A DNA stretch of 64,000 nucleotides from positions 124,001-188,000 of the forward strand of contig NZ_QGMP01000002.1 of assembly GCF_003259185.1 (NCBI RefSeq), in the 5' to 3' direction. The position numbers were made by a program, and so were the translations under genes. Shown here piece after piece: positions 1 through 64,000 of the stretch. Source of the DNA: Isoalcanivorax indicus (GTDB lineage Bacteria; Pseudomonadota; Gammaproteobacteria; Pseudomonadales; Alcanivoracaceae). Each line of letters begins with the position of its first letter. Position 1 is the stretch's first letter. Under the pieces are notes generated by a model that did not search any database, was not told where the DNA came from, and worked only from the letters and a program-made list of their open reading frames with translations.

Positions 1-56
1 CCACCCAGGCAGTACCATCATCCCTTTGCAACCGCTATCACGCACCGAGACCCATC

Positions 57-443
57 ATGCCCAACCGTTCCGTGATCAGTACCGACAAGGCGCCCGCCGC
101 CATCGGCACCTATTCCCAGGCCATCAAGGTCGGCAGCACCGTCTACCTGAGCGGCCAGATTCCGCTGGACCCGGCCACCATGAACCTGGTGGAGGGTGAC
201 ATGGCGAGCCAGATCCGGCGCGTGTTCGATAACCTCAGCGCCGTGTGCGACGCCGCCGGCGGCACCCTGCAGAATATCGTCAAACTGAATATCTTCCTCA
301 CCGACCTGAGCCACTTCGCACTGGTTAACGAGATCATGGCGCAGTACTTCCACGAGCCTTACCCGGCCCGCGCCGCCATCGGCGTCGCCTCGCTGCCCAA
401 AGGCGCCCAGGTGGAAATGGACGGCATTCTGATTCTCGAATAA
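57..443 (+). CDS. ridA: RidA family reactive intermediate (enamine/imine) deaminase
   Basis: A 128-residue cytosolic protein of the RidA/YjgF/UK114 family, at the usual family length. RidA hydrolyses 2-aminoacrylate and related imines released by PLP enzymes. Seen: the N-terminal signature [13 protein letters not shown] (residues 12-24), the motif [17 protein letters not shown] near the C-terminus, and Arg105 and Glu120 at the same positions as the active-site Arg and Glu of E. coli RidA. The gene is convergent with the epimerase gene and is followed by a hairpin. In pseudomonads ridA often follows spoT, which would lie outside the window. The ribosome site before the ATG is weak (CCGAGACCC). 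Confidence 0.93.
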
Positions 444-452
444 CCCACAACA

Positions 453-483
453 CCGGCAGGCTGCGCTCAGCCCAGCCTGCCGG
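453..483. terminator. Bidirectional hairpin between ridA and the epimerase gene
   Basis: An 11-bp perfect stem (CCGGCAGGCTG / CAGCCTGCCGG) with a short loop lies where the convergent ridA and epimerase genes end. It overlaps the last codons of the minus-strand gene. There is no clear T-run, so function as a terminator is inferred from position and stem strength. Confidence 0.5.
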
Positions 484-1291
484 CGTAGCCCGCCTTGTAG
501 TCGGGGTAGCGCAGCGGGTAGTGACCCGCGGCCAGGTACTGGCTGCGCACGCGGCGCCCCCCGGGGGCGGCATCCGTCGGCACCGGCAGCGACAGCCCCT
601 GCTGCGCCGCCAGCCAGGCCAGCACCTCATGGTTGCTCACCGGCGCCTCGTCCGTGCCGATAACCACACCCGGCGGTGCATCGTTGGCCAGCCAGCGGCG
701 CGCCAGATGCGCCAGCAATCCCGCACAGTCCGCACTGTGAATGCGGTTACCGTAACGCGCTTCCGGCAGTGCTTCCTCACCTTCGGCCACGCGCCGCGCC
801 AGCGTCAGCAGGCGCGTCCGGCCCGGGCCATAGATCCCCGTGAAGCGCACGCTGGTGGCCAGGGTACGCACCGACAGCTCTTCTTCCGCCGCCAGCAGCA
901 AGCGGCCATTGAAGCGGACAGGGCGGGGCGGCGTGTCCTCATCCACCCAACCCTGCTCCTCGCCATACACCGCCGTGCTGGAAACAAACAGCACCGGCGG
1001 CAACGGCTGCTGCACCGCCAGCGCATCAAGCAGACGCAGCGGGTTGGTGATGTAGGCCTGGCGGTAGCCCGCCTCGTCACGCCCGGCGGGCGTCATGATC
1101 ACACACAACAGATCCACCGGATCGGGCGGCAACATGACCGGGTCACGACTGAGATCCTGCGCGTACAGATCCACCCCGGACGGCGCCTCACTGCCCCGAC
1201 GAATACCGCTGATACGGTGCCCGTCGGTCTGCAACAATGCCGCCAGTTGCCGCCCCAGATCGCCCAGCCCGGCGATGAGAATATGTGCCAT
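467..1291 (-). CDS. NAD(P)-dependent epimerase/dehydratase family (atypical SDR) protein
   Basis: A 274-residue Rossmann-fold protein of the extended/atypical SDR class. The N-terminus MAHILIAGLGDLGRQLAALL has the GxGxxG dinucleotide-binding loop (Gly8, Gly10, Gly13). Mid-protein, FVSSTAVYGE resembles the SDR Ser/Tyr active-site strand, but no clean YxxxK follows, as in many YeeZ-like nucleoside-diphosphate-sugar epimerase homologues. The substrate cannot be read from sequence. It is divergent from oxyR across about 80 bp, so the two may share a promoter region. The start is the ATG preceded by GGCAATGTT; the ribosome site is poor. Confidence 0.85.
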   Translation of the reverse strand: MAHILIAGLGDLGRQLAALLQTDGHRISGIRRGSEAPSGVDLYAQDLSRDPVMLPPDPVDLLCVIMTPAGRDEAGYRQAYITNPLRLLDALAVQQPLPPVLFVSSTAVYGEEQGWVDEDTPPRPVRFNGRLLLAAEEELSVRTLATSVRFTGIYGPGRTRLLTLARRVAEGEEALPEARYGNRIHSADCAGLLAHLARRWLANDAPPGVVIGTDEAPVSNHEVLAWLAAQQGLSLPVPTDAAPGGRRVRSQYLAAGHYPLRYPDYKAGYAGRLG

Positions 1292-1370
1292 AACATTGCC
1301 CTGTTGCCGCTATTAAAGATACATTACCAATAGTCATTACCGATTATCAGCCACGGCAACGGAATCCGCC

Positions 1371-2288
1371 ATGACACTGACCGAACTTCGCTATCTGGTG
1401 GCCCTGGCCAGGGAAAAACACTTTGGCCGCGCCGCCGACGCCTGCCACGTCAGCCAGCCTACGCTGAGCGCCGCCATCCGCAAGCTGGAAGAGCATCTGG
1501 GCCTGAGCCTGTTCGAACGCCGCCCACGGGAAGTGCGCGTCACCCCCGACGCCGAGCCGATCATCGCCCAGGCCCAGCGGGTGCTGGAGCAAGTCGAGCT
1601 GCTGGAACAGATGGCCGATCACCAGCGCGACCAGTTGGGCGCGCCCCTGCGCGTTGGCGCTATCTTTACCGTCGCCCCCTACCTGTTCCCGGCGATGGTG
1701 CCCAAGGTGCGCAAGGCCGCGCCGGACATGCCGCTGTTCATCGAGGAAAACTACACCCACGTGCTGCGCGGCAAGCTGGAGCGCGGCGAGCTGGACGCCA
1801 TCATCGTGGCCCTGCCGTTCTCCGGCGGCGGCCTGGTGCGCGCCCACATGTATGAAGAGTCCTTCTCCGTGCTGCTGCCCGCTGGCCACCCCTGGGAAAA
1901 GCAGAAGGAAATCCGCCCCGAACAGATGCTGGAAGAAACCCTGCTGCTGCTCGGCGAAGGCCACTGCTTCCGCGACCAGGTACTGGAACTGTGCCCGGCC
2001 ATCGACTCGGAAAAACAGAAGAACCTGGTGCAGATCGAGGGCGGCTCACTGGAGACCCTGCGGCACATGGTGGCAGGCGGACTGGGCATTACCGTGCTGC
2101 CGGATTCTGCCCTGCGGCATAACGGCTACCGCGACGATACCTTTGTCGTGCGTCCCTTCGCCAGACCCGTACCCACCCGCACCATCGCCCTGGTGTGGCG
2201 CGACAGCTTCCCGCGACCGAAAGCCATTGAAGTGCTGCGCCAGGCCGTGCCCCGTGAAGGTCTGGTCAGCCGCGACGCTGCCGCCTGA
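1371..2288 (+). CDS. oxyR: Hydrogen-peroxide-sensing LysR-type regulator OxyR
   Basis: A 305-residue LysR-type regulator. The N-terminal winged helix-turn-helix (residues 1-60, LRYLVALAREKHFGRAAD) is followed by an effector-binding domain. Cys199 and Cys208 fall in GEGHCFRDQVLELC, exactly the peroxide-reactive cysteine pair of E. coli OxyR in the same numbering. The family activates katG, ahpC and related genes after disulfide formation; a katG lies about 11 kb downstream in this window. recG starts 28 bp after the stop, the oxyR-recG order seen in pseudomonads, so the two may be cotranscribed. Confidence 0.96.
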   Translation: MTLTELRYLVALAREKHFGRAADACHVSQPTLSAAIRKLEEHLGLSLFERRPREVRVTPDAEPIIAQAQRVLEQVELLEQMADHQRDQLGAPLRVGAIFTVAPYLFPAMVPKVRKAAPDMPLFIEENYTHVLRGKLERGELDAIIVALPFSGGGLVRAHMYEESFSVLLPAGHPWEKQKEIRPEQMLEETLLLLGEGHCFRDQVLELCPAIDSEKQKNLVQIEGGSLETLRHMVAGGLGITVLPDSALRHNGYRDDTFVVRPFARPVPTRTIALVWRDSFPRPKAIEVLRQAVPREGLVSRDAAA

Positions 2289-2316
2289 TCCCGCGCCACA
2301 GCATGGGTAGCACAAC

Positions 2317-4392
2317 ATGAGTGAGCTGGCGGCCCGCCCGCTGGGCGGCCTCAAGGGGGTGGGCCCGCGTGGTGCCGAGCGGCTGGCAAAGCTCGGTTTG
2401 CATACGGTGGAGGACCTGCTCTTTCACTTGCCGTTCCGTTATGAGGACCGCACCCGCATCCAGCCCATCGGCCGCCTGCGCCCGGAACAGCATGTGGTGA
2501 TCGAAGGCGAGGTGCTGGCCGCCGACGTGATGTTCGGCCGCCGTCGCAGCCTGCTGTGCAAACTCAGCGATGGCACCGGCATGGTGGCGCTGCGTTTCTA
2601 CCACTTCACCGCCGCCCAGAAGCACAACCTGACCCGGGGCGCCCGCCTGCGGGTGTACGGCGAAGTGCGCGCGGGCGGCACCGGGCTGGAGTTCTATCAC
2701 CCGGAATACGAACTGGCCGTGGGCGACGAACTGCCGCCCCTGGAAAAGAGCCTGACGCCGGTCTACCCGACCACCGAAGGGGTACACCAGAAAACCCTGC
2801 GCAACCTCATGCGCCAGGCGCTCACCTTGCTGGAGCGCTACCCGCCCCGCGACCTGTTGCCGCCCAGCATGCTCGACAGCGCCCGCCTGCCGACCCTGCG
2901 CGAGGCACTGCTGAAACTGCATGCCCCGCAACCGGATGATCCGGTGGACATGCTGCTCACCGGCAGCCACCCGGCCGTGCAACGGCTGGTGATGGAAGAG
3001 ATGGTGGCGCATCAACTCGGCATGCTCAGCCGCCGCGCCGGACAGAAGGCGCACAGCGCGCCCGTGTTTACCGACGACCGCCTGGTGCACCGGCTGCGCG
3101 ACAGCCTGCCGTTCACCCTGACCGGCGCCCAGCGGCGCGTGATCGACGAGATCGCCGCCGACCTGGCCATCCCGTCGCCGATGCTGCGCCTGGTGCAGGG
3201 CGATGTCGGCAGCGGGAAGACGCTGGTGGCCGCCGCCGCCGCCCTGATGGCCATTCGGGCGGGCTATCAGGTGGCCCTGATGGCGCCCACCGAACTGCTG
3301 GCCGAACAGCATCTGCACAATTTTCGCCACTGGCTGACACCGCTGGATATCGAGGTCGCCTGGCTGGCGGGCAGCCTGACCCCGAAGCAGCGCCGCGACA
3401 CCCAGGCCCGGCTGGCCGAGGGCCAGGTGCCGATGGTGGTGGGCACCCACGCCCTGTTCCAGGAGGCCGTGGGCTTCCAGCGTCTTGGCCTGACCATCAT
3501 TGATGAGCAGCACCGCTTCGGCGTGCACCAGCGCCTGGCCCTGCGGGAAAAAGGCCGCGAGGGCAATCAGGTGCCGCATCAACTGGTGCTCACTGCCACG
3601 CCCATTCCCCGCACCCTGGCCATGAGTCTGTACGGCGATCTGGACACGTCAGTGATCGACGAACTGCCACCGGGACGCGAACCCATCGACACCCTGGCCC
3701 TGCCCGCCGGACGCCGCCCGGATGTGATCGCCCGCGTGCATGCCGCCGCCATGAAGGGCACCCAGGCCTACTGGGTCTGCACCCTGATCGAGGAATCCGA
3801 TGCCCTGCAAGCCCAGGCCGCCGAGGCCACCTGGGCAGACCTCAAGGAGGCCCTGCCAGACCTGAATGTCGAACTGGTGCACGGCCGCATGAAGGCCAAA
3901 GACAAGGCCGAACGCATGGCGCGTTTCTCCCGTGGCGAAGCCCAGCTTCTGGTGGCCACTACGGTGATCGAAGTGGGCGTGGACGTACCCAACGCCACCC
4001 TGATGGTGATGGAAAACGCCGAACGCCTGGGGCTGTCGCAGTTACACCAGCTACGCGGGCGCGTCGGGCGTGGTGGCGGCAAGAGTTACTGCGTGCTGCT
4101 CTACCAGACGCCCCTGTCACACACCGCCAAAAAACGCCTGGCCGTCATGCGCGAGACCGGCGACGGCTTCCGCATTGCCGAAGAAGACCTGCGCCTGCGC
4201 GGGCCCGGCGAATGGCTGGGCACCCGGCAAACCGGCGACCTGGCGTTCCGCATTGCCGACCTGATGCGCGACGAGGCCCTGATGAGCCCGGCACGCGAGG
4301 TGGCCGACACCCTGCTCACGGAACACCCCGACACCGCCGAGGCCCTGGTCAAACGCTGGCTCAAGGGCGCCGAAGGCTACGCCGACGTCTGA
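2317..4392 (+). CDS. recG: ATP-dependent DNA helicase RecG
   Basis: A 691-residue superfamily 2 helicase of usual length that remodels stalled replication forks and branch-migrates Holliday junctions. An N-terminal wedge/OB region (about 1-180) is followed by the helicase core. Walker A GDVGSGKT is at residues 295-302 and the DEQH box at 396-399. Motif III LTATPIPRT and the C-terminal motif QLRGRVGRGG are also visible, and the TRG-like segment around FRIAEEDLRLRGPGE is intact. It begins 28 bp after oxyR on the same strand. Confidence 0.97.
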   Translation: MSELAARPLGGLKGVGPRGAERLAKLGLHTVEDLLFHLPFRYEDRTRIQPIGRLRPEQHVVIEGEVLAADVMFGRRRSLLCKLSDGTGMVALRFYHFTAAQKHNLTRGARLRVYGEVRAGGTGLEFYHPEYELAVGDELPPLEKSLTPVYPTTEGVHQKTLRNLMRQALTLLERYPPRDLLPPSMLDSARLPTLREALLKLHAPQPDDPVDMLLTGSHPAVQRLVMEEMVAHQLGMLSRRAGQKAHSAPVFTDDRLVHRLRDSLPFTLTGAQRRVIDEIAADLAIPSPMLRLVQGDVGSGKTLVAAAAALMAIRAGYQVALMAPTELLAEQHLHNFRHWLTPLDIEVAWLAGSLTPKQRRDTQARLAEGQVPMVVGTHALFQEAVGFQRLGLTIIDEQHRFGVHQRLALREKGREGNQVPHQLVLTATPIPRTLAMSLYGDLDTSVIDELPPGREPIDTLALPAGRRPDVIARVHAAAMKGTQAYWVCTLIEESDALQAQAAEATWADLKEALPDLNVELVHGRMKAKDKAERMARFSRGEAQLLVATTVIEVGVDVPNATLMVMENAERLGLSQLHQLRGRVGRGGGKSYCVLLYQTPLSHTAKKRLAVMRETGDGFRIAEEDLRLRGPGEWLGTRQTGDLAFRIADLMRDEALMSPAREVADTLLTEHPDTAEALVKRWLKGAEGYADV

Positions 4393-4493
4393 CACGCAGG
4401 CGCGGATAAACGCCGGCAGAGTGCCAGCATTGGCCCCGGCCCGGCAAAACCGGCATTATCGAAACCCGCGTTTCACGAACACAGGAGCCAGAC

Positions 4494-5624
4494 ATGTCGC
4501 GCCAGTTTCCCGGAGTCGATCCGGACGGGCTGCTCGAATATTCCGTGGTCTTCAACGACCGTGCCCTGAACCACATGTCGCAGACCTTCCAGCAGGTGAT
4601 GCGCGATATCGCCAGCACCCTGCGTGAGGTCTACCGCGCCGCCGGCGTGGTGGTGGTGCCGGGTGGCGGCACCTACGGCATGGAAGCGGTGGCGCGGCAG
4701 TTCGCCAACGACGCCACCTGCCTGGTGGTGCGCAACGGCTGGTTCAGTTATCGCTGGAGCCAGATCTTCGACATGGGCGATATCCCCGGCGAAGAAATCG
4801 TGCACCGGGCACGCCCGGTCACCCCCGAACCCAAGGCCCCCTGGGCCCCGGCGCCGGTCGACGAGGTGGTGGCCAGTATCCGCGCCGCGCGCCCGGACGT
4901 GGTGTTTGCCCCGCATGTGGAAACCGCCAGCGGCATGCTGCTGCCGGACGACTATATCCGCGCGCTGGCCGATGCCGTGCATGACCATGACGGCCTGATG
5001 GTGCTGGACTGCGTCGCCTCCGGCGCCTTGTGGGTGGACATGCAGGCCACCGGCGTCGACGTACTGATCAGCGCGCCGCAGAAAGGCTGGAGCAGTTCGC
5101 CGTGCAGCGCCCTGGTGATGCTCAGCGAACGCGCCCTGGCGCGTCTGGAAGCGACCACCAGCAGCAGCTTTGCCTGCGATCTGAAAAAGTGGCACCAGAT
5201 CATGCAAGCCTATGAAAACGGCGGCCATGCCTATCACGCCACCATGCCTACCGATGCGCTGACGCGCTTCCGCGACACCATGCTGGAAACGCGCCAGCTG
5301 GGCCTGGAGACGCTCGATACCGCCCAGCGGGAACTGGGCCGCAAGGTCCGCGCCCTGTTCGCTGAACACGGCTTCCGCAGCGTCGCCGCGCCCGGGTTTG
5401 AAGCCCCCGGGGTGGTGGTGTGCCACACCGACGACGACGCCCTCCACACCGGCAAGGCGTTTATCGCCCAGGGCCTGCAAACCGCCGCTGGCGTGCCCCT
5501 GATGTGCGATGAACCACCCGGCTTCAAGACCTTCCGGGTCGGGCTGTTCGGGCTGGACAAGTTGCAGGATGTAGACGGCGCCGTGGCGCGGCTGGCAGAG
5601 GCGTTGGGTCGGGTCCAGCGCTAA
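4494..5624 (+). CDS. Class V PLP-dependent aminotransferase (alanine-glyoxylate / serine-pyruvate type)
   Basis: A 376-residue fold-type I PLP enzyme. The Schiff-base lysine is Lys197 in the motif SAPQKGWSSSP, typical of the alanine-glyoxylate/serine-glyoxylate group of class V aminotransferases. Upstream, VVVPGGGTYGMEAVARQ gives the phosphate-binding loop and LMVLDCVAS the PLP-ring Asp strand. Donor and acceptor cannot be fixed. It follows recG after 101 bp and probably has its own promoter. The start follows CACAGGAGCCAGAC, a good ribosome site. Confidence 0.9.
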   Translation: MSRQFPGVDPDGLLEYSVVFNDRALNHMSQTFQQVMRDIASTLREVYRAAGVVVVPGGGTYGMEAVARQFANDATCLVVRNGWFSYRWSQIFDMGDIPGEEIVHRARPVTPEPKAPWAPAPVDEVVASIRAARPDVVFAPHVETASGMLLPDDYIRALADAVHDHDGLMVLDCVASGALWVDMQATGVDVLISAPQKGWSSSPCSALVMLSERALARLEATTSSSFACDLKKWHQIMQAYENGGHAYHATMPTDALTRFRDTMLETRQLGLETLDTAQRELGRKVRALFAEHGFRSVAAPGFEAPGVVVCHTDDDALHTGKAFIAQGLQTAAGVPLMCDEPPGFKTFRVGLFGLDKLQDVDGAVARLAEALGRVQR

Positions 5625-5710
5625 CGGGTCTGGAAATTATTGTTAAAGCCCCCCGACACACCGGGCGGGCTGCTATAGCCTGTAGCCTCCATCACCAGAC
5701 ATCTGACCCC

Positions 5711-6739
5711 ATGCCCGGCAAACTGGCCCTGTTACTCAAACCACTGATACTGCGCCTGATCGCACTGGCCGAGCGCTATCCCGGTACCCTGGCGGCGGTG
5801 GGTTTTGTTTCCGGGGTCGCCAGTTTCATTCTGGTGGACCGACAGGCCGAACTGGCCCGGGTGATCGCTGCATTGATGCTGGTCAGCTGGATCTGGCTGA
5901 CCCTGGAAAACGTACTGCGCGACGGACTGGCACGCCGCTTCGGGCTTGATCTGCCACCGGTGGTGCTCAAGTTCGCCACCCAGCTCGTGCATCAGGAAAG
6001 CCTGTTCTTTGTCCTGCCGTTTTTCTTCTTCAGCACCAGTTGGGACAGCGGCCAGCTGATCTTTACCGGCCTGCTGATGCTCGGCGCCCTGGTGTCGATC
6101 ATCGACCCGCTTTATTACAACTGGCTGAGCAAACGCCGCTGGCTGTACCTGGGCTTTCACAGCCTGACCCTGTTCGCGGTGCTGCTCACCGCACTGCCGA
6201 TCATCATCCATCTGACCACCGCACAGAGCTATCAACTGGCCATGGCCATCACCCTGCTGCTGTCGTTCCCCAGCCTGTCGCAGACGGTGCCGCTGCAGAC
6301 CCTGTGGCGGGTGCCGCTGCTCGGCCTGATGCTGTTCGGGCTGGGCGCGGCCATGTGGCTGGCGCAGCTCTGGGTGCCGCCCGCCACGCTGCGGCTGGCC
6401 GACATGACAGTCAGCGCCCAGATGGACCGCGACCGCCGCACCCCCGGACTGGCCGTGCGGACGGTGTCTGCCGAGGTGCTGCGCGACAACGGCCTGTTTG
6501 CCTACACCGCCATCCACGCGCCACGCGGGCTCAACGAGCGGATCTACCATGTCTGGCGTCATGAAGGGCAGGAGGTGGATCGTATCGCGCTGGATATCAC
6601 CGGCGGGCGCGAAGCAGGCTATCGGGCATGGACACGCAAACGACTGTTCCCGGCGCAACCGGTCGGGCGCTGGCAGGTGAAGGTAATAACGGAAGGCGGA
6701 CAGTTGCTGGGGGTGTTGCGGTTCGAGGTGGTGCAGTGA
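5711..6739 (+). CDS. DUF5924 integral membrane protein with C-terminal DUF2914-like domain
   Basis: A 342-residue protein of unknown function. Several hydrophobic segments fill residues 15-225 (for example VVLKFATQLVHQESLFFVLP and LLTALPIIIHLTT). A soluble C-terminal domain (about 245-342) contains RIYHVWRHEGQEVDRIAL and RWQVKVITEGGQLLGVLRF, typical of the DUF2914-like module, probably periplasmic. The family occurs in gammaproteobacteria, but no biochemical role is known to me. The gene is convergent with alkB1 after 31 bp, with a short GGGGCCtGGCCCC hairpin between them. Confidence 0.8.
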   Translation: MPGKLALLLKPLILRLIALAERYPGTLAAVGFVSGVASFILVDRQAELARVIAALMLVSWIWLTLENVLRDGLARRFGLDLPPVVLKFATQLVHQESLFFVLPFFFFSTSWDSGQLIFTGLLMLGALVSIIDPLYYNWLSKRRWLYLGFHSLTLFAVLLTALPIIIHLTTAQSYQLAMAITLLLSFPSLSQTVPLQTLWRVPLLGLMLFGLGAAMWLAQLWVPPATLRLADMTVSAQMDRDRRTPGLAVRTVSAEVLRDNGLFAYTAIHAPRGLNERIYHVWRHEGQEVDRIALDITGGREAGYRAWTRKRLFPAQPVGRWQVKVITEGGQLLGVLRFEVVQ

Positions 6740-6770
6740 CGGGGCCTGGCCCCATCACTGCGTCTGCGCC

Positions 6771-7919
6771 TCAGACGATGTTGTTGACCCGCTTCGTGGT
6801 ACGGAACAACTGATCCATCTCACCCTGGTAATAGGCTTCCACCCGTGGATTCATCACTTTCTTCCACAGCGGCGGAATCAGCGCCAGCACATACATGCTC
6901 GCATAGCCCCCCGGCAACTGCGGGCTTTCCTCGTAATGCCGCAACACCTGATAGCGCCGCTTGGCGTAGGCATGGTGGTCGCTGTGCCGCTGCAACTGGA
7001 ACAACGCCAGATTGGTCAGGAAGTAGTTGGAGTTCCAGCTGTGCGCCGGGGTCACGCGCTCGTAGCGGCCGTTTTCCAGCACCCGGCGGTGCAAGCCGTA
7101 GTGCTCGATATAGTTGATCACTTCCAGCGTGAACGCCGCCACGAAGCTCTGACCCAGGAAGAACAGCACGCCCATCCAGCCAAACAACAGCCCGAACAGC
7201 ACCGCCAGCCCGGCCGAAATCGCATACCACCAGATCAGTTCGTTATGCCGGCTGATGACCGCCTTGCCCTTGCGCTTCAGATAAGCCGCTTCCAGCTTCC
7301 AGGCGTTGATGAAATTGTGCGGGAAGGCGCGCAACAGGAAGGTGTAGACGCCCTGATTATACTGGGACGACGACGCATCTTCCGGCGTGGACACGGTGAC
7401 GTGGTGGCCACGGACATGCTCCACCTTGAAGCCTGCATAGGTCACGCTGGCCAGCAGCAGCCCGCCCGCCCAGTTCTCGATCTTCGGGTCCTTGTGGATC
7501 AGCTCGTGCGCCAGATTGATGGCGATCACCCCACCGATGGTGCCGATAGAGACGATCCAGCCCAGCATGCCGAACCAGCTGTAGTCGTTGTTGACGAACA
7601 CCCAGCCGCTGTAGAGCAGCACGCCCAGCCAGATGGGCACCATCAGCAGCGTCAGCACCCGGTAGATGCGCTCCTCGCTCATGGCGGGCACCTGCACGGC
7701 CTCATCCGGGTTGGACGGATCCTTGCCAACGATGTAATCCAGAATCGGAATGATGCCGAAGACCACAACGTAGATGAACCAGGCCCAGTAATCCTGGGTG
7801 CCGGATTCGCGGCCGATCATGGCGCTCATCGGCAAGATCGGCAGCACCGTCAGCCAGAACGCCAGATAACCCCATTTCTTCAATCTGAGTACCCGATCCG
7901 GGTCCAAACGCCCTAACAT
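6771..7919 (-). CDS. alkB1: Membrane-bound alkane 1-monooxygenase (AlkB), first copy
   Basis: A 382-residue integral-membrane non-haem diiron hydroxylase. It oxidises medium-chain n-alkanes to 1-alkanols with electrons from rubredoxin. All histidine boxes are present: HELIH (138-142), EHVRGHH (167-173), the AlkB signature NYIEHYGLHR (269-278) and RHSDHHA (311-317). The start chosen is an ATG preceded by GCAGGAG; an open frame continues further upstream but lacks a ribosome site and conserved sequence. No rubredoxin, rubredoxin reductase or alkane transporter gene adjoins it. A perfect 18-bp palindrome lies 29 bp upstream. A second alkB is at 47.4 kb. Confidence 0.96.
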   Translation of the reverse strand: MLGRLDPDRVLRLKKWGYLAFWLTVLPILPMSAMIGRESGTQDYWAWFIYVVVFGIIPILDYIVGKDPSNPDEAVQVPAMSEERIYRVLTLLMVPIWLGVLLYSGWVFVNNDYSWFGMLGWIVSIGTIGGVIAINLAHELIHKDPKIENWAGGLLLASVTYAGFKVEHVRGHHVTVSTPEDASSSQYNQGVYTFLLRAFPHNFINAWKLEAAYLKRKGKAVISRHNELIWWYAISAGLAVLFGLLFGWMGVLFFLGQSFVAAFTLEVINYIEHYGLHRRVLENGRYERVTPAHSWNSNYFLTNLALFQLQRHSDHHAYAKRRYQVLRHYEESPQLPGGYASMYVLALIPPLWKKVMNPRVEAYYQGEMDQLFRTTKRVNNIV

Positions 7920-7948
7920 AAGCGGCTCCTGCAAGGCTGTTATGATTA

Positions 7949-7966
7949 TTACATTGAACAATGTAA
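7949..7966. promoter_or_regulatory. Perfect palindromic operator candidate upstream of alkB1
   Basis: TTACATTGAACAATGTAA is a perfect 18-bp palindrome (8-bp arms around AA), centred about 38 bp before the alkB1 start. It lies where the -35/-10 region should be in a locally AT-rich leader. Arm length and symmetry suit a dimeric TetR- or GntR-type repressor. No regulator gene adjoins, so the protein would act in trans. Function is inferred. Confidence 0.55.
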
Positions 7967-8090
7967 CAGTTGGCGCCTTACTCGCCATCTGACCGAACTG
8001 ACACCCCCGGGCAGGCGCTGGGGCCAACCGGGTGCCCACGGTAGCGCCGCTGTCCCTCTCACCCCAGATCACAGCAACCGGATTATTGCC

Positions 8091-8432
8091 ATGCGCCACG
8101 CCATCATCACCGGTACCCTTTTCAGCGGCCTGCTCACCGGCCTGATCGCCACCTTTGCCGGCTGTACGCCCGTGGTCGGCGGCCCCTGTACCTACAGTGA
8201 CCCGGTCAACGCCCAGGTCAGCGTCGAGCACCTGGATGACAGCCACGCCATGGTGCGAATCCTGAGTCTGGAGGGCCCGGCCAACGCCGCGCCCGGCGAT
8301 ATCCTGGCATTGCCGCGTCCGACAGAAGACCTGGAGCCCGGCGATCAACGCACTGTCACACTTCGTTCCCGCCTGACCGGCAGCTGCACTCCGCTGGAAC
8401 TGAAGTGGGGATATCCTGCGGCGACACACTGA
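8091..8432 (+). CDS. Small putative lipoprotein of unknown function
   Basis: A 113-residue protein. The first 25 residues form a signal sequence ending in a plausible lipobox, FAGC with Cys25, so it is probably lipid-anchored in the envelope. The mature part holds three further cysteines and a beta-rich pattern, with no motif I recognise. The gene is divergent from alkB1 with a 171-bp spacer that must contain both promoters. It is followed 80 bp later by the hydroxylase-like gene. GC content is like the surrounding chromosome. Confidence 0.6.
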   Translation: MRHAIITGTLFSGLLTGLIATFAGCTPVVGGPCTYSDPVNAQVSVEHLDDSHAMVRILSLEGPANAAPGDILALPRPTEDLEPGDQRTVTLRSRLTGSCTPLELKWGYPAATH

Positions 8433-8465
8433 GGCAAACTAGCCCTCCATCTGGCCCCGCATGCC

Positions 8466-8501
8466 GTCTGTGGCGAGCTGTCTGTGGCGAGCTGTCTGTG
8501 G
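8466..8501 (+). repeat. Short tandem repeat, 14-bp unit, about 2.6 copies
   Basis: The unit GTCTGTGGCGAGCT is repeated exactly at 8466-8479 and 8480-8493, with a partial third copy to 8501. It sits directly before the ribosome site (GAGAGAAG) of the hydroxylase-like gene. Copy-number change here would alter the leader length. Confidence 0.75.
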
Positions 8502-8512
8502 AGAGAAGAATA

Positions 8513-9085
8513 ATGTTTCTGGATGCTGCCAGGCACCGCTATCTCATGCGGCTTGTCGACAACGTGTCCGCGATCAGCCAGGAACTGGATCAGGCCCTGG
8601 CCGACAATGCCGAGATACGACACGCCTTGCTGACCGACATGGCCATGGATTACCCGTCCAACCAATGGACCTGGGAAAATGCCATCAATACGGATGCCGT
8701 GGGCTACGATCTGCGGCAGGGCAGTTACACCATGCTGGCACTGTACAAGCCGGGGCATGCACTGACCGCCGCGCACGCGGCCTTCCGCCATACACTGCGC
8801 CTTCTGGACGATGTCGAGGGCATCGCCTATGCGTGCATCTCGGCGCTGGATCCGGGGGCCCATCTGGGGCTGCATACCCACAGCCGCAGTCGCCAGATCT
8901 TTCATTTGCTGCTGAACGATCTGCAGGGCGGCGCCTGTGAACTGATCTGCGATGGGCATCAGCGAACACTCGAAAAACGCGGTGACACCGCCCTGTTCGA
9001 CTACAGCCTGCCACACGAAAGCCGCAACCATTCTGACAGCGTTCGTTTCAATCTGATGGTGGATTTCTTGCCGGTCAGCGGATAA
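8513..9085 (+). CDS. Aspartyl/asparaginyl beta-hydroxylase-like Fe(II)/2-oxoglutarate oxygenase
   Basis: A 190-residue protein whose C-terminal half matches the Asp/Asn beta-hydroxylase jelly-roll pattern. It has LDPGAHLGLHTHS (candidate metal ligand His123 or His121), RQIFHLLL, a strand resembling the GDTALFD turn, LPHESRN (second ligand, His168) and Arg178, where the family binds the 2-oxoglutarate carboxylate. The ATG at 8513 follows GAGAGAAG; in-frame codons upstream contain only the tandem repeat. The gene is convergent with, and overlaps by 11 bp, the last gene of the four-gene minus-strand operon. It may therefore belong functionally with that cluster. The substrate (protein side chain or small molecule) is unknown. 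Confidence 0.72.
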   Translation: MFLDAARHRYLMRLVDNVSAISQELDQALADNAEIRHALLTDMAMDYPSNQWTWENAINTDAVGYDLRQGSYTMLALYKPGHALTAAHAAFRHTLRLLDDVEGIAYACISALDPGAHLGLHTHSRSRQIFHLLLNDLQGGACELICDGHQRTLEKRGDTALFDYSLPHESRNHSDSVRFNLMVDFLPVSG

Positions 9086-9908
9086 ACAGTTTCAACGTAT
9101 CCATATGGAAATTGATCGGGCCTTCATTGATGTTGCCCGTTTTCGGACCGAGCGTGTTGAAGAAGTACGTGGACACGGCACCGTCCTGCTCGTAGAAACC
9201 CTCCATGGCACTGACCAGGCCCAGCTCCTCACGCAGCCGGTTCACGACCTTGTGCGCATACTCGTCAAAATACACCGGCCTGGCCAGATACTCCGGCGTG
9301 TAATCCGGCGTCCACAGGATGACCTTGCTGCCGCCGTCGAACTCGGTCAGCTCACACAACCTGCTGTGGGCGGCGAAGGGTTTGTTGAAGCGACGAGCGA
9401 TATAGTCCTTGTGCGCCTGCTTTTCCAGATAGTAATAACGTCTTCGGCTTACGGCGCCATCGGCGCCGTACTCGTAATTGATACCCGGCCTGGCGCCGAG
9501 ATCCAGACCAGCGAAGGGCAGGGTCTGTGGCTCACCGATCAGCGCGTACGCCTCGGCCGTGGGCCTGAGCCGATAATGAAAGCCCACCTCGGGCACCTTG
9601 CTCCCCTTGAACTTGACGGTAAATGCACACCCCGTATGTTCGGCCGAACGGACAGTGGCCGGGTCCCAGAGCCGGTAGTAGCGCAGGAAGTCTTGCGCAT
9701 GGGGAAGAAAATGTTCGACGTCCTCAGGCGTCACGCGCTTGTAGGTCGTGAAGTAGAATTTCAGGCTGGAAATGCCGCCCTCCCTGAAATTCAGGCCCAT
9801 ATAGTTCATGTCCGGGTAAGCGGGATCACGCAAGGCCAGAAAGCGCTCATAGGCTGAACGCACAGCGTCGTGGCGGGCAAGTTCGAAGATGTCGTGGTAA
9901 TCCAGCAT
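9075..9908 (-). CDS. Unknown protein, last gene of the four-gene cluster; repeated strand-pair/helix layout
   Basis: A 277-residue soluble protein I do not recognise as a named family. By eye it has five pairs of aromatic-rich strands separated by helices: around SLKFYFTTYK, VGFHYRL, INYEYGADG with RRYYYLE, SKVILWTPD and EGFYEQDGAVSTYFF. This 5 x (beta-beta-alpha) rhythm resembles ABBA-barrel aromatic prenyltransferases, but no catalytic signature was matched, so this is only a fold guess. The protein at 10672-11628 has a similar layout and a similar C-terminal ending (DG..V......F). It starts 6 bp after the GT2-like gene, so it is cotranscribed with it. Confidence 0.7.
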   Translation of the reverse strand: MLDYHDIFELARHDAVRSAYERFLALRDPAYPDMNYMGLNFREGGISSLKFYFTTYKRVTPEDVEHFLPHAQDFLRYYRLWDPATVRSAEHTGCAFTVKFKGSKVPEVGFHYRLRPTAEAYALIGEPQTLPFAGLDLGARPGINYEYGADGAVSRRRYYYLEKQAHKDYIARRFNKPFAAHSRLCELTEFDGGSKVILWTPDYTPEYLARPVYFDEYAHKVVNRLREELGLVSAMEGFYEQDGAVSTYFFNTLGPKTGNINEGPINFHMDTLKLFIR

Positions 9909-9914
9909 AGGCGT

Positions 9915-10679
9915 CTACTTTCCAGCATGCCGTGCCCTGATCCAGGCACGAAAGCGTATCACTTCCCGCAGACGCATCACCCCGATGGCGAATCTCGTCC
10001 TCACGGTGTAGGCGCTTTTCCGCCCGGGTATTTCACGGACCGTAATCGGAATTTCCGCCAGACGGTCCCGAAAGGTGCACGCCGTATTCAGGGCCGGAGA
10101 CGGGCAGCCTTCCGGCGCGTCCACGAGCGAATCCACGACCTTGCCGGACATCAGGCCCATACAGGTATTGATGTCATGCAGGGGCAAGCTGAAAAGCCGC
10201 GCCACCAGCCGGTTGAAGCTGACAGTCAGCATACGACGCAGCGCCGAAATACCCACCCTGGAAGCACGCCAGCCGGCGACGACCTCGAAGCCCTGGTCCA
10301 TTTTTTCCAGAAATCGCGGGAGGTCCCGGATGTTATCGATCATGTCCGGCGCCATCAGCAGCACGCGGGTACCGCGCGAGGCGCGCAGCCCGAAAAAGAC
10401 CGCCTCGGCCTGTGACAGCGGCCGCCCCGGGTCCTGCCAGTCCAGCGCCAGGCCGTGCAGGGCCGCACACACCTCGGCCGGTGCTCCCGGATAGGCTTGC
10501 AGCCCATCCACCACGCGCCAGACGACACCGTGCGTCTCGTTGGCGGACTCACTCGGGAGCTCATTCAGGGGCTCATTCAGGGGCTTGCTCAGGGCCTCGC
10601 TCAAGGCCTCAGCAAAGGCGCACATCACGGTCAGGTCCGCATCGGACGTGGTCAGAATGACAAGCGGCTCGCTAGACAC
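9915..10679 (-). CDS. Degenerate family 2 glycosyltransferase (polyprenol-phosphate sugar transferase-like)
   Basis: About 254 residues. The segment RDLPRFLEKMDQGFEVVAGW, followed by ASR and later LPLHDINTCMGLMSG, matches the middle of GT2 enzymes of the dolichyl-phosphate mannosyltransferase/ArnC type. Where active members have MDADLQ with the metal-binding DxD, this protein reads MAPDMI, so the first Asp is lost. The N-terminal nucleotide-binding region is also short and odd, with an Ala/Leu/Glu-rich repeat-like stretch (SEALSKPLNEPLNE). It may be inactive or have a changed role. The start chosen is a GTG that overlaps the upstream stop by 8 bp (GTGTCTAG), suggesting translational coupling. 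An ATG further upstream would lie deep in the preceding gene. Confidence 0.68.
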   Translation of the reverse strand: MSSEPLVILTTSDADLTVMCAFAEALSEALSKPLNEPLNELPSESANETHGVVWRVVDGLQAYPGAPAEVCAALHGLALDWQDPGRPLSQAEAVFFGLRASRGTRVLLMAPDMIDNIRDLPRFLEKMDQGFEVVAGWRASRVGISALRRMLTVSFNRLVARLFSLPLHDINTCMGLMSGKVVDSLVDAPEGCPSPALNTACTFRDRLAEIPITVREIPGRKSAYTVRTRFAIGVMRLREVIRFRAWIRARHAGK

Positions 10680-11628
10680 TGCCCCAGAATGCTGTCTTTT
10701 TGACAACAAACCTCCCGTCGCGGATATGAAAATCCATACCCATATCAATCTTCACATGCGCAAGTTGCCGTGCATGCTGTCTGATCGAACGGATGAAGGC
10801 TTCATCATAGTCATGGATTTCGAGGACGTTGATCAGCTCATCGATATCAAGCCCCAGCAGGTACACCCCCATGCCACCGACCTTGGAGGCCACCAGCGCC
10901 CGACACCGGATACCATGCCGAAAGTATCGGCCCGCATACTGCAAAAACTCATAGGCCACGAGCGGGTCTTCGTCGGGGAACTGCTCGCAGGCCACGTCGT
11001 GGACCTTGCGCATCACCTGATGCAGAGAGTTCGGATCGAAGAAACCGAAGTACGTGTTTATTCTCTTCTTTTCCTTGCCGCCCGAAGCCAGGCTGTAGGA
11101 GTGGAAGATTGGCGTCACCTCGTCAATCGTCAGGCCCTTGTCGGCAAAGAAAAAGGCAGCGTCGGGATCGGAAATCACAGACTCATACACCGTCACGTCA
11201 GTAACGTGCTCGCCATCCATATTCACCGACGTCAGGTAGTACTGCTCTTCGCCTTCCACCGCGATCACGTCCAGCCCGGGTGCAAAGTACCGTGACGCCA
11301 CCGAGACCACGTTGGACAACCGATTGCAGGGGTTCGCGCGGGGGTAATAGAAATAGAACTCCAGCGAATACACATCGCCTGCTTTTCTGACACCCCACAA
11401 CGCCTTGTTGAGGCCGATCTTCGCCCGCACATCCAGAAGGAACTGCCGCGCCGACGCCGGATACGGAAGCGTGGCCAGCGCCTCGCACAGGATGAACGAA
11501 GTGGGCAGGACATCCGAAGGGAGCTGGCCGGGCCGGTACTCGAAAAAATTCACGTCGTAATAGCGACCATCCGACGTCAGCAAGGGGTCCGCCATGGGCC
11601 CCGCCTCAACGCTGTTGTTCAGGGACAT
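10672..11628 (-). CDS. Unknown protein, second gene of the four-gene cluster; layout similar to the protein at 9075-9908
   Basis: A 318-residue soluble protein not recognised as a named family. Strand-like aromatic segments (SLEFYFYYPRAN, EEQYYLTSVNMDG, INTYFGFFDPN, GVYLLGLD, DFHIRDGRFVVKKTAFW) alternate with helices, the same five-unit rhythm as the protein encoded at 9075-9908. That both are distant paralogues with a barrel fold is my inference. The gene overlaps the acetyltransferase gene by 10 bp and the GT2-like gene by 8 bp, so the set is a tight operon. An internal ATG at 11595 with a GAGGCGGGG upstream is an alternative start. Confidence 0.7.
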   Translation of the reverse strand: MSLNNSVEAGPMADPLLTSDGRYYDVNFFEYRPGQLPSDVLPTSFILCEALATLPYPASARQFLLDVRAKIGLNKALWGVRKAGDVYSLEFYFYYPRANPCNRLSNVVSVASRYFAPGLDVIAVEGEEQYYLTSVNMDGEHVTDVTVYESVISDPDAAFFFADKGLTIDEVTPIFHSYSLASGGKEKKRINTYFGFFDPNSLHQVMRKVHDVACEQFPDEDPLVAYEFLQYAGRYFRHGIRCRALVASKVGGMGVYLLGLDIDELINVLEIHDYDEAFIRSIRQHARQLAHVKIDMGMDFHIRDGRFVVKKTAFWGSV

Positions 11629-12623
11629 ACTGCTCGCACCCTTGTCATTTCAACCTGTGGCCGATCCCACGTCATCCGCAGAGCGTATCGCGTCGCCGGG
11701 GTGCCCGCGCTCATCCGCTCCAGCACGCGCACCGCCGGGTAGTTATTCAGGGACACGCACGTCTGCACCGTGTCATAGCGCGCCAGGGCGCGCTCCGCCA
11801 GCGCATAAATGACCGGGTAATAACCGCCGACACCCTGTGGGCCTGATACATACAGGCCCTGGTCCATGAATTGCACCGGCACGCCCGCCGGGCGCAGATC
11901 CCGTTCCGCTATCACCCCACAGGCCTGCACGCGGCCCGCTTTTTCGAACACCAGAGCCATCACGTCGTCGTCAGCCCGTGCCAGCAACTGTTCAAACCAG
12001 CAGGTATACAACGTTCTCACATCCTGCTCGCGCAGCAAGGCATCACGGGAGAAGCGGCTCTCGAAGCGGGCCGCCTCCAGCAGCTGCATTACCCGGGCGT
12101 GATCCGTCGGCGCATAGGCACGCACCCGCGACAGAAACTTCGGTTTGCGCACACCTTTCAATGACGACCAGCGGAAGTAACGCTTGATGTCCACCACTTC
12201 GCAGCCCATGGCGAGCAGCGCGTTCAGGCCGTTGTAGTCATCGATATCCAGTTCCACCGACACATGCCGCAACGGCTGCATGGCCGCCGCTCTGGACAGG
12301 GCCGCATTGAGCAGGGCAGACAGGCGCTCCCGGGTGCAGTCAGGCGCTGCCGCCACCAGCAGATTGGCCATCGGCATGCCGAAATGCGCCGAATCCCAGG
12401 CCAGCGGCATGACCGCACAGACGGCCGCCAGCTCCTGCCCGGCGCCCAGGGTGGCGCACACACCGCCTGCCTCCAGCGCGGCCGCCAGTTCATGCCGGAA
12501 GAGCTGCTCATGGTCCTGCGGACACAACAACGCCAGCCCCCGGTAGCGGGACAACAGGGTCAGACGCGCGAGGCCGAGATGGCGAACGCCTTCTGAATCG
12601 AGAAATGCGACAGGTCCTGACAT
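11619..12623 (-). CDS. GNAT-family N-acetyltransferase (WecD/RffC-like)
   Basis: About 334 residues, first gene of the four-gene operon. PLAWDSAHFGMPMANLLVAA matches the N-terminal region of WecD-type TDP-amino-sugar acetyltransferases (WDsxhFG). The C-terminal VQTCVSLNNYPAVRVLERM is the usual GNAT motif B strand-helix with an Asn before the final helix. Such enzymes acetylate amino sugars or amines with acetyl-CoA in the cytosol; the acceptor here is unknown. The ATG at 12623 directly follows a possible GTG; neither has a strong ribosome site. An AT-rich stretch (AATATAACGATAAAAC) just upstream may hold the operon promoter. Confidence 0.78.
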   Translation of the reverse strand: MSGPVAFLDSEGVRHLGLARLTLLSRYRGLALLCPQDHEQLFRHELAAALEAGGVCATLGAGQELAAVCAVMPLAWDSAHFGMPMANLLVAAAPDCTRERLSALLNAALSRAAAMQPLRHVSVELDIDDYNGLNALLAMGCEVVDIKRYFRWSSLKGVRKPKFLSRVRAYAPTDHARVMQLLEAARFESRFSRDALLREQDVRTLYTCWFEQLLARADDDVMALVFEKAGRVQACGVIAERDLRPAGVPVQFMDQGLYVSGPQGVGGYYPVIYALAERALARYDTVQTCVSLNNYPAVRVLERMSAGTPATRYALRMTWDRPQVEMTRVRAVCP

Positions 12624-15108
<2,485 letters not shown>

Positions 15109-15130
15109 CGCATCACTGCGGCAACCCGAC

Positions 15131-15158
15131 CCGCCGCCCTCTCTGGGGGCGGCGGTTT
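15131..15158 (+). terminator. Intrinsic terminator downstream of katG
   Basis: A 9-bp GC-rich perfect stem, CCGCCGCCC / GGGCGGCGG, with a 7-nt loop and TTT following, 22 bp after the katG stop. Typical rho-independent shape with a short T-run. Confidence 0.75.
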
Positions 15159-15209
15159 GACGTTACTGGCAGCCGACCCGCTTCACGCTCCCCCCGCAAC
15201 CCCACCCGG

Positions 15210-16832
15210 CTAGCGCGTTGCTTCCAGCGCCTCCGCCAGCCGTGCCAGACGCGCCGGGCTCCAGTGCTCCAGGCCCATCAAGGCAGCCCAGGCCGCCAGG
15301 TAATCGCCCATGGCGTACTCATGACCAAACCCCCGCGGTGCCTCACCCGCCGAGATATCGGCCAGCACCTGCAACCCGGTGACCACCGGGAACCAGCGCA
15401 GCGCCGGTGACACATCCGGCCCACGCGGGTCCTGCAGCCAGTCCGGACTACGCCAGAACAGATCCGGGCTGAAAAAGGTCACTGGATCGCTGGCATATTG
15501 CAGGTAGGCAATGCGGTAGGGCCCCCAGGGCGCCTCACCCCGTTCCAGCCCGCCCTCCTGATTCATGAAGCGCACCACCGACCCATCGCGAAAGCGCGGC
15601 CGCCAGATCGGCGAGTCCGGTTGCCGCTCGGCGGTGATATCACGCCAGACCTCACTGCGGAACGGCGGCCCACTCCACAGCGCGCCGGCAAAGGGATCAC
15701 CGATGATATCGTGGGCATCGAACGCCCGGCCGCCGTTCAGCGCGCCCAGGCTCAACCCGTACAGATACAGCGCCGGGCGCTCATCCTCCGGCAGGGTGCG
15801 CCAGTGCCCGTACACCGCCTGGAACAGCGCCCGCGCCGATTGCACCCCGTACTCGCCCTCCACCAGCAACGCCAGGAAGCTCGGCAGATAGGAATATTGC
15901 GCCGCCACCGACGCCACATCACCGCCCAACAGATGCTCCGCCGACAACTGCGCCACCGGATCGACCCAGCCAGTGCCGGTGGGCGTGATCAGCAGCAGGG
16001 TAGAGCGCTCGAAGGCGCCCACCCTCAGCATTTCCTGCAACGCCAACTCGGCCCGTTGCTCCGGCGTTTCCGCCGCGCCCAGGCCCACATAGACCCGGAT
16101 CGGCGTCTGTGCAGCCTCGCCCGTAGCGGCCTCGATGGCCGCTGCCGACGGGGTGCCGGCAATATAATCCCGGCCCCGCTGGCCCAATGCCTCCCAACTG
16201 ATAAGTGAGTCTTCACTGCCGGTGCGCAGCGGCTCCTGCGGCGGCGACTGCTCCGGCTGCACCGTGATATGCCATTGGTGATAGCTGTTATCCGCCCCAC
16301 GCAGCGCCTTGGAGAACAGCACCCCGTTGCCCACCGACCAGAACAGCATGAACGCCAGCACCAGACCCACGCCGTGGGCAATACGCGGCGGAATCACCCG
16401 CCGCAACTGCCTTGCGATCACCCCGAATACCAGCCGGAACAAGCGCGCCACGAACAACAGCCCGACAAACACCAGCACCGTGATCACCCCGACGCCCAGC
16501 GGCCGCACCCCGACATCCTCCGGCATGCCCATCAACGCCCGCAGATCGTTCTGCCAGCCCGCCGCCCGCCACAGGAACACCACCGCCACCAGCGCACACA
16601 GCGCCGCCGTACCCACCCGGAACCAGAACGCCGCCCGCCCGCGCCACTGGGGAATACCCAGCCACACCCACAACCACAGGCCCGCCACGCCCAGCGCATA
16701 CCCCGCCGTAAACGACAGCCCGGAAATCAGCCCCTGCGCCGCAAACGGACGCGGCACTAGGCTGGGCGTGAGGGAGAAAGCGAAGAAGAGGGTGGCGACA
16801 GTGAGACCGGTGGTGCAGAGAGGGCGGAGCAT
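15210..16832 (-). CDS. Membrane-anchored alpha/beta-hydrolase (Abhydrolase_9 type)
   Basis: A 540-residue protein. The N-terminal ~175 residues form about four hydrophobic segments (Abhydrolase_9_N-like). The C-terminal alpha/beta-hydrolase domain carries the nucleophile elbow GLSLG with Ser361. The sequence RPALYLYGLSLGALNGG and a late His (GHEY) fit the family's triad. The substrate is unknown; some relatives are described as membrane esterases. The start is the ATG at 16832, preceded by GCAAGGAC; in-frame codons upstream lack a ribosome site. It is convergent with katG. Confidence 0.82.
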   Translation of the reverse strand: MLRPLCTTGLTVATLFFAFSLTPSLVPRPFAAQGLISGLSFTAGYALGVAGLWLWVWLGIPQWRGRAAFWFRVGTAALCALVAVVFLWRAAGWQNDLRALMGMPEDVGVRPLGVGVITVLVFVGLLFVARLFRLVFGVIARQLRRVIPPRIAHGVGLVLAFMLFWSVGNGVLFSKALRGADNSYHQWHITVQPEQSPPQEPLRTGSEDSLISWEALGQRGRDYIAGTPSAAAIEAATGEAAQTPIRVYVGLGAAETPEQRAELALQEMLRVGAFERSTLLLITPTGTGWVDPVAQLSAEHLLGGDVASVAAQYSYLPSFLALLVEGEYGVQSARALFQAVYGHWRTLPEDERPALYLYGLSLGALNGGRAFDAHDIIGDPFAGALWSGPPFRSEVWRDITAERQPDSPIWRPRFRDGSVVRFMNQEGGLERGEAPWGPYRIAYLQYASDPVTFFSPDLFWRSPDWLQDPRGPDVSPALRWFPVVTGLQVLADISAGEAPRGFGHEYAMGDYLAAWAALMGLEHWSPARLARLAEALEATR

Positions 16833-16926
16833 AGGCACGTCCTTGCTGTGAATTCGCTCACGGCAGATGGTAGCGTGCCTGCCGCGAGACTGCATGCCAT
16901 GCAGTCTCGCCCGCATGAATAGTGTG

Positions 16927-17583
16927 CTATGCCTGCCTTTGCGGCGTGATACCCATCCCTTTGGGCAGTTGCCAGGCCGTGATGACAGCAAGCAGCACCC
17001 AGAGAACATCGAAGCCGCCCAACATCGAGCCAATATTCTCGACAAACAGGCTGAACACGGCCCCCGAGAACAACGTCAGGCTCGCCGCCACTTCAGCGCC
17101 AAACTCCACCAGCGCATAGCCCTGCAGGGCATCATGGAAGCCGACATATTTGCCGATGGCGATACCCGCCAGGCTCGATATCACAGCCACGATCTGCAAC
17201 GGTCGGCCCTTCCTGCCCTGCGCGGCCAGCACCACCATGCCGCCAGACAGGAGCCCGAGACCCCAGGCGACATATCCCACCTCGTAGCCGGTAAAAATTA
17301 CCAGCGCGCCCCAGATGGCACCGCCCAGCAAAGCAGCAAACGCGGCAGCAAGAATCGCTACCGGCATGACATCTGAGGAAAAAGCCTCGGCCTTGGCGGC
17401 ACGCATGATGTCATCGTAGAAATTGCTCACGATATCTGCGGCCTGGTCGCGGGCCACGCCCATTTCTTCCAGGCGTGCCGTGATGGCGAATTTGTCAGCC
17501 CCCGCCTTGATCTGCTCGATCATGAACGTCTGGATCTTGTTCAGCACGTCCTCCGGGGACGCGTGTTGCGTTTCCTTGGTCAT
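16927..17583 (-). CDS. Hypothetical membrane protein with N-terminal helical domain
   Basis: A 218-residue protein. The first ~75 residues are charged and helical (EDVLNKIQTFMIEQIKAGAD), and the rest forms about five membrane segments, for example ILAAAFAALLGGAIWGALVI and VLWVLLAVITAW. No family was recognised. The start ATG is preceded by AAGGGAAGATCATC, a good ribosome site. It is transcribed away from the DUF72 gene, with which it shares a 130-bp promoter region. Confidence 0.7.
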   Translation of the reverse strand: MTKETQHASPEDVLNKIQTFMIEQIKAGADKFAITARLEEMGVARDQAADIVSNFYDDIMRAAKAEAFSSDVMPVAILAAAFAALLGGAIWGALVIFTGYEVGYVAWGLGLLSGGMVVLAAQGRKGRPLQIVAVISSLAGIAIGKYVGFHDALQGYALVEFGAEVAASLTLFSGAVFSLFVENIGSMLGGFDVLWVLLAVITAWQLPKGMGITPQRQA

Positions 17584-17713
17584 GATGATCTTCCCTTTCT
17601 TGTTATTACCCCTTGATTTATTCCCCTTGCAGCGATGCTGCACCTACGTTATTTCATACTCCTCACAGCGCGGCAAGTTCCTCCGGGGCGCAACAACCCG
17701 CTACCATAGGCCC

Positions 17714-18742
17714 ATGCAATCTTCCCTGTTCCCCGACAGTACAGACATGCCGGACACACCCGGTGGGGCAGTGCGCCCGGCTCGGCATGCTGCAACGTTG
17801 AAAGAGCTCGCGGCGAAGCTGCCCGCCGGGCTTCACCTGGGCACCTCGTCGTGGCATTACCCCGGCTGGGCCACGTTGGTGTGGGACAAGGTCTACAGCG
17901 AAGCGCAGCTCTCGCGGGACGGCTTGCCCGCCTATGCCACGCACCCGTTGTTCAACACCGTGGGGGTGGATCGCGGTTTTTATACGCCGCTCACCCGCGA
18001 GCAATACGCCGAGCATGCCGCCCAGGTGCCGGATGATTTCCGGTTTGTGATCAAGGCGCCCGCGCAAGTGACCGACGCGCAGGTGCGTGGCGCGGGCGGC
18101 AAAGGGCAGGAGACCAACCCGCTGTTTCTGGACCCGGCCACGGCGCTGGAGACATTTGTGACGCCAGCACTCGCCGGGATGGGGCCCAAGCTGGGCGCGC
18201 TGGTGTTCCAGATCAGCCCGCTGCCCGCCACCTGGCGCGGCGAGATCGCCGGGCTGATTCAGGCCCTGCATCGCCTGCTGCGCGCCCTGCCAGACCTGAC
18301 CGCCAGCGCTCCCGATGCCGTGGTGGCGGTGGAAGTGCGGGACCCGGAATGGCTCACCCCCGATTTCACCGCCGCCCTGAAAGACACCGGCGCCACCTAC
18401 TGCCTGGGCCTGCACCCGAAGATGCCGCCCATCGACGAACAATTGCCGATCCTGCGCGCCCTGTGGCCCGGCCCGCTGGTGTGCCGCTGGAACGTCAATC
18501 CGATTCATGGCGCCTACGGGTACGAACAGGCCCGCGACAAATACGCGCCCTTCGACAAGATGGTGGACCCGGATCTGGCGACGCGCAGCGCGCTGGCGAA
18601 AGTGATTGCCGGTACGGTCAGGGGAGGGCAGAACGCATTTGTGACCTTGAGCAATAAAGCAGAAGGCAGCGCGCCTTTGTCCGTGACCGCATTGGCCGAA
18701 GCCATTGTCGCCAGAACGCCCGAACCTTTGGCACGTTCGTAA
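17714..18742 (+). CDS. DUF72 domain-containing protein (YecE-like)
   Basis: A 342-residue protein of the DUF72 TIM-barrel family; function unknown. Family features seen: LHLGTSSWHYPGW near residue 40, NTVGVDRGFYTPLTREQY, FRFVIKAPAQVT, AVEVRDPEWLT, and a C-terminal segment with Asn-rich FVTLSNKAEGSAPLS. The start is the ATG at 17714; the frame extends upstream through a region overlapping the divergent gene and is not conserved-looking. Downstream lies a 9-bp inverted repeat at 18767-18800. Confidence 0.85.
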   Translation: MQSSLFPDSTDMPDTPGGAVRPARHAATLKELAAKLPAGLHLGTSSWHYPGWATLVWDKVYSEAQLSRDGLPAYATHPLFNTVGVDRGFYTPLTREQYAEHAAQVPDDFRFVIKAPAQVTDAQVRGAGGKGQETNPLFLDPATALETFVTPALAGMGPKLGALVFQISPLPATWRGEIAGLIQALHRLLRALPDLTASAPDAVVAVEVRDPEWLTPDFTAALKDTGATYCLGLHPKMPPIDEQLPILRALWPGPLVCRWNVNPIHGAYGYEQARDKYAPFDKMVDPDLATRSALAKVIAGTVRGGQNAFVTLSNKAEGSAPLSVTALAEAIVARTPEPLARS

Positions 18743-18766
18743 CAAGGTCATCCCTCATTCCGGCTA

Positions 18767-18800
18767 GCCGTGCATCACCCAATCAGGGTAAATGCACGGC
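18767..18800. repeat. Inverted repeat downstream of the DUF72 gene
   Basis: Perfect 9-bp arms GCCGTGCAT and ATGCACGGC with a 16-nt loop. No T-run follows, so it may be a factor-assisted terminator or a protein-binding site in the 179-bp leader of the large gene at 18922. Confidence 0.5.
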
Positions 18801-18921
18801 ATATGGCGCCTTTGTGTTTGACCCGCCCGTAAACCCCGCTTGAAGATGGCCTTCCCCTGGTGGTTTTCCAGGGCTTCACAATACAGACCCTTCACTACAG
18901 ACACAGGCTCAAGGAGGCAGC

Positions 18922-21900
18922 ATGTATCTGAACAACTATGGCGTTGATGCCGTACTTCAACTCTCCCGTAATTTTCTGAAAGAAGTCATTGTTCGCGAGG
19001 CGTATACCCGTGCCGGTGAGGACGGCAACCTGAACGCCGCAACACTGCCCAATCTCGGTGATGCATCCGGTGGATTGGCCATCCCGTTGCCCGAATCGCA
19101 GGGCGCTTTTCGCTACGACAATCTGAACTTTCGCTATCGCGATGTGAAGTTTGTTCATCGCAACAGCGATCACACCAGCTTTGCCGTCGTCACCATCGAG
19201 CGCGCAAGCGGTGAACTGTTGTATGGCAACAGCATGACGACCGCGACACAGCCGGTGGACACCATCGACCTGTGGTTGCGACTGGCCGTGGACAACGAAG
19301 CGTCCACCGCAACGCGGCTGGTGATTCGCACCTCGCTGGATCCAGCCATTGATCAGTTGATCGATCTGTTCAATCTGGACATCGACATCTCGCAGTTCGA
19401 GTTCACCTTCCCGTTCGAGCTGGGCGGCCTCAGCATGGGCGGGCAGACCCTTACGCTGGGCAATCCCGCTGGCGCCATCAAGGCACTGCCCGACGGTTCA
19501 CTCGCCATTGGCCTGAATATCCGCCTGGACGGCCAGGGCGAGCCCGGCATCAATGTCGATACTTTCCGGCAGCAGTACACCGCCAATCTGCTGTTCGGCG
19601 ATCAGGACTGGGGGCTGTCCGTCAGCCGCTGGCCGATTGCGCGCTTTGTCGAGCAGATTGATCTCTCATCGCAAGTGAGCGGCGTTGAGAACACCGGCCA
19701 GCAACTGGACAGCATCGACAGCAACGGCATCCATATTTCCGGCTACGGCAGCTACGATGCCACCATCGGTACCTGGGGCTTTACCTTCGACGCCACCGCC
19801 ACCTTCAATGTGGAAAACCCGGGCGCCGGCAATTCCCGCGTAGTGGCCGACTGGACACTGGAGAATGTGGAGCTGGATTCCTCCTTCGGCAGCTTCCTTG
19901 ACGGGATATTCGGTTTTATCGACAGCGCCATCGGCGATGACGGCCAGGGCAATGTGGAAATCCTGAAGCCGGCCAGCTTTTCCAGTGGCGACGGACCGAC
20001 CGGCGCGCTGCATGTGCTCGAAGCACGCACCGCCGATGCCCGCGTGGACTTTCTCGGGCAGGGCGAGGCCAGCGCCATCGCCGATCCGCTGATGCAGGTG
20101 AGCACTGACAGCCTGGCGCTCGGGCCGGCATGCACTGGCGGCATCTCCAACGGCACCGTGATCGTTTCCAACCCGGCCACCAGCGACGACACCCATGCGC
20201 CACTGACCGCCAACCACCATACCCTGGAAGGGGACGATGCCGAGGCCTTCCGCTTTGTCAGCGGCCAGCACAGCGTGGTCCTTCAGGCAGGTCAGCAGCG
20301 CCTGATACGTGTCGGCCGAGCTACTGGCGCAGGCGACGGGTATCACGAAGCCGAACTCGTGATTCGCACCAACGCGGGGGAAAAACGGGTGGCGCTGTCG
20401 CTGTACCAGGGCAATGCCACGCTGGCCCCGCTGCCGGATACCCTGGAGATGGACGCCAGCGAACGCCGCAACTGGTGCGAAGGCGCCCGCGACCAGCGCG
20501 TGTCCAAAGTGATCACCTTGCAGGCCACCGGCACCGGCGCCGTGCGCGTCTGCAACGTGCAACTGGCGGGTGCTGGCGGCCAATGGAGCTTGTCCGGTAT
20601 CCAGTCCGGGGATCTGATTCCGGCAGGCGAACAGCGCCAGGTCACCGTCACCTTCGCCGCCAACGAACTGGACGCCTGGCATAACGCCACGCTGACACTG
20701 AACACGCAACCCGACGGCGCCCAGCACCACGTCGCCATTACCGCCCGGGTCCGTTCTGCCGCTCGCGGTTATATGCCACCCGGCACCGTGATCGGCGGGC
20801 TCGATTTCGCCGCCTTCGGGCTGGGCGGCACACGCCTGTGTTTCCGGATAGACGATCTCAACCGCGCGCTGGACTTCATCGACAAGATCAACCAGGACTT
20901 CCAGGGCATCTGGGGTGGTGTCGAGCCCATTTGCTGCCCACCCCCGCAACAGCCCATGTGCCTGTGCCAGGACTGGCTGAGCATGGACCTGATGAACCTG
21001 CCCCCCGGCGGCGCCCGCATTCACGGCGGCACCGGCGCCCTGCTGGAACAGAAGCTGCTGGGCGGCAGCGACCGCATCATGGCCCCGGTGGCCCACGGCG
21101 AAGCGCCCACACTGGCCCTGGATATCCGCGACACCAAAGGCCACACCTTCGAAGGCCATATGCGCCGCTGGGTAGTATCACGCCCCGCCGGCTGGACACA
21201 GGACACGCCCGTTGACCATGTGACCGCCGCCGGTGGGCGCATCGCACTGACCTCCGGCGCCTCCCTGACACTGCTGAGCCTGGATGAGAAAGGCGGCCTG
21301 CAAGGCGGCGACCCGATGGCACTGCGCGAGCCACCGCTAAGCCTGGGCGCGCTGGGCGCACGCCTGGTGATCAGCGACCGCCAGGGCCTGCAACTGCTGG
21401 ACACCGCATCGCCCGCCAGCAAACCCATGCCCATCGAGGCCCCGGCCTTCAACGGCCTGCTGACGCTGAACCAGTACCACGGCAAACCCGGGCATTATTT
21501 GGTGGGCCTGCAAGCCGGGCACCTGCAAGTGCTGGACCTGCGCAACCCGCAGGCGCCGCGGATCATTGATCGTGCGGAAGTCAGCGGCCAGCCCGATCGC
21601 GGTCAACTCGCCGGGCAACATATGGTGCTGGCCAGCCAGAACACCGTGGAGATCCTGGCCTGGCAACAGGGGCGGTTGCGCTCACTCGGCGCCACCAAGG
21701 TGCCGACAGACGTCGCCAGCATGGTGAGCAACGGCGTGGATGTGTGGGTGCTCGACAGCAAAGGCGCCGGGCATGTGCTGCGCCTGACGGACGACGGGCT
21801 GGCGGTGATCGGCAGCATGACACTGCCCGAGAAATGGCGGGACGGCTTGCCGCATGGCGGCTTCAGTGCACTGGATGGCAAGCACTGGGTGGCCGGGCGA

Positions 21901-21978
21901 CTCGACCGGCGTGGTTGTAACGTCTACACCGTGGAGGTTGCTGCTGCGGACCTGCCGGGGAAATCAGGCAGAAAATAA
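18922..21978 (+). CDS. Large (1018 aa) unknown protein with Ig-like and propeller-like regions
   Basis: A 1018-residue protein with no recognisable signal peptide. Residues about 1-380 form a beta-rich unknown domain. About 395-620 contain two Ig-like (ASPM-SPD2-Hydin/choice-of-anchor-like) modules: EAELVIRTNAGEKRVALSLY, and RQVTVTFAANELDAWHNATL followed by TLNTQ. A Cys/Pro-rich linker follows (PICCPPPQQPMCLCQDW, about 675). About 700-1010 is a run of strand repeats such as GHYLVGLQAGHLQVLDLRNP, like LVIVD-type beta-propeller repeats. It has a strong ribosome site (CAAGGAGGCAGC) and is monocistronic, ending at a strong hairpin. The role is unknown; a cell-surface or complex-scaffold protein is possible, but export is not evident. 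Confidence 0.75.
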   Translation: MYLNNYGVDAVLQLSRNFLKEVIVREAYTRAGEDGNLNAATLPNLGDASGGLAIPLPESQGAFRYDNLNFRYRDVKFVHRNSDHTSFAVVTIERASGELLYGNSMTTATQPVDTIDLWLRLAVDNEASTATRLVIRTSLDPAIDQLIDLFNLDIDISQFEFTFPFELGGLSMGGQTLTLGNPAGAIKALPDGSLAIGLNIRLDGQGEPGINVDTFRQQYTANLLFGDQDWGLSVSRWPIARFVEQIDLSSQVSGVENTGQQLDSIDSNGIHISGYGSYDATIGTWGFTFDATATFNVENPGAGNSRVVADWTLENVELDSSFGSFLDGIFGFIDSAIGDDGQGNVEILKPASFSSGDGPTGALHVLEARTADARVDFLGQGEASAIADPLMQVSTDSLALGPACTGGISNGTVIVSNPATSDDTHAPLTANHHTLEGDDAEAFRFVSGQHSVVLQAGQQRLIRVGRATGAGDGYHEAELVIRTNAGEKRVALSLYQGNATLAPLPDTLEMDASERRNWCEGARDQRVSKVITLQATGTGAVRVCNVQLAGAGGQWSLSGIQSGDLIPAGEQRQVTVTFAANELDAWHNATLTLNTQPDGAQHHVAITARVRSAARGYMPPGTVIGGLDFAAFGLGGTRLCFRIDDLNRALDFIDKINQDFQGIWGGVEPICCPPPQQPMCLCQDWLSMDLMNLPPGGARIHGGTGALLEQKLLGGSDRIMAPVAHGEAPTLALDIRDTKGHTFEGHMRRWVVSRPAGWTQDTPVDHVTAAGGRIALTSGASLTLLSLDEKGGLQGGDPMALREPPLSLGALGARLVISDRQGLQLLDTASPASKPMPIEAPAFNGLLTLNQYHGKPGHYLVGLQAGHLQVLDLRNPQAPRIIDRAEVSGQPDRGQLAGQHMVLASQNTVEILAWQQGRLRSLGATKVPTDVASMVSNGVDVWVLDSKGAGHVLRLTDDGLAVIGSMTLPEKWRDGLPHGGFSALDGKHWVAGRLDRRGCNVYTVEVAAADLPGKSGRK

Positions 21979-21997
21979 CAGACCTGCCAGTAAGGAA

Positions 21998-22025
21998 GGG
22001 GGCCACGGACCCGGTCCGTGCCCCC
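21998..22025. terminator. Bidirectional terminator hairpin
   Basis: A long GC-rich stem (GGGGGC.ACGGACC pairing with GGTCCGT.GCCCCC) lies between the convergent large gene and the small coiled-coil gene, overlapping the latter's stop codon. One mismatch or bulge in the stem. Confidence 0.7.
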
Positions 22026-22270
22026 TAACCTATGGGCTCTTTTTTCTGATACTCACGCTCTTCACAGGCCGCTGCCGCCAGCTCGGCGGCATTACGCTTG
22101 CTGCCCAGCGCCTTGAGTTTGGTGTCCAGCGCCTGGCGGTGTTCGTGCAGGGCCGGGTTGGGGATGGGGGATTTCAGATGCCTGTCCAGATCGGCCAGTT
22201 GTTGCCGCAGTGCCGAGATCTCGCCGTCCAGGGCGCTGACCTTGTCCCAGTACTTCCCGCATTTGTTCAT
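22025..22270 (-). CDS. Small coiled-coil protein
   Basis: An 81-residue charged protein with a heptad-like helix across residues 10-35 (VSALDGEISALRQQLADLD) and a second one at about 45-72. No family recognised. It is preceded by GAGGGACAAGCG, a reasonable ribosome site. Small helical proteins of this kind are often poorly conserved; I judge it real because of the ribosome site, the terminator and the chromosome-like codon use. Confidence 0.6.
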   Translation of the reverse strand: MNKCGKYWDKVSALDGEISALRQQLADLDRHLKSPIPNPALHEHRQALDTKLKALGSKRNAAELAAAACEEREYQKKEPIG

Positions 22271-22403
22271 CGCTTGTCCCTCAGCTGAATACTCCTGATC
22301 TTCTTACCATCCGGGGAATTGATCAAATTCATAAGTTTAATGAGATTCAATATCATCTATAGCGGCGCTAAGGTGCATGTGTGGATACAGTGGGGGACAG
22401 ACC

Positions 22404-22685
22404 ATGGCGACCGTTCATGCACGGCTGGAGACACCCCAACCCCAGCGGCTACTGACCCGGCTGGGGCGGCATTGGGGGCACAAGTTTGAGGTAGAGATGG
22501 AAGCGGGGCGGTTGCTGGTGCCCTTTAGCGACGACGCCCGGGCGTGGTTGCAGGCGTCAGATGCGGTGCTGGAGATCCGTATTGAGCACCCGGATCAGAC
22601 GGGTGTGGACAAGCTGAAGGGGGTTGTGGCGGATCATTTGCAGCGGTTCAGCAAGGATGAGGTGTTGGTGTTTGAGTGGTCGTGA
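22404..22685 (+). CDS. DUF2218 domain-containing protein
   Basis: A 93-residue protein matching the DUF2218 pattern: an N-terminal MATVHARLETP, a conserved KFEVEMEAGRLLVPF strand pair, then FSDDARAWLQA, and a C-terminal LQRFSKDEVLVFEW. Function unknown. The start is the ATG at 22404 after GGGGACAG. It is the last gene with typical host base composition before the AT-richer island, so it marks the island's left edge. Confidence 0.82.
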   Translation: MATVHARLETPQPQRLLTRLGRHWGHKFEVEMEAGRLLVPFSDDARAWLQASDAVLEIRIEHPDQTGVDKLKGVVADHLQRFSKDEVLVFEWS

Positions 22686-22709
22686 GCAGGGTACATCGAT
22701 GACGACCAC

Positions 22710-23558
22710 TCAATGGTTCTTGAAGACATGCTCCCGATGGAATGCCAGATAGTCACCAATCTTGGCGGGCGCCTTCCTCAAACGAACTGAAGGGTCGATC
22801 TGCAAGATCTTTGCATCGGCTTCGGAAAGCCGTTCGGAAATGCGAATCTTGGCGCTCTCCTCGAACGTCACAAAGCCTGTGTCGAAGAGGTGATCCAGCG
22901 TTGGATGCAGAAGCAAGCCATTCATAGGATCGAGACGTTCTTCGTTGGTGCAACTTCGCCAGGGCTTGATGTGTGACGCTCGAAGCAGCGAGAGATTCGA
23001 TAGACCCGTAACGGAGCAGCCACCCCATAGCCGAATCAAGCGTTCTCTGAACAACCCTTGGCCTATGCGGCTTTTGACTATGGACTCGCGCTCTGTTTGC
23101 TCCAGAACGTCATATTCTTGCTTATGCTTCTCGATGTCGTCGAGGGGATCGGCCAACTCATTTGTAGAGCCTATAGAGAATACGAACTCACTGGGTTTGG
23201 TAGTGTGTAGCTGGAAGCTCTCCAGGGAGATTTCGCCGTGATAAACAAAAGGCGAGTGGTGGATGTCTCGATAGAAAAGATGGATCTGATCGCCGTTCTG
23301 CTTGGCGTTGATGATTCTGGCATCCGAAGAATGCTTCTCCTCGCCCTCCCAATGCAAGAAGCCGCCGTCGAGGTAATCGTTGTACTGTGTTAGGGCTTGC
23401 TGCTTTTCCTTGGTCACGAATAGGATGATGAAGTTCGTGCCGGATGGGGTGACTACGCCGCGGGATATGGCTTGGAAGCCTTTGTACCCCCACAGCTCGG
23501 CAAGAAAGGGGCGTTCGTATGAATTACCAATATTCAAGCCATCAAGTGTTACTTTCAT
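22710..23558 (-). CDS. HNH endonuclease (HNH_2 type) with N-terminal unknown domain
   Basis: About 282 residues. The C-terminal third carries the HNH_2 signature: CSVTGLSNLSLLRASHIKPW, then RLDPMNGLLLHPTLDHLFD, with the His of ASHIKPW, the Asn of NGLLL and the His of LDHLFD as the metal/catalytic set. The N-terminal ~150 residues resemble the target-recognition part of standalone restriction-type HNH proteins. Likely a DNA nuclease with a defence role (inference from the family and the island). The start ATG at 23558 lies 10 bp after another ATG; neither has a strong ribosome site. It is AT-richer than the flanks. Confidence 0.78.
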   Translation of the reverse strand: MKVTLDGLNIGNSYERPFLAELWGYKGFQAISRGVVTPSGTNFIILFVTKEKQQALTQYNDYLDGGFLHWEGEEKHSSDARIINAKQNGDQIHLFYRDIHHSPFVYHGEISLESFQLHTTKPSEFVFSIGSTNELADPLDDIEKHKQEYDVLEQTERESIVKSRIGQGLFRERLIRLWGGCSVTGLSNLSLLRASHIKPWRSCTNEERLDPMNGLLLHPTLDHLFDTGFVTFEESAKIRISERLSEADAKILQIDPSVRLRKAPAKIGDYLAFHREHVFKNH

Positions 23559-23660
23559 TATGAGCACCATATAACTCAAGTTCGCCATGTAAAACCATCG
23601 CAAAGCGTATCCAACACAAGAAATTTTTAATTCGATTTTAGTGGCACTGGGCGCCATGCC

Positions 23661-24563
23661 TTATCTTAAACTTTCATGCAGATTTTCGATAGCATTCATC
23701 ATGCCTTTTCGCTGGGCCAAAAAGCTAAAGAACATCGGCACATTAACCCCCATAATGGTCGATTCGAGCTGACCTCTTACACCACCATAGAGAGAACTTA
23801 TTATCCTTGCATTTCTGTCACAACATTTAATAAGAGAATGACACTCTTCCAGGCTAACCTGTTTTATAAAGGCCTGGACCTTATGAGTATCTCCAGCATC
23901 TATATTAGGGATAGAGATCCACATTTTTGTGGCTATTTCAGATAATGCCATCTCAGCTCTATGCATTGCCGGCAACGCACCCCAGTTGGACGCTAGTGCA
24001 TTGTGGCCTCTAGCAAGGAATCTATGAACCTCTATCGAAGACTCCGAAATAGCTTGTCTTGCCTGATAAAATTCCTGCTGTCGACTGATATTAAAATTCA
24101 CTATAAACGCCGCCTCTTGCATAGTCGTCGCGGCCTGAACTCCACTTACATCTCGAATTAGCTCCTCCGCATATAATTGCACCGTAGTAATTGATTTTAA
24201 TGCGTTTGAGAAAAAATCTTCTATTTCGGTGGCAACACCTAGCATGATATTGGACCGCATCTGGCTACGCCAGTTTATGGTAGCGGTGTGGAAGGCGACC
24301 GCAAAACCAACAATTGTTACCGATGAGGATATCAGTGCCACCTTGTACTCTTTTTCCAAGGAAACTAAGACGGAAAAAATTTCTTCGCTGTTCAGAGGAG
24401 AGCACCCAAAAATCAATTCGGCATTAAAATATATAAGAACAGCGATTATCAGCAGCCCGTACGTTGTACGAAAAAAGAATTTCAGCAAAAGAGATATAAG
24501 CAGATAAGAGTAAATAAGCCTTGCCAATACTTGGGGCGGGATGAAGTTCAGGATGTTACGCAT
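23661..24563 (-). CDS. Unknown membrane protein of the island
   Basis: A 300-residue protein. Two hydrophobic stretches lie in the N-terminal half (about 14-50, including LIYSYLLISLLLKFFF and LLIIAVLIYF, and about 75-95, ALISSSVTIVGFAVAF). A long helical soluble part (about 100-300) follows, with several cysteines. No family recognised. It is low-GC and on the same strand as its island neighbours. The topology resembles membrane-anchored effectors or sensors of defence modules, but I cannot support a function. Confidence 0.65.
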   Translation of the reverse strand: MRNILNFIPPQVLARLIYSYLLISLLLKFFFRTTYGLLIIAVLIYFNAELIFGCSPLNSEEIFSVLVSLEKEYKVALISSSVTIVGFAVAFHTATINWRSQMRSNIMLGVATEIEDFFSNALKSITTVQLYAEELIRDVSGVQAATTMQEAAFIVNFNISRQQEFYQARQAISESSIEVHRFLARGHNALASNWGALPAMHRAEMALSEIATKMWISIPNIDAGDTHKVQAFIKQVSLEECHSLIKCCDRNARIISSLYGGVRGQLESTIMGVNVPMFFSFLAQRKGMMNAIENLHESLR

Positions 24564-24815
24564 TGCATGCCCTCATATTTCGATTATTATTGTGTTTAAG
24601 GTGGCGATTCGGCCCGAACCATACCAACATATTCCGGTTATCTTCCCTATTCCCAGCCCCTAAGGTGCTAATGGCCGACTTCCGATTGTTGATATTTGTG
24701 TGGCGGTCACGGTTTCTCTCCTGCCCCCTGCTGGAGATCTCTGATTCATAGAAATACTTGGTCCCGAAAGCCGTTGCAGATCAAGGCACGGCAACATATC
24801 TGGTGATAAGCGGCG

Positions 24816-25469
24816 CTACCCGCTCCAAACGCACCACTCGACAGGCTTGGGTTCCGCCTCCAAACGCTCTTCCAGCCCTCTGGCAATGTATGACATATGA
24901 CCAGCCCCGACAAGGTACACACCTCTACTGAACGAATTCATACGACAGAAGCCGTAAATGTTTTCCAGCATTGCTTCCTCTCGATTTCTTAATTGTATGT
25001 ACCATGCCGAAAGAAGACCTTGCAGACGTGCGTTGCCAGAACTGGAAATACATGTCTCTAATAACGCATCCGCTTTGTTTCGGAGCTCAATCTGCGCCAA
25101 ACCGCTCAAAAAGTTATAACCATGATTGAAAGCCATGCGATCAATATTCGATACTGCTCTGCAGTACTCTTTGGAGCTTTGCTCGGCATATGCAAATATT
25201 TCGTCAGCTCCTGCCTTCAAGCCTTGTGGCGTCGCGAAGTCGTCAACGGGCACTTGTCGCACTGCCTTCATTTTCATATACGATTTAATCGCTCTTATTT
25301 CTACCGTACTCGCAGCCTCGTCTTTATAGAGTCGATCATGATCTTCTGGACGAATTTCTTCAAATATTACGTCTGGATCAACCGCCTTCAAGAGCCCCAA
25401 TAGCTGAGCTTCATTGCATTTTCCAAGTTCTCTATGCACCGTTCCAACAAGCGTTATTCTCCCAACCAT
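24816..25469 (-). CDS. TraB/PrgY/Tiki-superfamily hydrolase-like protein
   Basis: A 217-residue protein with the spaced motifs of the TraB/Tiki/EreA fold: an N-terminal LVGTVHRELG (GxxH), then DVIFEEIRPED (acidic pair), RNREEAMLENI and VYLVGAGHMSYI (GxGH near the C-terminus). Members include the pheromone shutdown protein TraB/PrgY and Wnt-cleaving Tiki; bacterial roles are mostly unknown and metal-dependent hydrolysis is proposed. It has no signal peptide or membrane helix, unlike many TraB proteins. It lies in the defence-like island between the unknown membrane protein and the TIR gene. Confidence 0.65.
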   Translation of the reverse strand: MVGRITLVGTVHRELGKCNEAQLLGLLKAVDPDVIFEEIRPEDHDRLYKDEAASTVEIRAIKSYMKMKAVRQVPVDDFATPQGLKAGADEIFAYAEQSSKEYCRAVSNIDRMAFNHGYNFLSGLAQIELRNKADALLETCISSSGNARLQGLLSAWYIQLRNREEAMLENIYGFCRMNSFSRGVYLVGAGHMSYIARGLEERLEAEPKPVEWCVWSG

Positions 25470-25567
25470 ATATTTGCTCCGCTACATCGTCGAATCTCAG
25501 CGATAGCCATGAACCCAACACTCGCATGATAAGCATGAGCACGCGACCTTCTTAATTAACGTGTTGC

Positions 25568-26413
25568 TTACACTTCATTTTGATGATGGAAAATGGCTCT
25601 TTTGATTTCCTCCATAAACCCAACGTCTGAGGCGTCAACATATCTATAGTCCTGCATAAGAGGAGGCATTTCAGCATGATCAATATCAATATTTATAATG
25701 GCGAATTTTTTTGACTTATCTCTCATTCTCTGCTGCATGAAGAAATTTGCTTCCGCAATCGTCCAACCCGATTTCCCATTTAAAAAATTACTCGAAAGGA
25801 AGATAAGACCAAAGTCGCACTTTCTTAGCCCGTCATTAATTTTCTCAGTAATGCTATCTCCTGGGGCAATTTCCTCCTTGTCATACCAAGCTCGAATCTC
25901 AGATTTTTGGAGCTCGTTAAACACATTATCCACGAATTTTTTATCTTTACTGGAATGCGATAAGAATACAGTGAACTTACTCATGGTAATTGGCCTACCC
26001 CACGTTCTGAACAACACTTCTCTGTCTGGGAAGAAGAATATTTCGTTTGTTCCAGACGTCATATTTATATCCACGTCTTCCGGGTTATTTAACGAAATAA
26101 AGTTGTATGACTTATTTCGCATTGAGGCCATAATGTCTTTAACGAATCTGTTGTATGCTCTTTTTGTGGATGGGTACTTACTTGCCAAATACCTGTCAAA
26201 GTCTTCGTGTGATTTTTCGAAGTTTAGAAACCACAGCAACTCGAAGTGATATGGATTATTATTAACGAAGATGAGTGATCCAACCAAGACATCCCTGTCA
26301 TACCGAGACAAAATATCCTTTATGAAATCTCTTTCTCCTTTCCTGTTACCATAATCTAACTCTAACAAGTAAGATCTATGTTCGTCTTCCAATTTAAAAT
26401 CCTTCGATATCAT
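25568..26413 (-). CDS. TIR-domain protein with unknown N-terminal domain
   Basis: A 281-residue protein. Residues 1-143 form an unrecognised domain. Residues about 146-275 are a TIR domain: KFTVFLSHSSKDKKFVDNVF (strand A and box 1), RAWYDKEEIAPGDSITEKI (BB loop), CDFGLIFLSSNFL, then SGWTIAEANFF. Glu221 there is in the place of the catalytic Glu of NAD-cleaving TIRs. Bacterial TIR proteins commonly deplete NAD+ or make cyclic ADP-ribose signals in antiphage defence. The N-terminal domain probably senses or binds a partner. No SIR2, Thoeris ThsA or argonaute gene adjoins it. Confidence 0.82.
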   Translation of the reverse strand: MISKDFKLEDEHRSYLLELDYGNRKGERDFIKDILSRYDRDVLVGSLIFVNNNPYHFELLWFLNFEKSHEDFDRYLASKYPSTKRAYNRFVKDIMASMRNKSYNFISLNNPEDVDINMTSGTNEIFFFPDREVLFRTWGRPITMSKFTVFLSHSSKDKKFVDNVFNELQKSEIRAWYDKEEIAPGDSITEKINDGLRKCDFGLIFLSSNFLNGKSGWTIAEANFFMQQRMRDKSKKFAIINIDIDHAEMPPLMQDYRYVDASDVGFMEEIKRAIFHHQNEV

Positions 26414-26660
26414 TCAATTTTACGTTTGGGGGTGCTGAAGCGAAGCTAATCGCTCCAGCAACCGCTCAGCGCATCTTTGTCTGTGCTTTTAGTAGAGCAA
26501 GTCATATATTGCATTCCACAACAATTAAACAGATTCAAATGCATAGGCGCCTAATGATTGAGCTCTCAGAGCGGCTCTTACCCAGCTATAAGAATCACCC
26601 TTCATGAAAATGGTGGAGGAAGAAACAGCCAGCGTCTTCATAAGATTAGGAGTTAATCTA
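26414..26660. other. AT-rich gap downstream of the fragment gene
   Basis: No credible gene. It contains an imperfect hairpin (GCTGAAGCGA / TCGCTCCAGC, about 26439-26464) just upstream of the TIR gene start. The remainder looks like decayed or non-coding cassette sequence. Confidence 0.4.
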
Positions 26661-26993
26661 TTAGACTCTTGATGTTTTCTTTGCCTCCAAAAAAATAATT
26701 TCGTCTTTTTCCTTACGGGGTCGCCGGAGTCTCTTCTCTAGTTCAGACCAGATACCAATTTGATCTTCTGCAGGCGTAACTGAAACAGCGACATGCTCAT
26801 TGAAGCCGGCCTCCATAGCGGAGGCCTCAAAGGTCATAGAGGCAGATCTTATCATTCGAATATAAGAGTCGCGATTGAACGATGCTGACAGGCCCACAAA
26901 GTGCTTACTCTTAAAATAAATCCTGCGAATGAAAGTGCATCGTCTCCACAGCACAACAACCTGTGTATGAGCCGTTTGGAGCTCCTCCAGCAA
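26661..26993 (-). pseudogene. Probable 5'-truncated fragment of an unknown gene
   Basis: An open frame whose coding-like sequence continues upstream of any good start: only TTG is available at 26993, and the frame runs back to a stop after GDEHNVLGLLEELQ. The readable protein (about 110-125 residues) ends in EKDEIIFLEAKKTSRV. No ribosome site is visible. Its 5' end lies against the inverted repeat at 27002-27061, consistent with loss of the N-terminal part by recombination. It could also be a real short gene with a TTG start. No family recognised. Confidence 0.35.
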
Positions 26994-27001
26994 TCCAAGA
27001 A

Positions 27002-27061
27002 CGTTATGTTCATCGCCCTATGAATGCGGTGCTCTAGGCCATACGACAGCGTAACGTAACG
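27002..27061. repeat. Imperfect inverted repeat after the cyclase-like gene
   Basis: The left arm CGTTATGTTCATCGCCCTATG pairs imperfectly with the right arm, which on the complementary strand reads CGTTACGTTACGCTGTCGTATG (shared CGTTA.GTT and TATG blocks). It has the size of an attC site but the opposite polarity (GTT on the left, AAC on the right), so I do not call it attC. It may be a terminator for the ParA/cyclase pair or a recombination scar. Confidence 0.45.
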
Positions 27062-27071
27062 CCTTCTTCAA

Positions 27072-27746
27072 TTAAATTAACTCCGGCATAGGTATATAGC
27101 GATCGAATCCTTGGCTCGCGCAATCGCAGGAAAACAAATACTGTTCAAACCAAGAATGTTTTTGAAATGCAACTTCATTTCCATCCAATTCCGCTATGTC
27201 TCTTAAGTATATTTCTCTTGCCATGCCATATACTTTATCCCAGTTCTTTGGATCAGCAATATTCAGGAAAACAATGCCATTTTGTTTAACCAGGAACCCT
27301 TCATCGAATATCTTTGGAAGCCCTCTTCCGGCCACGTACATATCCAAAATATTCTTATCTATAACTATGCGCGGGTATATCGCTTCCTTGCTTTCTAGCT
27401 CGTATGCTCGCGCAACCGCGTGACTATAAGTAATTCTACCGCTGTGAAAGTGCTTTGAGTAAGCCACCCCTCCCCGAATAAACAAACCCCTCTCCATAAA
27501 GGATATAAAAACCTTTTTTAGTAGCGCAATAAACTCCACAAACCTATCGTGATTGTTACAAGTAATGATAACTGTGTCCGATATAGCCTGAACACTAAAA
27601 ATGGCGTTATTTACTGTATTGAAGATTGATAAGGATTGAACCAAATCATCCTTAAAGCTTTCCTTACCGCTCTGTACATCTTGATTTAGCCTGTTGCGGT
27701 AAGAGAGAACATCAAGCAGCGCGGTGTAAACAAACTCAGAACTCAT
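27072..27746 (-). CDS. Divergent class III nucleotidyl cyclase-like protein, coupled to ParA-like ATPase
   Basis: A 224-residue protein. It shows the layout of small class III cyclase-homology domains: LLDVLSY near the N-terminus (Asp12, first metal-Asp position), AISDTVIIT (Asp57, second metal-Asp position) and LFIRGGVAYSKHF (residues 88-100). These are followed by AVARAYELESKEAIYPRIVI, which is shared by many cyclase-like bacterial proteins of unknown role. Both acidic metal positions are kept, so activity is possible, but the nucleotide-specificity residues are not clear. The start ATG overlaps the ParA stop by 4 bp (ATGA), so the two are translationally coupled. Relationship to Pycsar-type cyclases is only an inference. 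Confidence 0.7.
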   Translation of the reverse strand: MSSEFVYTALLDVLSYRNRLNQDVQSGKESFKDDLVQSLSIFNTVNNAIFSVQAISDTVIITCNNHDRFVEFIALLKKVFISFMERGLFIRGGVAYSKHFHSGRITYSHAVARAYELESKEAIYPRIVIDKNILDMYVAGRGLPKIFDEGFLVKQNGIVFLNIADPKNWDKVYGMAREIYLRDIAELDGNEVAFQKHSWFEQYLFSCDCASQGFDRYIPMPELI

Positions 27747-28771
27747 GAAATTGACTCTGCTATCAGTGAAATTTCATGCTTATAATCGTTCATCCTGTCT
27801 ACCCAAGGCTCCCAAACTGAGCCGTAGTACATCCTGCCATCACTTGAAGCCTCCTTTGTATGTTCTTGCTGAATATCAAATATGGCTCTTCCAAATAGTT
27901 GTGCAATCGGCGCCAACACCGCCACGTCCTTTATGGATGCAACGTATGGATTATCTACGTCAAATCCAAATTTTGGCTCAAAAAGTCCTTCCTTGCAAAG
28001 AGATGTAGAAATTTCATTTGATATTTTCTTTTGCCATTTTATATATGACTCCTTCACCCTTGCACCTGCATGAACCTTAAAGTTCTGGAGAATTGTTCCA
28101 GCCAATTTAGGCTTACCTTCAAAGGGTTCAATGCCAAACGGCACCAAAGACTGAGAAATTATTCGATGGCGATCAATCCATTCGCTAATGACATTACCTA
28201 ACAACTTTACAGCTTGATAACAAAAACGATCTGGAACAAGTGGAACAACAATCTCATCGGATGCTATAACGATAGTTTTAGTAATTGCACCTGTACTAGG
28301 GCCAACATCACACAGAACGTAATCGAATCCGCGTGCGTCAATCAGCGAACGCAATAATCTGTGCACAACAATGTAAGTGTTTTTCTCATGTATATTTTCG
28401 GTAACAGCTTGGTTCCAGGCCGTGCCGAAGTACGTTTCTGCTCTCGAGAATTCTAGATCACCCCGAAATAAAAATAATGACTTATATAAATTATGCTCAA
28501 CAAGTTCTATATCAGCCTGGTTTATTTCACCTTGCTGGCCCTTAAATCTCGGTAGCATTGATTCATAAATTGATGTTCCGGGCAACGAACAATCAGGATC
28601 ATCAATATCCTCCCGCGCAGCCAAGAAAAGCTCAGTCATGTTGCACTGTGGATCGCAATCAACTACTAAGACGCGTTTTCCAGTAGATGCGAGATAAGCT
28701 CCCAAGTTAAAGTTGGTAGTGGTTTTAGATACTCCGCCTTTATTGTTATACAAGGCTACTATTTTTCCCAT
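27743..28771 (-). CDS. ParA/MinD-family ATPase, first gene of a two-gene unit
   Basis: A 342-residue ATPase with the deviant Walker A NNKGGVSKTT (Lys11 and Lys16), switch I VVDCDPQCNMTELF and Walker B-like YVLCDVGPSTGAITK. About 100 residues of C-terminal extension beyond the core are unlike plasmid ParA. No ParB gene or parS-like repeat is nearby; instead the cyclase-like gene follows in a 4-bp overlap. This argues for a specialised switch ATPase working with the cyclase-like protein rather than for partition. It is low-GC and lies between attC-like sites, so the pair is probably a mobile cassette. Confidence 0.85.
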   Translation of the reverse strand: MGKIVALYNNKGGVSKTTTNFNLGAYLASTGKRVLVVDCDPQCNMTELFLAAREDIDDPDCSLPGTSIYESMLPRFKGQQGEINQADIELVEHNLYKSLFLFRGDLEFSRAETYFGTAWNQAVTENIHEKNTYIVVHRLLRSLIDARGFDYVLCDVGPSTGAITKTIVIASDEIVVPLVPDRFCYQAVKLLGNVISEWIDRHRIISQSLVPFGIEPFEGKPKLAGTILQNFKVHAGARVKESYIKWQKKISNEISTSLCKEGLFEPKFGFDVDNPYVASIKDVAVLAPIAQLFGRAIFDIQQEHTKEASSDGRMYYGSVWEPWVDRMNDYKHEISLIAESIS

Positions 28772-28799
28772 TTTAACTCCTTAAAATGGTCTCGGGGAA

Positions 28800-28872
28800 G
28801 TTAAACGCCCGCGATACTATAGGATTCGCGTTGCGGGCAGAATTTTTTTCTGCTTGATTGCGCTTGTCAGGC
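28800..28872 (-). repeat. attC-like recombination site (weak)
   Basis: On the minus strand it begins GCCTGACAAGCGCAATC and ends GGGCGTTTAACTT. The outer seven-base boxes (GCCTGAC, GTTTAAC) only approximate RYYYAAC/GTTRRRY. It lies between the nuclease gene stop and the ParA-like gene start, where a cassette boundary would be. Weaker than the three sites to its right. Confidence 0.45.
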
Positions 28873-28876
28873 GTAC

Positions 28877-30316
28877 TCAATTTAATGCCACTGCGCGGAA
28901 TCTTTGGGATAGAAATTCCTCATAGGGGTTTGGAACACCCTCTATAACCTTGTTGAGCATTACGATTAAATCGTCGTCAATTATTGGAAGCATGATCCCC
29001 CTGCCATCCACATACGTATCGTTACATCTTGCCAGTAGAGTATCCATATCATCTACCGTTCTACAAAGAAGCAGACCAAACTTGCCCAAATTCATTGAGA
29101 AACGGCCAGACAGCTGATCTATCTCTGGATTGGCAACTTCACGGGAGTAGTTCTTGCATTCCACAAAAATGAACTGGGCGGGAGTTTGATAAGTGGTATG
29201 TAGTCGATAGAAAAACCCTCCGCGTGCTGCATTATCAAAAGTGATATCTACCCGCTTTCTACCATCATGGATCTCATTCTCAACTATAGGTGAGACAACA
29301 TCAGGGTAAAAAAGGAACTCCAAAATGCCGACCACCAATCTATGATATCTGGTTGCGCCTTCTCCACCCGCGGCAATCTGACCAAGCTTTCTGATTAAGT
29401 ACTGCGCAATAATCGCGGGATCACTATCGTCTAATTCTTCGTTAGAGATGGCTGTAGCTGTGTGCTGGATCCACTCTTTAAAATCACGAAAAACCTCAGG
29501 ATGGGCATCTGTAAAAGTAGCAAGAAAGTCTTTCGAATAGGCGGACTCCCCGGACTCCTTTAAGGACTTCTTTGTTACATATGGCATACCGTTTACGCGA
29601 TGTTGAACAAGGGCTGAATAGTTTCGAAGATGCTCATGTTGCAGGTATTCGAGAACAAATTGATTGTAATACTTTTGAGGCGTGTATTTATTGGAGTAGG
29701 AGACAATTCCTTTAGGCACTAATAGTATCTTTCGCCCCTCTATAACAAGCATTGATTCATGCCGATTTCTCCACTCATTTGCAGCGCGCTCCCAATAGAA
29801 TCCAGACTGCACGTTTTGTTGTAACGCGATCCCCCATAACTTACACTGCTCTTGCGTGTAAGTTACAAGATGACCACGAATTATATTCGTAGTCATATCT
29901 GATATTTTGTCTTTATCGATGCCGTCAATAAAGAGACGGAAATCTTCTAGGTCCTCCACAATTCCAGTGGCCACAGCCTTGCTCTGAGCGATGCTATTAA
30001 AAAGCTTCTCGCTGTCGATGGAGCCAATAGCATTGCCACGAGGCTTTCCCCTGGATAGGCCCAAACATGTTTCATTGGGTTCGTGTAGATAATTAAAAAG
30101 AGCTCTCGCTCTCCTCCTTTCGTCATCTCGAATAAAATTAACAAAGGTCTGGAAGAAGCTTCGAAGTGTTCGTGTGGCATTCAAAGACCACAAGTCGGTG
30201 CGGCAGCCAAGAAAAAATGGATCGACAAACAAAGGCGTGTCATAATCTGTATCTATATCAACAAAATCTAGCTCGAACTGAGTGGCTTCTAAACTAAATC
30301 TTTCGCTGATTCTCAC
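28877..30316 (-). CDS. PD-(D/E)XK nuclease-domain protein, probable defence nuclease
   Basis: A 479-residue protein. The C-terminal part has the restriction-nuclease pattern: Glu333 in GILEFLF, Asp357 in RVDITF, then Glu386-x-Lys388 in FIFVECKN, with a following helix (NPEIDQLSGRFS). The N-terminal ~320 residues are unrecognised and start RISERFSLEATQFELDFVD. The start chosen is a GTG with a strong ribosome site (AAGGAG, 6 nt before); ATG codons further upstream lie inside the attC-like site. No methyltransferase adjoins, so it is not an ordinary type II system. It probably acts alone in defence or DNA processing. Confidence 0.78.
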   Translation of the reverse strand: MRISERFSLEATQFELDFVDIDTDYDTPLFVDPFFLGCRTDLWSLNATRTLRSFFQTFVNFIRDDERRRARALFNYLHEPNETCLGLSRGKPRGNAIGSIDSEKLFNSIAQSKAVATGIVEDLEDFRLFIDGIDKDKISDMTTNIIRGHLVTYTQEQCKLWGIALQQNVQSGFYWERAANEWRNRHESMLVIEGRKILLVPKGIVSYSNKYTPQKYYNQFVLEYLQHEHLRNYSALVQHRVNGMPYVTKKSLKESGESAYSKDFLATFTDAHPEVFRDFKEWIQHTATAISNEELDDSDPAIIAQYLIRKLGQIAAGGEGATRYHRLVVGILEFLFYPDVVSPIVENEIHDGRKRVDITFDNAARGGFFYRLHTTYQTPAQFIFVECKNYSREVANPEIDQLSGRFSMNLGKFGLLLCRTVDDMDTLLARCNDTYVDGRGIMLPIIDDDLIVMLNKVIEGVPNPYEEFLSQRFRAVALN

Positions 30317-30331
30317 CCCGGACTCCTTATC

Positions 30332-30411
30332 GCATAACGCCAACGGTAATGGGCAACAATGAAGCGCAGCGTATTTGCGCGTTTCATTGACCACATTCTT
30401 ATGTGTTATTC
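30332..30411 (-). repeat. attC-like recombination site
   Basis: An 80-bp imperfect palindrome. Its ends are GCATAAC and GTTATTC on the plus strand, and inner blocks CAATGAA, AATG and GCGC pair across the centre. On the minus strand it ends GGCGTTATGC, like integron attC sites. It sits between the zinc-motif gene and the nuclease gene, overlapping the former's last codons, as cassette attC sites do. Confidence 0.68.
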
Positions 30412-30761
30412 CGGCTGTTGAAGTAGAAGGCAGTGACGCCGCCAATCAAGGTACCTGCGAAAGCGAGGAATTCAGTAAAATACGGATTTCTACTCAGAGC
30501 CAGAACAAAAACAAAAAGCAGAACCAGAAAAACAATACCCATTGCTAGCAATGGCTTGGTTCGCTTATCTAATCGCTCAGTCATTGGTTCCGACTTCCCT
30601 AGCCCGCCACAGGTGCCACAAGCTAGCCCAACAAATTCCTTTCCTTTTAATTCGTGATATTTCGCGCAAGCCAAACAACTCGAGCCATTCGTCCCCGATT
30701 TGCAGACACCCGTTTCGTCGCAGTGACGACAGGGGTACAAATTTGATCTTACTTCCCGCAT
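30399..30761 (-). CDS. Small cysteine-rich (zinc-motif) membrane protein
   Basis: A 120-residue protein. Three CxxC pairs lie in the first 55 residues (PCRHC, LACAKYH with further Cys, and LACGTCGGLG), resembling DnaJ-type zinc modules. Two membrane helices follow (about 72-92 and 98-112). No family recognised. It occupies a single cassette between two attC-like sites. Its C-terminus runs into the downstream attC-like site. Confidence 0.65.
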   Translation of the reverse strand: MREVRSNLYPCRHCDETGVCKSGTNGSSCLACAKYHELKGKEFVGLACGTCGGLGKSEPMTERLDKRTKPLLAMGIVFLVLLFVFVLALSRNPYFTEFLAFAGTLIGGVTAFYFNSRNNT

Positions 30762-30779
30762 TCAGATGCTTCCCAGTAG

Positions 30780-30854
30780 ACGTAACGCTTTGCACAGCGA
30801 TGCGAGGAACGAACGTCCGGCGCCACAGGCGCGTACTGATGCAACTTGTTAAGT
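30780..30854 (-). repeat. attC-like recombination site
   Basis: A 75-bp imperfect palindrome. On the minus strand it starts ACTTAACAAGTTGCATC (box ACTTAAC fits RYYYAAC exactly) and ends TGCAAAGCGTTACGT. Paired blocks are TAAC...TTGCA and GCG. It lies between the genes at 30874-31119 and 30399-30761 in the same orientation as its neighbours. Confidence 0.7.
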
Positions 30855-30873
30855 GTGGGGGCCTCTTTACTCA

Positions 30874-31119
30874 TTAGTAGACACCTGCAGATTCATCAAT
30901 GATGAATTGAGCCTTATTAGCGGCACACCATTCCTCCAGCTCCTGCTTTAACTGAGGCCAAACATCTCTTGCCCAAGCCGGAGCCCTCCGTTCCCATGCT
31001 GATTCTGTTGGAAGATAAGCAGATAGTATTCCCATCGGAAGCTCAAGAACAAACGAACCACCAGGCCCGGAAACGACCAGTTCTTCTTTCCATCTTGGCT
31101 GGAATTTGAAAATGCTCAT
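30874..31119 (-). CDS. Small hypothetical cassette protein
   Basis: An 81-residue protein (SIFKFQPRWKEELVVSGPGG at the N-terminus, helical and Trp-rich in the middle: AWARDVWPQLKQELEEW). No family recognised. It fills the interval between two attC-like sites almost exactly, the usual layout of an integron cassette with one small gene. The start ATG lies just inside the upstream site's end. Confidence 0.62.
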   Translation of the reverse strand: MSIFKFQPRWKEELVVSGPGGSFVLELPMGILSAYLPTESAWERRAPAWARDVWPQLKQELEEWCAANKAQFIIDESAGVY

Positions 31120-31129
31120 TGATATTTAC

Positions 31130-31207
31130 GCTTAACGCCGCGCACACCGGCGCGAGCTTGCGCGCGTCCGACAGCCGAAGGCTGTGTAGTGCTGCGCTTG
31201 GTTATGG
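31130..31207 (-). repeat. attC-like recombination site
   Basis: A 78-bp imperfect palindrome. On the minus strand it begins CCATAACCAAGCGCAGC, has a central GCCTTCGGCTGT-type stem and ends GCGCGGCGTTAAGC. The final box GTTAAGC fits GTTRRRY exactly. It marks the right end of the recognisable cassette series. Confidence 0.72.
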
Positions 31208-31286
31208 CTGCGACGCTCCCGACTTTCTATTAGCACTTTGCGAAGCGCTAGCGGAGCCACAGCCCGAACAATGCGGGGCAAGAACT

Positions 31287-31499
31287 ATGGCTTGCCGCCG
31301 CCCCAAAATCCTCTTACTGGCTCACCACGCCGATAGCGATGATGTGGCCGATTACCGTTTACTTTCCGACTGCCACCAGGAACGGAACTGCCGAGCCTGC
31401 GATGAGCCGGTGAATTTCAATACCGGTGAAGCCGACTTGTGGCACGACGCAGCCGGACAAACCTACGCCCAATTAAATGCAAAAGGCAGAGCTCCATAA
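31287..31499 (+). CDS. Doubtful short open frame in the island's right edge
   Basis: A 70-codon frame starting ACRRPKILLLAHHADSDDVA with a weak upstream GGGGCAAG. It has cysteines near NCRACDEPV, which could be a zinc motif. It points opposite to the cassettes and lies just outside the last attC-like site. Coding status is uncertain. Confidence 0.25.
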   Translation: MACRRPKILLLAHHADSDDVADYRLLSDCHQERNCRACDEPVNFNTGEADLWHDAAGQTYAQLNAKGRAP

Positions 31500-31816
31500 C
31501 AGGTATTAGGACGCCGGAGCATATATTGAATAACGACGCCCGCAGCCTATCCAGATATCAATTCACTCCAAATGGCTTTTATATCTCTCTAAAAACAGAG
31601 AACGAACTTGCCAACATGACGGAGGGCACAATGACAGGAAGCATGCTCATCTATTCAAACCCACCCACGCTACCGCCAGAAATCGCACTCCCCCAAGCAC
31701 GATCCCCCCACAAACAAGCGCCACGCCCAGCGTGACCCCTGTCTCATTTCTTCTGTGAGGTAAGTAATACCGGAAGGAAGATTTATTTCAAGTGATGGCA
31801 CTTTGCCATCATCGGC
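31500..31816. other. Gene-poor boundary between island and backbone
   Basis: About 317 bp with no gene I can support; an open frame on the plus strand has no ribosome site or familiar sequence. A 7-bp stem-loop (GATGGCA ctt TGCCATC, 31794-31810) just downstream of yheV may end the prlC-yheV transcript. Base composition returns to GC-rich after about 31840. Confidence 0.5.
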
Positions 31817-32035
31817 CTATTTGCCCGATTTCCACACCACCGGGCTGCTCCCGCCCCCATCACCGCCCTCTGGCGATGTCGGGGCGGGCGCCGGTTCAGC
31901 GTCCAGATCCTTGCGCATATCGCAGGCCACGCACTCCATCCACAGGCTGTCGCCGTCCTGGACACGCACGATCTTGTCCAGGGCGCCGCACTCCGGGCAG
32001 GTGGCGCCGGCGATAAAGCGGCGTTTCACGCTCAT
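31817..32035 (-). CDS. YheV-family putative zinc ribbon protein
   Basis: A 72-residue protein with two CxxC pairs (CPECGALD and ECVACDMRK) forming a zinc ribbon, and a low-complexity Pro/Gly tail. It overlaps the prlC stop by 4 bp, the conserved prlC-yheV arrangement of gammaproteobacteria. Function unknown. It restarts the chromosomal backbone after the island. Confidence 0.85.
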   Translation of the reverse strand: MSVKRRFIAGATCPECGALDKIVRVQDGDSLWMECVACDMRKDLDAEPAPAPTSPEGGDGGGSSPVVWKSGK

Positions 32036-34068
32036 GCGGCAATGCCGCTGTGGCGCAGCAGGGGTTCCACGCTGGGTTCGCGGCCGCGGAAGGCCTTGAA
32101 CAGCTCCATGGGCTCCTGGCTGCCGCCCATGGCCAGGATGTGCTGGCGGAAGTCGCGGCCGGTGTCGGGGTTGAACACGCCTTCTTCCTCAAAGCGGGCG
32201 TAGGCATCGGCAGAGAGCACTTCGGCCCATTTGTAGCTGTAGTAGCCTGCGGCGTAGCCCCCGGCGAAGATGTGGCCGAAGCCGTTCTGGAAGCGGTTGA
32301 AGGCGGGGGGCTTGATCACGGCCACTTCGTCGCGCACCTCGTCGAGCACGGTCTGGATGTCCAGCTGGTCGTTGTATTCGGCGTGGATGCGCATATCGAA
32401 CAGGGAAAACTCCAGCTGGCGCACCATCATCATGGCGCTCTGGAAGTTCTTGGCGGCGAGCATCTTGTCCAGTTTTTCGCGGGGCAGGGGTTCGCCGGTT
32501 TCATAGTGGCCGGAGATCAGACGGATGCCTTCTTCGGTCCAGCACCAGTTCTCCATGAACTGGCTGGGCAGCTCCACGGCGTCCCAGGCCACGCCGTTGA
32601 TGCCGGAAATGCCGCTCACGTCCTGTTCGGTCAGCATGTGGTGCAGGCCGTGGCCGAATTCGTGGAACAGGGTGGTCACTTCGTCGTGGGTCAGCAGGCC
32701 GGGCTTGCCGCCGGCGGGCGGGGCGAAGTTGCAGCTCAGATACGCCACGGGCAGTTGCAGGCTGCCGTCCAGGCGGCGGCGCCGCACCTGGCAGTCGTCC
32801 ATCCAGGCGCCACCGCGTTTGCCGGTGCGGGCGTACATGTCCAGGTAGAAGCCAGCGATAAGGGTGCCGGATTCATCGACAACGTCGTAATAGAGGACGT
32901 CCTTGTGCCAGGTGTCCACGCCGTCTTTGGCCTGGATGCGGATGGCGAACAGCTTCTCCACCACGGCGAACATGCCGTGGATCACTTTTTCGGCGGGGAA
33001 CCAGGGGCGCAGCTCTTCTTCAGAGATGCTGTAGCGGGCTTCGCGCAGGCGTTCGCTCCAGAATCCGATATCCCAGGGTTGCAGGTCGCTGGCCCCGTTT
33101 TCAGCCGCAAAGGCTTTGAGTTCGGCCAGCTCTTTCTCGGCCTGGGGCTTGGCGCGGCGGGCCAGGTCGCGCAGGAAGGTCTGCACTTCGTCCACGTCGC
33201 GGGCCATCTTGGTGGCCAGGGATTTTTCGGCATAGTGGTTGAAGCCGAGCAGGCGGGCCTGTTCGTGGCGCAGGCGCAGGATCTCGCGCATCAGGGCGCT
33301 GTTGTCGAACTTGCCTGCATCCGGGCCTTCTTCCGAGGCGCGGGTGCAGTGGGCGCGGTACATCTCTTCGCGCAGGGCGCGGTTCGTAGCGTGGCAGATC
33401 ACGGCGTAATAGCAGGGGAAGTCCAGGGTCAGCATCCAGCCGTCCAGGCCTTCTTCCTTGGCCTTGTCGGCGGCGCCGGCGCGGGCAACGTCGGGCAGGC
33501 CGTCCAGTTCACGCTCGTCGGTCACGTGCTTGCGCCAGCTCTGGGTGGCGTCCAGCACATTGTCAGAGAAGCGCGAGGTCAGTTCAGACAACCGCTTGCT
33601 GTTGGCCATGTACTCGGCCTTGCGCTCCACGGGCAGGTCCACGCCAGACAGGCGGAAGTCACGCAGGGTGTCGTCCAGGTCCTTTTGCTGGGCGGGGGTC
33701 AGGCGGGCGTATTCCTCGCTGTCGCGCACGCTCTGGTAGGCGGCAAACAGGTCGGCGTTCTGGCCGGTCTCGGTGCCGTATTCCGACAGCTTGGGCAGGC
33801 AGGCGTTGTAGGCATTACGCAGGGCTTCGTTCTGGGCCACGGCGTTCAGGTGGCCCACGGGGCCGAAGGCCTTGCCCAGGCGGTCATCTTCTTCATCCAG
33901 CGCCTGCACCAGCGAGGCCCAAGTCCAGGGGCCACCCTCCGCCAGCAGCGCCTTGATCCGCGCCCGGCCGGATTCGATCAGCGCGTCCACCGCCGGCTCC
34001 ACATGCTCGGGCTTGATGGCAGAAAACGGCGGCAGGCCGGGGTAATCGATCAGGGGGTTGCTGGACAT
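32032..34068 (-). CDS. prlC: Oligopeptidase A (M3 metallopeptidase)
   Basis: A 678-residue zinc peptidase that degrades short peptides, including cleaved signal peptides, in the cytosol. The zinc motif HEFGH is at residues 469-473 within TLFHEFGHGLHHML, and the length is that of the family. The start is the ATG following CGAGGAGCCCCGC. It is divergent from the gamma carbonic anhydrase gene across 171 bp. Confidence 0.96.
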   Translation of the reverse strand: MSSNPLIDYPGLPPFSAIKPEHVEPAVDALIESGRARIKALLAEGGPWTWASLVQALDEEDDRLGKAFGPVGHLNAVAQNEALRNAYNACLPKLSEYGTETGQNADLFAAYQSVRDSEEYARLTPAQQKDLDDTLRDFRLSGVDLPVERKAEYMANSKRLSELTSRFSDNVLDATQSWRKHVTDERELDGLPDVARAGAADKAKEEGLDGWMLTLDFPCYYAVICHATNRALREEMYRAHCTRASEEGPDAGKFDNSALMREILRLRHEQARLLGFNHYAEKSLATKMARDVDEVQTFLRDLARRAKPQAEKELAELKAFAAENGASDLQPWDIGFWSERLREARYSISEEELRPWFPAEKVIHGMFAVVEKLFAIRIQAKDGVDTWHKDVLYYDVVDESGTLIAGFYLDMYARTGKRGGAWMDDCQVRRRRLDGSLQLPVAYLSCNFAPPAGGKPGLLTHDEVTTLFHEFGHGLHHMLTEQDVSGISGINGVAWDAVELPSQFMENWCWTEEGIRLISGHYETGEPLPREKLDKMLAAKNFQSAMMMVRQLEFSLFDMRIHAEYNDQLDIQTVLDEVRDEVAVIKPPAFNRFQNGFGHIFAGGYAAGYYSYKWAEVLSADAYARFEEEGVFNPDTGRDFRQHILAMGGSQEPMELFKAFRGREPSVEPLLRHSGIAA

Positions 34069-34239
34069 GCGGGGCTCCTCGGCAAATCGGGACGTTTCGA
34101 TACCCTTTGGATGGGGTCAGGGGCCCCGGGGTTCAAGCCAGCATGCTATCACGGCGGCGTGCTCGTCATGTGACCGGGCTTGCCGGGGCGCGGCGCCCGG
34201 TCTACCTTGCAGCGGAGATCATTATCCGGAGGAGTCCCC

Positions 34240-34776
34240 ATGGCTGTACGCACATTCGCTGGCAAGACCCCGCAACTGGGGGAAGGGGTGTGGGTGGACC
34301 CGTCGGCGCAGGTGATCGGGGATGTGACCCTGGGGCCGGATTGTTCGGTGTGGCCCTGCGCGGTGATCCGGGGCGACATGCACTTTATCGAGCTGGGGGC
34401 GCGCTGCAGCGTGCAGGACAACGCCGTGCTGCATATCACCCACGACTCTCGGTTTAACCCGGGTGGGTTTGCGCTCACTATCGGCGATGATGTGACGATT
34501 GCTCACCAGGCGATGCTGCATGGCTGCCATATCGGCAACCGGGTGATGATCGGTATGCAGGCCATCGTCATGGACGGCGCCCGCATCGGCGACGACGTAA
34601 TCCTGGCCGCGGGCTCTCTGGTGCCCCCGGGCAAGTCGCTGCGCCCGGGCTACCTGTATCGCGGCAAACCGGCCCAGTCGGTGCGCCCGCTGACGCAGGA
34701 GGAGCTGGAGTTCCTGCCGTATGTAGCTGGCAACTACGTAAAGCTGAAGGACCAGTATCTGGCCGAGGATGCGTGA
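34240..34776 (+). CDS. Gamma carbonic anhydrase family protein (YrdA-like)
   Basis: A 178-residue left-handed beta-helix protein with hexapeptide repeats such as VIGDVTLGPDCSVWPCAVIR. The three zinc-ligand histidines are in place: His68 (ITHDS), His89 (IAHQ) and His94 (LHGC). The YrdA group binds metal, but carbonic anhydrase activity is often not demonstrated. A strong CCGGAGGAG ribosome site fixes the ATG at 34240. The gene ends 3 bp before the convergent lpxR-like gene. Confidence 0.9.
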   Translation: MAVRTFAGKTPQLGEGVWVDPSAQVIGDVTLGPDCSVWPCAVIRGDMHFIELGARCSVQDNAVLHITHDSRFNPGGFALTIGDDVTIAHQAMLHGCHIGNRVMIGMQAIVMDGARIGDDVILAAGSLVPPGKSLRPGYLYRGKPAQSVRPLTQEELEFLPYVAGNYVKLKDQYLAEDA

Positions 34777-34779
34777 ACC

Positions 34780-35775
34780 CTACAACCGCCAGGTGAACGA
34801 CAGGGTACCGAAACTCATGGGGTCCTTGTTGGTTTCCTGCTGGGAGGTGGTGGCGCGCAGGGTGAGGGCAAACTGGAAGTTTTCGGTGTGCACGGAGCCG
34901 CCCAGGCTGAGGCCGCCGGTGAAGTGGCGTTGGCGAAAGGCGTAGTCGCTGCCGCGATCTTCGATGTAATTGTAGGCGATGCCCTCACCGATCAGGCCGG
35001 CAAACAGGGACCAGCCACGGCCGGGAATATCCAGCAGACCGGGCAGGCCGATGGTGGAAGACAGGCCGGCGTATTCCGGTACGAAGTTACCCGGCAAATT
35101 ATGCCCCATGCGCCAGAACAGGCCGGTTTCGGCGCTGGTGATAAAGCTGCTCAGGCGGGTACCCGCCGACCACACGAGTTCACTCTGGAAGCCGTTCGGA
35201 CCGCTGGTATGAAACCGGTTGGCGTAAAGCGCGTGAACACCGCCCACCACATCGGGACCCAGCTGGTTGTCCCAGCCATTGGGGTTGGTGCTGCCGGTCA
35301 CCTTGTGCACCCATTCCTGGCTGCGCTTGGCGCCGGAGTCGGGGCCAGTATGCCCTGCCATCAGGCCGTAGCCCACCAGGTGCTGGCGATTCCAGGAAAA
35401 CAGGGTGGCCTCGATGGCGGCCAGGCCGACATAGGGCACGTCATCAAACTGTGGCGCCTCGGCCTCGATGTCTTCCGGGGTGACCATCAGCTGGACCAGT
35501 GACACGCTCAGGGCATGGTCGCGATCGGGGCTGCCGATGCCCGGCAACCAGCCGAAGCTGTCACGGGCGCGGCGCGGCAGGCACAGGCGGCAGGTGTCGT
35601 TACGTTCGGCGGCGCTGCTCAGGTAGGAGATCCGCACGCCGTTGGTGTAGCCCTTGTCTTCGCCGGTCAGCAGGTCGTTGTCCCAGGCGATATTGAGCGT
35701 GCTCGCCAGGGCGGCCGTGGGGGCGCTGAGCAGACACAGCAGGGCTAACGCGGGGCGAATCCTTGTGCGGTGCAT
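34780..35775 (-). CDS. LpxR-family lipid A deacylase (outer-membrane)
   Basis: A 331-residue protein with a signal peptide (about 1-24, cut after ALAS) and a beta-barrel-like mature part ending in an aromatic residue near the C-terminus (FTWRL). LpxR-family marks are WDNDLLTGEDKGYTNG at the mature N-terminus and SQEWVHKVTGS, whose His matches the catalytic His of LpxR. LpxR removes the 3'-acyloxyacyl chain from lipid A at the outer membrane. The family also includes uncharacterised DUF2219 proteins. No operon partner. Confidence 0.85.
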   Translation of the reverse strand: MHRTRIRPALALLCLLSAPTAALASTLNIAWDNDLLTGEDKGYTNGVRISYLSSAAERNDTCRLCLPRRARDSFGWLPGIGSPDRDHALSVSLVQLMVTPEDIEAEAPQFDDVPYVGLAAIEATLFSWNRQHLVGYGLMAGHTGPDSGAKRSQEWVHKVTGSTNPNGWDNQLGPDVVGGVHALYANRFHTSGPNGFQSELVWSAGTRLSSFITSAETGLFWRMGHNLPGNFVPEYAGLSSTIGLPGLLDIPGRGWSLFAGLIGEGIAYNYIEDRGSDYAFRQRHFTGGLSLGGSVHTENFQFALTLRATTSQQETNKDPMSFGTLSFTWRL

Positions 35776-35811
35776 GGGCAGTCCTTTTCGGGCAAGCCAG
35801 CCTGACGGCGC

Positions 35812-36632
35812 TCAGCGCAGGGCGGCCATCACCGGGGCCGTGGCCGGGCGCCAGCCGTGCCAGCGGGCAAAGGCTTCGGCAGCTTGCTCCACCAGCATGC
35901 CCAGGCCGTCGGCGGTGGCGGCGCCGCGTGCCGCCGCCCAGCGCAGGAACACGGTGGGCTCGTTGCCGTACACCATGTCATAGGCCTGGCCATGCGCTGT
36001 CAGCAGCGTGTCGGGCAGGTCGGGCATGGCGCCGCTGAGGCCCGCCGAGGTGCCGTTGATCACCAGATCAAAGCCGTCATGCAATTGATCATAGCCGCAG
36101 CTTTCGATAAGCGGGGGCGGCGGGCCACCAATTTTGGATTTTTTTGCAAGTGCGGCCAGCGCGTGGGCCTTGTCTGCGGTGCGGTTGGCGATGGTCAGGC
36201 TGGCCGGACATGCCGCCAGCAGGGGGCCCAGTACGCCGCGCACGGCGCCACCGGCACCCAAAATCAGCACGCGACGGTCCGCCACGGGCCAGCGCAGATT
36301 GTCGCGGATATCCGCCAGCAGCCCGGCGCCGTCGGTGTTGTCGCCGTGCAGCCGCCCGTCCTGCTGCCACAGAGTATTCACGGCACCGGCCAGCTCGGCG
36401 CGTTCGGTGCGCTCTGCACACAGGGCAAAGGCCTGTTCCTTGAAAGGCACCGTCACGTTGGCCCCGGCACCGTCCGCCGCAAAGAAGTCGGCAACCGCCT
36501 CGGCAAAGCCGTCCAGCGGGGCAGCAATGCGTTCATACACCAGTTCAGCACCACGCTGGGCCGCGAACGCCTGATGAATCTGTGGCGATTTCGAGTGGGC
36601 AACGGGGTTGCCGAATACGGCGTAGCGCGCCA

Positions 36633-36633
<1 letters not shown>
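35812..36633 (-). CDS. aroE: Shikimate dehydrogenase AroE
   Basis: A 273-residue NADP-dependent enzyme of the shikimate pathway (3-dehydroshikimate to shikimate). The N-terminal [17 protein letters not shown] carries the shikimate-binding SKSP motif. [11 protein letters not shown] holds the catalytic Lys. The NADP loop is [10 protein letters not shown], and [11 protein letters not shown] closes the protein. The ATG overlaps the hemF stop by one base (TGATG), so the genes are coupled. Confidence 0.96.
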
Positions 36634-38155
<1,522 letters not shown>

Positions 38156-38243
38156 GGTGGGCATCGCTTCGGGCAGGAAGAAAAGTCGCGCCCAGTGTAA
38201 TGCCAACGCCGCAGCCGGGGAACGTGTGGGGCAAACGGTAGCG

Positions 38244-39368
38244 TCAGCAGCGCGCGTAACCGCCCGGCACCCGACGCACCTGACCGCTGAACTCCAGCCG
38301 CGCCAGTTCGGCGGCCAGCTCGGCCACGCTCTGCCCGGTGCGGCGTGCCAGGTCGTCCAGGGTGTTCACGCCGCTGTGCAGGTGTGCCAGCAGGCCGGAG
38401 GCGGGCGCCAGTGGCAGGCTCGTCTGCGCACCGCCATCTTGCGGGTTCAGGCTGCCCGCCAGGGCGGTGAAGTCGCTGAAATGCGCCAGCACATCGTCCA
38501 GGCTCTCCAGCCAGTGGGCGCCGTCACGCAGCAGCCGGTGGCAGCCTCGGCTCAGGGGATTGTTCAACGCGCCGGGGATGGCGAACACGGCGCGGCCCTG
38601 TTCCGCCGCCAGCCGGGCGGTAATCAGCGAGCCGGAACGCAGCGCGGCCTCCACCACGATCACGCCCAGGGACAAGCCGCTGATGATGCGATTGCGCAGC
38701 GGAAAGTGTTCCTTGCGCGGCGCCATGCCGGGCGGGTATTCGGTGACCAGCGCACCGCCTTGCTCAACGATGCGCGCCGCCAGCGCCGCGTGGCGCGGGG
38801 GATAGATGCGATCCGGGCCGCCGCCCATCACCGCCAGGGTATGGCCGCGGCTCAGGGCGCCTTCGTGGGCGGCGGCATCGATGCCCAGGGCCAGGCCGCT
38901 GCTGATGACGAAACCTTTTTCCGCCAGCGCGGCGGCAAAGCGATGCGCATGGCCCAGCCCTTCCGGGGAGGCGTTGCGGGCGCCCACCATGGCCAGTTGC
39001 GGCGCGTGCAGCAAGGCGCTGTCGCCACGCACGAACAGCAGCCCCGGCGCATCGGGCAGGGCGGCCAGCAGGGCAGGATAGTGCGCATCGGTCAGCGCCA
39101 GCAGTTGCCAACCGTCGGCGCGCAGCTGATCGGCCCAGCCGTGCAACCGGGCCGTCGCCACGGGCCGGCGCTGGCGTAACGCCGGGGGCAACCAGGGGTT
39201 CAACCGTTGCGGATCCGGCAGACCGGCATCGTCCAGCAGCGAAACCGGCAACCCGTCGCCCGCATCGCTGACCGGGTCGTCACGGTGGGCGTTGAGCAGG
39301 GGGCCAAGTCGGGGGGCGGCCGTATCAAAGGCCAGTGACAGCGCGAGGCGCCGGGTGAAACCATCCAT
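38244..39368 (-). CDS. dprA: DNA-processing protein DprA
   Basis: A 374-residue protein that loads RecA on incoming single-stranded DNA during transformation. The Rossmann-like core shows [46 protein letters not shown] and [25 protein letters not shown]-terminal winged-helix domain ends with [17 protein letters not shown]. The ATG at 39368 has a CTGGAG ribosome site. It is encoded next to the LysM gene, the usual neighbour. Confidence 0.95.
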
Positions 39369-39447
39369 GGTGCTCTCCAGCAATGCTTCAGAATGTGGAA
39401 GGCCGCGCGATCCGTGCGCGGCCCGGGTGTTCAGAAGAGGTTCAGGC

Positions 39448-40515
39448 TTACAGGGTAGACGGGTTACGCACCAGGTCCTGCATGTAAATCGGTTTGGTGG
39501 ACTCGATGATCAGGCCGAAGGAGACCTTCTCGAACACGCGGAACAGGATCATGGTGCCGGACTTGGAATCCGGCAGGCGGATCATCTCGTTGCGATCGCG
39601 GTCGCGTACGGCCTCACCCTGCTGGAAGATATCCAGCACATGGCCTTCGCGCAGACCTTCGCGGGAACCGCGGTTGATCACCACCACGTCGTTGCGGGCC
39701 ACGCTGTTCAGGCGGTCGAAGAAGCGGATGATGCGAGCCCCCACTTCCTCATCCGGCGCCGCCGGGTAAAAGGTGGATTGCAGGCGTCGCTCGGGGCTGA
39801 TCAGCACCCGGTCCTGGGCACGCAGTTCTTCGGTGGAGCGCTGCACACGCAGGGTCAGGATCTCGCCATCGTGCGCCGTCACCCGACCAGAACCGATCTG
39901 CAGGGCTTCGTAACCCAGAATCTCGTTGGTCTCGGGGTCCACGTAACGCTCGCCAGCCCGGTAGAAGCCGTAATCCTGAATCAGGTCTTCCCACTGGCTG
40001 ACCACATCGCGGGCATACACCAGATCGCCCTGCCCGTAGATCACGCGGCGGTCCGTGCCGCCGACAATATAGGGCGACTGGGCCAGCTCTTCACGGCTGA
40101 GCACCAGCGCTTCGCGCAGGAACGTCTGGATATTGCCCAGCGGAATGGCGGGAATGGCGGTGGCCAGCGGCAGAATCCGCGCTTGCGGCGACAGGCGCAC
40201 CACGCCGTCTTCATCCGGCGCCACGCGCACCGCACGCTCCACATCCAGTTGCGGACGACCTTCCACCATGCGCAGGCGGATCACGTCGCCGGGGTAGATC
40301 AGGTGCGGGTTGTCGATCTTGTCATTGCCGTGCCACAGCTCCGGCCATTGCCACGGATTGCTGAGAAACGTGCTGGAAATATCCCACAGGGTGTCACCCG
40401 GTTTGACGTAGTAGACATCAGGGTGGTTGTCGCGCAGCGCGACCTGGGCACTGGCCCAGCCCCATGCAGCAAGCAGAGCGGCAGTAGATACAGCGCGCAG
40501 CAGCGATTTCATCAT
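39448..40515 (-). CDS. LysM-domain exported protein (TwLMP-like)
   Basis: A 355-residue protein with a signal peptide (about 1-24, cleavage after ASA). A single LysM domain (about 34-85, YYVKPGDTLWDISSTFLS to LIYPGDVIRL) should bind peptidoglycan; the rest is unrecognised beta-rich sequence. The gene position between def (divergent) and dprA is conserved in pseudomonads. Two ATG codons in tandem (40515, 40512) follow AAAAGGAA. Confidence 0.9.
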   Translation of the reverse strand: MMKSLLRAVSTAALLAAWGWASAQVALRDNHPDVYYVKPGDTLWDISSTFLSNPWQWPELWHGNDKIDNPHLIYPGDVIRLRMVEGRPQLDVERAVRVAPDEDGVVRLSPQARILPLATAIPAIPLGNIQTFLREALVLSREELAQSPYIVGGTDRRVIYGQGDLVYARDVVSQWEDLIQDYGFYRAGERYVDPETNEILGYEALQIGSGRVTAHDGEILTLRVQRSTEELRAQDRVLISPERRLQSTFYPAAPDEEVGARIIRFFDRLNSVARNDVVVINRGSREGLREGHVLDIFQQGEAVRDRDRNEMIRLPDSKSGTMILFRVFEKVSFGLIIESTKPIYMQDLVRNPSTL

Positions 40516-40657
40516 TGCCGGATTCCTTTTATCATTGTTCTGGATCGTCCCCCACAGGCCGACCCGTTCGTTGTACGAATTTCAACCGATATTAGCAACA
40601 CGATCATATATTTAGCAACCAAATTTCGAGTACTACTGGAACAACTGGACACACCCT

Positions 40658-41164
40658 ATGGCGCTACTGGATATTCTCGAATTCCCGGATCCCCGGCTCC
40701 GCACGGTAGCAAAGCCGGTGGAAAAGGTGGATGACGAGCTTCGCAAACTGATCGACGACATGTTTGAAACCATGTACGCCGCCCCCGGCATCGGGCTGGC
40801 CGCCTCTCAGGTGAACGTGCACAAGCGCCTGCTGGTGCTGGATGTGTCCGACGATCACAACGAGCCGATGGTGTTCATCAACCCGGAAGTGACGCCGCTC
40901 ACCGGCGAGACCAAGACCTACGATGAAGGCTGCCTGTCGGTGCCCGGCTTCTATGAAACCGTGGAGCGCCCGGACCGCATCAAGGTGCGCGCCCTGGGCC
41001 GCGATGGCGAACCCTTCGAAATGGAATGCGATGGCCTGCTGGCGGTGTGCCTGCAACATGAAATCGATCATCTGGACGGCAAGCTGTTTGTCGACCATAT
41101 CTCGCGCCTGAAGCGCGACCGGATCAGGAAGAAGCTGGAAAAGGTCCACCGCCAGCGCGCCTGA
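40658..41164 (+). CDS. def: Peptide deformylase
   Basis: A 168-residue metallo-amidase that removes the N-formyl group from nascent proteins. All three motifs are present: GIGLAASQ (44-51), EGCLS with metal ligand Cys92, and HEIDH with ligands His134 and His138 and catalytic Glu135. First gene of the def-fmt-rsmB-trkA-trkH series. It is divergent from the LysM gene across 142 AT-richer base pairs that must carry both promoters. Confidence 0.97.
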
Positions 41165-41207
41165 TCATCCCCGAATCGCGTTCCAATCACCCCAGGGAGC
41201 CTGACCC

Positions 41208-42152
41208 TTGCGCATTATCTTTGCCGGGACGCCGGATTTCGCCGCCACCTCGCTGGCGGCCCTTCTGGCCAGCGGTCATCAGGTCGTGGCGGTACTGACC
41301 CAGCCCGATCGCCCCGCCGGGCGCGGCCGCAAGCCGGTCGCCAGTGAGGTCAAGCAACTGGCCGAGCAGCACCGGCTGCCGGTGCTGCAACCGGAAAAGC
41401 TGAAAGACCCTGCCGTCCAGGCGCAGCTGCGCGCCTTCGAGGCTGATGTCATGGTGGTGGTGGCCTACGGGCTGATCATCCCGCAAGCCGTGCTGGCGAT
41501 CCCGCGCCATGGCTGCCTGAACGTGCACGGCTCGCTGCTGCCGCGCTGGCGCGGTGCGGCGCCGGTGCATCGGGCCATCGCCGCAGGGGATACCGAGAGC
41601 GGTGTCACCATCATGCAAATGGATGTGGGCCTGGATACCGGGCCGATGCTGCACAAGGTCCGCACACCGATCACGCCGGAGGACACCGGCGGCAGCCTGT
41701 ATCAGCGCATTGCCACCCTGGGCGCCGAGGCGCTGGTCACGGTGCTCGATGACCTGCCTGCTGCGCTCGCCCGTGCCGAGGCACAGCCCGAAGAGGGCGT
41801 GACCTACGCCCACAAGCTGACCAAGGATGAAGGCCGCCTGGACTGGTCGCGCGATGCCCGGGCGCTGCACGACCAGGTGCGCGCCTTCAATCCCTGGCCG
41901 GTGGCCTGGACCACGCTGGCGGGGGACACCCTGCGGGTGTGGGCCAGCGAAGCAATCCATGATCAACGCCGGGAGCCCCCCGGAACGGTCGTGGCCGTCA
42001 GCCCGGCGGGCGTGGATGTGGCCTGCGGCCAGGGCGTGCTTCGGCTGGTCACCCTGCAACTGCCCGGCAAGAAAGCCATGCCCGTCGCCGATCTGCTGCG
42101 CGGGCGACCGGATGCGCTGCACACCGGGCAGACCCTGGGTGGTGCGGCATGA
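41208..42152 (+). CDS. fmt: Methionyl-tRNA formyltransferase
   Basis: A 314-residue enzyme that formylates initiator Met-tRNA with 10-formyl-THF. It has IIFAGTPDFAATSLAALL at the N-terminus, NVHGSLLPRWRGAAPVHRAI with the catalytic Asn/His, and MQMDVGLDTGPML with the Asp. The start is a rare TTG at 41208, fixed by AGGGAG upstream and by alignment of the N-terminal strand. It overlaps rsmB by 4 bp (ATGA). Confidence 0.97.
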   Translation: MRIIFAGTPDFAATSLAALLASGHQVVAVLTQPDRPAGRGRKPVASEVKQLAEQHRLPVLQPEKLKDPAVQAQLRAFEADVMVVVAYGLIIPQAVLAIPRHGCLNVHGSLLPRWRGAAPVHRAIAAGDTESGVTIMQMDVGLDTGPMLHKVRTPITPEDTGGSLYQRIATLGAEALVTVLDDLPAALARAEAQPEEGVTYAHKLTKDEGRLDWSRDARALHDQVRAFNPWPVAWTTLAGDTLRVWASEAIHDQRREPPGTVVAVSPAGVDVACGQGVLRLVTLQLPGKKAMPVADLLRGRPDALHTGQTLGGAA

Positions 42153-43555
42153 GCCGCCACCCGCGCAGCGCCTCACCCCGTACTGCCCGACACGCTTCCG
42201 GGCCGCGTTCTGCCGGCCGCCGCCCGGCCGCCCGCCGACCCACCCGGCCCACAGATCCGCGTCATCTGGCCGTGGTCCTGCTGGGCGAGATACTGCCCGC
42301 CGACGAGCAGGGCCGCAGCCTGCGCGAGGCCCTGGGTGAAGTCCGCGACGGCCTCAGCCCGGCGGACCGTGGCCTGGTCAGTGATCTGTGCTTTGGCGTG
42401 TGCCGCCACTACCGGCTGCTGGACCACTGGCTGGACAGCGCCATGGACAAGCCCCTCAAACCCAGTGCCCGGGGCGTGCGGCTGGCATTGCTGTGCGGCC
42501 TGTATGAACTCTGGTTTACCGAGCGCCCCGCCCATGCGGTGGTGAATGCCTACCCGGATCTGTGCCGGACCCTGAACGCCCCCTGGGCGGCCGGGCTGAG
42601 CAACGCCCTGCTGCGCAAGGCCGGACGCACGGAGATCGACGAGGTCCGCGCCGCCTTGCCGGTCGCCATCGCCTGCTCGTTGCCGGACTGGCTGTGGCAA
42701 CAGTGGTGTGCCGATTGGGGCGACGATCAGGCCACCGCCATGGCCCGCGCCAGCATCGTGCCCGCGCCCATGACGTTGCGCGGCAATCGCCTGCACGGTG
42801 ATGCGGCGGCGCTGGCACAACGCCTGGAAGCCGCCGGATTGCCGCATCATGCTGGCAGCCTGGCGCCCTATGCCTTCTATCTGGACGAGGCGGTACCGGT
42901 AAACGCGGTGCCCGGCTTCAACGACGGCGTCTTCTCGGTGCAGGACGAAGCAGCGCAACTGCCCGCCGAACTCATTGACGCACCGGACGACGGTCGCCTG
43001 CTGGATGCCTGTGCCGCACCGGGCGGCAAAACCGGACAACTGGCCGAGCGTTTTCCCGGCGCGACATTGATCGCGCTGGACAACGATGCGGCGCGCCTGG
43101 ACCGGGTGCGCAGCAATCTGGCGCGGCTGGGCGCGAACGCGACAGTGCTCGCCGGTGATGCGGTTGTGCCGTCAGCCTGGTGGGACGGCACGCCCTTTGA
43201 TGCCATCCTGCTGGACGCGCCGTGTTCCGCCACCGGCATCCTGCGGCGTCAGCCGGATGTGAAATGGCATCGTCGCGCCACCGACCTGCCGACGCTGGCC
43301 GGTTTACAGGCCCGCATGCTGGATGCATTATGGCCGCTTATCAGACCCGGGGGTCTGCTGGTCTACGCCACCTGCTCGACACTGACGCAGGAGAATGCGG
43401 CACAGGTCAGCGCCTTCCTTGCCCGGCAGGGGGATGCACGGGATGACACGGCACAGGTCAGTGGTGATGTGGCAGTGCAGGCAGGCGCGCAGTGGTTGCC
43501 CCGCGAAGGCGGGCACGACGGTTTCTATCTGGCCCGCCTGCGCAAGGCAGACTGA
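42149..43555 (+). CDS. rsmB: 16S rRNA (cytosine967-C5)-methyltransferase RsmB
   Basis: A 468-residue enzyme. Residues 1-35 are an Arg/Pro/Ser-rich tail longer than usual. A NusB-like RNA-binding domain follows (about 38-180). The SAM-dependent methyltransferase domain has LDACAAPGGKTGQLAERF, and LLDAPCSATGILRRQPD holds the catalytic Cys. Translation is coupled to fmt by the 4-bp overlap. Confidence 0.95.
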   Translation: MSRHPRSASPRTARHASGPRSAGRRPAARRPTRPTDPRHLAVVLLGEILPADEQGRSLREALGEVRDGLSPADRGLVSDLCFGVCRHYRLLDHWLDSAMDKPLKPSARGVRLALLCGLYELWFTERPAHAVVNAYPDLCRTLNAPWAAGLSNALLRKAGRTEIDEVRAALPVAIACSLPDWLWQQWCADWGDDQATAMARASIVPAPMTLRGNRLHGDAAALAQRLEAAGLPHHAGSLAPYAFYLDEAVPVNAVPGFNDGVFSVQDEAAQLPAELIDAPDDGRLLDACAAPGGKTGQLAERFPGATLIALDNDAARLDRVRSNLARLGANATVLAGDAVVPSAWWDGTPFDAILLDAPCSATGILRRQPDVKWHRRATDLPTLAGLQARMLDALWPLIRPGGLLVYATCSTLTQENAAQVSAFLARQGDARDDTAQVSGDVAVQAGAQWLPREGGHDGFYLARLRKAD

Positions 43556-43567
43556 GGACGCGCGCCG

Positions 43568-44941
43568 ATGAAGATCATCATTCTCGGCGCCGGGCAGGTG
43601 GGCGGCACGCTGGCGGAGAACCTGGCCGGCGAGCGCAATGACATTACCGTCATCGACACCGACGCCGACCGTCTGCGCGAACTCAGCGACCGTATCGATA
43701 TCCGCACCGTCACCGGGCGCGGCTCTTACCCGAATGTGCTGCGCCAGGCCGGCGCCGAAGACGCCGACATGCTGATTGCCGTCACCAACAGTGACGAGGT
43801 CAACATGGTGGCCTGCCAGGTGGCCTATTCGCTGTTCCGCACGCCCACCAAGATTGCCCGGATTCGCGCGGCCAATTACGTGCACAAGGAAAAGCTGTTC
43901 CGCAACGACGCCATTCCCATTGATGTGATCATCAGCCCCGAGCAGGTGGTCACCGATTACATCCGCCGTCTGATCGATCTGCCCGGCGCCTTGCAGGTGG
44001 TGAACTTTGCCGGCGGGCGCGTGCAGCTGGTGGCGGTGCGCGCCTACTACGGCGGCCCGCTGGTGGGCAACGAACTGCGCGAACTGCGCAAGCACATGCC
44101 CAACGTGGACACCCGCGTGGCGGCCATCTTCCGCCGCAACCGACCGATATTGCCGGAAGGCAACACCGTGATCGAAGCCGACGACGAAGTCTTCTTCGTC
44201 GCCGCGCGCAACGATATTCGCGCGGTCATGAGTGAACTGCGGCGACTGGAGCACAACTACAAGCGCATCGTCATCGCCGGCGGCGGCAACATCGGTTATC
44301 GCCTGGCCAAGGGCATGGAGCACCGTTACAACGTCAAGCTGATCGAGCGCATGCCGGATCGCTGCGCCTGGCTGTCGGAGAATCTGCAACGCTCGGTGGT
44401 GCTGCAAGGGCTGGTGACCGATCGCGATCAGTTGCTGAAAGCCAATATCGAAAACACCGATGTGTTCTGCGCCCTGACCAACGACGACGAAGCCAATATC
44501 ATGTCGTCGCTGCTGGCCAAACGGCTTGGCGCGCGCAAGGTGATGACGCTGATCAGCAACCCCGCCTATGTGGATCTGGTGCAGGGGCACGACATCGATA
44601 TCGCCGTGTCACCGCAGCAGGCCACCATCGGCAATCTGCTGACCCATGTGCGCCGCGGCGATGTGGTCAGTGTGCATTCCCTGCGTCGCGGCGCCGCCGA
44701 AGCCATTGAGGCCATTGCCCATGGCGACGCGCGCAGCTCGAAAGTGGTGGGGCGCATGATCGAGGATATCGACCTGCCCGAAGGCACCACCATCGGCGCC
44801 ATCGTGCGTGGTGAAAAGGTACTGATCGCCCACGATGACATCGTCATCGAACAGGACGACCACGTGATTCTGTTCCTCATGGACCGGCGCCGCATCATCG
44901 ATGTGGAAAAGCTGTTCCAGGTGGGCTTCACTTTTTTCTAG
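43568..44941 (+). CDS. trkA: Trk potassium transporter peripheral subunit TrkA
   Basis: A 457-residue protein with two RCK halves. The first Rossmann loop is [18 protein letters not shown] and the second [17 protein letters not shown], each followed by an RCK_C segment. It binds NAD(H) and ATP and gates TrkH at the membrane. It starts 12 bp after rsmB; trkH follows after 18 bp. Confidence 0.97.
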
Positions 44942-44959
44942 GCATCCGGACGGGCCGCC

Positions 44960-46414
44960 ATGCATTACGCGCTGATCGCCAGAATTCTCGGCATCCTGCT
45001 GATGGTGTTCAGTTTCTCCATGGTGCCGCCGGTGGTGGTCGCCTGGTATTACCAGGACGGCAGCGAGCTGGCGTTCCTCGGCAGTTTCGGCATCATCTTT
45101 GTGCTCGGGCTGCTGATGTGGTTGCCGGTGTGGCGGCACAAGGCCGAGTTGCAGACCCGCGACGGCTTCCTGGTGGTCACCCTGTTCTGGGCCGTGCTGG
45201 GCAGCATTGGCGCCGTTCCCCTGTTGCTCAGCCCGGCGCTGGATCTGACCGTGACCGATGCGGTCTTCGAGGCCATTTCGGGGCTCACCACCACCGGCGC
45301 CACCGTACTGACCGGCATTGAAGACCTGCCCAATGCCTTGCGCTATTACCGCCAGCAACTGCAATGGCTGGGCGGCATGGGCATCATCGTACTGGCCATC
45401 GCCATCCTGCCCATGCTCGGCGTCGGCGGCATGCAGTTGTTCAAGGCAGAAATTCCCGGGCCGATGAAAGAGGCCAAGCTGACACCACGCATTGCCGAAA
45501 CGGCAAAAGCCCTGTGGATCATCTACGTTGCCTTCACCATTGCCTGCGCCGTGCTGTATCGCTGGGCGGGCATGAGCTGGTTCGATGCCATCGGCCACAG
45601 TTTCAGCACGGTCTCCACCGGCGGCTTCGGCATGTACGACGCCAGCATGGCGCATTTCGACAGCGCGGTAATCGACCTGATTGCCTGCCTGTTCATCTTC
45701 CTCGGGGCGGTGAGCTTTGCGCTGCATTTTGCCGTGTGGCGCGGGCGCAGCGTCGCCGCCTACATCATGGACCCGGAGTTCCGCTTCTTTGTCGGCATGC
45801 TGACCTTGTATGTGGGCTTTATTGCCGGCGGCCTGTGGATCTTCAACATCTATCAGGGCGATGCGCTGACCACCTTGCGCCACGCACTGTTCCAGTCGCT
45901 GTCATTCAGCACCGGTACGGGGCTGACCAGCACCGACGCGGCCGCCTGGCCCAGCTATATTCCCTATTTGCTGATCCTTACCAGCTTCCTCGGCGGTTGC
46001 GCCGGTTCTACCGGCGGCGGCATGAAGATCATTCGCGCCGCGCTGGTTTTTCACCATAGCCTGCGCGAGTTGCGTCGACTGATCTATCCCACCGGCGTGT
46101 TTGCGGTGCGCTTCGGCCGCCGCGCAGCGGACGATCGCGTCTTGCAGGCAGTATGGGGTTTCGTGGGTGTTTATATCACTGTCGCCGTGATCATCACGCT
46201 GCTGTTCATGATGACCGGCATGGATGCGGGTACTGCACTGTCTACCACCACCGCCTCGCTGAATAACCTCGGCGTCGGCATCGAAGGGGTGGCCAGCGGC
46301 TTCAGCGAAATCAGCAGCTTTGCCAAATGGCTGATGTGCTTCGCCATGCTGCTCGGCCGCCTGGAAGTCTTTACCATGCTGGTGCTGTTCATGCCGCTGT
46401 TCTGGCGGCAATAG
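44960..46414 (+). CDS. trkH: Trk potassium uptake channel subunit TrkH
   Basis: A 484-residue inner-membrane protein. The four selectivity-filter loops are recognisable (AISGLTTTGATVLTG, SFSTVSTGGFGMYD, SFSTGTGLTSTDAA and STTTASLNNLGVGI), as is the GGCAGSTGGGMKIIR motif. Works with TrkA to import K+. Last gene of the def-to-trkH series; AT-rich orphan genes follow. Confidence 0.97.
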   Translation: MHYALIARILGILLMVFSFSMVPPVVVAWYYQDGSELAFLGSFGIIFVLGLLMWLPVWRHKAELQTRDGFLVVTLFWAVLGSIGAVPLLLSPALDLTVTDAVFEAISGLTTTGATVLTGIEDLPNALRYYRQQLQWLGGMGIIVLAIAILPMLGVGGMQLFKAEIPGPMKEAKLTPRIAETAKALWIIYVAFTIACAVLYRWAGMSWFDAIGHSFSTVSTGGFGMYDASMAHFDSAVIDLIACLFIFLGAVSFALHFAVWRGRSVAAYIMDPEFRFFVGMLTLYVGFIAGGLWIFNIYQGDALTTLRHALFQSLSFSTGTGLTSTDAAAWPSYIPYLLILTSFLGGCAGSTGGGMKIIRAALVFHHSLRELRRLIYPTGVFAVRFGRRAADDRVLQAVWGFVGVYITVAVIITLLFMMTGMDAGTALSTTTASLNNLGVGIEGVASGFSEISSFAKWLMCFAMLLGRLEVFTMLVLFMPLFWRQ

Positions 46415-46505
46415 ACAAAACCGGTACATCTATGCATGTGCTAATACAGCAACTGCTCTGATACCCTTGTGTCAAGTAACATCCATTTCAGCGGACGGAC
46501 TCGTT

Positions 46506-46844
46506 ATGATTGGCTCCCTTCTTGTTTTACGTCGCCATTTTCTTGGATTCCTGATAATTGGATTGTTCAGTCACGGGCATGCCGATGACACATTTCAAAG
46601 AACCATCACCGTAGAGACTCCCGGCGGCAAGAAAGCTCTCATAACCCAGACGCTCAGGAAAAATCCAGGCGGATCGTACTCGATAATCCATCTTGCGCCC
46701 GAAGAGCTCGCAGCCGAAGTTTATGGAGAACTATGCGCTCAGTCCGGGGCGCGCTATTTGCCTCCCGGAGAAGCTGAGGTGCGAATAAGTCCGTCAACCA
46801 AAGACGGCTTCGCTTGCGCAGATGACAATAACCATCAACCGTAA
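46506..46844 (+). CDS. Small exported hypothetical protein
   Basis: A 112-residue protein with a probable signal peptide (LLVLRRHFLGFLIIGLF, cut after SHGHA). The mature part holds two cysteines (LCAQSGARYL, FACADD). No family recognised. It is AT-richer than its neighbours and has a poor ribosome site. Likely an accessory insertion between trkH and the alkB2 locus. Confidence 0.45.
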   Translation: MIGSLLVLRRHFLGFLIIGLFSHGHADDTFQRTITVETPGGKKALITQTLRKNPGGSYSIIHLAPEELAAEVYGELCAQSGARYLPPGEAEVRISPSTKDGFACADDNNHQP

Positions 46845-46950
46845 AAAATCGAAATCTTAGGGGGAAGGAACCGTTGACGCAGTAGCATGCCACTCCGACT
46901 CTCAACAAGGCCCTCCTGAAGGAGCGTCAGCATCTGGGGGGGTCTCTGTA

Positions 46951-47229
46951 ATGAACTCATCGCTACAAATAAACCCTCCCAACGCTACTGTAAATTTGAA
47001 TGCGAATTTCCTGCTATCGGGGAGCTTTTATTATCAAACACTCGTTGGCGGTCCATATGATGCGACTATGTCAGCAAGTAACTGCTCTACATCTATATCC
47101 GGGAATATATCCGGTATGGGTGCCGGCACCAGAACCCTGATGATGCAGTGCCACGCTTTTGATGCAGGAACCTACCCCTCCACGCTCGCAGCTTGCATCC
47201 CTGGACTTTGTGCTAGCGCCACCTCATGA
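46951..47229 (+). CDS. Doubtful small protein, AT-rich
   Basis: A 92-residue open frame (SSLQINPPNATVNLNANFLL) with four cysteines and Ser/Thr/Gly-rich sequence that reads like a secreted or Ig-like module, but no signal peptide is present. A GGGGGGG run lies 9 bp before the ATG. It may be the 3' part of a longer lost gene. Unknown function. Confidence 0.4.
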   Translation: MNSSLQINPPNATVNLNANFLLSGSFYYQTLVGGPYDATMSASNCSTSISGNISGMGAGTRTLMMQCHAFDAGTYPSTLAACIPGLCASATS

Positions 47230-47294
47230 CCTGGAAGGTCGGTTACTGCTTTCAGTGCCGGGCTTCGCCTGTGCTCAGCCCAGCCTACCAGGGT

Positions 47295-47324
47295 AAAAAA
47301 GTGAGCCGGCGGGGGAGCGCCGGC
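47295..47324 (-). terminator. Rho-independent terminator downstream of alkB2
   Basis: On the minus strand a stem GCCGGCG ctcccc CGCCGGC is followed by TCACTTTTTT. It lies about 100 bp beyond the alkB2 stop in the direction of its transcription. Confidence 0.78.
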
Positions 47325-47425
47325 TTTGACGGAGTGGTGCCAAGAGTCCGCCCCTCAGCGGATCATGCGACACCCAAATCACTTGCAGACACGGAGAGCC
47401 TGCCAGTCGTGATTCCGGTTCAGCG

Positions 47426-48577
47426 TCAGGACGCCGAGATGTTGTTGACGCGACGACCTTCGCGGAAGAGCTGGTCCAGCTCGCCCTGGTAGTAGGCTTC
47501 AACCCGCGGGTTCATGACTTTCTTCCACAGCGGCGGCACCAGGGCCAGCACAAACATGGCCGCATAGCCGCCCGGCAGTTGCGGGCTTTCTTCGTAGTGG
47601 CGCAGCACCTGGTAACGACGCTTGGCATAAGCGTGGTGATCGCTGTGACGCTGCAGGTGGAACAGGAACATGTTGGTCAGCAGGTAGTTGCTGTTCCAGC
47701 TGTGGGCCGGGGTCACACGTTCGAAGCGACCATTTTCCAGCTCACGACGGTGCAGCCCGTAGTGCTCGATGTAGTTGATCACTTCCAGCGTGGCCGAGGC
47801 GAAGAAGCTCTGGCCGACGAAGAACAGCAAACCCATCCAGCCAAACACGGCAAAGAAGGTCAGGGCGAACAGGCCGGAAATGCTGTACCACCAGATCAGC
47901 TCGTTATAGACGCTCAGGGGGGATTTGCCCTTGCGCTTCAGGCGCTCGGCTTCCAGGCGCCAGGCGTTGGTGAAGTTGTGCAGGAAGGCCTTGGGCAGGA
48001 AATCGTAAATGCTCTGGTTGTAGCGTGACGAGCTGGCGTCGTTCGGGGTGGACACATGCACATGGTGGCCACGCACGTGCTCCACCTTGAAACCGGCATA
48101 GGTCACGGAGGCCAGGAACAGGCCGCCCGCCCAGTTTTCGATTTTCGGATCTTTATGGATCAGTTCGTGGCCGATGTTGATGGCGATGATGCCCCCCATC
48201 ACGCCCACGGACATGAGCCAGCCCAACTGCGCAAACAGGGACAGCTCAGCGTTGACGAAGGCCCAGCCTGCGTAGGCCATGACGCCCAGGTGCAGCGGCA
48301 GGCACATCAGGGTCAGCACGCGGTAGTAGATTTCGTTGCTCATCGCGGGCACCTGGATCTCTTCATCCGGGTTGGCGGGATCCTTGCCGACGATGTAGTC
48401 GAGGATCGGCACCAGACCGAAGGTAAAGAGGATCGGGAAGAAAGCCCAGAAATTGGCATTGGGCGAGTTCACCAGCAGCCAGGAACACGCCACGCCTACG
48501 GCAGGCACCACCAGCACCAACAGATAACCAAAACGCTTGAAGAGGATCATCAGATCCGAACTCATACGCTCAAACAT
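47426..48577 (-). CDS. alkB2: Membrane-bound alkane 1-monooxygenase (AlkB), second copy
   Basis: A 383-residue diiron hydroxylase close to the first copy. Boxes: HELIH (137-141), EHVRGHH (166-172), NYIEHYGLHR and RHSDHHA. It oxidises n-alkanes at C1 with rubredoxin. The start is the ATG at 48577 after CCGGGAGACTGAGT; the frame is open further upstream but runs into the divergent gntR gene's promoter. The divergent GntR regulator matches the alkB2-gntR arrangement of Alcanivorax. The two window copies differ mainly in the first 45 residues and in membrane segments, so their chain-length preference may differ. Confidence 0.96.
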   Translation of the reverse strand: MFERMSSDLMILFKRFGYLLVLVVPAVGVACSWLLVNSPNANFWAFFPILFTFGLVPILDYIVGKDPANPDEEIQVPAMSNEIYYRVLTLMCLPLHLGVMAYAGWAFVNAELSLFAQLGWLMSVGVMGGIIAINIGHELIHKDPKIENWAGGLFLASVTYAGFKVEHVRGHHVHVSTPNDASSSRYNQSIYDFLPKAFLHNFTNAWRLEAERLKRKGKSPLSVYNELIWWYSISGLFALTFFAVFGWMGLLFFVGQSFFASATLEVINYIEHYGLHRRELENGRFERVTPAHSWNSNYLLTNMFLFHLQRHSDHHAYAKRRYQVLRHYEESPQLPGGYAAMFVLALVPPLWKKVMNPRVEAYYQGELDQLFREGRRVNNISAS

Positions 48578-48631
48578 ACTCAGTCTCCCGGGCAGGGCCC
48601 ATCCCTGCCATCGCTCACTGTCATGGTCGAG

Positions 48632-48658
48632 ACTATACCTGAAGAATTGAGGTGTCAA
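48632..48658 (-). promoter_or_regulatory. Candidate alkB2 promoter
   Basis: On the minus strand TTGACA (48653-48658) and TATAGT (48632-48637) are separated by 15 bp, shorter than the usual 17. It overlaps the GAATTG/CAATTC inverted repeat, which would let a bound repressor block it. Confidence 0.35.
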
Positions 48659-48665
48659 ACAATTC
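48644..48665. promoter_or_regulatory. Candidate GntR operator between alkB2 and gntR
   Basis: GAATTG and CAATTC form perfect 6-bp arms 10 bp apart in the 144-bp divergent spacer. Position over the alkB2 promoter suits autoregulated repression by the adjacent GntR protein; this is inferred. Confidence 0.4.
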
Positions 48666-48721
48666 ATGTAATGCACGGGTATCAGGGAGTGGTTATACTG
48701 TCGCCAGTCAAAGGAGGCCAT

Positions 48722-49387
48722 ATGCCACTGAAAGCCATCAGTCTGAGCGAACAGATTGCCGAGCATCTTGGGGATCGCATCATCAAGGGAGACCTGCCGC
48801 CGGGCGCCAAGCTGCCCGAAGCAGAGCTGGCGAAGAGCCTGAATGTGAGCACCAACTCACTCCGAGAGGCCTTCCGCGTGCTGGAGAACCGGCACCTGAT
48901 CGAGATACAGCCCCGGCGCGGGGCCAAGGTGTGCGACATCACCGAAGAGCAGGTGCGGGAGCTGTACGACTTCCTGTTTCTGCTGCTGGCGGACCTGGCC
49001 GCCCGGGCGGCCCGCAACTGGCGGCCGGATGAACTGGAGCATCTGGCGCGCCTGGTGCCGTTGTTACAGGAACGCTATGAGGCCGGAGACGTGGCTGGGG
49101 CGCACCAGCTGGTGTTCGACTACCTGCCCGCCATGCTGGAGTTCGCCCGCAATACCTATATGTCGCGCACCATTGCCGACATGATTCCGCTGTTGCAGCG
49201 CTACTCCTATATCGCCCTGACCGAGGAGACCACGGAGTTCGGGGTGTCGATCACCATCTTTCAGCGCTTGCTGGCGAACGTGGCCCAGCGCGATACCGAG
49301 GCCGCGGCGGAAGCCATTCGTGAGTACGGGGAGAATCAGTGCCGGATCGTATTGCGGGCGGTGGCCAAGCGGTCGGCGGCCGCCTAG
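48722..49387 (+). CDS. GntR-family (FCD-domain) transcriptional regulator of alkB2
   Basis: A 221-residue regulator. The winged helix-turn-helix is at about 5-70 (LPEAELAKSLNVSTNSLREA, then FRVLENRHLIEIQPRRGAKV), followed by a helical FCD effector domain. Such regulators usually repress until an acid or acyl ligand binds. A strong AAAGGAGG ribosome site fixes the ATG at 48722. The same gene pair in Alcanivorax has been proposed to control the adjacent alkB2. It ends at a long hairpin shared with the convergent acyl-CoA dehydrogenase gene. Confidence 0.92.
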   Translation: MPLKAISLSEQIAEHLGDRIIKGDLPPGAKLPEAELAKSLNVSTNSLREAFRVLENRHLIEIQPRRGAKVCDITEEQVRELYDFLFLLLADLAARAARNWRPDELEHLARLVPLLQERYEAGDVAGAHQLVFDYLPAMLEFARNTYMSRTIADMIPLLQRYSYIALTEETTEFGVSITIFQRLLANVAQRDTEAAAEAIREYGENQCRIVLRAVAKRSAAA

Positions 49388-49394
49388 CGTGGCA

Positions 49395-49429
49395 CCGGGC
49401 TTCGCCGGGCTGAGCCCAGCGAAGCCCGG
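49395..49429. terminator. Bidirectional hairpin between gntR and acyl-CoA dehydrogenase
   Basis: Perfect 11-bp arms CCGGGCTTCGC and GCGAAGCCCGG with an inner second stem (GGGCtgaGCCC). It lies between convergent stops. It could be a terminator or a REP-like element; related GGCTTCGCC/GCCCAGC words occur at about 47262. Confidence 0.6.
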
Positions 49430-49441
49430 CACATCCCGGGG

Positions 49442-50584
49442 TCAGGCGCGGCCGAGCAGGTCGCGGGCAATGATTTCCTTCATCACCTCGCTGGTACCGC
49501 CGTAAATACGCTGGATGCGTGCATCCACGTAATCGCGGGAAATCGGGTACTCCTGCATATAACCGTAGCCGCCAAACAGTTGCAGACACTTGTCGGCCAC
49601 CACGCCCTGCAGTTCGGTGGTGGTGAGCTTGGCAATGGAGGCGTTCACGGCGGTCAGCTCGCCACGGTCGTACTGATCCGTGCACTGCGCCACAAAGGCC
49701 TTGTTCACCGCAACCTGGGCCTGCATGTCCGCCAGGCTGAAGCGGGTGTTCTGGAAGCTGGCGATGGCCTTGCCGAACGCCTTGCGCTCCTGCACATACT
49801 CGATGGTGCGCTCGATCATGCCTTCGCAGGCGCCCACCGCACCAATCGCCAGAATCAGACGCTCACGGGGCAGCTCGTTCATCAGGTTGGCGAACCCCTT
49901 GCCTTCGCCGCCCAGAATCTGGTCGGCACCCACCTTCACGTTTTCGAAGAACAGCTCCGAGGTATCGGCGCAGTGGTGGCCCATCTTTTCCAGATTGCGG
50001 CCGCGGGCAAAGCCGGGCAGGGACGTGTCCACGGTGAACAGGGTCATGCCTTTGGCACCGGCATTCGGGTCGGTCTTGGTCGCCAGTACGACGACATTGG
50101 CGTGCTGGCCGTTGGTGATGAAGGTTTTCTGCCCGTTGATCACGAATTGATCGCCGTCACGCTCAGCGCGGGTCTTCATGCCTTGCAGGTCGGAACCGGC
50201 GCCGGGCTCGGTCATGCCGATGGCGCCAATGGCTTCGCCGGTCACCATTTTCGGCAGCCAGGTCTGCTTCTGCTCTTCCGTGCCCAGGTGCAGGATATAC
50301 GGGGCCACAATGTCCGAGTGCACCGAGATGTTGGACGCCAGGCCACCAAAGCCCATGCGCGACGCTTCTTCTACCACGATGGCGGAAAGACGGAAGGAGG
50401 CACCGTAGCCGCCGTATTCCTCCGGCACGTCCACACACAGGAAGCCGTTCTCGCCCAGGCCGGTCCACACCTCGCGGGGCAGGATCTCTTCCTTTTCCCA
50501 TTTGGCGTAATGGGGAAGGATTTCCTTCTCCAGGTATTTGCGGAGGTTGTCGCGAAACAGTTCGATTTCGCTCTGATCAAGCAT
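49442..50584 (-). CDS. Acyl-CoA dehydrogenase, long-chain type
   Basis: A 380-residue FAD enzyme for the first step of beta-oxidation. Family segments: IGMTEPGAGSDLQGM, then TFITNGQHANVVVLA and LFGGYGYMQEYPISRDYVDA. The C-terminal motif reads IYGGTSEVMKE rather than the YEGT of short/medium-chain enzymes. The catalytic base is therefore probably Glu241 in NELPRERL, as in long-chain and isovaleryl enzymes. The substrate is likely long-chain acyl-CoA, fitting alkane use, but branched-chain substrates cannot be excluded. Confidence 0.88.
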   Translation of the reverse strand: MLDQSEIELFRDNLRKYLEKEILPHYAKWEKEEILPREVWTGLGENGFLCVDVPEEYGGYGASFRLSAIVVEEASRMGFGGLASNISVHSDIVAPYILHLGTEEQKQTWLPKMVTGEAIGAIGMTEPGAGSDLQGMKTRAERDGDQFVINGQKTFITNGQHANVVVLATKTDPNAGAKGMTLFTVDTSLPGFARGRNLEKMGHHCADTSELFFENVKVGADQILGGEGKGFANLMNELPRERLILAIGAVGACEGMIERTIEYVQERKAFGKAIASFQNTRFSLADMQAQVAVNKAFVAQCTDQYDRGELTAVNASIAKLTTTELQGVVADKCLQLFGGYGYMQEYPISRDYVDARIQRIYGGTSEVMKEIIARDLLGRA

Positions 50585-50687
50585 GATAGTGCCCCTGACA
50601 AGCTACGTTAGGGGCACGATTGTAAGGAAAAGCGGGGTAGGGGGCGAGCGCAGGCCGGGCCTGACCGCCGGGTCACCCGATCCGGTG

Positions 50688-51152
50688 TCAGAGATCGATG
50701 ATCTCGGGCTCCAGGGTCATTTTCGCGTTCAGGGTATTGGCGATGAAGCAGCGGTCGTGGGCCTCGTCGTGAAGCCCGCGCAACGTGGCTTCATCCGGGC
50801 TGGCTTCGTCGGCAAACACCACGCGCGGGCGCAGGGTGATTTCGGTCAGCGCCATCTTGCCCGCGTCGTTCTTGCCCAGGGTGCCCGTGGCCCGATCCAG
50901 ATAGCTCAGCACGCGCAGTTGCTTCTTCGCCGCCAGCGCCAGGAAGGTCAGCATATGGCAGCTGGACAGCGAGGCGATCACCGCTTCCTCAGGATTCACG
51001 CGGGAAGCAGTGCCGTGGTAATGCGGCGACGAGGAGGCCGGCACGACTTCACCGCCCGGAAAGGTCCACTCGTGATCCTGGTTATAATTCTGCGCCGAAA
51101 ACTCTGCCCGGGGCGCCAGATGCCAGGTAACCGTTGCCGCGTGTTCTGCCAT
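50688..51152 (-). CDS. OsmC-family peroxide/redox protein
   Basis: A 154-residue protein of the OsmC/Ohr superfamily. The two redox cysteines are Cys65 (SLSSCHMLTFL) and Cys135 (HDRCFIANTL). Ohr and OsmC members reduce organic hydroperoxides with a dihydrolipoyl partner; the sequence is nearer the uncharacterised OsmC group. It follows the acyl-CoA dehydrogenase in reverse order and is transcribed separately. Confidence 0.88.
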   Translation of the reverse strand: MAEHAATVTWHLAPRAEFSAQNYNQDHEWTFPGGEVVPASSSPHYHGTASRVNPEEAVIASLSSCHMLTFLALAAKKQLRVLSYLDRATGTLGKNDAGKMALTEITLRPRVVFADEASPDEATLRGLHDEAHDRCFIANTLNAKMTLEPEIIDL

Positions 51153-51313
51153 ATCTCGTCTCCTGCCCTTTCATCATGAAGTCCCCCTATCATCACCTTT
51201 GCAGCGTGAAGCCTCAAGCCATGCCAGCGGAATTCCTGTTATGGATCAATAGTCCGTGAACGTGACACCATATGGCACGTTATTACAAGAATACCGGGAT
51301 CAGGAGCCCTTGC

Positions 51314-53050
51314 ATGCGCCGCCTTCATTTCTTTTCCACAACGCTGCTTTGTACCCTGCTGTTACTGAGCGGCTGCGACCGCCCCACAGAGCGAACCGCG
51401 CCGCCGGCCGCCAGCCCCGAGCAGCTGCTCTCCCATGGGGAGGAATTCCGCGAGGACGTGATTGAGGTGACCGATGGCGTGCATGTGGCGGTCGGATTCG
51501 GCATTGCCAACAGCATCATGATCGAGGGCGATGACGGGGTTATCATCGTTGACACCATGGAATCCCTGCAGGCGGCCGAGCGCGTTGCCGAACGCTTCCG
51601 CGCCATCACCGACAAGCCGGTCAAGGCGCTGATCTACACCCATTCGCACCCCGACCATATCTTCGGTGCGGCGGCTTTCATTACCCCTGGCCACACGCCG
51701 CAGGTCTATGCCCACGACACCCTGATGCAGGAAGCCGACAAGATATTCAGCGTGCTGCAGCCCGTAATCACCCGGCGTTCGCTGCATATGTACGGCAACC
51801 TGCTGCCGGACGAAGAGCGCACCAATGTGGGCATCGGGCCGTTTGTCGCCATGGATGACGATGCCGGCATTGAAATGTTGCGGCCAACGCACACCTTCCG
51901 CGACAGCCTGGACATAGAAGTGGCCGGTGTGGCCATCAGCCTGCACCACATGCCCGGCGAAACCGATGACCAGATCATGGTGTGGCTGCCGGAAAAACGG
52001 GTGATGATGCCGGGGGACAACTTCTACAAGGCATTTCCCAATCTCTACACCATTCGCGGCACCAGCTTCCGCGATCCGAAACAATGGGCCGACAGCCTGG
52101 ATCGCATGCGCCGCTTCGATGCCGAACATCTGGTGCCCGGCCACAGCCGCCCGATCTCCGGGGCAGAAGCCATCCGCCAACACCTTACGGATTACCGAGA
52201 TGCCATCCGTTATGTGCATGACCAGACCATCCGCATGATGAATGCAGGGCTGACGCCCGACGAGATAGCGCCGCAACTGCAATTGCCGCCGCACCTGGCC
52301 GCTTCGCCGTATCTGCAATTCTTTTATGGCAAACCGGAGTGGGCGGCACGGATGATTTTCCAGGGACAACTGGGCTGGTTTGATGGCAACCCCAGCAACC
52401 TGCACCCGACGCCACCGGACGAAAAGGCCACACGACTGACCGCGCTGATCGGCGGCGAAACACGACTGGCCGAGGCGGTGAGCGACGCTGCGGAGGCTGG
52501 CGACCACCAGTGGGTGCTGGAGCTCACGGACACCCTGCTGCGCGTGGCGCCGGATCATGCCGAGGGGCGCGAAGCGCGCATCCGGGCACTGCGCGCGCTG
52601 GCAGCGCAGGAAATCAATCCCAATGCCCGCCACTGGTACCTGACCCACGCGGCAGAACTGGCGGGCGAGATCACCGTGCCCGAGCGCATCTTCACGCCGG
52701 GCGATGAGATGCTGGCCGGCATTCCGCTACGCGCCTATTTCAACGGCATGGCCGTGGCGCTGGACGGCAACGCCGCCATGGACCTGCATCAGTTCACGGT
52801 GTTCGAATTTACCGATCTGAAGGAAGCCTGGACGCTGGAAGTCCGGCGCGGTGTCACGGAGCTTCATGAAGGCGCGCGGGACGATGCCGACCTGCATGTG
52901 CGCGTAGACAGTTTGCGCTTCCGCCAGCTGCTGGCCGGGGAGCGCAATCCCGCCGTGGCACTGGCGCGGGACTACGATTTTGTTACCGGAGGCCGTGTTC
53001 GTCTGGCGCGCTTCCTGCGCCTGTTCAATCCGGAGATCGAGACGGAGTAG
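51314..53050 (+). CDS. Lipoprotein alkylsulfatase-like metallo-beta-lactamase protein
   Basis: A 578-residue protein. The signal peptide ends in the lipobox LLSGC with Cys21, so it is probably anchored in the periplasm. The metallo-beta-lactamase domain shows THSHPDH (109-115) and HHMPGETDDQIMVWLPEKRV. A dimerisation helical part follows (about 390-460), and the C-terminal SCP2-like domain is residues about 465-575. This is the layout of SdsA1-type linear primary alkylsulfatases, which cleave SDS-like sulfates; the substrate here is unproven. The ATG at 51314 with a CAGGAG upstream beats the earlier frame start. It overlaps the convergent hydrolase gene by 26 bp. Confidence 0.85.
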   Translation: MRRLHFFSTTLLCTLLLLSGCDRPTERTAPPAASPEQLLSHGEEFREDVIEVTDGVHVAVGFGIANSIMIEGDDGVIIVDTMESLQAAERVAERFRAITDKPVKALIYTHSHPDHIFGAAAFITPGHTPQVYAHDTLMQEADKIFSVLQPVITRRSLHMYGNLLPDEERTNVGIGPFVAMDDDAGIEMLRPTHTFRDSLDIEVAGVAISLHHMPGETDDQIMVWLPEKRVMMPGDNFYKAFPNLYTIRGTSFRDPKQWADSLDRMRRFDAEHLVPGHSRPISGAEAIRQHLTDYRDAIRYVHDQTIRMMNAGLTPDEIAPQLQLPPHLAASPYLQFFYGKPEWAARMIFQGQLGWFDGNPSNLHPTPPDEKATRLTALIGGETRLAEAVSDAAEAGDHQWVLELTDTLLRVAPDHAEGREARIRALRALAAQEINPNARHWYLTHAAELAGEITVPERIFTPGDEMLAGIPLRAYFNGMAVALDGNAAMDLHQFTVFEFTDLKEAWTLEVRRGVTELHEGARDDADLHVRVDSLRFRQLLAGERNPAVALARDYDFVTGGRVRLARFLRLFNPEIETE

Positions 53051-53906
53051 CCTCAGCAGGGCCCTCTCGCAAGCAGCTCTCCACCTGGGCCAGAACCTGG
53101 TTGCTGTACAGCAGTGTACAGTGGCCGTGGTAGGGCACATGGATATTCTGCGCCTCACCACCCAGCACGGCGGTGGACGAAGGCAACACAAAGTTGTCGA
53201 AATTCGAATAGATGGAATAGAAGGTCGCCCCGCCGGGTGTTGGTCCGGCGGTCTCTTCCAGTTCCTGGATAAAGGCGCTGCGATAGCGCATCTGCGCCGC
53301 CGCCCCCATGGCCGGGAACAGGTTGGCAATGCTGGAGCCACGATGCGGCGACCCCAGGGAAATCACCTTTTCTACCTTGCCGGCCAGACCCAGGTGCTGT
53401 AACGCATAACGGGTCAGCGGCCCGCCCATGCTGTGGCAGATCAGGTACGCCTTGTCGGCGCCGGTTGCGGCCAGGATGCGATCAACATGGTCGGCCACCT
53501 GTTGTGCGAGCTTTCGGGCATTCAGGGTGGGCGGGGTATAGCTGACAGCATACACATTGTCCCAGCCGCGCCGCTTCAGGCGCCATTGCATGAGCAGAAA
53601 GTTGGCGCTGTCGCCGCCGTAGCCATGCACCAGAATGATCGGTGGCTCGCCACGCTTGCGTGTGCGCACCGGCGACGCATCGTGGAGCAGACGCAAGGGG
53701 TAGGTGACCACCAGAAAGGTGATGGCGGCCCACTCCACCAGAATGCCCAGCATGCCAGGCAACACCTTTACGGGTGTTTCACCGGGCACCTTCGCTTCCT
53801 CAGGGCGGGTGCGGCGCTCGTAGTACCAGATGGCGTAGAACGCCAGCGTCTGCAGGCCGGTGACGGTGAACAACAACGTCAGCAGCAGCGTGATCAGATC
53901 CATCAT
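53025..53906 (-). CDS. Membrane-anchored alpha/beta-hydrolase (lipase/esterase-like)
   Basis: A 293-residue protein. Two N-terminal hydrophobic segments (about 3-25 and 52-72) are followed by an alpha/beta-hydrolase domain with the oxyanion loop ILVHGYGG (91-98) and the nucleophile elbow ICHSMGGP (Ser159). It resembles triacylglycerol lipase/esterase family proteins; the substrate is unknown. Last gene of a three-gene leftward unit (VOC, hydrolase, hydrolase) with an 18-bp spacer. Confidence 0.82.
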   Translation of the reverse strand: MMDLITLLLTLLFTVTGLQTLAFYAIWYYERRTRPEEAKVPGETPVKVLPGMLGILVEWAAITFLVVTYPLRLLHDASPVRTRKRGEPPIILVHGYGGDSANFLLMQWRLKRRGWDNVYAVSYTPPTLNARKLAQQVADHVDRILAATGADKAYLICHSMGGPLTRYALQHLGLAGKVEKVISLGSPHRGSSIANLFPAMGAAAQMRYRSAFIQELEETAGPTPGGATFYSIYSNFDNFVLPSSTAVLGGEAQNIHVPYHGHCTLLYSNQVLAQVESCLREGPAEATPSRSPD

Positions 53907-53924
53907 CGGCAGGGTTCCCCGGTA

Positions 53925-55082
53925 TCAGCCGAAGTCGTGGGCGCGCAGCCAGGCATCACAGCGCGCGACGGCCTGTGCCAGCTTGTCCGGCTGGCCGAAG
54001 TAATAGTGGTTGGCCCCGGCGACTTCATGCAACTGTTTGTTGTCATGGCCGATGGCCGCGAACAGCCGATGGGTGTGCGACGGCGTGCAGGCATCATCCG
54101 CGCCGTTGCCGATCACCAGCACCGGCACACTCAACCGGGCCGCGCAGGTCAGCCCGTTGGCGTTGCTCAGGTCATAGCTCCACTGGCTCAACCAGCCGCG
54201 CAATGTGTTGAAGCGCGCCAACGCCACCGGGCCGTTGTTGACCTGGCGGGGTTCGCCCAGATAGCACCAGTTCGGGCGTCGTTCGTTGGCGTCCTGTGTG
54301 GGGTCGAGCCAGCGCACATCGCACATGGTGCGGTGCGTGATGAAGGCAAATTCTTCCTGATGCCAACCGTCGGCGCGCAATGCGGCCAGCCGATCCTGCA
54401 CCCAGTGGGTGATGCGGCGGTTGCGCGCAATCTGCGCAGCGCGGAAGCGCTGCACAAAGGCATCGTCGTAGGGCGGCTGGGCGGGGCAGTCCGGGCTGTA
54501 GATATCCAGTGCCGGATCGCGCTGTGACGGATCACGCTCATCCAGCACCGACGGGTCCAGCCATTCGGTCAAGGTACCTGCGCGGGAAATATGCGCCGCG
54601 AGCAGCATGACACCGTCTGCAAGAATCAGGCCGCGCGCCACCAGATCACAGGGATCGCCCGCTGGCGTGTGCGTGATGCGCGGGTCTTCGGCTTCGGCCT
54701 GATAGAACAGGCTCAGCGAGCCACCGCCGGACCAGCCCGCCAGCACCACCTTTTTATAGCCCAGGCGTTCGCGGGCATCGCGGATACATTCACCCAGATC
54801 CGCCACCACCTTTTCCATGATCAGCGCACTGTCGACACCGCGATAGCGGCTGTTGCAATAAATCACGTGATGCCCGGCGCGGGCCATGGCCGAGACCATG
54901 GGCAGGTAAGCGCCACCGCCAATGGGATGCATGAACACGATCACGGTGTCACTGGCACGCTCGGGCTTGAGCAGGTGTGCCTCCAGCGCCACATGATTCA
55001 TCGGCCCGGCATAGGTGTCCTTGAAGTCGTTCTGTTCGGCAAAGCTGATCAGGTAAGGAATCCGTGTATAGCCGCTGCTCAT
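53925..55082 (-). CDS. Alpha/beta-hydrolase family protein
   Basis: A 385-residue cytosolic alpha/beta-hydrolase. The oxyanion segment is VFMHPIGGGAYLP, the nucleophile elbow GWSGGG (Ser118), and VLVIGNGADDACTPSHTH holds the acid. GANHYYFGQPDKLAQA carries the catalytic His. No exact function can be assigned; an esterase acting on a coenzyme-A or lactone substrate is possible. Start overlaps the VOC gene stop by 4 bp. Confidence 0.82.
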   Translation of the reverse strand: MSSGYTRIPYLISFAEQNDFKDTYAGPMNHVALEAHLLKPERASDTVIVFMHPIGGGAYLPMVSAMARAGHHVIYCNSRYRGVDSALIMEKVVADLGECIRDARERLGYKKVVLAGWSGGGSLSLFYQAEAEDPRITHTPAGDPCDLVARGLILADGVMLLAAHISRAGTLTEWLDPSVLDERDPSQRDPALDIYSPDCPAQPPYDDAFVQRFRAAQIARNRRITHWVQDRLAALRADGWHQEEFAFITHRTMCDVRWLDPTQDANERRPNWCYLGEPRQVNNGPVALARFNTLRGWLSQWSYDLSNANGLTCAARLSVPVLVIGNGADDACTPSHTHRLFAAIGHDNKQLHEVAGANHYYFGQPDKLAQAVARCDAWLRAHDFG

Positions 55083-55693
55083 GAACCCGCCTTCATCTTG
55101 CTGAAATCGGCCTTGCTGGTGTCGATGCCGCGCATATCCAGCGCGTCAGCACCGCAGGCCGCCTCTTTGCGGGCGCGGGTTTTTTCGGTCCAGGCCCGCA
55201 GCACCTCGTGGGCCTGCGCGCGGTCGTGCGCGACAAATTCGTCATAGCTTTTATCACGAATGGTGATTTCCACCTGGATGCCGTTGGGGTCGTACATATA
55301 GATGGAGTGCAGCAGCTCGTGATCAATGGGCCCGAAGCAGGGCCGCCCGGCCTGGTTGATGCGCTTGCGCCAGGCTTTCAGTTCTTCGACCGTGTCCACT
55401 TCAAACGCCAGATGCAGATCGAAACCATGCTTCGGGCGGAACAGGCTTTCATCCACGTCGTCGGGGGCGTCAAAGAAGGCGATGAAGTTGCCGTCTTCCA
55501 TCTGGAAGAACAGATGCATGTAATCCACGGGCCGACCGCTACCAGGTTCCTTGTCGAAGACCATCGCCAATGTCAGCGGCAGGCCGAGAATGTCCTCGTA
55601 GAACCAGCGCGTCTGCTCGGCATCGCGGCAGCGGAATGCCATGTGGTGAATATGTTTGAGCGGACGCAGTCCGCCTGTCGCTGATCCATCCAT
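55079..55693 (-). CDS. VOC-family (glyoxalase/dioxygenase-fold) protein
   Basis: A 204-residue vicinal-oxygen-chelate protein. Paired beta-alpha-beta-beta-beta modules are visible: LKHIHHMAFRCRDAEQTRWF and FDLHLAFEVDTVEELKAW. A candidate metal set is His (IHHMAF), His (HLAFEV) and Glu (IQVEITIRD). This set resembles glyoxalase/ring-cleaving enzymes, but the substrate is unknown. First gene of the three-gene unit with the two hydrolases, a set typical of catabolic clusters. Confidence 0.85.
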   Translation of the reverse strand: MDGSATGGLRPLKHIHHMAFRCRDAEQTRWFYEDILGLPLTLAMVFDKEPGSGRPVDYMHLFFQMEDGNFIAFFDAPDDVDESLFRPKHGFDLHLAFEVDTVEELKAWRKRINQAGRPCFGPIDHELLHSIYMYDPNGIQVEITIRDKSYDEFVAHDRAQAHEVLRAWTEKTRARKEAACGADALDMRGIDTSKADFSKMKAGS

Positions 55694-55807
55694 ATCCCTG
55701 CTCCGGTATAAGCCTGATCTTCCCGAGTCTAGGAAGCCCGGCGGCCGCTCACAAGGACATAACTGTTCAGCGGCCGACGCACCGCCGATCAGGAAACAGT
55801 TTCTTTG

Positions 55808-58800
55808 TTATTGGCTACTTTCCAGCACCATCATGACCTGCCCCGCACTGACCGGATCGCTGGCGGCCCGTGCCAGATGGATGACCCGGCCTGCTTCCGG
55901 CGCCGTGACCTCGATCTCCATCTTCATGGATTCAAGGATCGCCACCACCTGACCGGCGCTGACCTGATCGCCCTCACTGACCATCAACTTCCAGACACTG
56001 CCTGCGGCGGGGGACTCCACCGGCACACCCTCTGGCAGCGTCTCTTCTTCCGGGGCCGACACGTTCTGCTCCGGGGAAAAGTGGATCTGCCCACTGGCGT
56101 GCCAGCGCGCCAGTTCTTCCTCGAAGGCAGCATCACGGGCTCGAGTAAAGTCAGCAATGCTGTCCGCGTTATCGAGCAGGAAGTGTTCGTACTCCTGCAA
56201 CGAGAAGCGCGTTTCCTCGATGCGCAGCGGATAGTCACCCCGGGGGAATAGCCGCCGGATATGTTCCAGCTCCTCTGCACTGACTTCATAAAAGCGAATC
56301 TGGTCGAAGAAGCGCAGCAGGTAAGGCTCGGTAAATTCTTTCGTGCGGTGATAGCGATTCCACATCTGCAAAGTGCGGCCGACAAACTGATAGCCACCCG
56401 GGCCCTCCATGCCATACACGCAGAGATAGGCACCGCCAATACCCACGGAATTTTCCGCCGTCCAGGTGCGCGCTGGGTTGTACTTGGTGGTCACCAGACG
56501 ATGGCGCGGGTCCAGGGGCGTGGCCACGGGCGCACCCAGGTAGACGTCTCCCAGGCCCATCACCACATAGCGCGCGTCAAAGACAATGCGCTTGACCTCG
56601 TCAATGCTGGCGAGCCCGTTGATGCGGCGGATAAATTCGATATTGCTCGGGCACCAGGGCGCATCGCGGCGCACCGACTGCATGTATTTTTCAATCGCCG
56701 TGCGGCAAGCCGCATCGTCCCAGGACAAGGGCAGCCAGACCACGCGCGCAGGCACCTCGACATCCGCCTGGTCACGCAGGTGATGCTCGACTTCTTCCAG
56801 CACACTGAGCAGCGTGCGACGCGGCAGACGACGCGGATCAAAATGGATCTGCAGGGACCGAATCCCCGGCGTCAGTTCCAGCACACCGTCGAGCGCCTGC
56901 TCCTGAAGCCACAGCATCAACGCATGGGCACGGAACCGCAGCCGCACATCCAGCATTTGCGGGCCGTACTCCACCAGCAGATAACGGTCGCCCGCGCTGC
57001 GATAAACCACCTCGACACCGGCCTGGTCGGCGCTGAGCCGTTTCAGCACCGCGTCTTCGGGCCGGGCTGCGGGCACCGGCACGGACCAGGGGGCCTCGCA
57101 CGGCTCGCTATCCTGCGTTTCAAACCAGCGGTCCTGTGCCAGCGCGAGCTGGTCGGCATGGTCCAGCGAGATGCATTCGAAACGCAGGGTGTCGCCCGCC
57201 TTCAGTTGCCCCAGCTTCCAGCGGTCGGCACGAATCACCGTCACCGGGCACACGAACCCACCCAGTGATGGCCCGTCTGGCCCGAGGATCACCGGCATGT
57301 CGCCGGTGAAATCCACCGTGCCCACGGCATAGGCATTGTCGTGAATATTGGAAGGGTGCATGCCGGCTTCGCCGCCGTCGCGGCGGGCCCAGTCCGGCTT
57401 CGGGCCAATAAGGCGAATACCGGTGCGGCTGGAGTTGTAATGCACCTGCCAGGTGCTGGAAAAGAAGGTGTCGATATCCTGACGTGTGAAAAAATCCGGC
57501 GCGCCATGGGGACCATAGGTGACCCGCAGGGTGTGGTAATCCGGCAACCGCTCCGGCGCGGCCAGCGCTGTGTCCGGGGCTGCCACCGTGTGGGCGGCCG
57601 CAGACAAATGCAGCACATCTCCGGCACGCAACGCCCGGCCACCGTGACCGCCGAACTGGCCCAGGGTAAAGGTACTGCGCGAACCCAGGTAGGGCGTGCA
57701 TTGAATCCCGCCGGCCACCGCCACATAGGTGCGTGCGCCCGCGCCGCTGACCTTGCCCAGCTTGAGGGTCTGCCCGGCAACCACCGCCACAGGCTGGCCG
57801 GTCGGCACGGTGTCACCGTCCAGCGTGGCGCCCATGTCGGCGCCAGTCAGCGCGATCGTAGTATCGATATTGAAGCGCAGCGTTGGCCCGTTCAGGGTGC
57901 ACTCCAGCGCAGCACAATCCGGCGCGTTGCCCAGCAAACGGTTGGCCAGACGGAAGCTGACATCATCAAACGGGCCGGATGGCGGAATGCCCACCGGCCA
58001 GTAACCCCTGCGCCCGGGAAAATCCTGCACCGTGGTCAGGGTTCCGCCCGATATCACGTCCAGCGTGCACGGTTGCCAGGGCAGGTGATCGAGACTGCGC
58101 GTGGTCATGGTGCCTTGCTGGAAGTCGGCATCGGCAATCAGGGCACGCAGGTAGCCGCAGTTGGTCTCGATGCCTTCGAGTACTGTATCCGCCAGCGCGC
58201 TCTCCAGCGCGGCACAGGCCGCCGCGCGGGTGTCGGCATGCACGATCACCTTGGCCAGCATCGGATCAAACAGGGCGGGCACCTCGAGTCCGGCCTCCAC
58301 CCAGTGGTCCACCCGCACCGCAACACCATCCGCCGGAGGAAAAGCCACCGTGGTGAGCAGCCCGGCGCACGGGCGGAAATCCTTGTTCGGATCTTCGGCA
58401 TACACCCGCGCCTGTATCGCATGCCCGCGCGGGGTCAGTCCGGCCGCCAGCGTGTCCAGCGGCGGCAGGGTTCCCGCCGCCAGCTGCACCATCCAGGCCA
58501 CCAGGTCCACGCCGTATACCTGCTCGGTCACGCCGTGTTCCACCTGCAGTCGCGTGTTCACTTCAAGAAAATAGAACGCGTGGGTGTCCTGATCGACGAT
58601 GAACTCCACCGTGCCCGCATTGCGATATTGCACCGCCTCCATCAGCCGCCGGGCGGTGGCGTGCAAAGTCTGGCGCACGTCATCGGGCAGGTTCGGCGCC
58701 GGGGTTTCTTCCACCACTTTCTGGTGGCGCCGCTGGGCCGAGCAGTCGCGCTCGCCCAGCGCCAGCGCCTGGCCGCAGCCATCACCAAAGATCTGTACTT

Positions 58801-59425
58801 CGATATGCCGGGCGCGGGCGATGTATTTCTCCAGAAATACACCGTCATTGGAAAAATTGTTGGCACTCAGGCGCTTCACCGTATCCCAGGCGCGCAACAG
58901 CGCGTGGCGATCCGCACACACCTGCATGCCAATGCCGCCGCCCCCCGCGGTGCTCTTCAACATCACCGGGTAACCAATGTCGTCGGCGGCAGCGAGCGCG
59001 GCGTCCACACTGTCGAGCAGGCCGGTGCCCGGCAGCAGGGGCACTCCGGCCTGCGTGGCAATATCGCGGGCCGTATGCTTGAGGCCGAAATCCCGCATCT
59101 GCGCCGGCGTGGGCCCGATAAAGGCAATACCTTCACGCTCGCATCGCTCGACAAACGCGGGGTTTTCACTCAGGAAACCGTAACCGGGGTGTACGGCATC
59201 CACGCCGGTTTCGCGCATGATCGCGAACAGGGCGTCCTGATCCAGATAGGTGTCTGCGGCGCCACCGGCGCCCAGTGGCCAGCGCTCATCGGCCTGGCGC
59301 ACATGCAATGAATCGGCATCGGCGTCGGCATACACCGCTACCGAGGTGACGCCCATTTCCCTGAGCGTACGAATAACGCGGCAGGCAATGGCGCCGCGAT
59401 TGGCAATCATGACTTTTCGGAACAT
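55808..59425 (-). CDS. Biotin-dependent guanidine/urea carboxylase
   Basis: A 1205-residue enzyme. Order: biotin carboxylase (about 1-445; ATP-grasp with STAGGGGIGMQVC, and ALGERDCSAQRRHQKVVEE), a KipA/AHS2-type domain (about 455-760, starting SGGTLTTVQDFPGRRGYWPV), a KipI/AHS1-type domain (about 830-1060) and the biotinyl domain with Lys1168 in LESMKMEIE. Classically annotated urea carboxylase. Because the operon has a guanidine-I riboswitch and both carboxyguanidine deiminase subunits, the true substrate is probably guanidine. Allophanate hydrolase, the last pathway enzyme, is not beside it and must be encoded elsewhere. Confidence 0.94.
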   Translation of the reverse strand: MFRKVMIANRGAIACRVIRTLREMGVTSVAVYADADADSLHVRQADERWPLGAGGAADTYLDQDALFAIMRETGVDAVHPGYGFLSENPAFVERCEREGIAFIGPTPAQMRDFGLKHTARDIATQAGVPLLPGTGLLDSVDAALAAADDIGYPVMLKSTAGGGGIGMQVCADRHALLRAWDTVKRLSANNFSNDGVFLEKYIARARHIEVQIFGDGCGQALALGERDCSAQRRHQKVVEETPAPNLPDDVRQTLHATARRLMEAVQYRNAGTVEFIVDQDTHAFYFLEVNTRLQVEHGVTEQVYGVDLVAWMVQLAAGTLPPLDTLAAGLTPRGHAIQARVYAEDPNKDFRPCAGLLTTVAFPPADGVAVRVDHWVEAGLEVPALFDPMLAKVIVHADTRAAACAALESALADTVLEGIETNCGYLRALIADADFQQGTMTTRSLDHLPWQPCTLDVISGGTLTTVQDFPGRRGYWPVGIPPSGPFDDVSFRLANRLLGNAPDCAALECTLNGPTLRFNIDTTIALTGADMGATLDGDTVPTGQPVAVVAGQTLKLGKVSGAGARTYVAVAGGIQCTPYLGSRSTFTLGQFGGHGGRALRAGDVLHLSAAAHTVAAPDTALAAPERLPDYHTLRVTYGPHGAPDFFTRQDIDTFFSSTWQVHYNSSRTGIRLIGPKPDWARRDGGEAGMHPSNIHDNAYAVGTVDFTGDMPVILGPDGPSLGGFVCPVTVIRADRWKLGQLKAGDTLRFECISLDHADQLALAQDRWFETQDSEPCEAPWSVPVPAARPEDAVLKRLSADQAGVEVVYRSAGDRYLLVEYGPQMLDVRLRFRAHALMLWLQEQALDGVLELTPGIRSLQIHFDPRRLPRRTLLSVLEEVEHHLRDQADVEVPARVVWLPLSWDDAACRTAIEKYMQSVRRDAPWCPSNIEFIRRINGLASIDEVKRIVFDARYVVMGLGDVYLGAPVATPLDPRHRLVTTKYNPARTWTAENSVGIGGAYLCVYGMEGPGGYQFVGRTLQMWNRYHRTKEFTEPYLLRFFDQIRFYEVSAEELEHIRRLFPRGDYPLRIEETRFSLQEYEHFLLDNADSIADFTRARDAAFEEELARWHASGQIHFSPEQNVSAPEEETLPEGVPVESPAAGSVWKLMVSEGDQVSAGQVVAILESMKMEIEVTAPEAGRVIHLARAASDPVSAGQVMMVLESSQ

Positions 59426-59501
59426 CGCGCTACCCGGGTGGGCCGTCCCACGGTGTCTGCTTCCCGACAGGGTCGTCCCTGCGGTGCGGTTGATCGGCGT
59501 G

Positions 59502-60143
59502 TCAGTGATCCCACACGGCCAGTTCCACAGGCGTGGGGTTATAGCCGTTACAGGGGTTGTTCAGTTGCGGGCAATTGGACATCAACACAATCACATCCAT
59601 GCGCGCGGTCAGTTCCACATATTTGCCCGGGGCGGAAATACCATCGGCAAACTGAAGTCCACCGTCAGCGGTGATCGGCACGTTCATGAAGAAATTGATG
59701 TTGTGGGTGATGTCGCGCTTGTCGAGCCCGTATTCTTCATGCTCGGCAATCGCCAGCATCCAGCTGTCGCGACAGGAATGCATGCAGCGCCGGGCCAGAT
59801 CGTAGCGTACGGTGTTGCTCTCCGACGCACAGGCACCGCCCACGGTGTCGTGTCGCCCGCAGGTGTCCGCCACCACATCCAGCATCGGGTTGCCACGGCT
59901 GGAGATCAGCACGCTGCCGGCGCCCAGATACACGTTGCCCTGCTGGCAGATCGTATCGGTGGCGCTGTACCGCTCTGCCGGGTCGGCGGCGTTGTAGAAC
60001 AGCGTGTCGGCGGCCTGGTTCCCTTCCAGGTCGGTGATGCGCAGTGTCTCGCCCGCGCGCAAGATGCCGATATAGTAATCTCCCGCGTCCACCACCTGGC
60101 GCTCACGCGCCTGACTCAGCGTACGTTCACTTTCCCGAATCAT
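59502..60143 (-). CDS. Urea-amidolyase-associated protein 2 / carboxyguanidine deiminase subunit
   Basis: A 213-residue protein of the UAAP2 family (DUF1989-like). Seen: [40 protein letters not shown], and a likely metal-binding pair of Cys/His segments ([25 protein letters not shown]). In Pseudomonas this family and UAAP1 together form the deiminase (CgdAB) that turns carboxyguanidine into allophanate. The ATG at 60143 is fixed by GGAGGTCAGC. It overlaps UAAP1 by 17 bp. Confidence 0.9.
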
Positions 60144-60888
60144 GCTGACCTCCATCGACAAGAAAGGATGGCCGCGCATCCTGGTAATAGAGTCGGTTAT
60201 TTTCCAGCGCGCGGCGATTTTCCGGGCGATGGTTCAGACACACATCGCCATCGCTGATCGGGTCCCCGGTCAGCAACTGCACCTGTACCCGACGACGCGG
60301 ATATTCGCTGGCCCGGTTCAGTGGGTGCGGGCAGCTATGCAGCAGCACCAGGGCGTCCATGTCGAAACGCAATGTCACCTGCGCGCCCGCCTGGCAGGCG
60401 CTGTCGTCGTAGTGCAGTTTCCCGTTGTCATCGCTGATGACCTTGCTGAAAAAATTCACGTTGGCGGCCATGTCGCGCTCGCCCAGACCATACTTGCCCA
60501 GCTCCACCAGAAAGCTTTCCTCGCCGGACAGGGTCCAGCCGTTGCGGTGCGTCTGGTAGCTGTGGTGGCCATACTGTTCACGGCACTGGCGCTTGCTCAG
60601 GTTGCCGCAAACGGTGTCATGCCAGCCGTGGCTGTCTTCAATGATGGAGGCCATGCTGCGCCCCATGTCGGAATAGAGGCAATTGCCCAGGCCGAGTCGG
60701 AACGTGTGCTGGGCCTTGAGGGTATCCGGTGCGTTGTAGCGCTCCAGCAGATTTTCCGGGTTGTAACACAGCATGCCGACATTGGCGCCACCCGCCACGT
60801 CGGTGAGCCGCAGCAGATTGCCGCGACGCATGCGCAACGACCAGTGATGGCCGCCGGGCATGGTGTATTCGTACAACAAGGCGTTCAT
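60127..60888 (-). CDS. Urea-amidolyase-associated protein 1 / carboxyguanidine deiminase subunit
   Basis: A 253-residue protein of the UAAP1 family (DUF1989-like), paralogous to UAAP2 (shared [19 protein letters not shown]-type start and the ANVNFFSKV segment). It pairs with UAAP2 as carboxyguanidine deiminase. The ATG at 60888 with GGGAGACGTT is preferred over an upstream in-frame ATG that would overlap the ABC gene. The 24-bp gap to the ABC ATPase gene shows they are cotranscribed. Confidence 0.9.
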
Positions 60889-60911
60889 AACGTCTCCCTG
60901 ATCATGGTGAT

Positions 60912-61700
60912 TCAATGACCCAGCACGCGGGCGGTGTCGGCCAGCTGCGCGTTCAGTGACGCCAGCGGCGGCGATGTTTTTTCCACCGGCAGGTCATAGG
61001 TGATGCGAGCGCCATAAGCCCCGGGGGCCTGCACATCCAGTCGCGTCTTGTCGAACACCCACAGACGCGTACCCAACAGAAAGCCTTCTTCCAGATCGTG
61101 GGTAATCATGAACACGGTCAGCTTCTGGCTGCGCCACAGCGACAGCACCAGCTCATGCATGTCACGACGGATACCCGGATCAAGCGCGCCGAACGGTTCA
61201 TCCAGCAACAGGATGCGCGGTCGCTTGATCAGTGCCTGCGCCAGGGCCAGCCGCTGCTGCATGCCACCGGACAGTTCATGCGGGTACTTGTCCGTGGCGT
61301 CGGCCAGGCCCACCTGCTCCAGCATCTGCCGTGCTTCCTCGCGCAAGGCCTGACGCTGCGCGCCGAAGGCGATGCCGAGAAAGCGGTTGGCCGCCAACTC
61401 GCCAGCGAGCATCACATTGCGCTCCACCGTCAGGTGCGGCATCACCGAATAGCGCTGGAAAACAATGCCCCGCGAGCCGTCGGGCTCGCCCGGGATGGTC
61501 GAACCGTCCAGCAGCAGATGGCCCCGTGTGGCCTGCTCGGTGCCCAGCAGCATCTTCAGAAAGGTGGTCTTGCCACACCCGGATGCACCCACGATGGTGA
61601 CGAATTCTCCTTCCTCGACGCGCACGTTCAGGCGCTCCAGCACTACTTCCCTGCCGTACTCCTTCCAGACATTTTTCAGTTCGATAATCGGCATGGTCAT
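60912..61700 (-). CDS. ABC transporter ATP-binding protein (guanidine/urea-carboxylase region)
   Basis: A 262-residue ATPase of the nitrate/taurine/sulfonate type. Walker A GASGCGKT (38-45), the signature LSGGMQQRLALAQAL, and Walker B ILLLDEPFGALD are all intact. It powers the permease and binding protein encoded just upstream in the operon. By context the transported substrate is guanidine or a related urea compound, but a direct assay would be needed. Confidence 0.92.
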   Translation of the reverse strand: MTMPIIELKNVWKEYGREVVLERLNVRVEEGEFVTIVGASGCGKTTFLKMLLGTEQATRGHLLLDGSTIPGEPDGSRGIVFQRYSVMPHLTVERNVMLAGELAANRFLGIAFGAQRQALREEARQMLEQVGLADATDKYPHELSGGMQQRLALAQALIKRPRILLLDEPFGALDPGIRRDMHELVLSLWRSQKLTVFMITHDLEEGFLLGTRLWVFDKTRLDVQAPGAYGARITYDLPVEKTSPPLASLNAQLADTARVLGH

Positions 61701-61715
61701 CTTCTGTTCAAAGGT

Positions 61716-62534
61716 TCAGCGCTGCATGGCATGGAACCAGGGGTAGCGCCATCGGGAGAATCGCCGCAAGGCGATGTCGATCAGGAACGCGAGCAGGGTG
61801 ATCCAGACGACATAGGGCAGGATCACATCCATCGACAGGTAGCGACGCACCAGGAAGATCCGGTAACCCAGTCCCTCCGTGGCAGCAATGGCCTCCGCCG
61901 CAATCAGGAACAGCCAGGCCGGACCCAGCGACAGGCGCACGGCGCTGATCAGGCGCGGCATCAGCTGCGGCAGGATCAATCGCAGGATGATCTGCCAGGT
62001 ATTGGCGCCCAGTGTCTGCAACTTGATGATCTGCTCATCCGGAATTTCCAGCGCACGCCCCTGCAATTCCCGAATGATGAACGGGGTGATCCCGATCAGG
62101 ATCAGCATCACCTTCGACAGTTCATCCAGACCAAAGGCGATAAACAGGATCGGCAACAGCGCCATCGGCGGCACCAGCGACAAGCCGGTCACCAGCGGCG
62201 ACAGTGTTGCCCGGATGTAAGGCACGGCACCGTTTGCCACACCAAACACGAGCCCCACCAGCGCGGCCAGCCCGACACCGATACCCAGCCGTTGCAGGCT
62301 GGCGCGGGTGTCGGCCCACAACACGTACTCACCGGTGCGCCGGTTCGGTTCGAACGCCAGCCGTTCGATGGATTCCGCCATGGTGCTGAAGGCGGGCAGC
62401 AGGCGATCGTCCGGGTTCTCCGCCAACCGCGCCCCCGATGCCGACAGGTACAGCAGCAGGAGCAGTGCGAAGGGCAACAGCCCCAGCAGTACAGCGGTCA
62501 GCTTCGAGGGTTGGCGGTTGATGAGCTTTTTCAT
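61716..62534 (-). CDS. ABC transporter permease (guanidine/urea-carboxylase region)
   Basis: A 272-residue inner-membrane protein with about six helices. The EAA-loop-like segment LGANTWQIILRLILPQLMP couples to the ATPase. It belongs to the SsuC/TauC-like permeases. It ends 15 bp before the ATPase gene and starts 5 bp after the binding-protein gene, giving one operon. Confidence 0.92.
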   Translation of the reverse strand: MKKLINRQPSKLTAVLLGLLPFALLLLLYLSASGARLAENPDDRLLPAFSTMAESIERLAFEPNRRTGEYVLWADTRASLQRLGIGVGLAALVGLVFGVANGAVPYIRATLSPLVTGLSLVPPMALLPILFIAFGLDELSKVMLILIGITPFIIRELQGRALEIPDEQIIKLQTLGANTWQIILRLILPQLMPRLISAVRLSLGPAWLFLIAAEAIAATEGLGYRIFLVRRYLSMDVILPYVVWITLLAFLIDIALRRFSRWRYPWFHAMQR

Positions 62535-62539
62535 CGTCG

Positions 62540-63595
62540 TTACAGCTCGCCGTCGGCCGCCATTTTCATGAAGGCCGGATCAAAACGCAGACGGATATTG
62601 CCAGCGTTGCCGAACACCCCGGCGGGCGTTTCAATGCCGACAAAACCAGCGCTCGGAGCGCCGTCACCCAGCAGGCCATGGTTGAACGAGAATTCCGCGA
62701 CCCGCTCCATGGTGCTGAGCAGATCGTCACTCAGGGTGAAATCAACGGCGTCCGCAGCGGCATAGAACATGCGCGTGCTGTTCAGTTGCGCCTCATAACC
62801 GGCGCGATCCGTCCCGGACGCCTCGGCCATCATGTCGCGAGCATTGCGCGCCGCGTCATCATCGCCCTGCATGCGCGCCATGATCTCGTACCAGGCGCCG
62901 GTCAGCGCCTTGCCAAACGCCGGGTAGTCTTTCAGCACCTGCGTATCGACCACCATCAGGTCGATGATCTCACCGGGAATCTTCGAGGAATCGAACACCA
63001 GGTTCGCGTTGGGCATGTCCAGGATGGTGCTCAGCAGTGGGCTCCAGGTGGCCACCGCCTGTACCCGCGGTGTCGCAAACACGGACACCAGATCGGCATC
63101 GGAGGTGTTCACCACGGTGATATCCCGCTCGGTCATTCCCACCGTTTCCAGGCCGCGTGCCAGCATGTAATGCGATACCGACAACTCGACCAGATTGACG
63201 CGCTTGCCCTTGATGTCCGCCAGCGTGCTGGAGCCCTTGAGCACCACGCCGTCGTTGCCATCCGAGAAGTCGCCGACGATCAGAGCGGTGGAGTCCTTGC
63301 CACTGGCCGCCGGAATCGTCAGGGCGTCCATGTTCGTCATGGTGCAGCCGTCATAGCGGCCGGCGGTGTATTGATTGATGGATTCGATGTAGTCGTTGAT
63401 CTGCACGACGTCGATCTCGATGTCGTACTTGTCCGCCCATTTCTTGATGATGCCGGCGTCATCGCCATAGCCCCAGGGCATCCAGCCGACGTAAATCGAC
63501 CAGCAGACACTGAACTGGGTACGGGCCAGCGCGGAGCCGGGGAACAGGGTGAGACTGAGCAGGAACAGGCAACATGCTGTGACAGAGCGCTTCAT
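62540..63595 (-). CDS. ABC transporter substrate-binding protein (urea carboxylase region)
   Basis: A 351-residue periplasmic binding protein. The signal peptide covers about residues 1-24 (cut after GSALA). The mature protein has WSIYVGWMPWGYGDDAGIIK near the N-terminus, the pattern of binding proteins found in urea-carboxylase operons. First gene of the guanidine operon, preceded by a CCGGAGGTAGACC ribosome site and the guanidine-I riboswitch. Confidence 0.92.
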   Translation of the reverse strand: MKRSVTACCLFLLSLTLFPGSALARTQFSVCWSIYVGWMPWGYGDDAGIIKKWADKYDIEIDVVQINDYIESINQYTAGRYDGCTMTNMDALTIPAASGKDSTALIVGDFSDGNDGVVLKGSSTLADIKGKRVNLVELSVSHYMLARGLETVGMTERDITVVNTSDADLVSVFATPRVQAVATWSPLLSTILDMPNANLVFDSSKIPGEIIDLMVVDTQVLKDYPAFGKALTGAWYEIMARMQGDDDAARNARDMMAEASGTDRAGYEAQLNSTRMFYAAADAVDFTLSDDLLSTMERVAEFSFNHGLLGDGAPSAGFVGIETPAGVFGNAGNIRLRFDPAFMKMAADGEL

Positions 63596-63654
63596 GGTCT
63601 ACCTCCGGGTTACCAGGATCGTCGGTGAGGAATCAGCTGACATGTGCCAGTGAT

Positions 63655-63750
63655 TGACCTCCCGGGCTTTTATCCCGCCGTGTAACCTTGAATAAGGTCG
63701 ACCGCTCTCGGACCAGGCATCAGCTGACGCTGACCGGAACCCTAGCTGTC
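63655..63750 (-). promoter_or_regulatory. Guanidine-I (ykkC) riboswitch
   Basis: The minus-strand leader of the operon carries the aptamer's conserved blocks in order: CTAGGGTTCCGG (63734-63745), CTGGTCCGAGAG (63705-63716), then ACACGGCGGGATAAAAGCC and CGGGAGGT (63657-63680). These are the hallmark words of the ykkC/guanidine-I class. It lies about 60 nt before the binding-protein gene. Guanidine binding would turn on the import and carboxylation genes. No strong terminator hairpin is seen between aptamer and gene, so control may act on translation. Confidence 0.93.
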
Positions 63751-64000
63751 CATTTGCCAAATTGTCGGGGTGAGGCGCTACGTCCTCTGACTCCTCGATG
63801 AAGATCACCTGCAAGGACGGTGCCAGCCTGCCAAGTCACTGATTCAAGGCGATTGCCAGCGCCCCGGCGAAGCTGGAGGGCGCCCGGCTGCGCCATGGTG
63901 GTGCGGATAACGCACCGCGTCAGGGCAGCACACCGGATGCAAAGCCTGCCCGGCGGTGGCAGACTTGATCGCCAGACGCCACTCTCGCCAGGGGCGGCCC
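63751..64000. other. Window end without a supported gene
   Basis: About 250 bp upstream of the riboswitch. The operon promoter should lie in its first part. A short open stretch ending GALAIALNQ on the minus strand (stop at about 63838) has an upstream in-frame stop within 25 codons, so it is not called a gene. Confidence 0.5.

Follow-up and report, generated by a model that had tools for sequence, protein, structure and literature searches.

On balance, we favour reading the gene pair described here as a two-gene mobile effector module that is gated by a ParA-type ATPase and serves in phage defence or as a toxin–antitoxin system. The pair lies in the window (the whole 64,000-nt stretch of DNA that was analysed) and consists of a gene for a ParA/Soj-like ATPase and a second gene, hereafter the partner, whose product has a predicted class III cyclase fold (Table 1).

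Table 1. Position and basis of the features that make up or surround the gene pair in the window
Feature	Position	Strand	Basis
ParA/Soj-like ATPase, first gene of pair, 342 aa	27743..28771	-	ORF; Pfam AAA_31, 1.3e-29
Class III cyclase-fold partner (predicted), second gene of pair, 224 aa	27072..27746	-	ORF; predicted structure; profile comparison
ATGA start–stop overlap between ATPase and partner genes	27743..27746	-	ORF coordinates
AT-rich variable island holding the pair, beside prlC	22690..31500 (approximate)	.	GC profile; comparison with relatives

The initial annotation of this DNA described two genes overlapping by 4 bp (ATGA), and both ORFs and their overlap were found where it had placed them; the arrangement likely reflects translational coupling. 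The deviant Walker A motif reported for the ATPase is present (NNKGGVSKTTT, with the core KGGVSKT), as are the Asp12, Asp57 and RGGV...YELE...YPRI pattern attributed to the partner, with D12 and D57 invariant in 10/10 paired partners and in 14/14 members of a wider set. The extension noted at the ATPase C-terminus corresponds to a long C-terminal part that is common to all ten paired ATPases and is therefore not peculiar to the window ATPase.

Co-occurrence of the two genes across genomes was borne out, as the ATPase and partner recur as a unit in ten distinct loci (the window, Grimontia hollisae, the UR115 plasmid, L020–L023, G179, G536 and G654), always adjacent and in constant gene order. 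The spacing between them is −8 to +3 bp in 10/10 pairs, with the nearest start codon taken in two loci, and exactly −4 bp in 5/10. Relative to the window, the Grimontia partner and ATPase are 79 % and 89 % identical, respectively, while the corresponding values for the UR115 pair, which is carried by a Hyphomicrobiales plasmid, are 36–38 % and 45 %; at both loci, the partner gene directly follows the ATPase gene. Both genes are under purifying selection between the window and Grimontia (Nei–Gojobori dN/dS: ATPase 0.044 with dS 1.43; partner 0.12 with dS 1.05). Querying viral contigs with the ATPase alone returned 13 loci, namely the Grimontia pair, four full-length relatives (L020–L023) and eight remote or partial ParAs. 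The partner lies next downstream in 4/4 of the full-length relatives and is absent from the eight remote or partial ones. Chance proximity of the partner gene to the ATPase gene is thereby refuted.

The extent of the unit was defined by comparison of the loci. BLASTn analysis of window positions 20001–34000 against the 16.7-kb Grimontia locus revealed a single shared block (1714 bp, 80.5 % identity), which starts 13 bp before the first gene and ends 1 bp after the second. The 123 ORFs that flank the pair across these loci yielded a single cross-locus match, a LexA/UmuD-like pair, and no third conserved gene was found beside the pair. Given the single shared block and the lack of a conserved flanking gene, the unit comprises two genes, and the pair is a mobile two-gene unit. 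It is also rare and patchy, being present in 2/292 and 3/369 genomes (the window's own genome counted) and at 1/11 plasmid loci examined, from 14 matching records.

The loci that hold the pair are varied. In Grimontia, it is flanked on one side by a phage portal gene (phrog_68, 8.3e-118) and on the other by a putative P2 gpA gene, the latter reading being based on place and size, with a weak replication-initiation match (2.6e-4). P2-family capsid and scaffold models were found among the flanking proteins (joint Pfam scan of 97 proteins, with 25 of 136 families listed), and the Grimontia pair is inside a P2-like prophage. Its position is the one at which Rousset et al. 2022 (PMC9122126) report a defence hotspot in P2-like phages of E. 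coli. The region downstream of this pair (L006:8887-11952) contains a RelA/SpoT-domain gene (Pfam 1.2e-16) and genes that, by eye, read like a response regulator and a HATPase, perhaps representing further cargo. Elsewhere, the pair sits on an element carrying a Zot-like gene of the kind found in filamentous phages (L020), and between DnaB-like and NinB genes (L021); the remaining pairs are located on two further viral contigs, one plasmid (UR115) and chromosomes.

In the window, the pair resides in an AT-rich island, as the initial annotation had recognized: GC content is 41–48 % in 1-kb windows between 23 and 31 kb and mostly 58–71 % outside. DNA like this island is absent beside prlC in the stretches compared from four relatives of the genus, and the site is variable within the genus. 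Four proteins encoded at the prlC site of relatives were scanned in PADLOC; those of G001 and G005 returned an SspF-like gene (1.9e-45) and a HerA-like gene (8.4e-29), respectively, while the other two gave one weak PglW match and no match. The island contains an HNH nuclease candidate, and no tRNA was found in the window. Upstream of the pair, window positions 28877–30445 match the PADLOC candidate PDC-M36A (4.7e-41; start codon unsure). Downstream, at 25568–26413, lies a gene for a TIR-domain protein, which matches the PADLOC candidate PDC-S66 (1.2e-23) and whose N-terminal half has no assigned domain. The attC-like sites that had been placed near the pair were not recovered: a consensus scan of the entire window detected a single place (39198–39297), which is outside the island. 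An integron integrase model gave four sub-threshold matches and zero above the cut-off in the window genome, and sub-threshold matches were also present in 14/14 control genomes. With neither an attC-like site in the island nor an integrase above the cut-off, a reading of the island as an integron cassette was rejected.

The partner belongs to a family that sequence databases describe poorly. The window partner had no match in Pfam or PADLOC at E values up to 1, and NCBIfam returned one chance-level hit (0.14), with no curated cut-off reached; a match was obtained to phrog_23933 (7.3e-21), for which PHROG assigns no function. Searching PDB sequences with the partner profile produced two chance matches only. 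The AlphaFold2 model of the partner, built from a 14-row alignment (pLDDT 83.9, pTM 0.83), was more informative: in a Foldseek search of the PDB, 50/50 listed matches (the best 50 of 84 with E up to 0.001) were class III adenylyl or guanylyl cyclases, the best among those listed having an E value of 1.1e-5 and a probability of 1.00, with target TM-scores up to 0.69. HHalign comparison of 38 family members with 30 canonical cyclases returned a probability of 92.4 % (E 5e-7), compared with 1.0 % for the family versus SIR2, 0.2 % for the family versus ParA and 0.2 % for SIR2 versus cyclases as controls; using the ten paired sequences alone against the canonical cyclases, the signal was weak (3.2 %). 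The predicted structure and profile alignment thus support the class III cyclase homology domain fold and the metal site proposed for the partner.

In the HHalign alignment of the 38 family members with the canonical cyclases, D12 and D57 coincide with the canonical metal aspartates and R91 with the Arg of the RxG strand. In class III cyclases, the helix that follows this strand carries an Asn and an Arg that act on the transition state. These canonical residues are absent from the partner: the window protein has Ala112 and Glu116 at the aligned positions, which vary among the ten. Other residues are invariant in the ten paired partners (R91, H99, Y115, E118, R126, K196 and W199), and across the wider family A9, D12, L14, S56, D57, R91, G92, Y115, P125, K196 and W199 are conserved in 14/14 members. 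The model is reminiscent of the Rv1900c CHD, Ma1120 (PDB 1ybu, 4wp9) and similar small class III cyclase domains in its predicted fold and metal-site positions, but differs from them in its low identity (~8–16 % among the matches listed), its missing Asn/Arg pair and its own set of invariant residues. Taken on the predicted structure, the partner resembles a divergent enzyme that has retained the two-metal site, whereas the rest of its active site has been remodelled and is strongly conserved. As the canonical Asn/Arg are missing, cyclic-nucleotide production is uncertain, and the partner may be inactive as a cyclase.

The ATPase was modelled with high scores (AlphaFold2: pLDDT 89.9, pTM 0.91), and its nearest structures in Foldseek were ParA (8ray), DIP2308 (3pg5) and Soj; it also matches phrog_164, a ParA-like partition protein (2.4e-38). 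A wider viral scan with the ATPase yielded 74 loci. For the partner count and tree, we used 81 ATPases, mostly from the viral-contig collection searched, leaving out near-identical copies and hits scoring <100. The gene directly downstream is SIR2-like in 18, cyclase-fold in 10, HEPN-like in 10 and RelA/SpoT-like in 6; in 37/81, none of these four partner kinds lies directly downstream, a few of these loci being cut by contig ends and most not. Pfam analysis of downstream genes confirmed SIR2_2 in 5/5 tested, RelA_SpoT in 4/4 and HEPN_RiboL-PSP in 4/4 (L062 below the curated cut-off), and the SIR2 partners start at −4 in 11/18.

In the ATPase tree, which was made by a quick method without bootstrap and midpoint-rooted, with five long branches unsure, a branch with support 100 has the cyclase-paired ATPases to one side of it, the group holding the HEPN-paired ATPases (99) adjoins them and RelA/SpoT pairing occurs in two separate places. 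Partner labels change 9 times on the tree, compared with 39.9 times in shuffles (81 rows). This ATPase lineage occurs with different partners in the same slot. SIR2, HEPN and RelA/SpoT are familiar immune or toxin effector families.

Several further arrangements were seen around these ATPases. In L086, L091, L105, L121 and others, a SIR2_2, RelA_SpoT or RiboL-PSP-HEPN gene is directly after the ParA gene, often with a 4- or 8-bp overlap. Fifteen ParA ATPases form a clade of their own, in which a gene of ~400 aa lies upstream and overlaps by 4 bp in 5/5 examined (L127, L129, L131, L132 and L137). The product of this upstream gene may contain an AlbA/Schlafen-type domain; the one such gene scanned in PADLOC matched Argonaute-associated models (best 2.2e-16).

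One version of this arrangement has a precedent. Anantharaman et al. 2013 (PMC3710099) described a HEPN gene (MAE_18760) next to one for a ParA/Soj-like ATPase and postulated that this dyad is a toxin–antitoxin pair. Like the window pair, it is a two-gene unit in which the ATPase gene adjoins an effector gene, but the second gene in the window encodes a predicted cyclase fold rather than a HEPN protein (no Pfam match at E up to 1), and SIR2 and RelA/SpoT versions exist too. The HEPN-paired ATPases detected here are probably the 2013 group. In the literature searched, with preprints and most subscription journals outside its range, we found no description of a cyclase, SIR2 or RelA/SpoT version of the pair. 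A survey of NTP-dependent conflict systems (eLife 2020; PMC7159879) treats MinD/ParA-like and cNMP cyclase domains, in its pertinent sections, as effector domains of larger systems, and a ParA–cyclase pair is not described in those sections.

The use of one conserved regulator family with many unrelated enzymes is also reminiscent of Panacea (PanA), a hyperpromiscuous antitoxin network (PMC10440598). The regulator of the present pair differs in being a ParA-fold ATPase with no Panacea domain, and the ATPase is a putative neutralizer only. A gene with a SocA/Panacea antitoxin domain (3.9e-21) was seen at L078:7251-7760, +203 bp after a ParA of the wider group.

A toxic or antiviral action of the partner, its restraint or triggering by the ATPase, the trigger itself and the chemistry involved are all inferred. 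In the mechanism that we propose, a Soj/ParA-type ATPase no longer engaged in partitioning would act as a sensor and switch for the state of the cell or of an invader. Its ATP-dependent dimerization and DNA binding, or the loss of a bound trigger, could control the coupled partner, which on release would act on cellular nucleotides by cyclization or other phosphoryl chemistry. Such action would damage nucleotide metabolism and stop the growth of the infected cell, and the outcome would be abortive-infection or toxin–antitoxin protection of the carrier prophage, plasmid or island. Several findings weigh against this reading: the replaced canonical Asn and Arg, the weak HHalign signal of the ten paired sequences, the rarity of the pair, the greater frequency of cyclase-fold relatives that lack the ATPase, the 37/81 ATPases followed by none of the four partner kinds and the two prlC-site proteins of relatives that gave a weak or no defence match.

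The initial annotation had envisaged a ParA-type switch controlling a nucleotide-signal enzyme. The recurring unit, the cyclase fold and the metal aspartates all speak for this idea, while the missing canonical Asn/Arg and the absence of a conserved receptor gene tell against its signalling component; overall, that interpretation is supported.

It is unlikely, in our estimation, that the pair serves in classical toxin–antitoxin addiction rather than in phage defence, with the ATPase as antitoxin and the partner as toxin stabilizing a mobile element. Such a role would be in keeping with the one postulated for the ParA/Soj–HEPN dyad (PMC3710099) and with the presence of one pair on a plasmid (UR115) and several on viral or prophage contigs. 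Against it, two of the places that carry the pair, the P2-like prophage of Grimontia and the prlC site, look like defence sites, the former in view of PMC9122126. The strong conservation of the ATPase reflected in its dN/dS also argues against it. Usual antitoxins are labile, unlike this highly conserved ATPase. Toxin–antitoxin and phage-defence roles overlap and are inseparable from sequence.

A relay resembling Pycsar appears improbable. In such a relay, ParA would control the synthesis of a cyclic nucleotide by the partner, and the cell would be killed by a receptor, either encoded nearby (such as the TIR protein) or unlinked. We presume that the PADLOC library holds PycC models; it gave no match to the window partner (E up to 1) or to the L020 partner, and eight further partner relatives yielded one match only, to a chance-level methyltransferase. 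Pycsar combines the class III cyclase PycC with a cyclic-pyrimidine receptor, and the likeness of the partner to PycC (PMC11224242) lies in its predicted class III cyclase fold and its pair of metal aspartates. The TIR-domain gene of the window is also close to the pair, with one small ORF between them. The pair differs from Pycsar in its ParA ATPase, in the lack of a conserved receptor or effector gene and in the loss of the canonical Asn/Arg. Further against a relay, the ten loci have no third gene in common and the TIR protein has TIR models only in Pfam, with no cyclic-nucleotide-binding domain. The TIR protein was separately considered as a conserved effector of the pair and rejected, as it lacks cross-locus conservation. 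A direct effector therefore fits better than a relay, because no conserved receptor or third gene accompanies the pair.

ParB was sought with PF02195, and the claim that the ATPase has no ParB partner held: the family is absent from the stretches around the pairs, although above the cut-off in 5/10 of the pair-bearing genomes or records. In the window genome, ParB is ~115 kb from the pair, and none was found in the UR115 plasmid or in the four viral records, some of which may be incomplete. The idea that the partner takes the place of ParB in a partition or positioning system was rejected as highly improbable, for although the first gene encodes a true ParA-fold ATPase with a match to a partition phrog, no ParB lies beside the pairs, the partner has a predicted cyclase fold, the slot behind related ATPases is occupied by SIR2, HEPN and RelA/SpoT enzymes and several pairs are in chromosomes or prophages.

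Returning to the reading of the pair as a ParA-gated effector module, a broader version can be put forward tentatively. It is possible, though we hold it with some doubt, that this ParA branch is a general gate for interchangeable toxic enzymes, with at least four warheads (SIR2, which consumes NAD; HEPN, which cuts RNA; RelA/SpoT, which pyrophosphorylates nucleotides; and a cyclase-fold enzyme that has a rewired two-metal active site and new chemistry), forming two-gene immune modules that are carried by prophages and islands and that read invader DNA or partition state. If this were true, bacterial immunity would gain a new sensor class, in which the ATPase familiar from plasmid and chromosome movement acts as a modular immune switch, and a setting would be provided for a cyclase-fold family that has no Pfam, PADLOC or curated NCBIfam match. 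The ParA–HEPN idea of 2013 would also become testable as a general rule, because the four partner types could be assayed in parallel in the same experiment.

Additional database searches were carried out with individual proteins. Scanning genome contigs with the partner by exact peptide patterns recovered one relative only, and phage records yielded no match to three query partners (two cyclase-fold, one SIR2). Among plasmids, 23 records matched the L020 partner, 11 the L022 partner and 4 a RelA/SpoT partner; no ParA is listed in the A. gerneri plasmid record, which was the one new match examined. In E. coli, 113/5426 genomes gave matches of short extent (9 % in each of the ten listed), and strain NCTC86, the one genome examined, has a ParA without a coupled partner.

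Finally, cyclase-fold relatives without this ATPase nearby are commoner than the ATPase–partner pair, accounting for 3/5 and 7/10 genome hits and for 10/11 of the plasmid loci examined (14 records matched), which suggests that the domain can work without the ATPase. Solo relatives on rhizobial plasmids (L012, L013 and L014) lie near AbiEii/AbiGii, Dsr1 and DUF4238 annotations, and the cyclase fold may thus act alone in defence islands.
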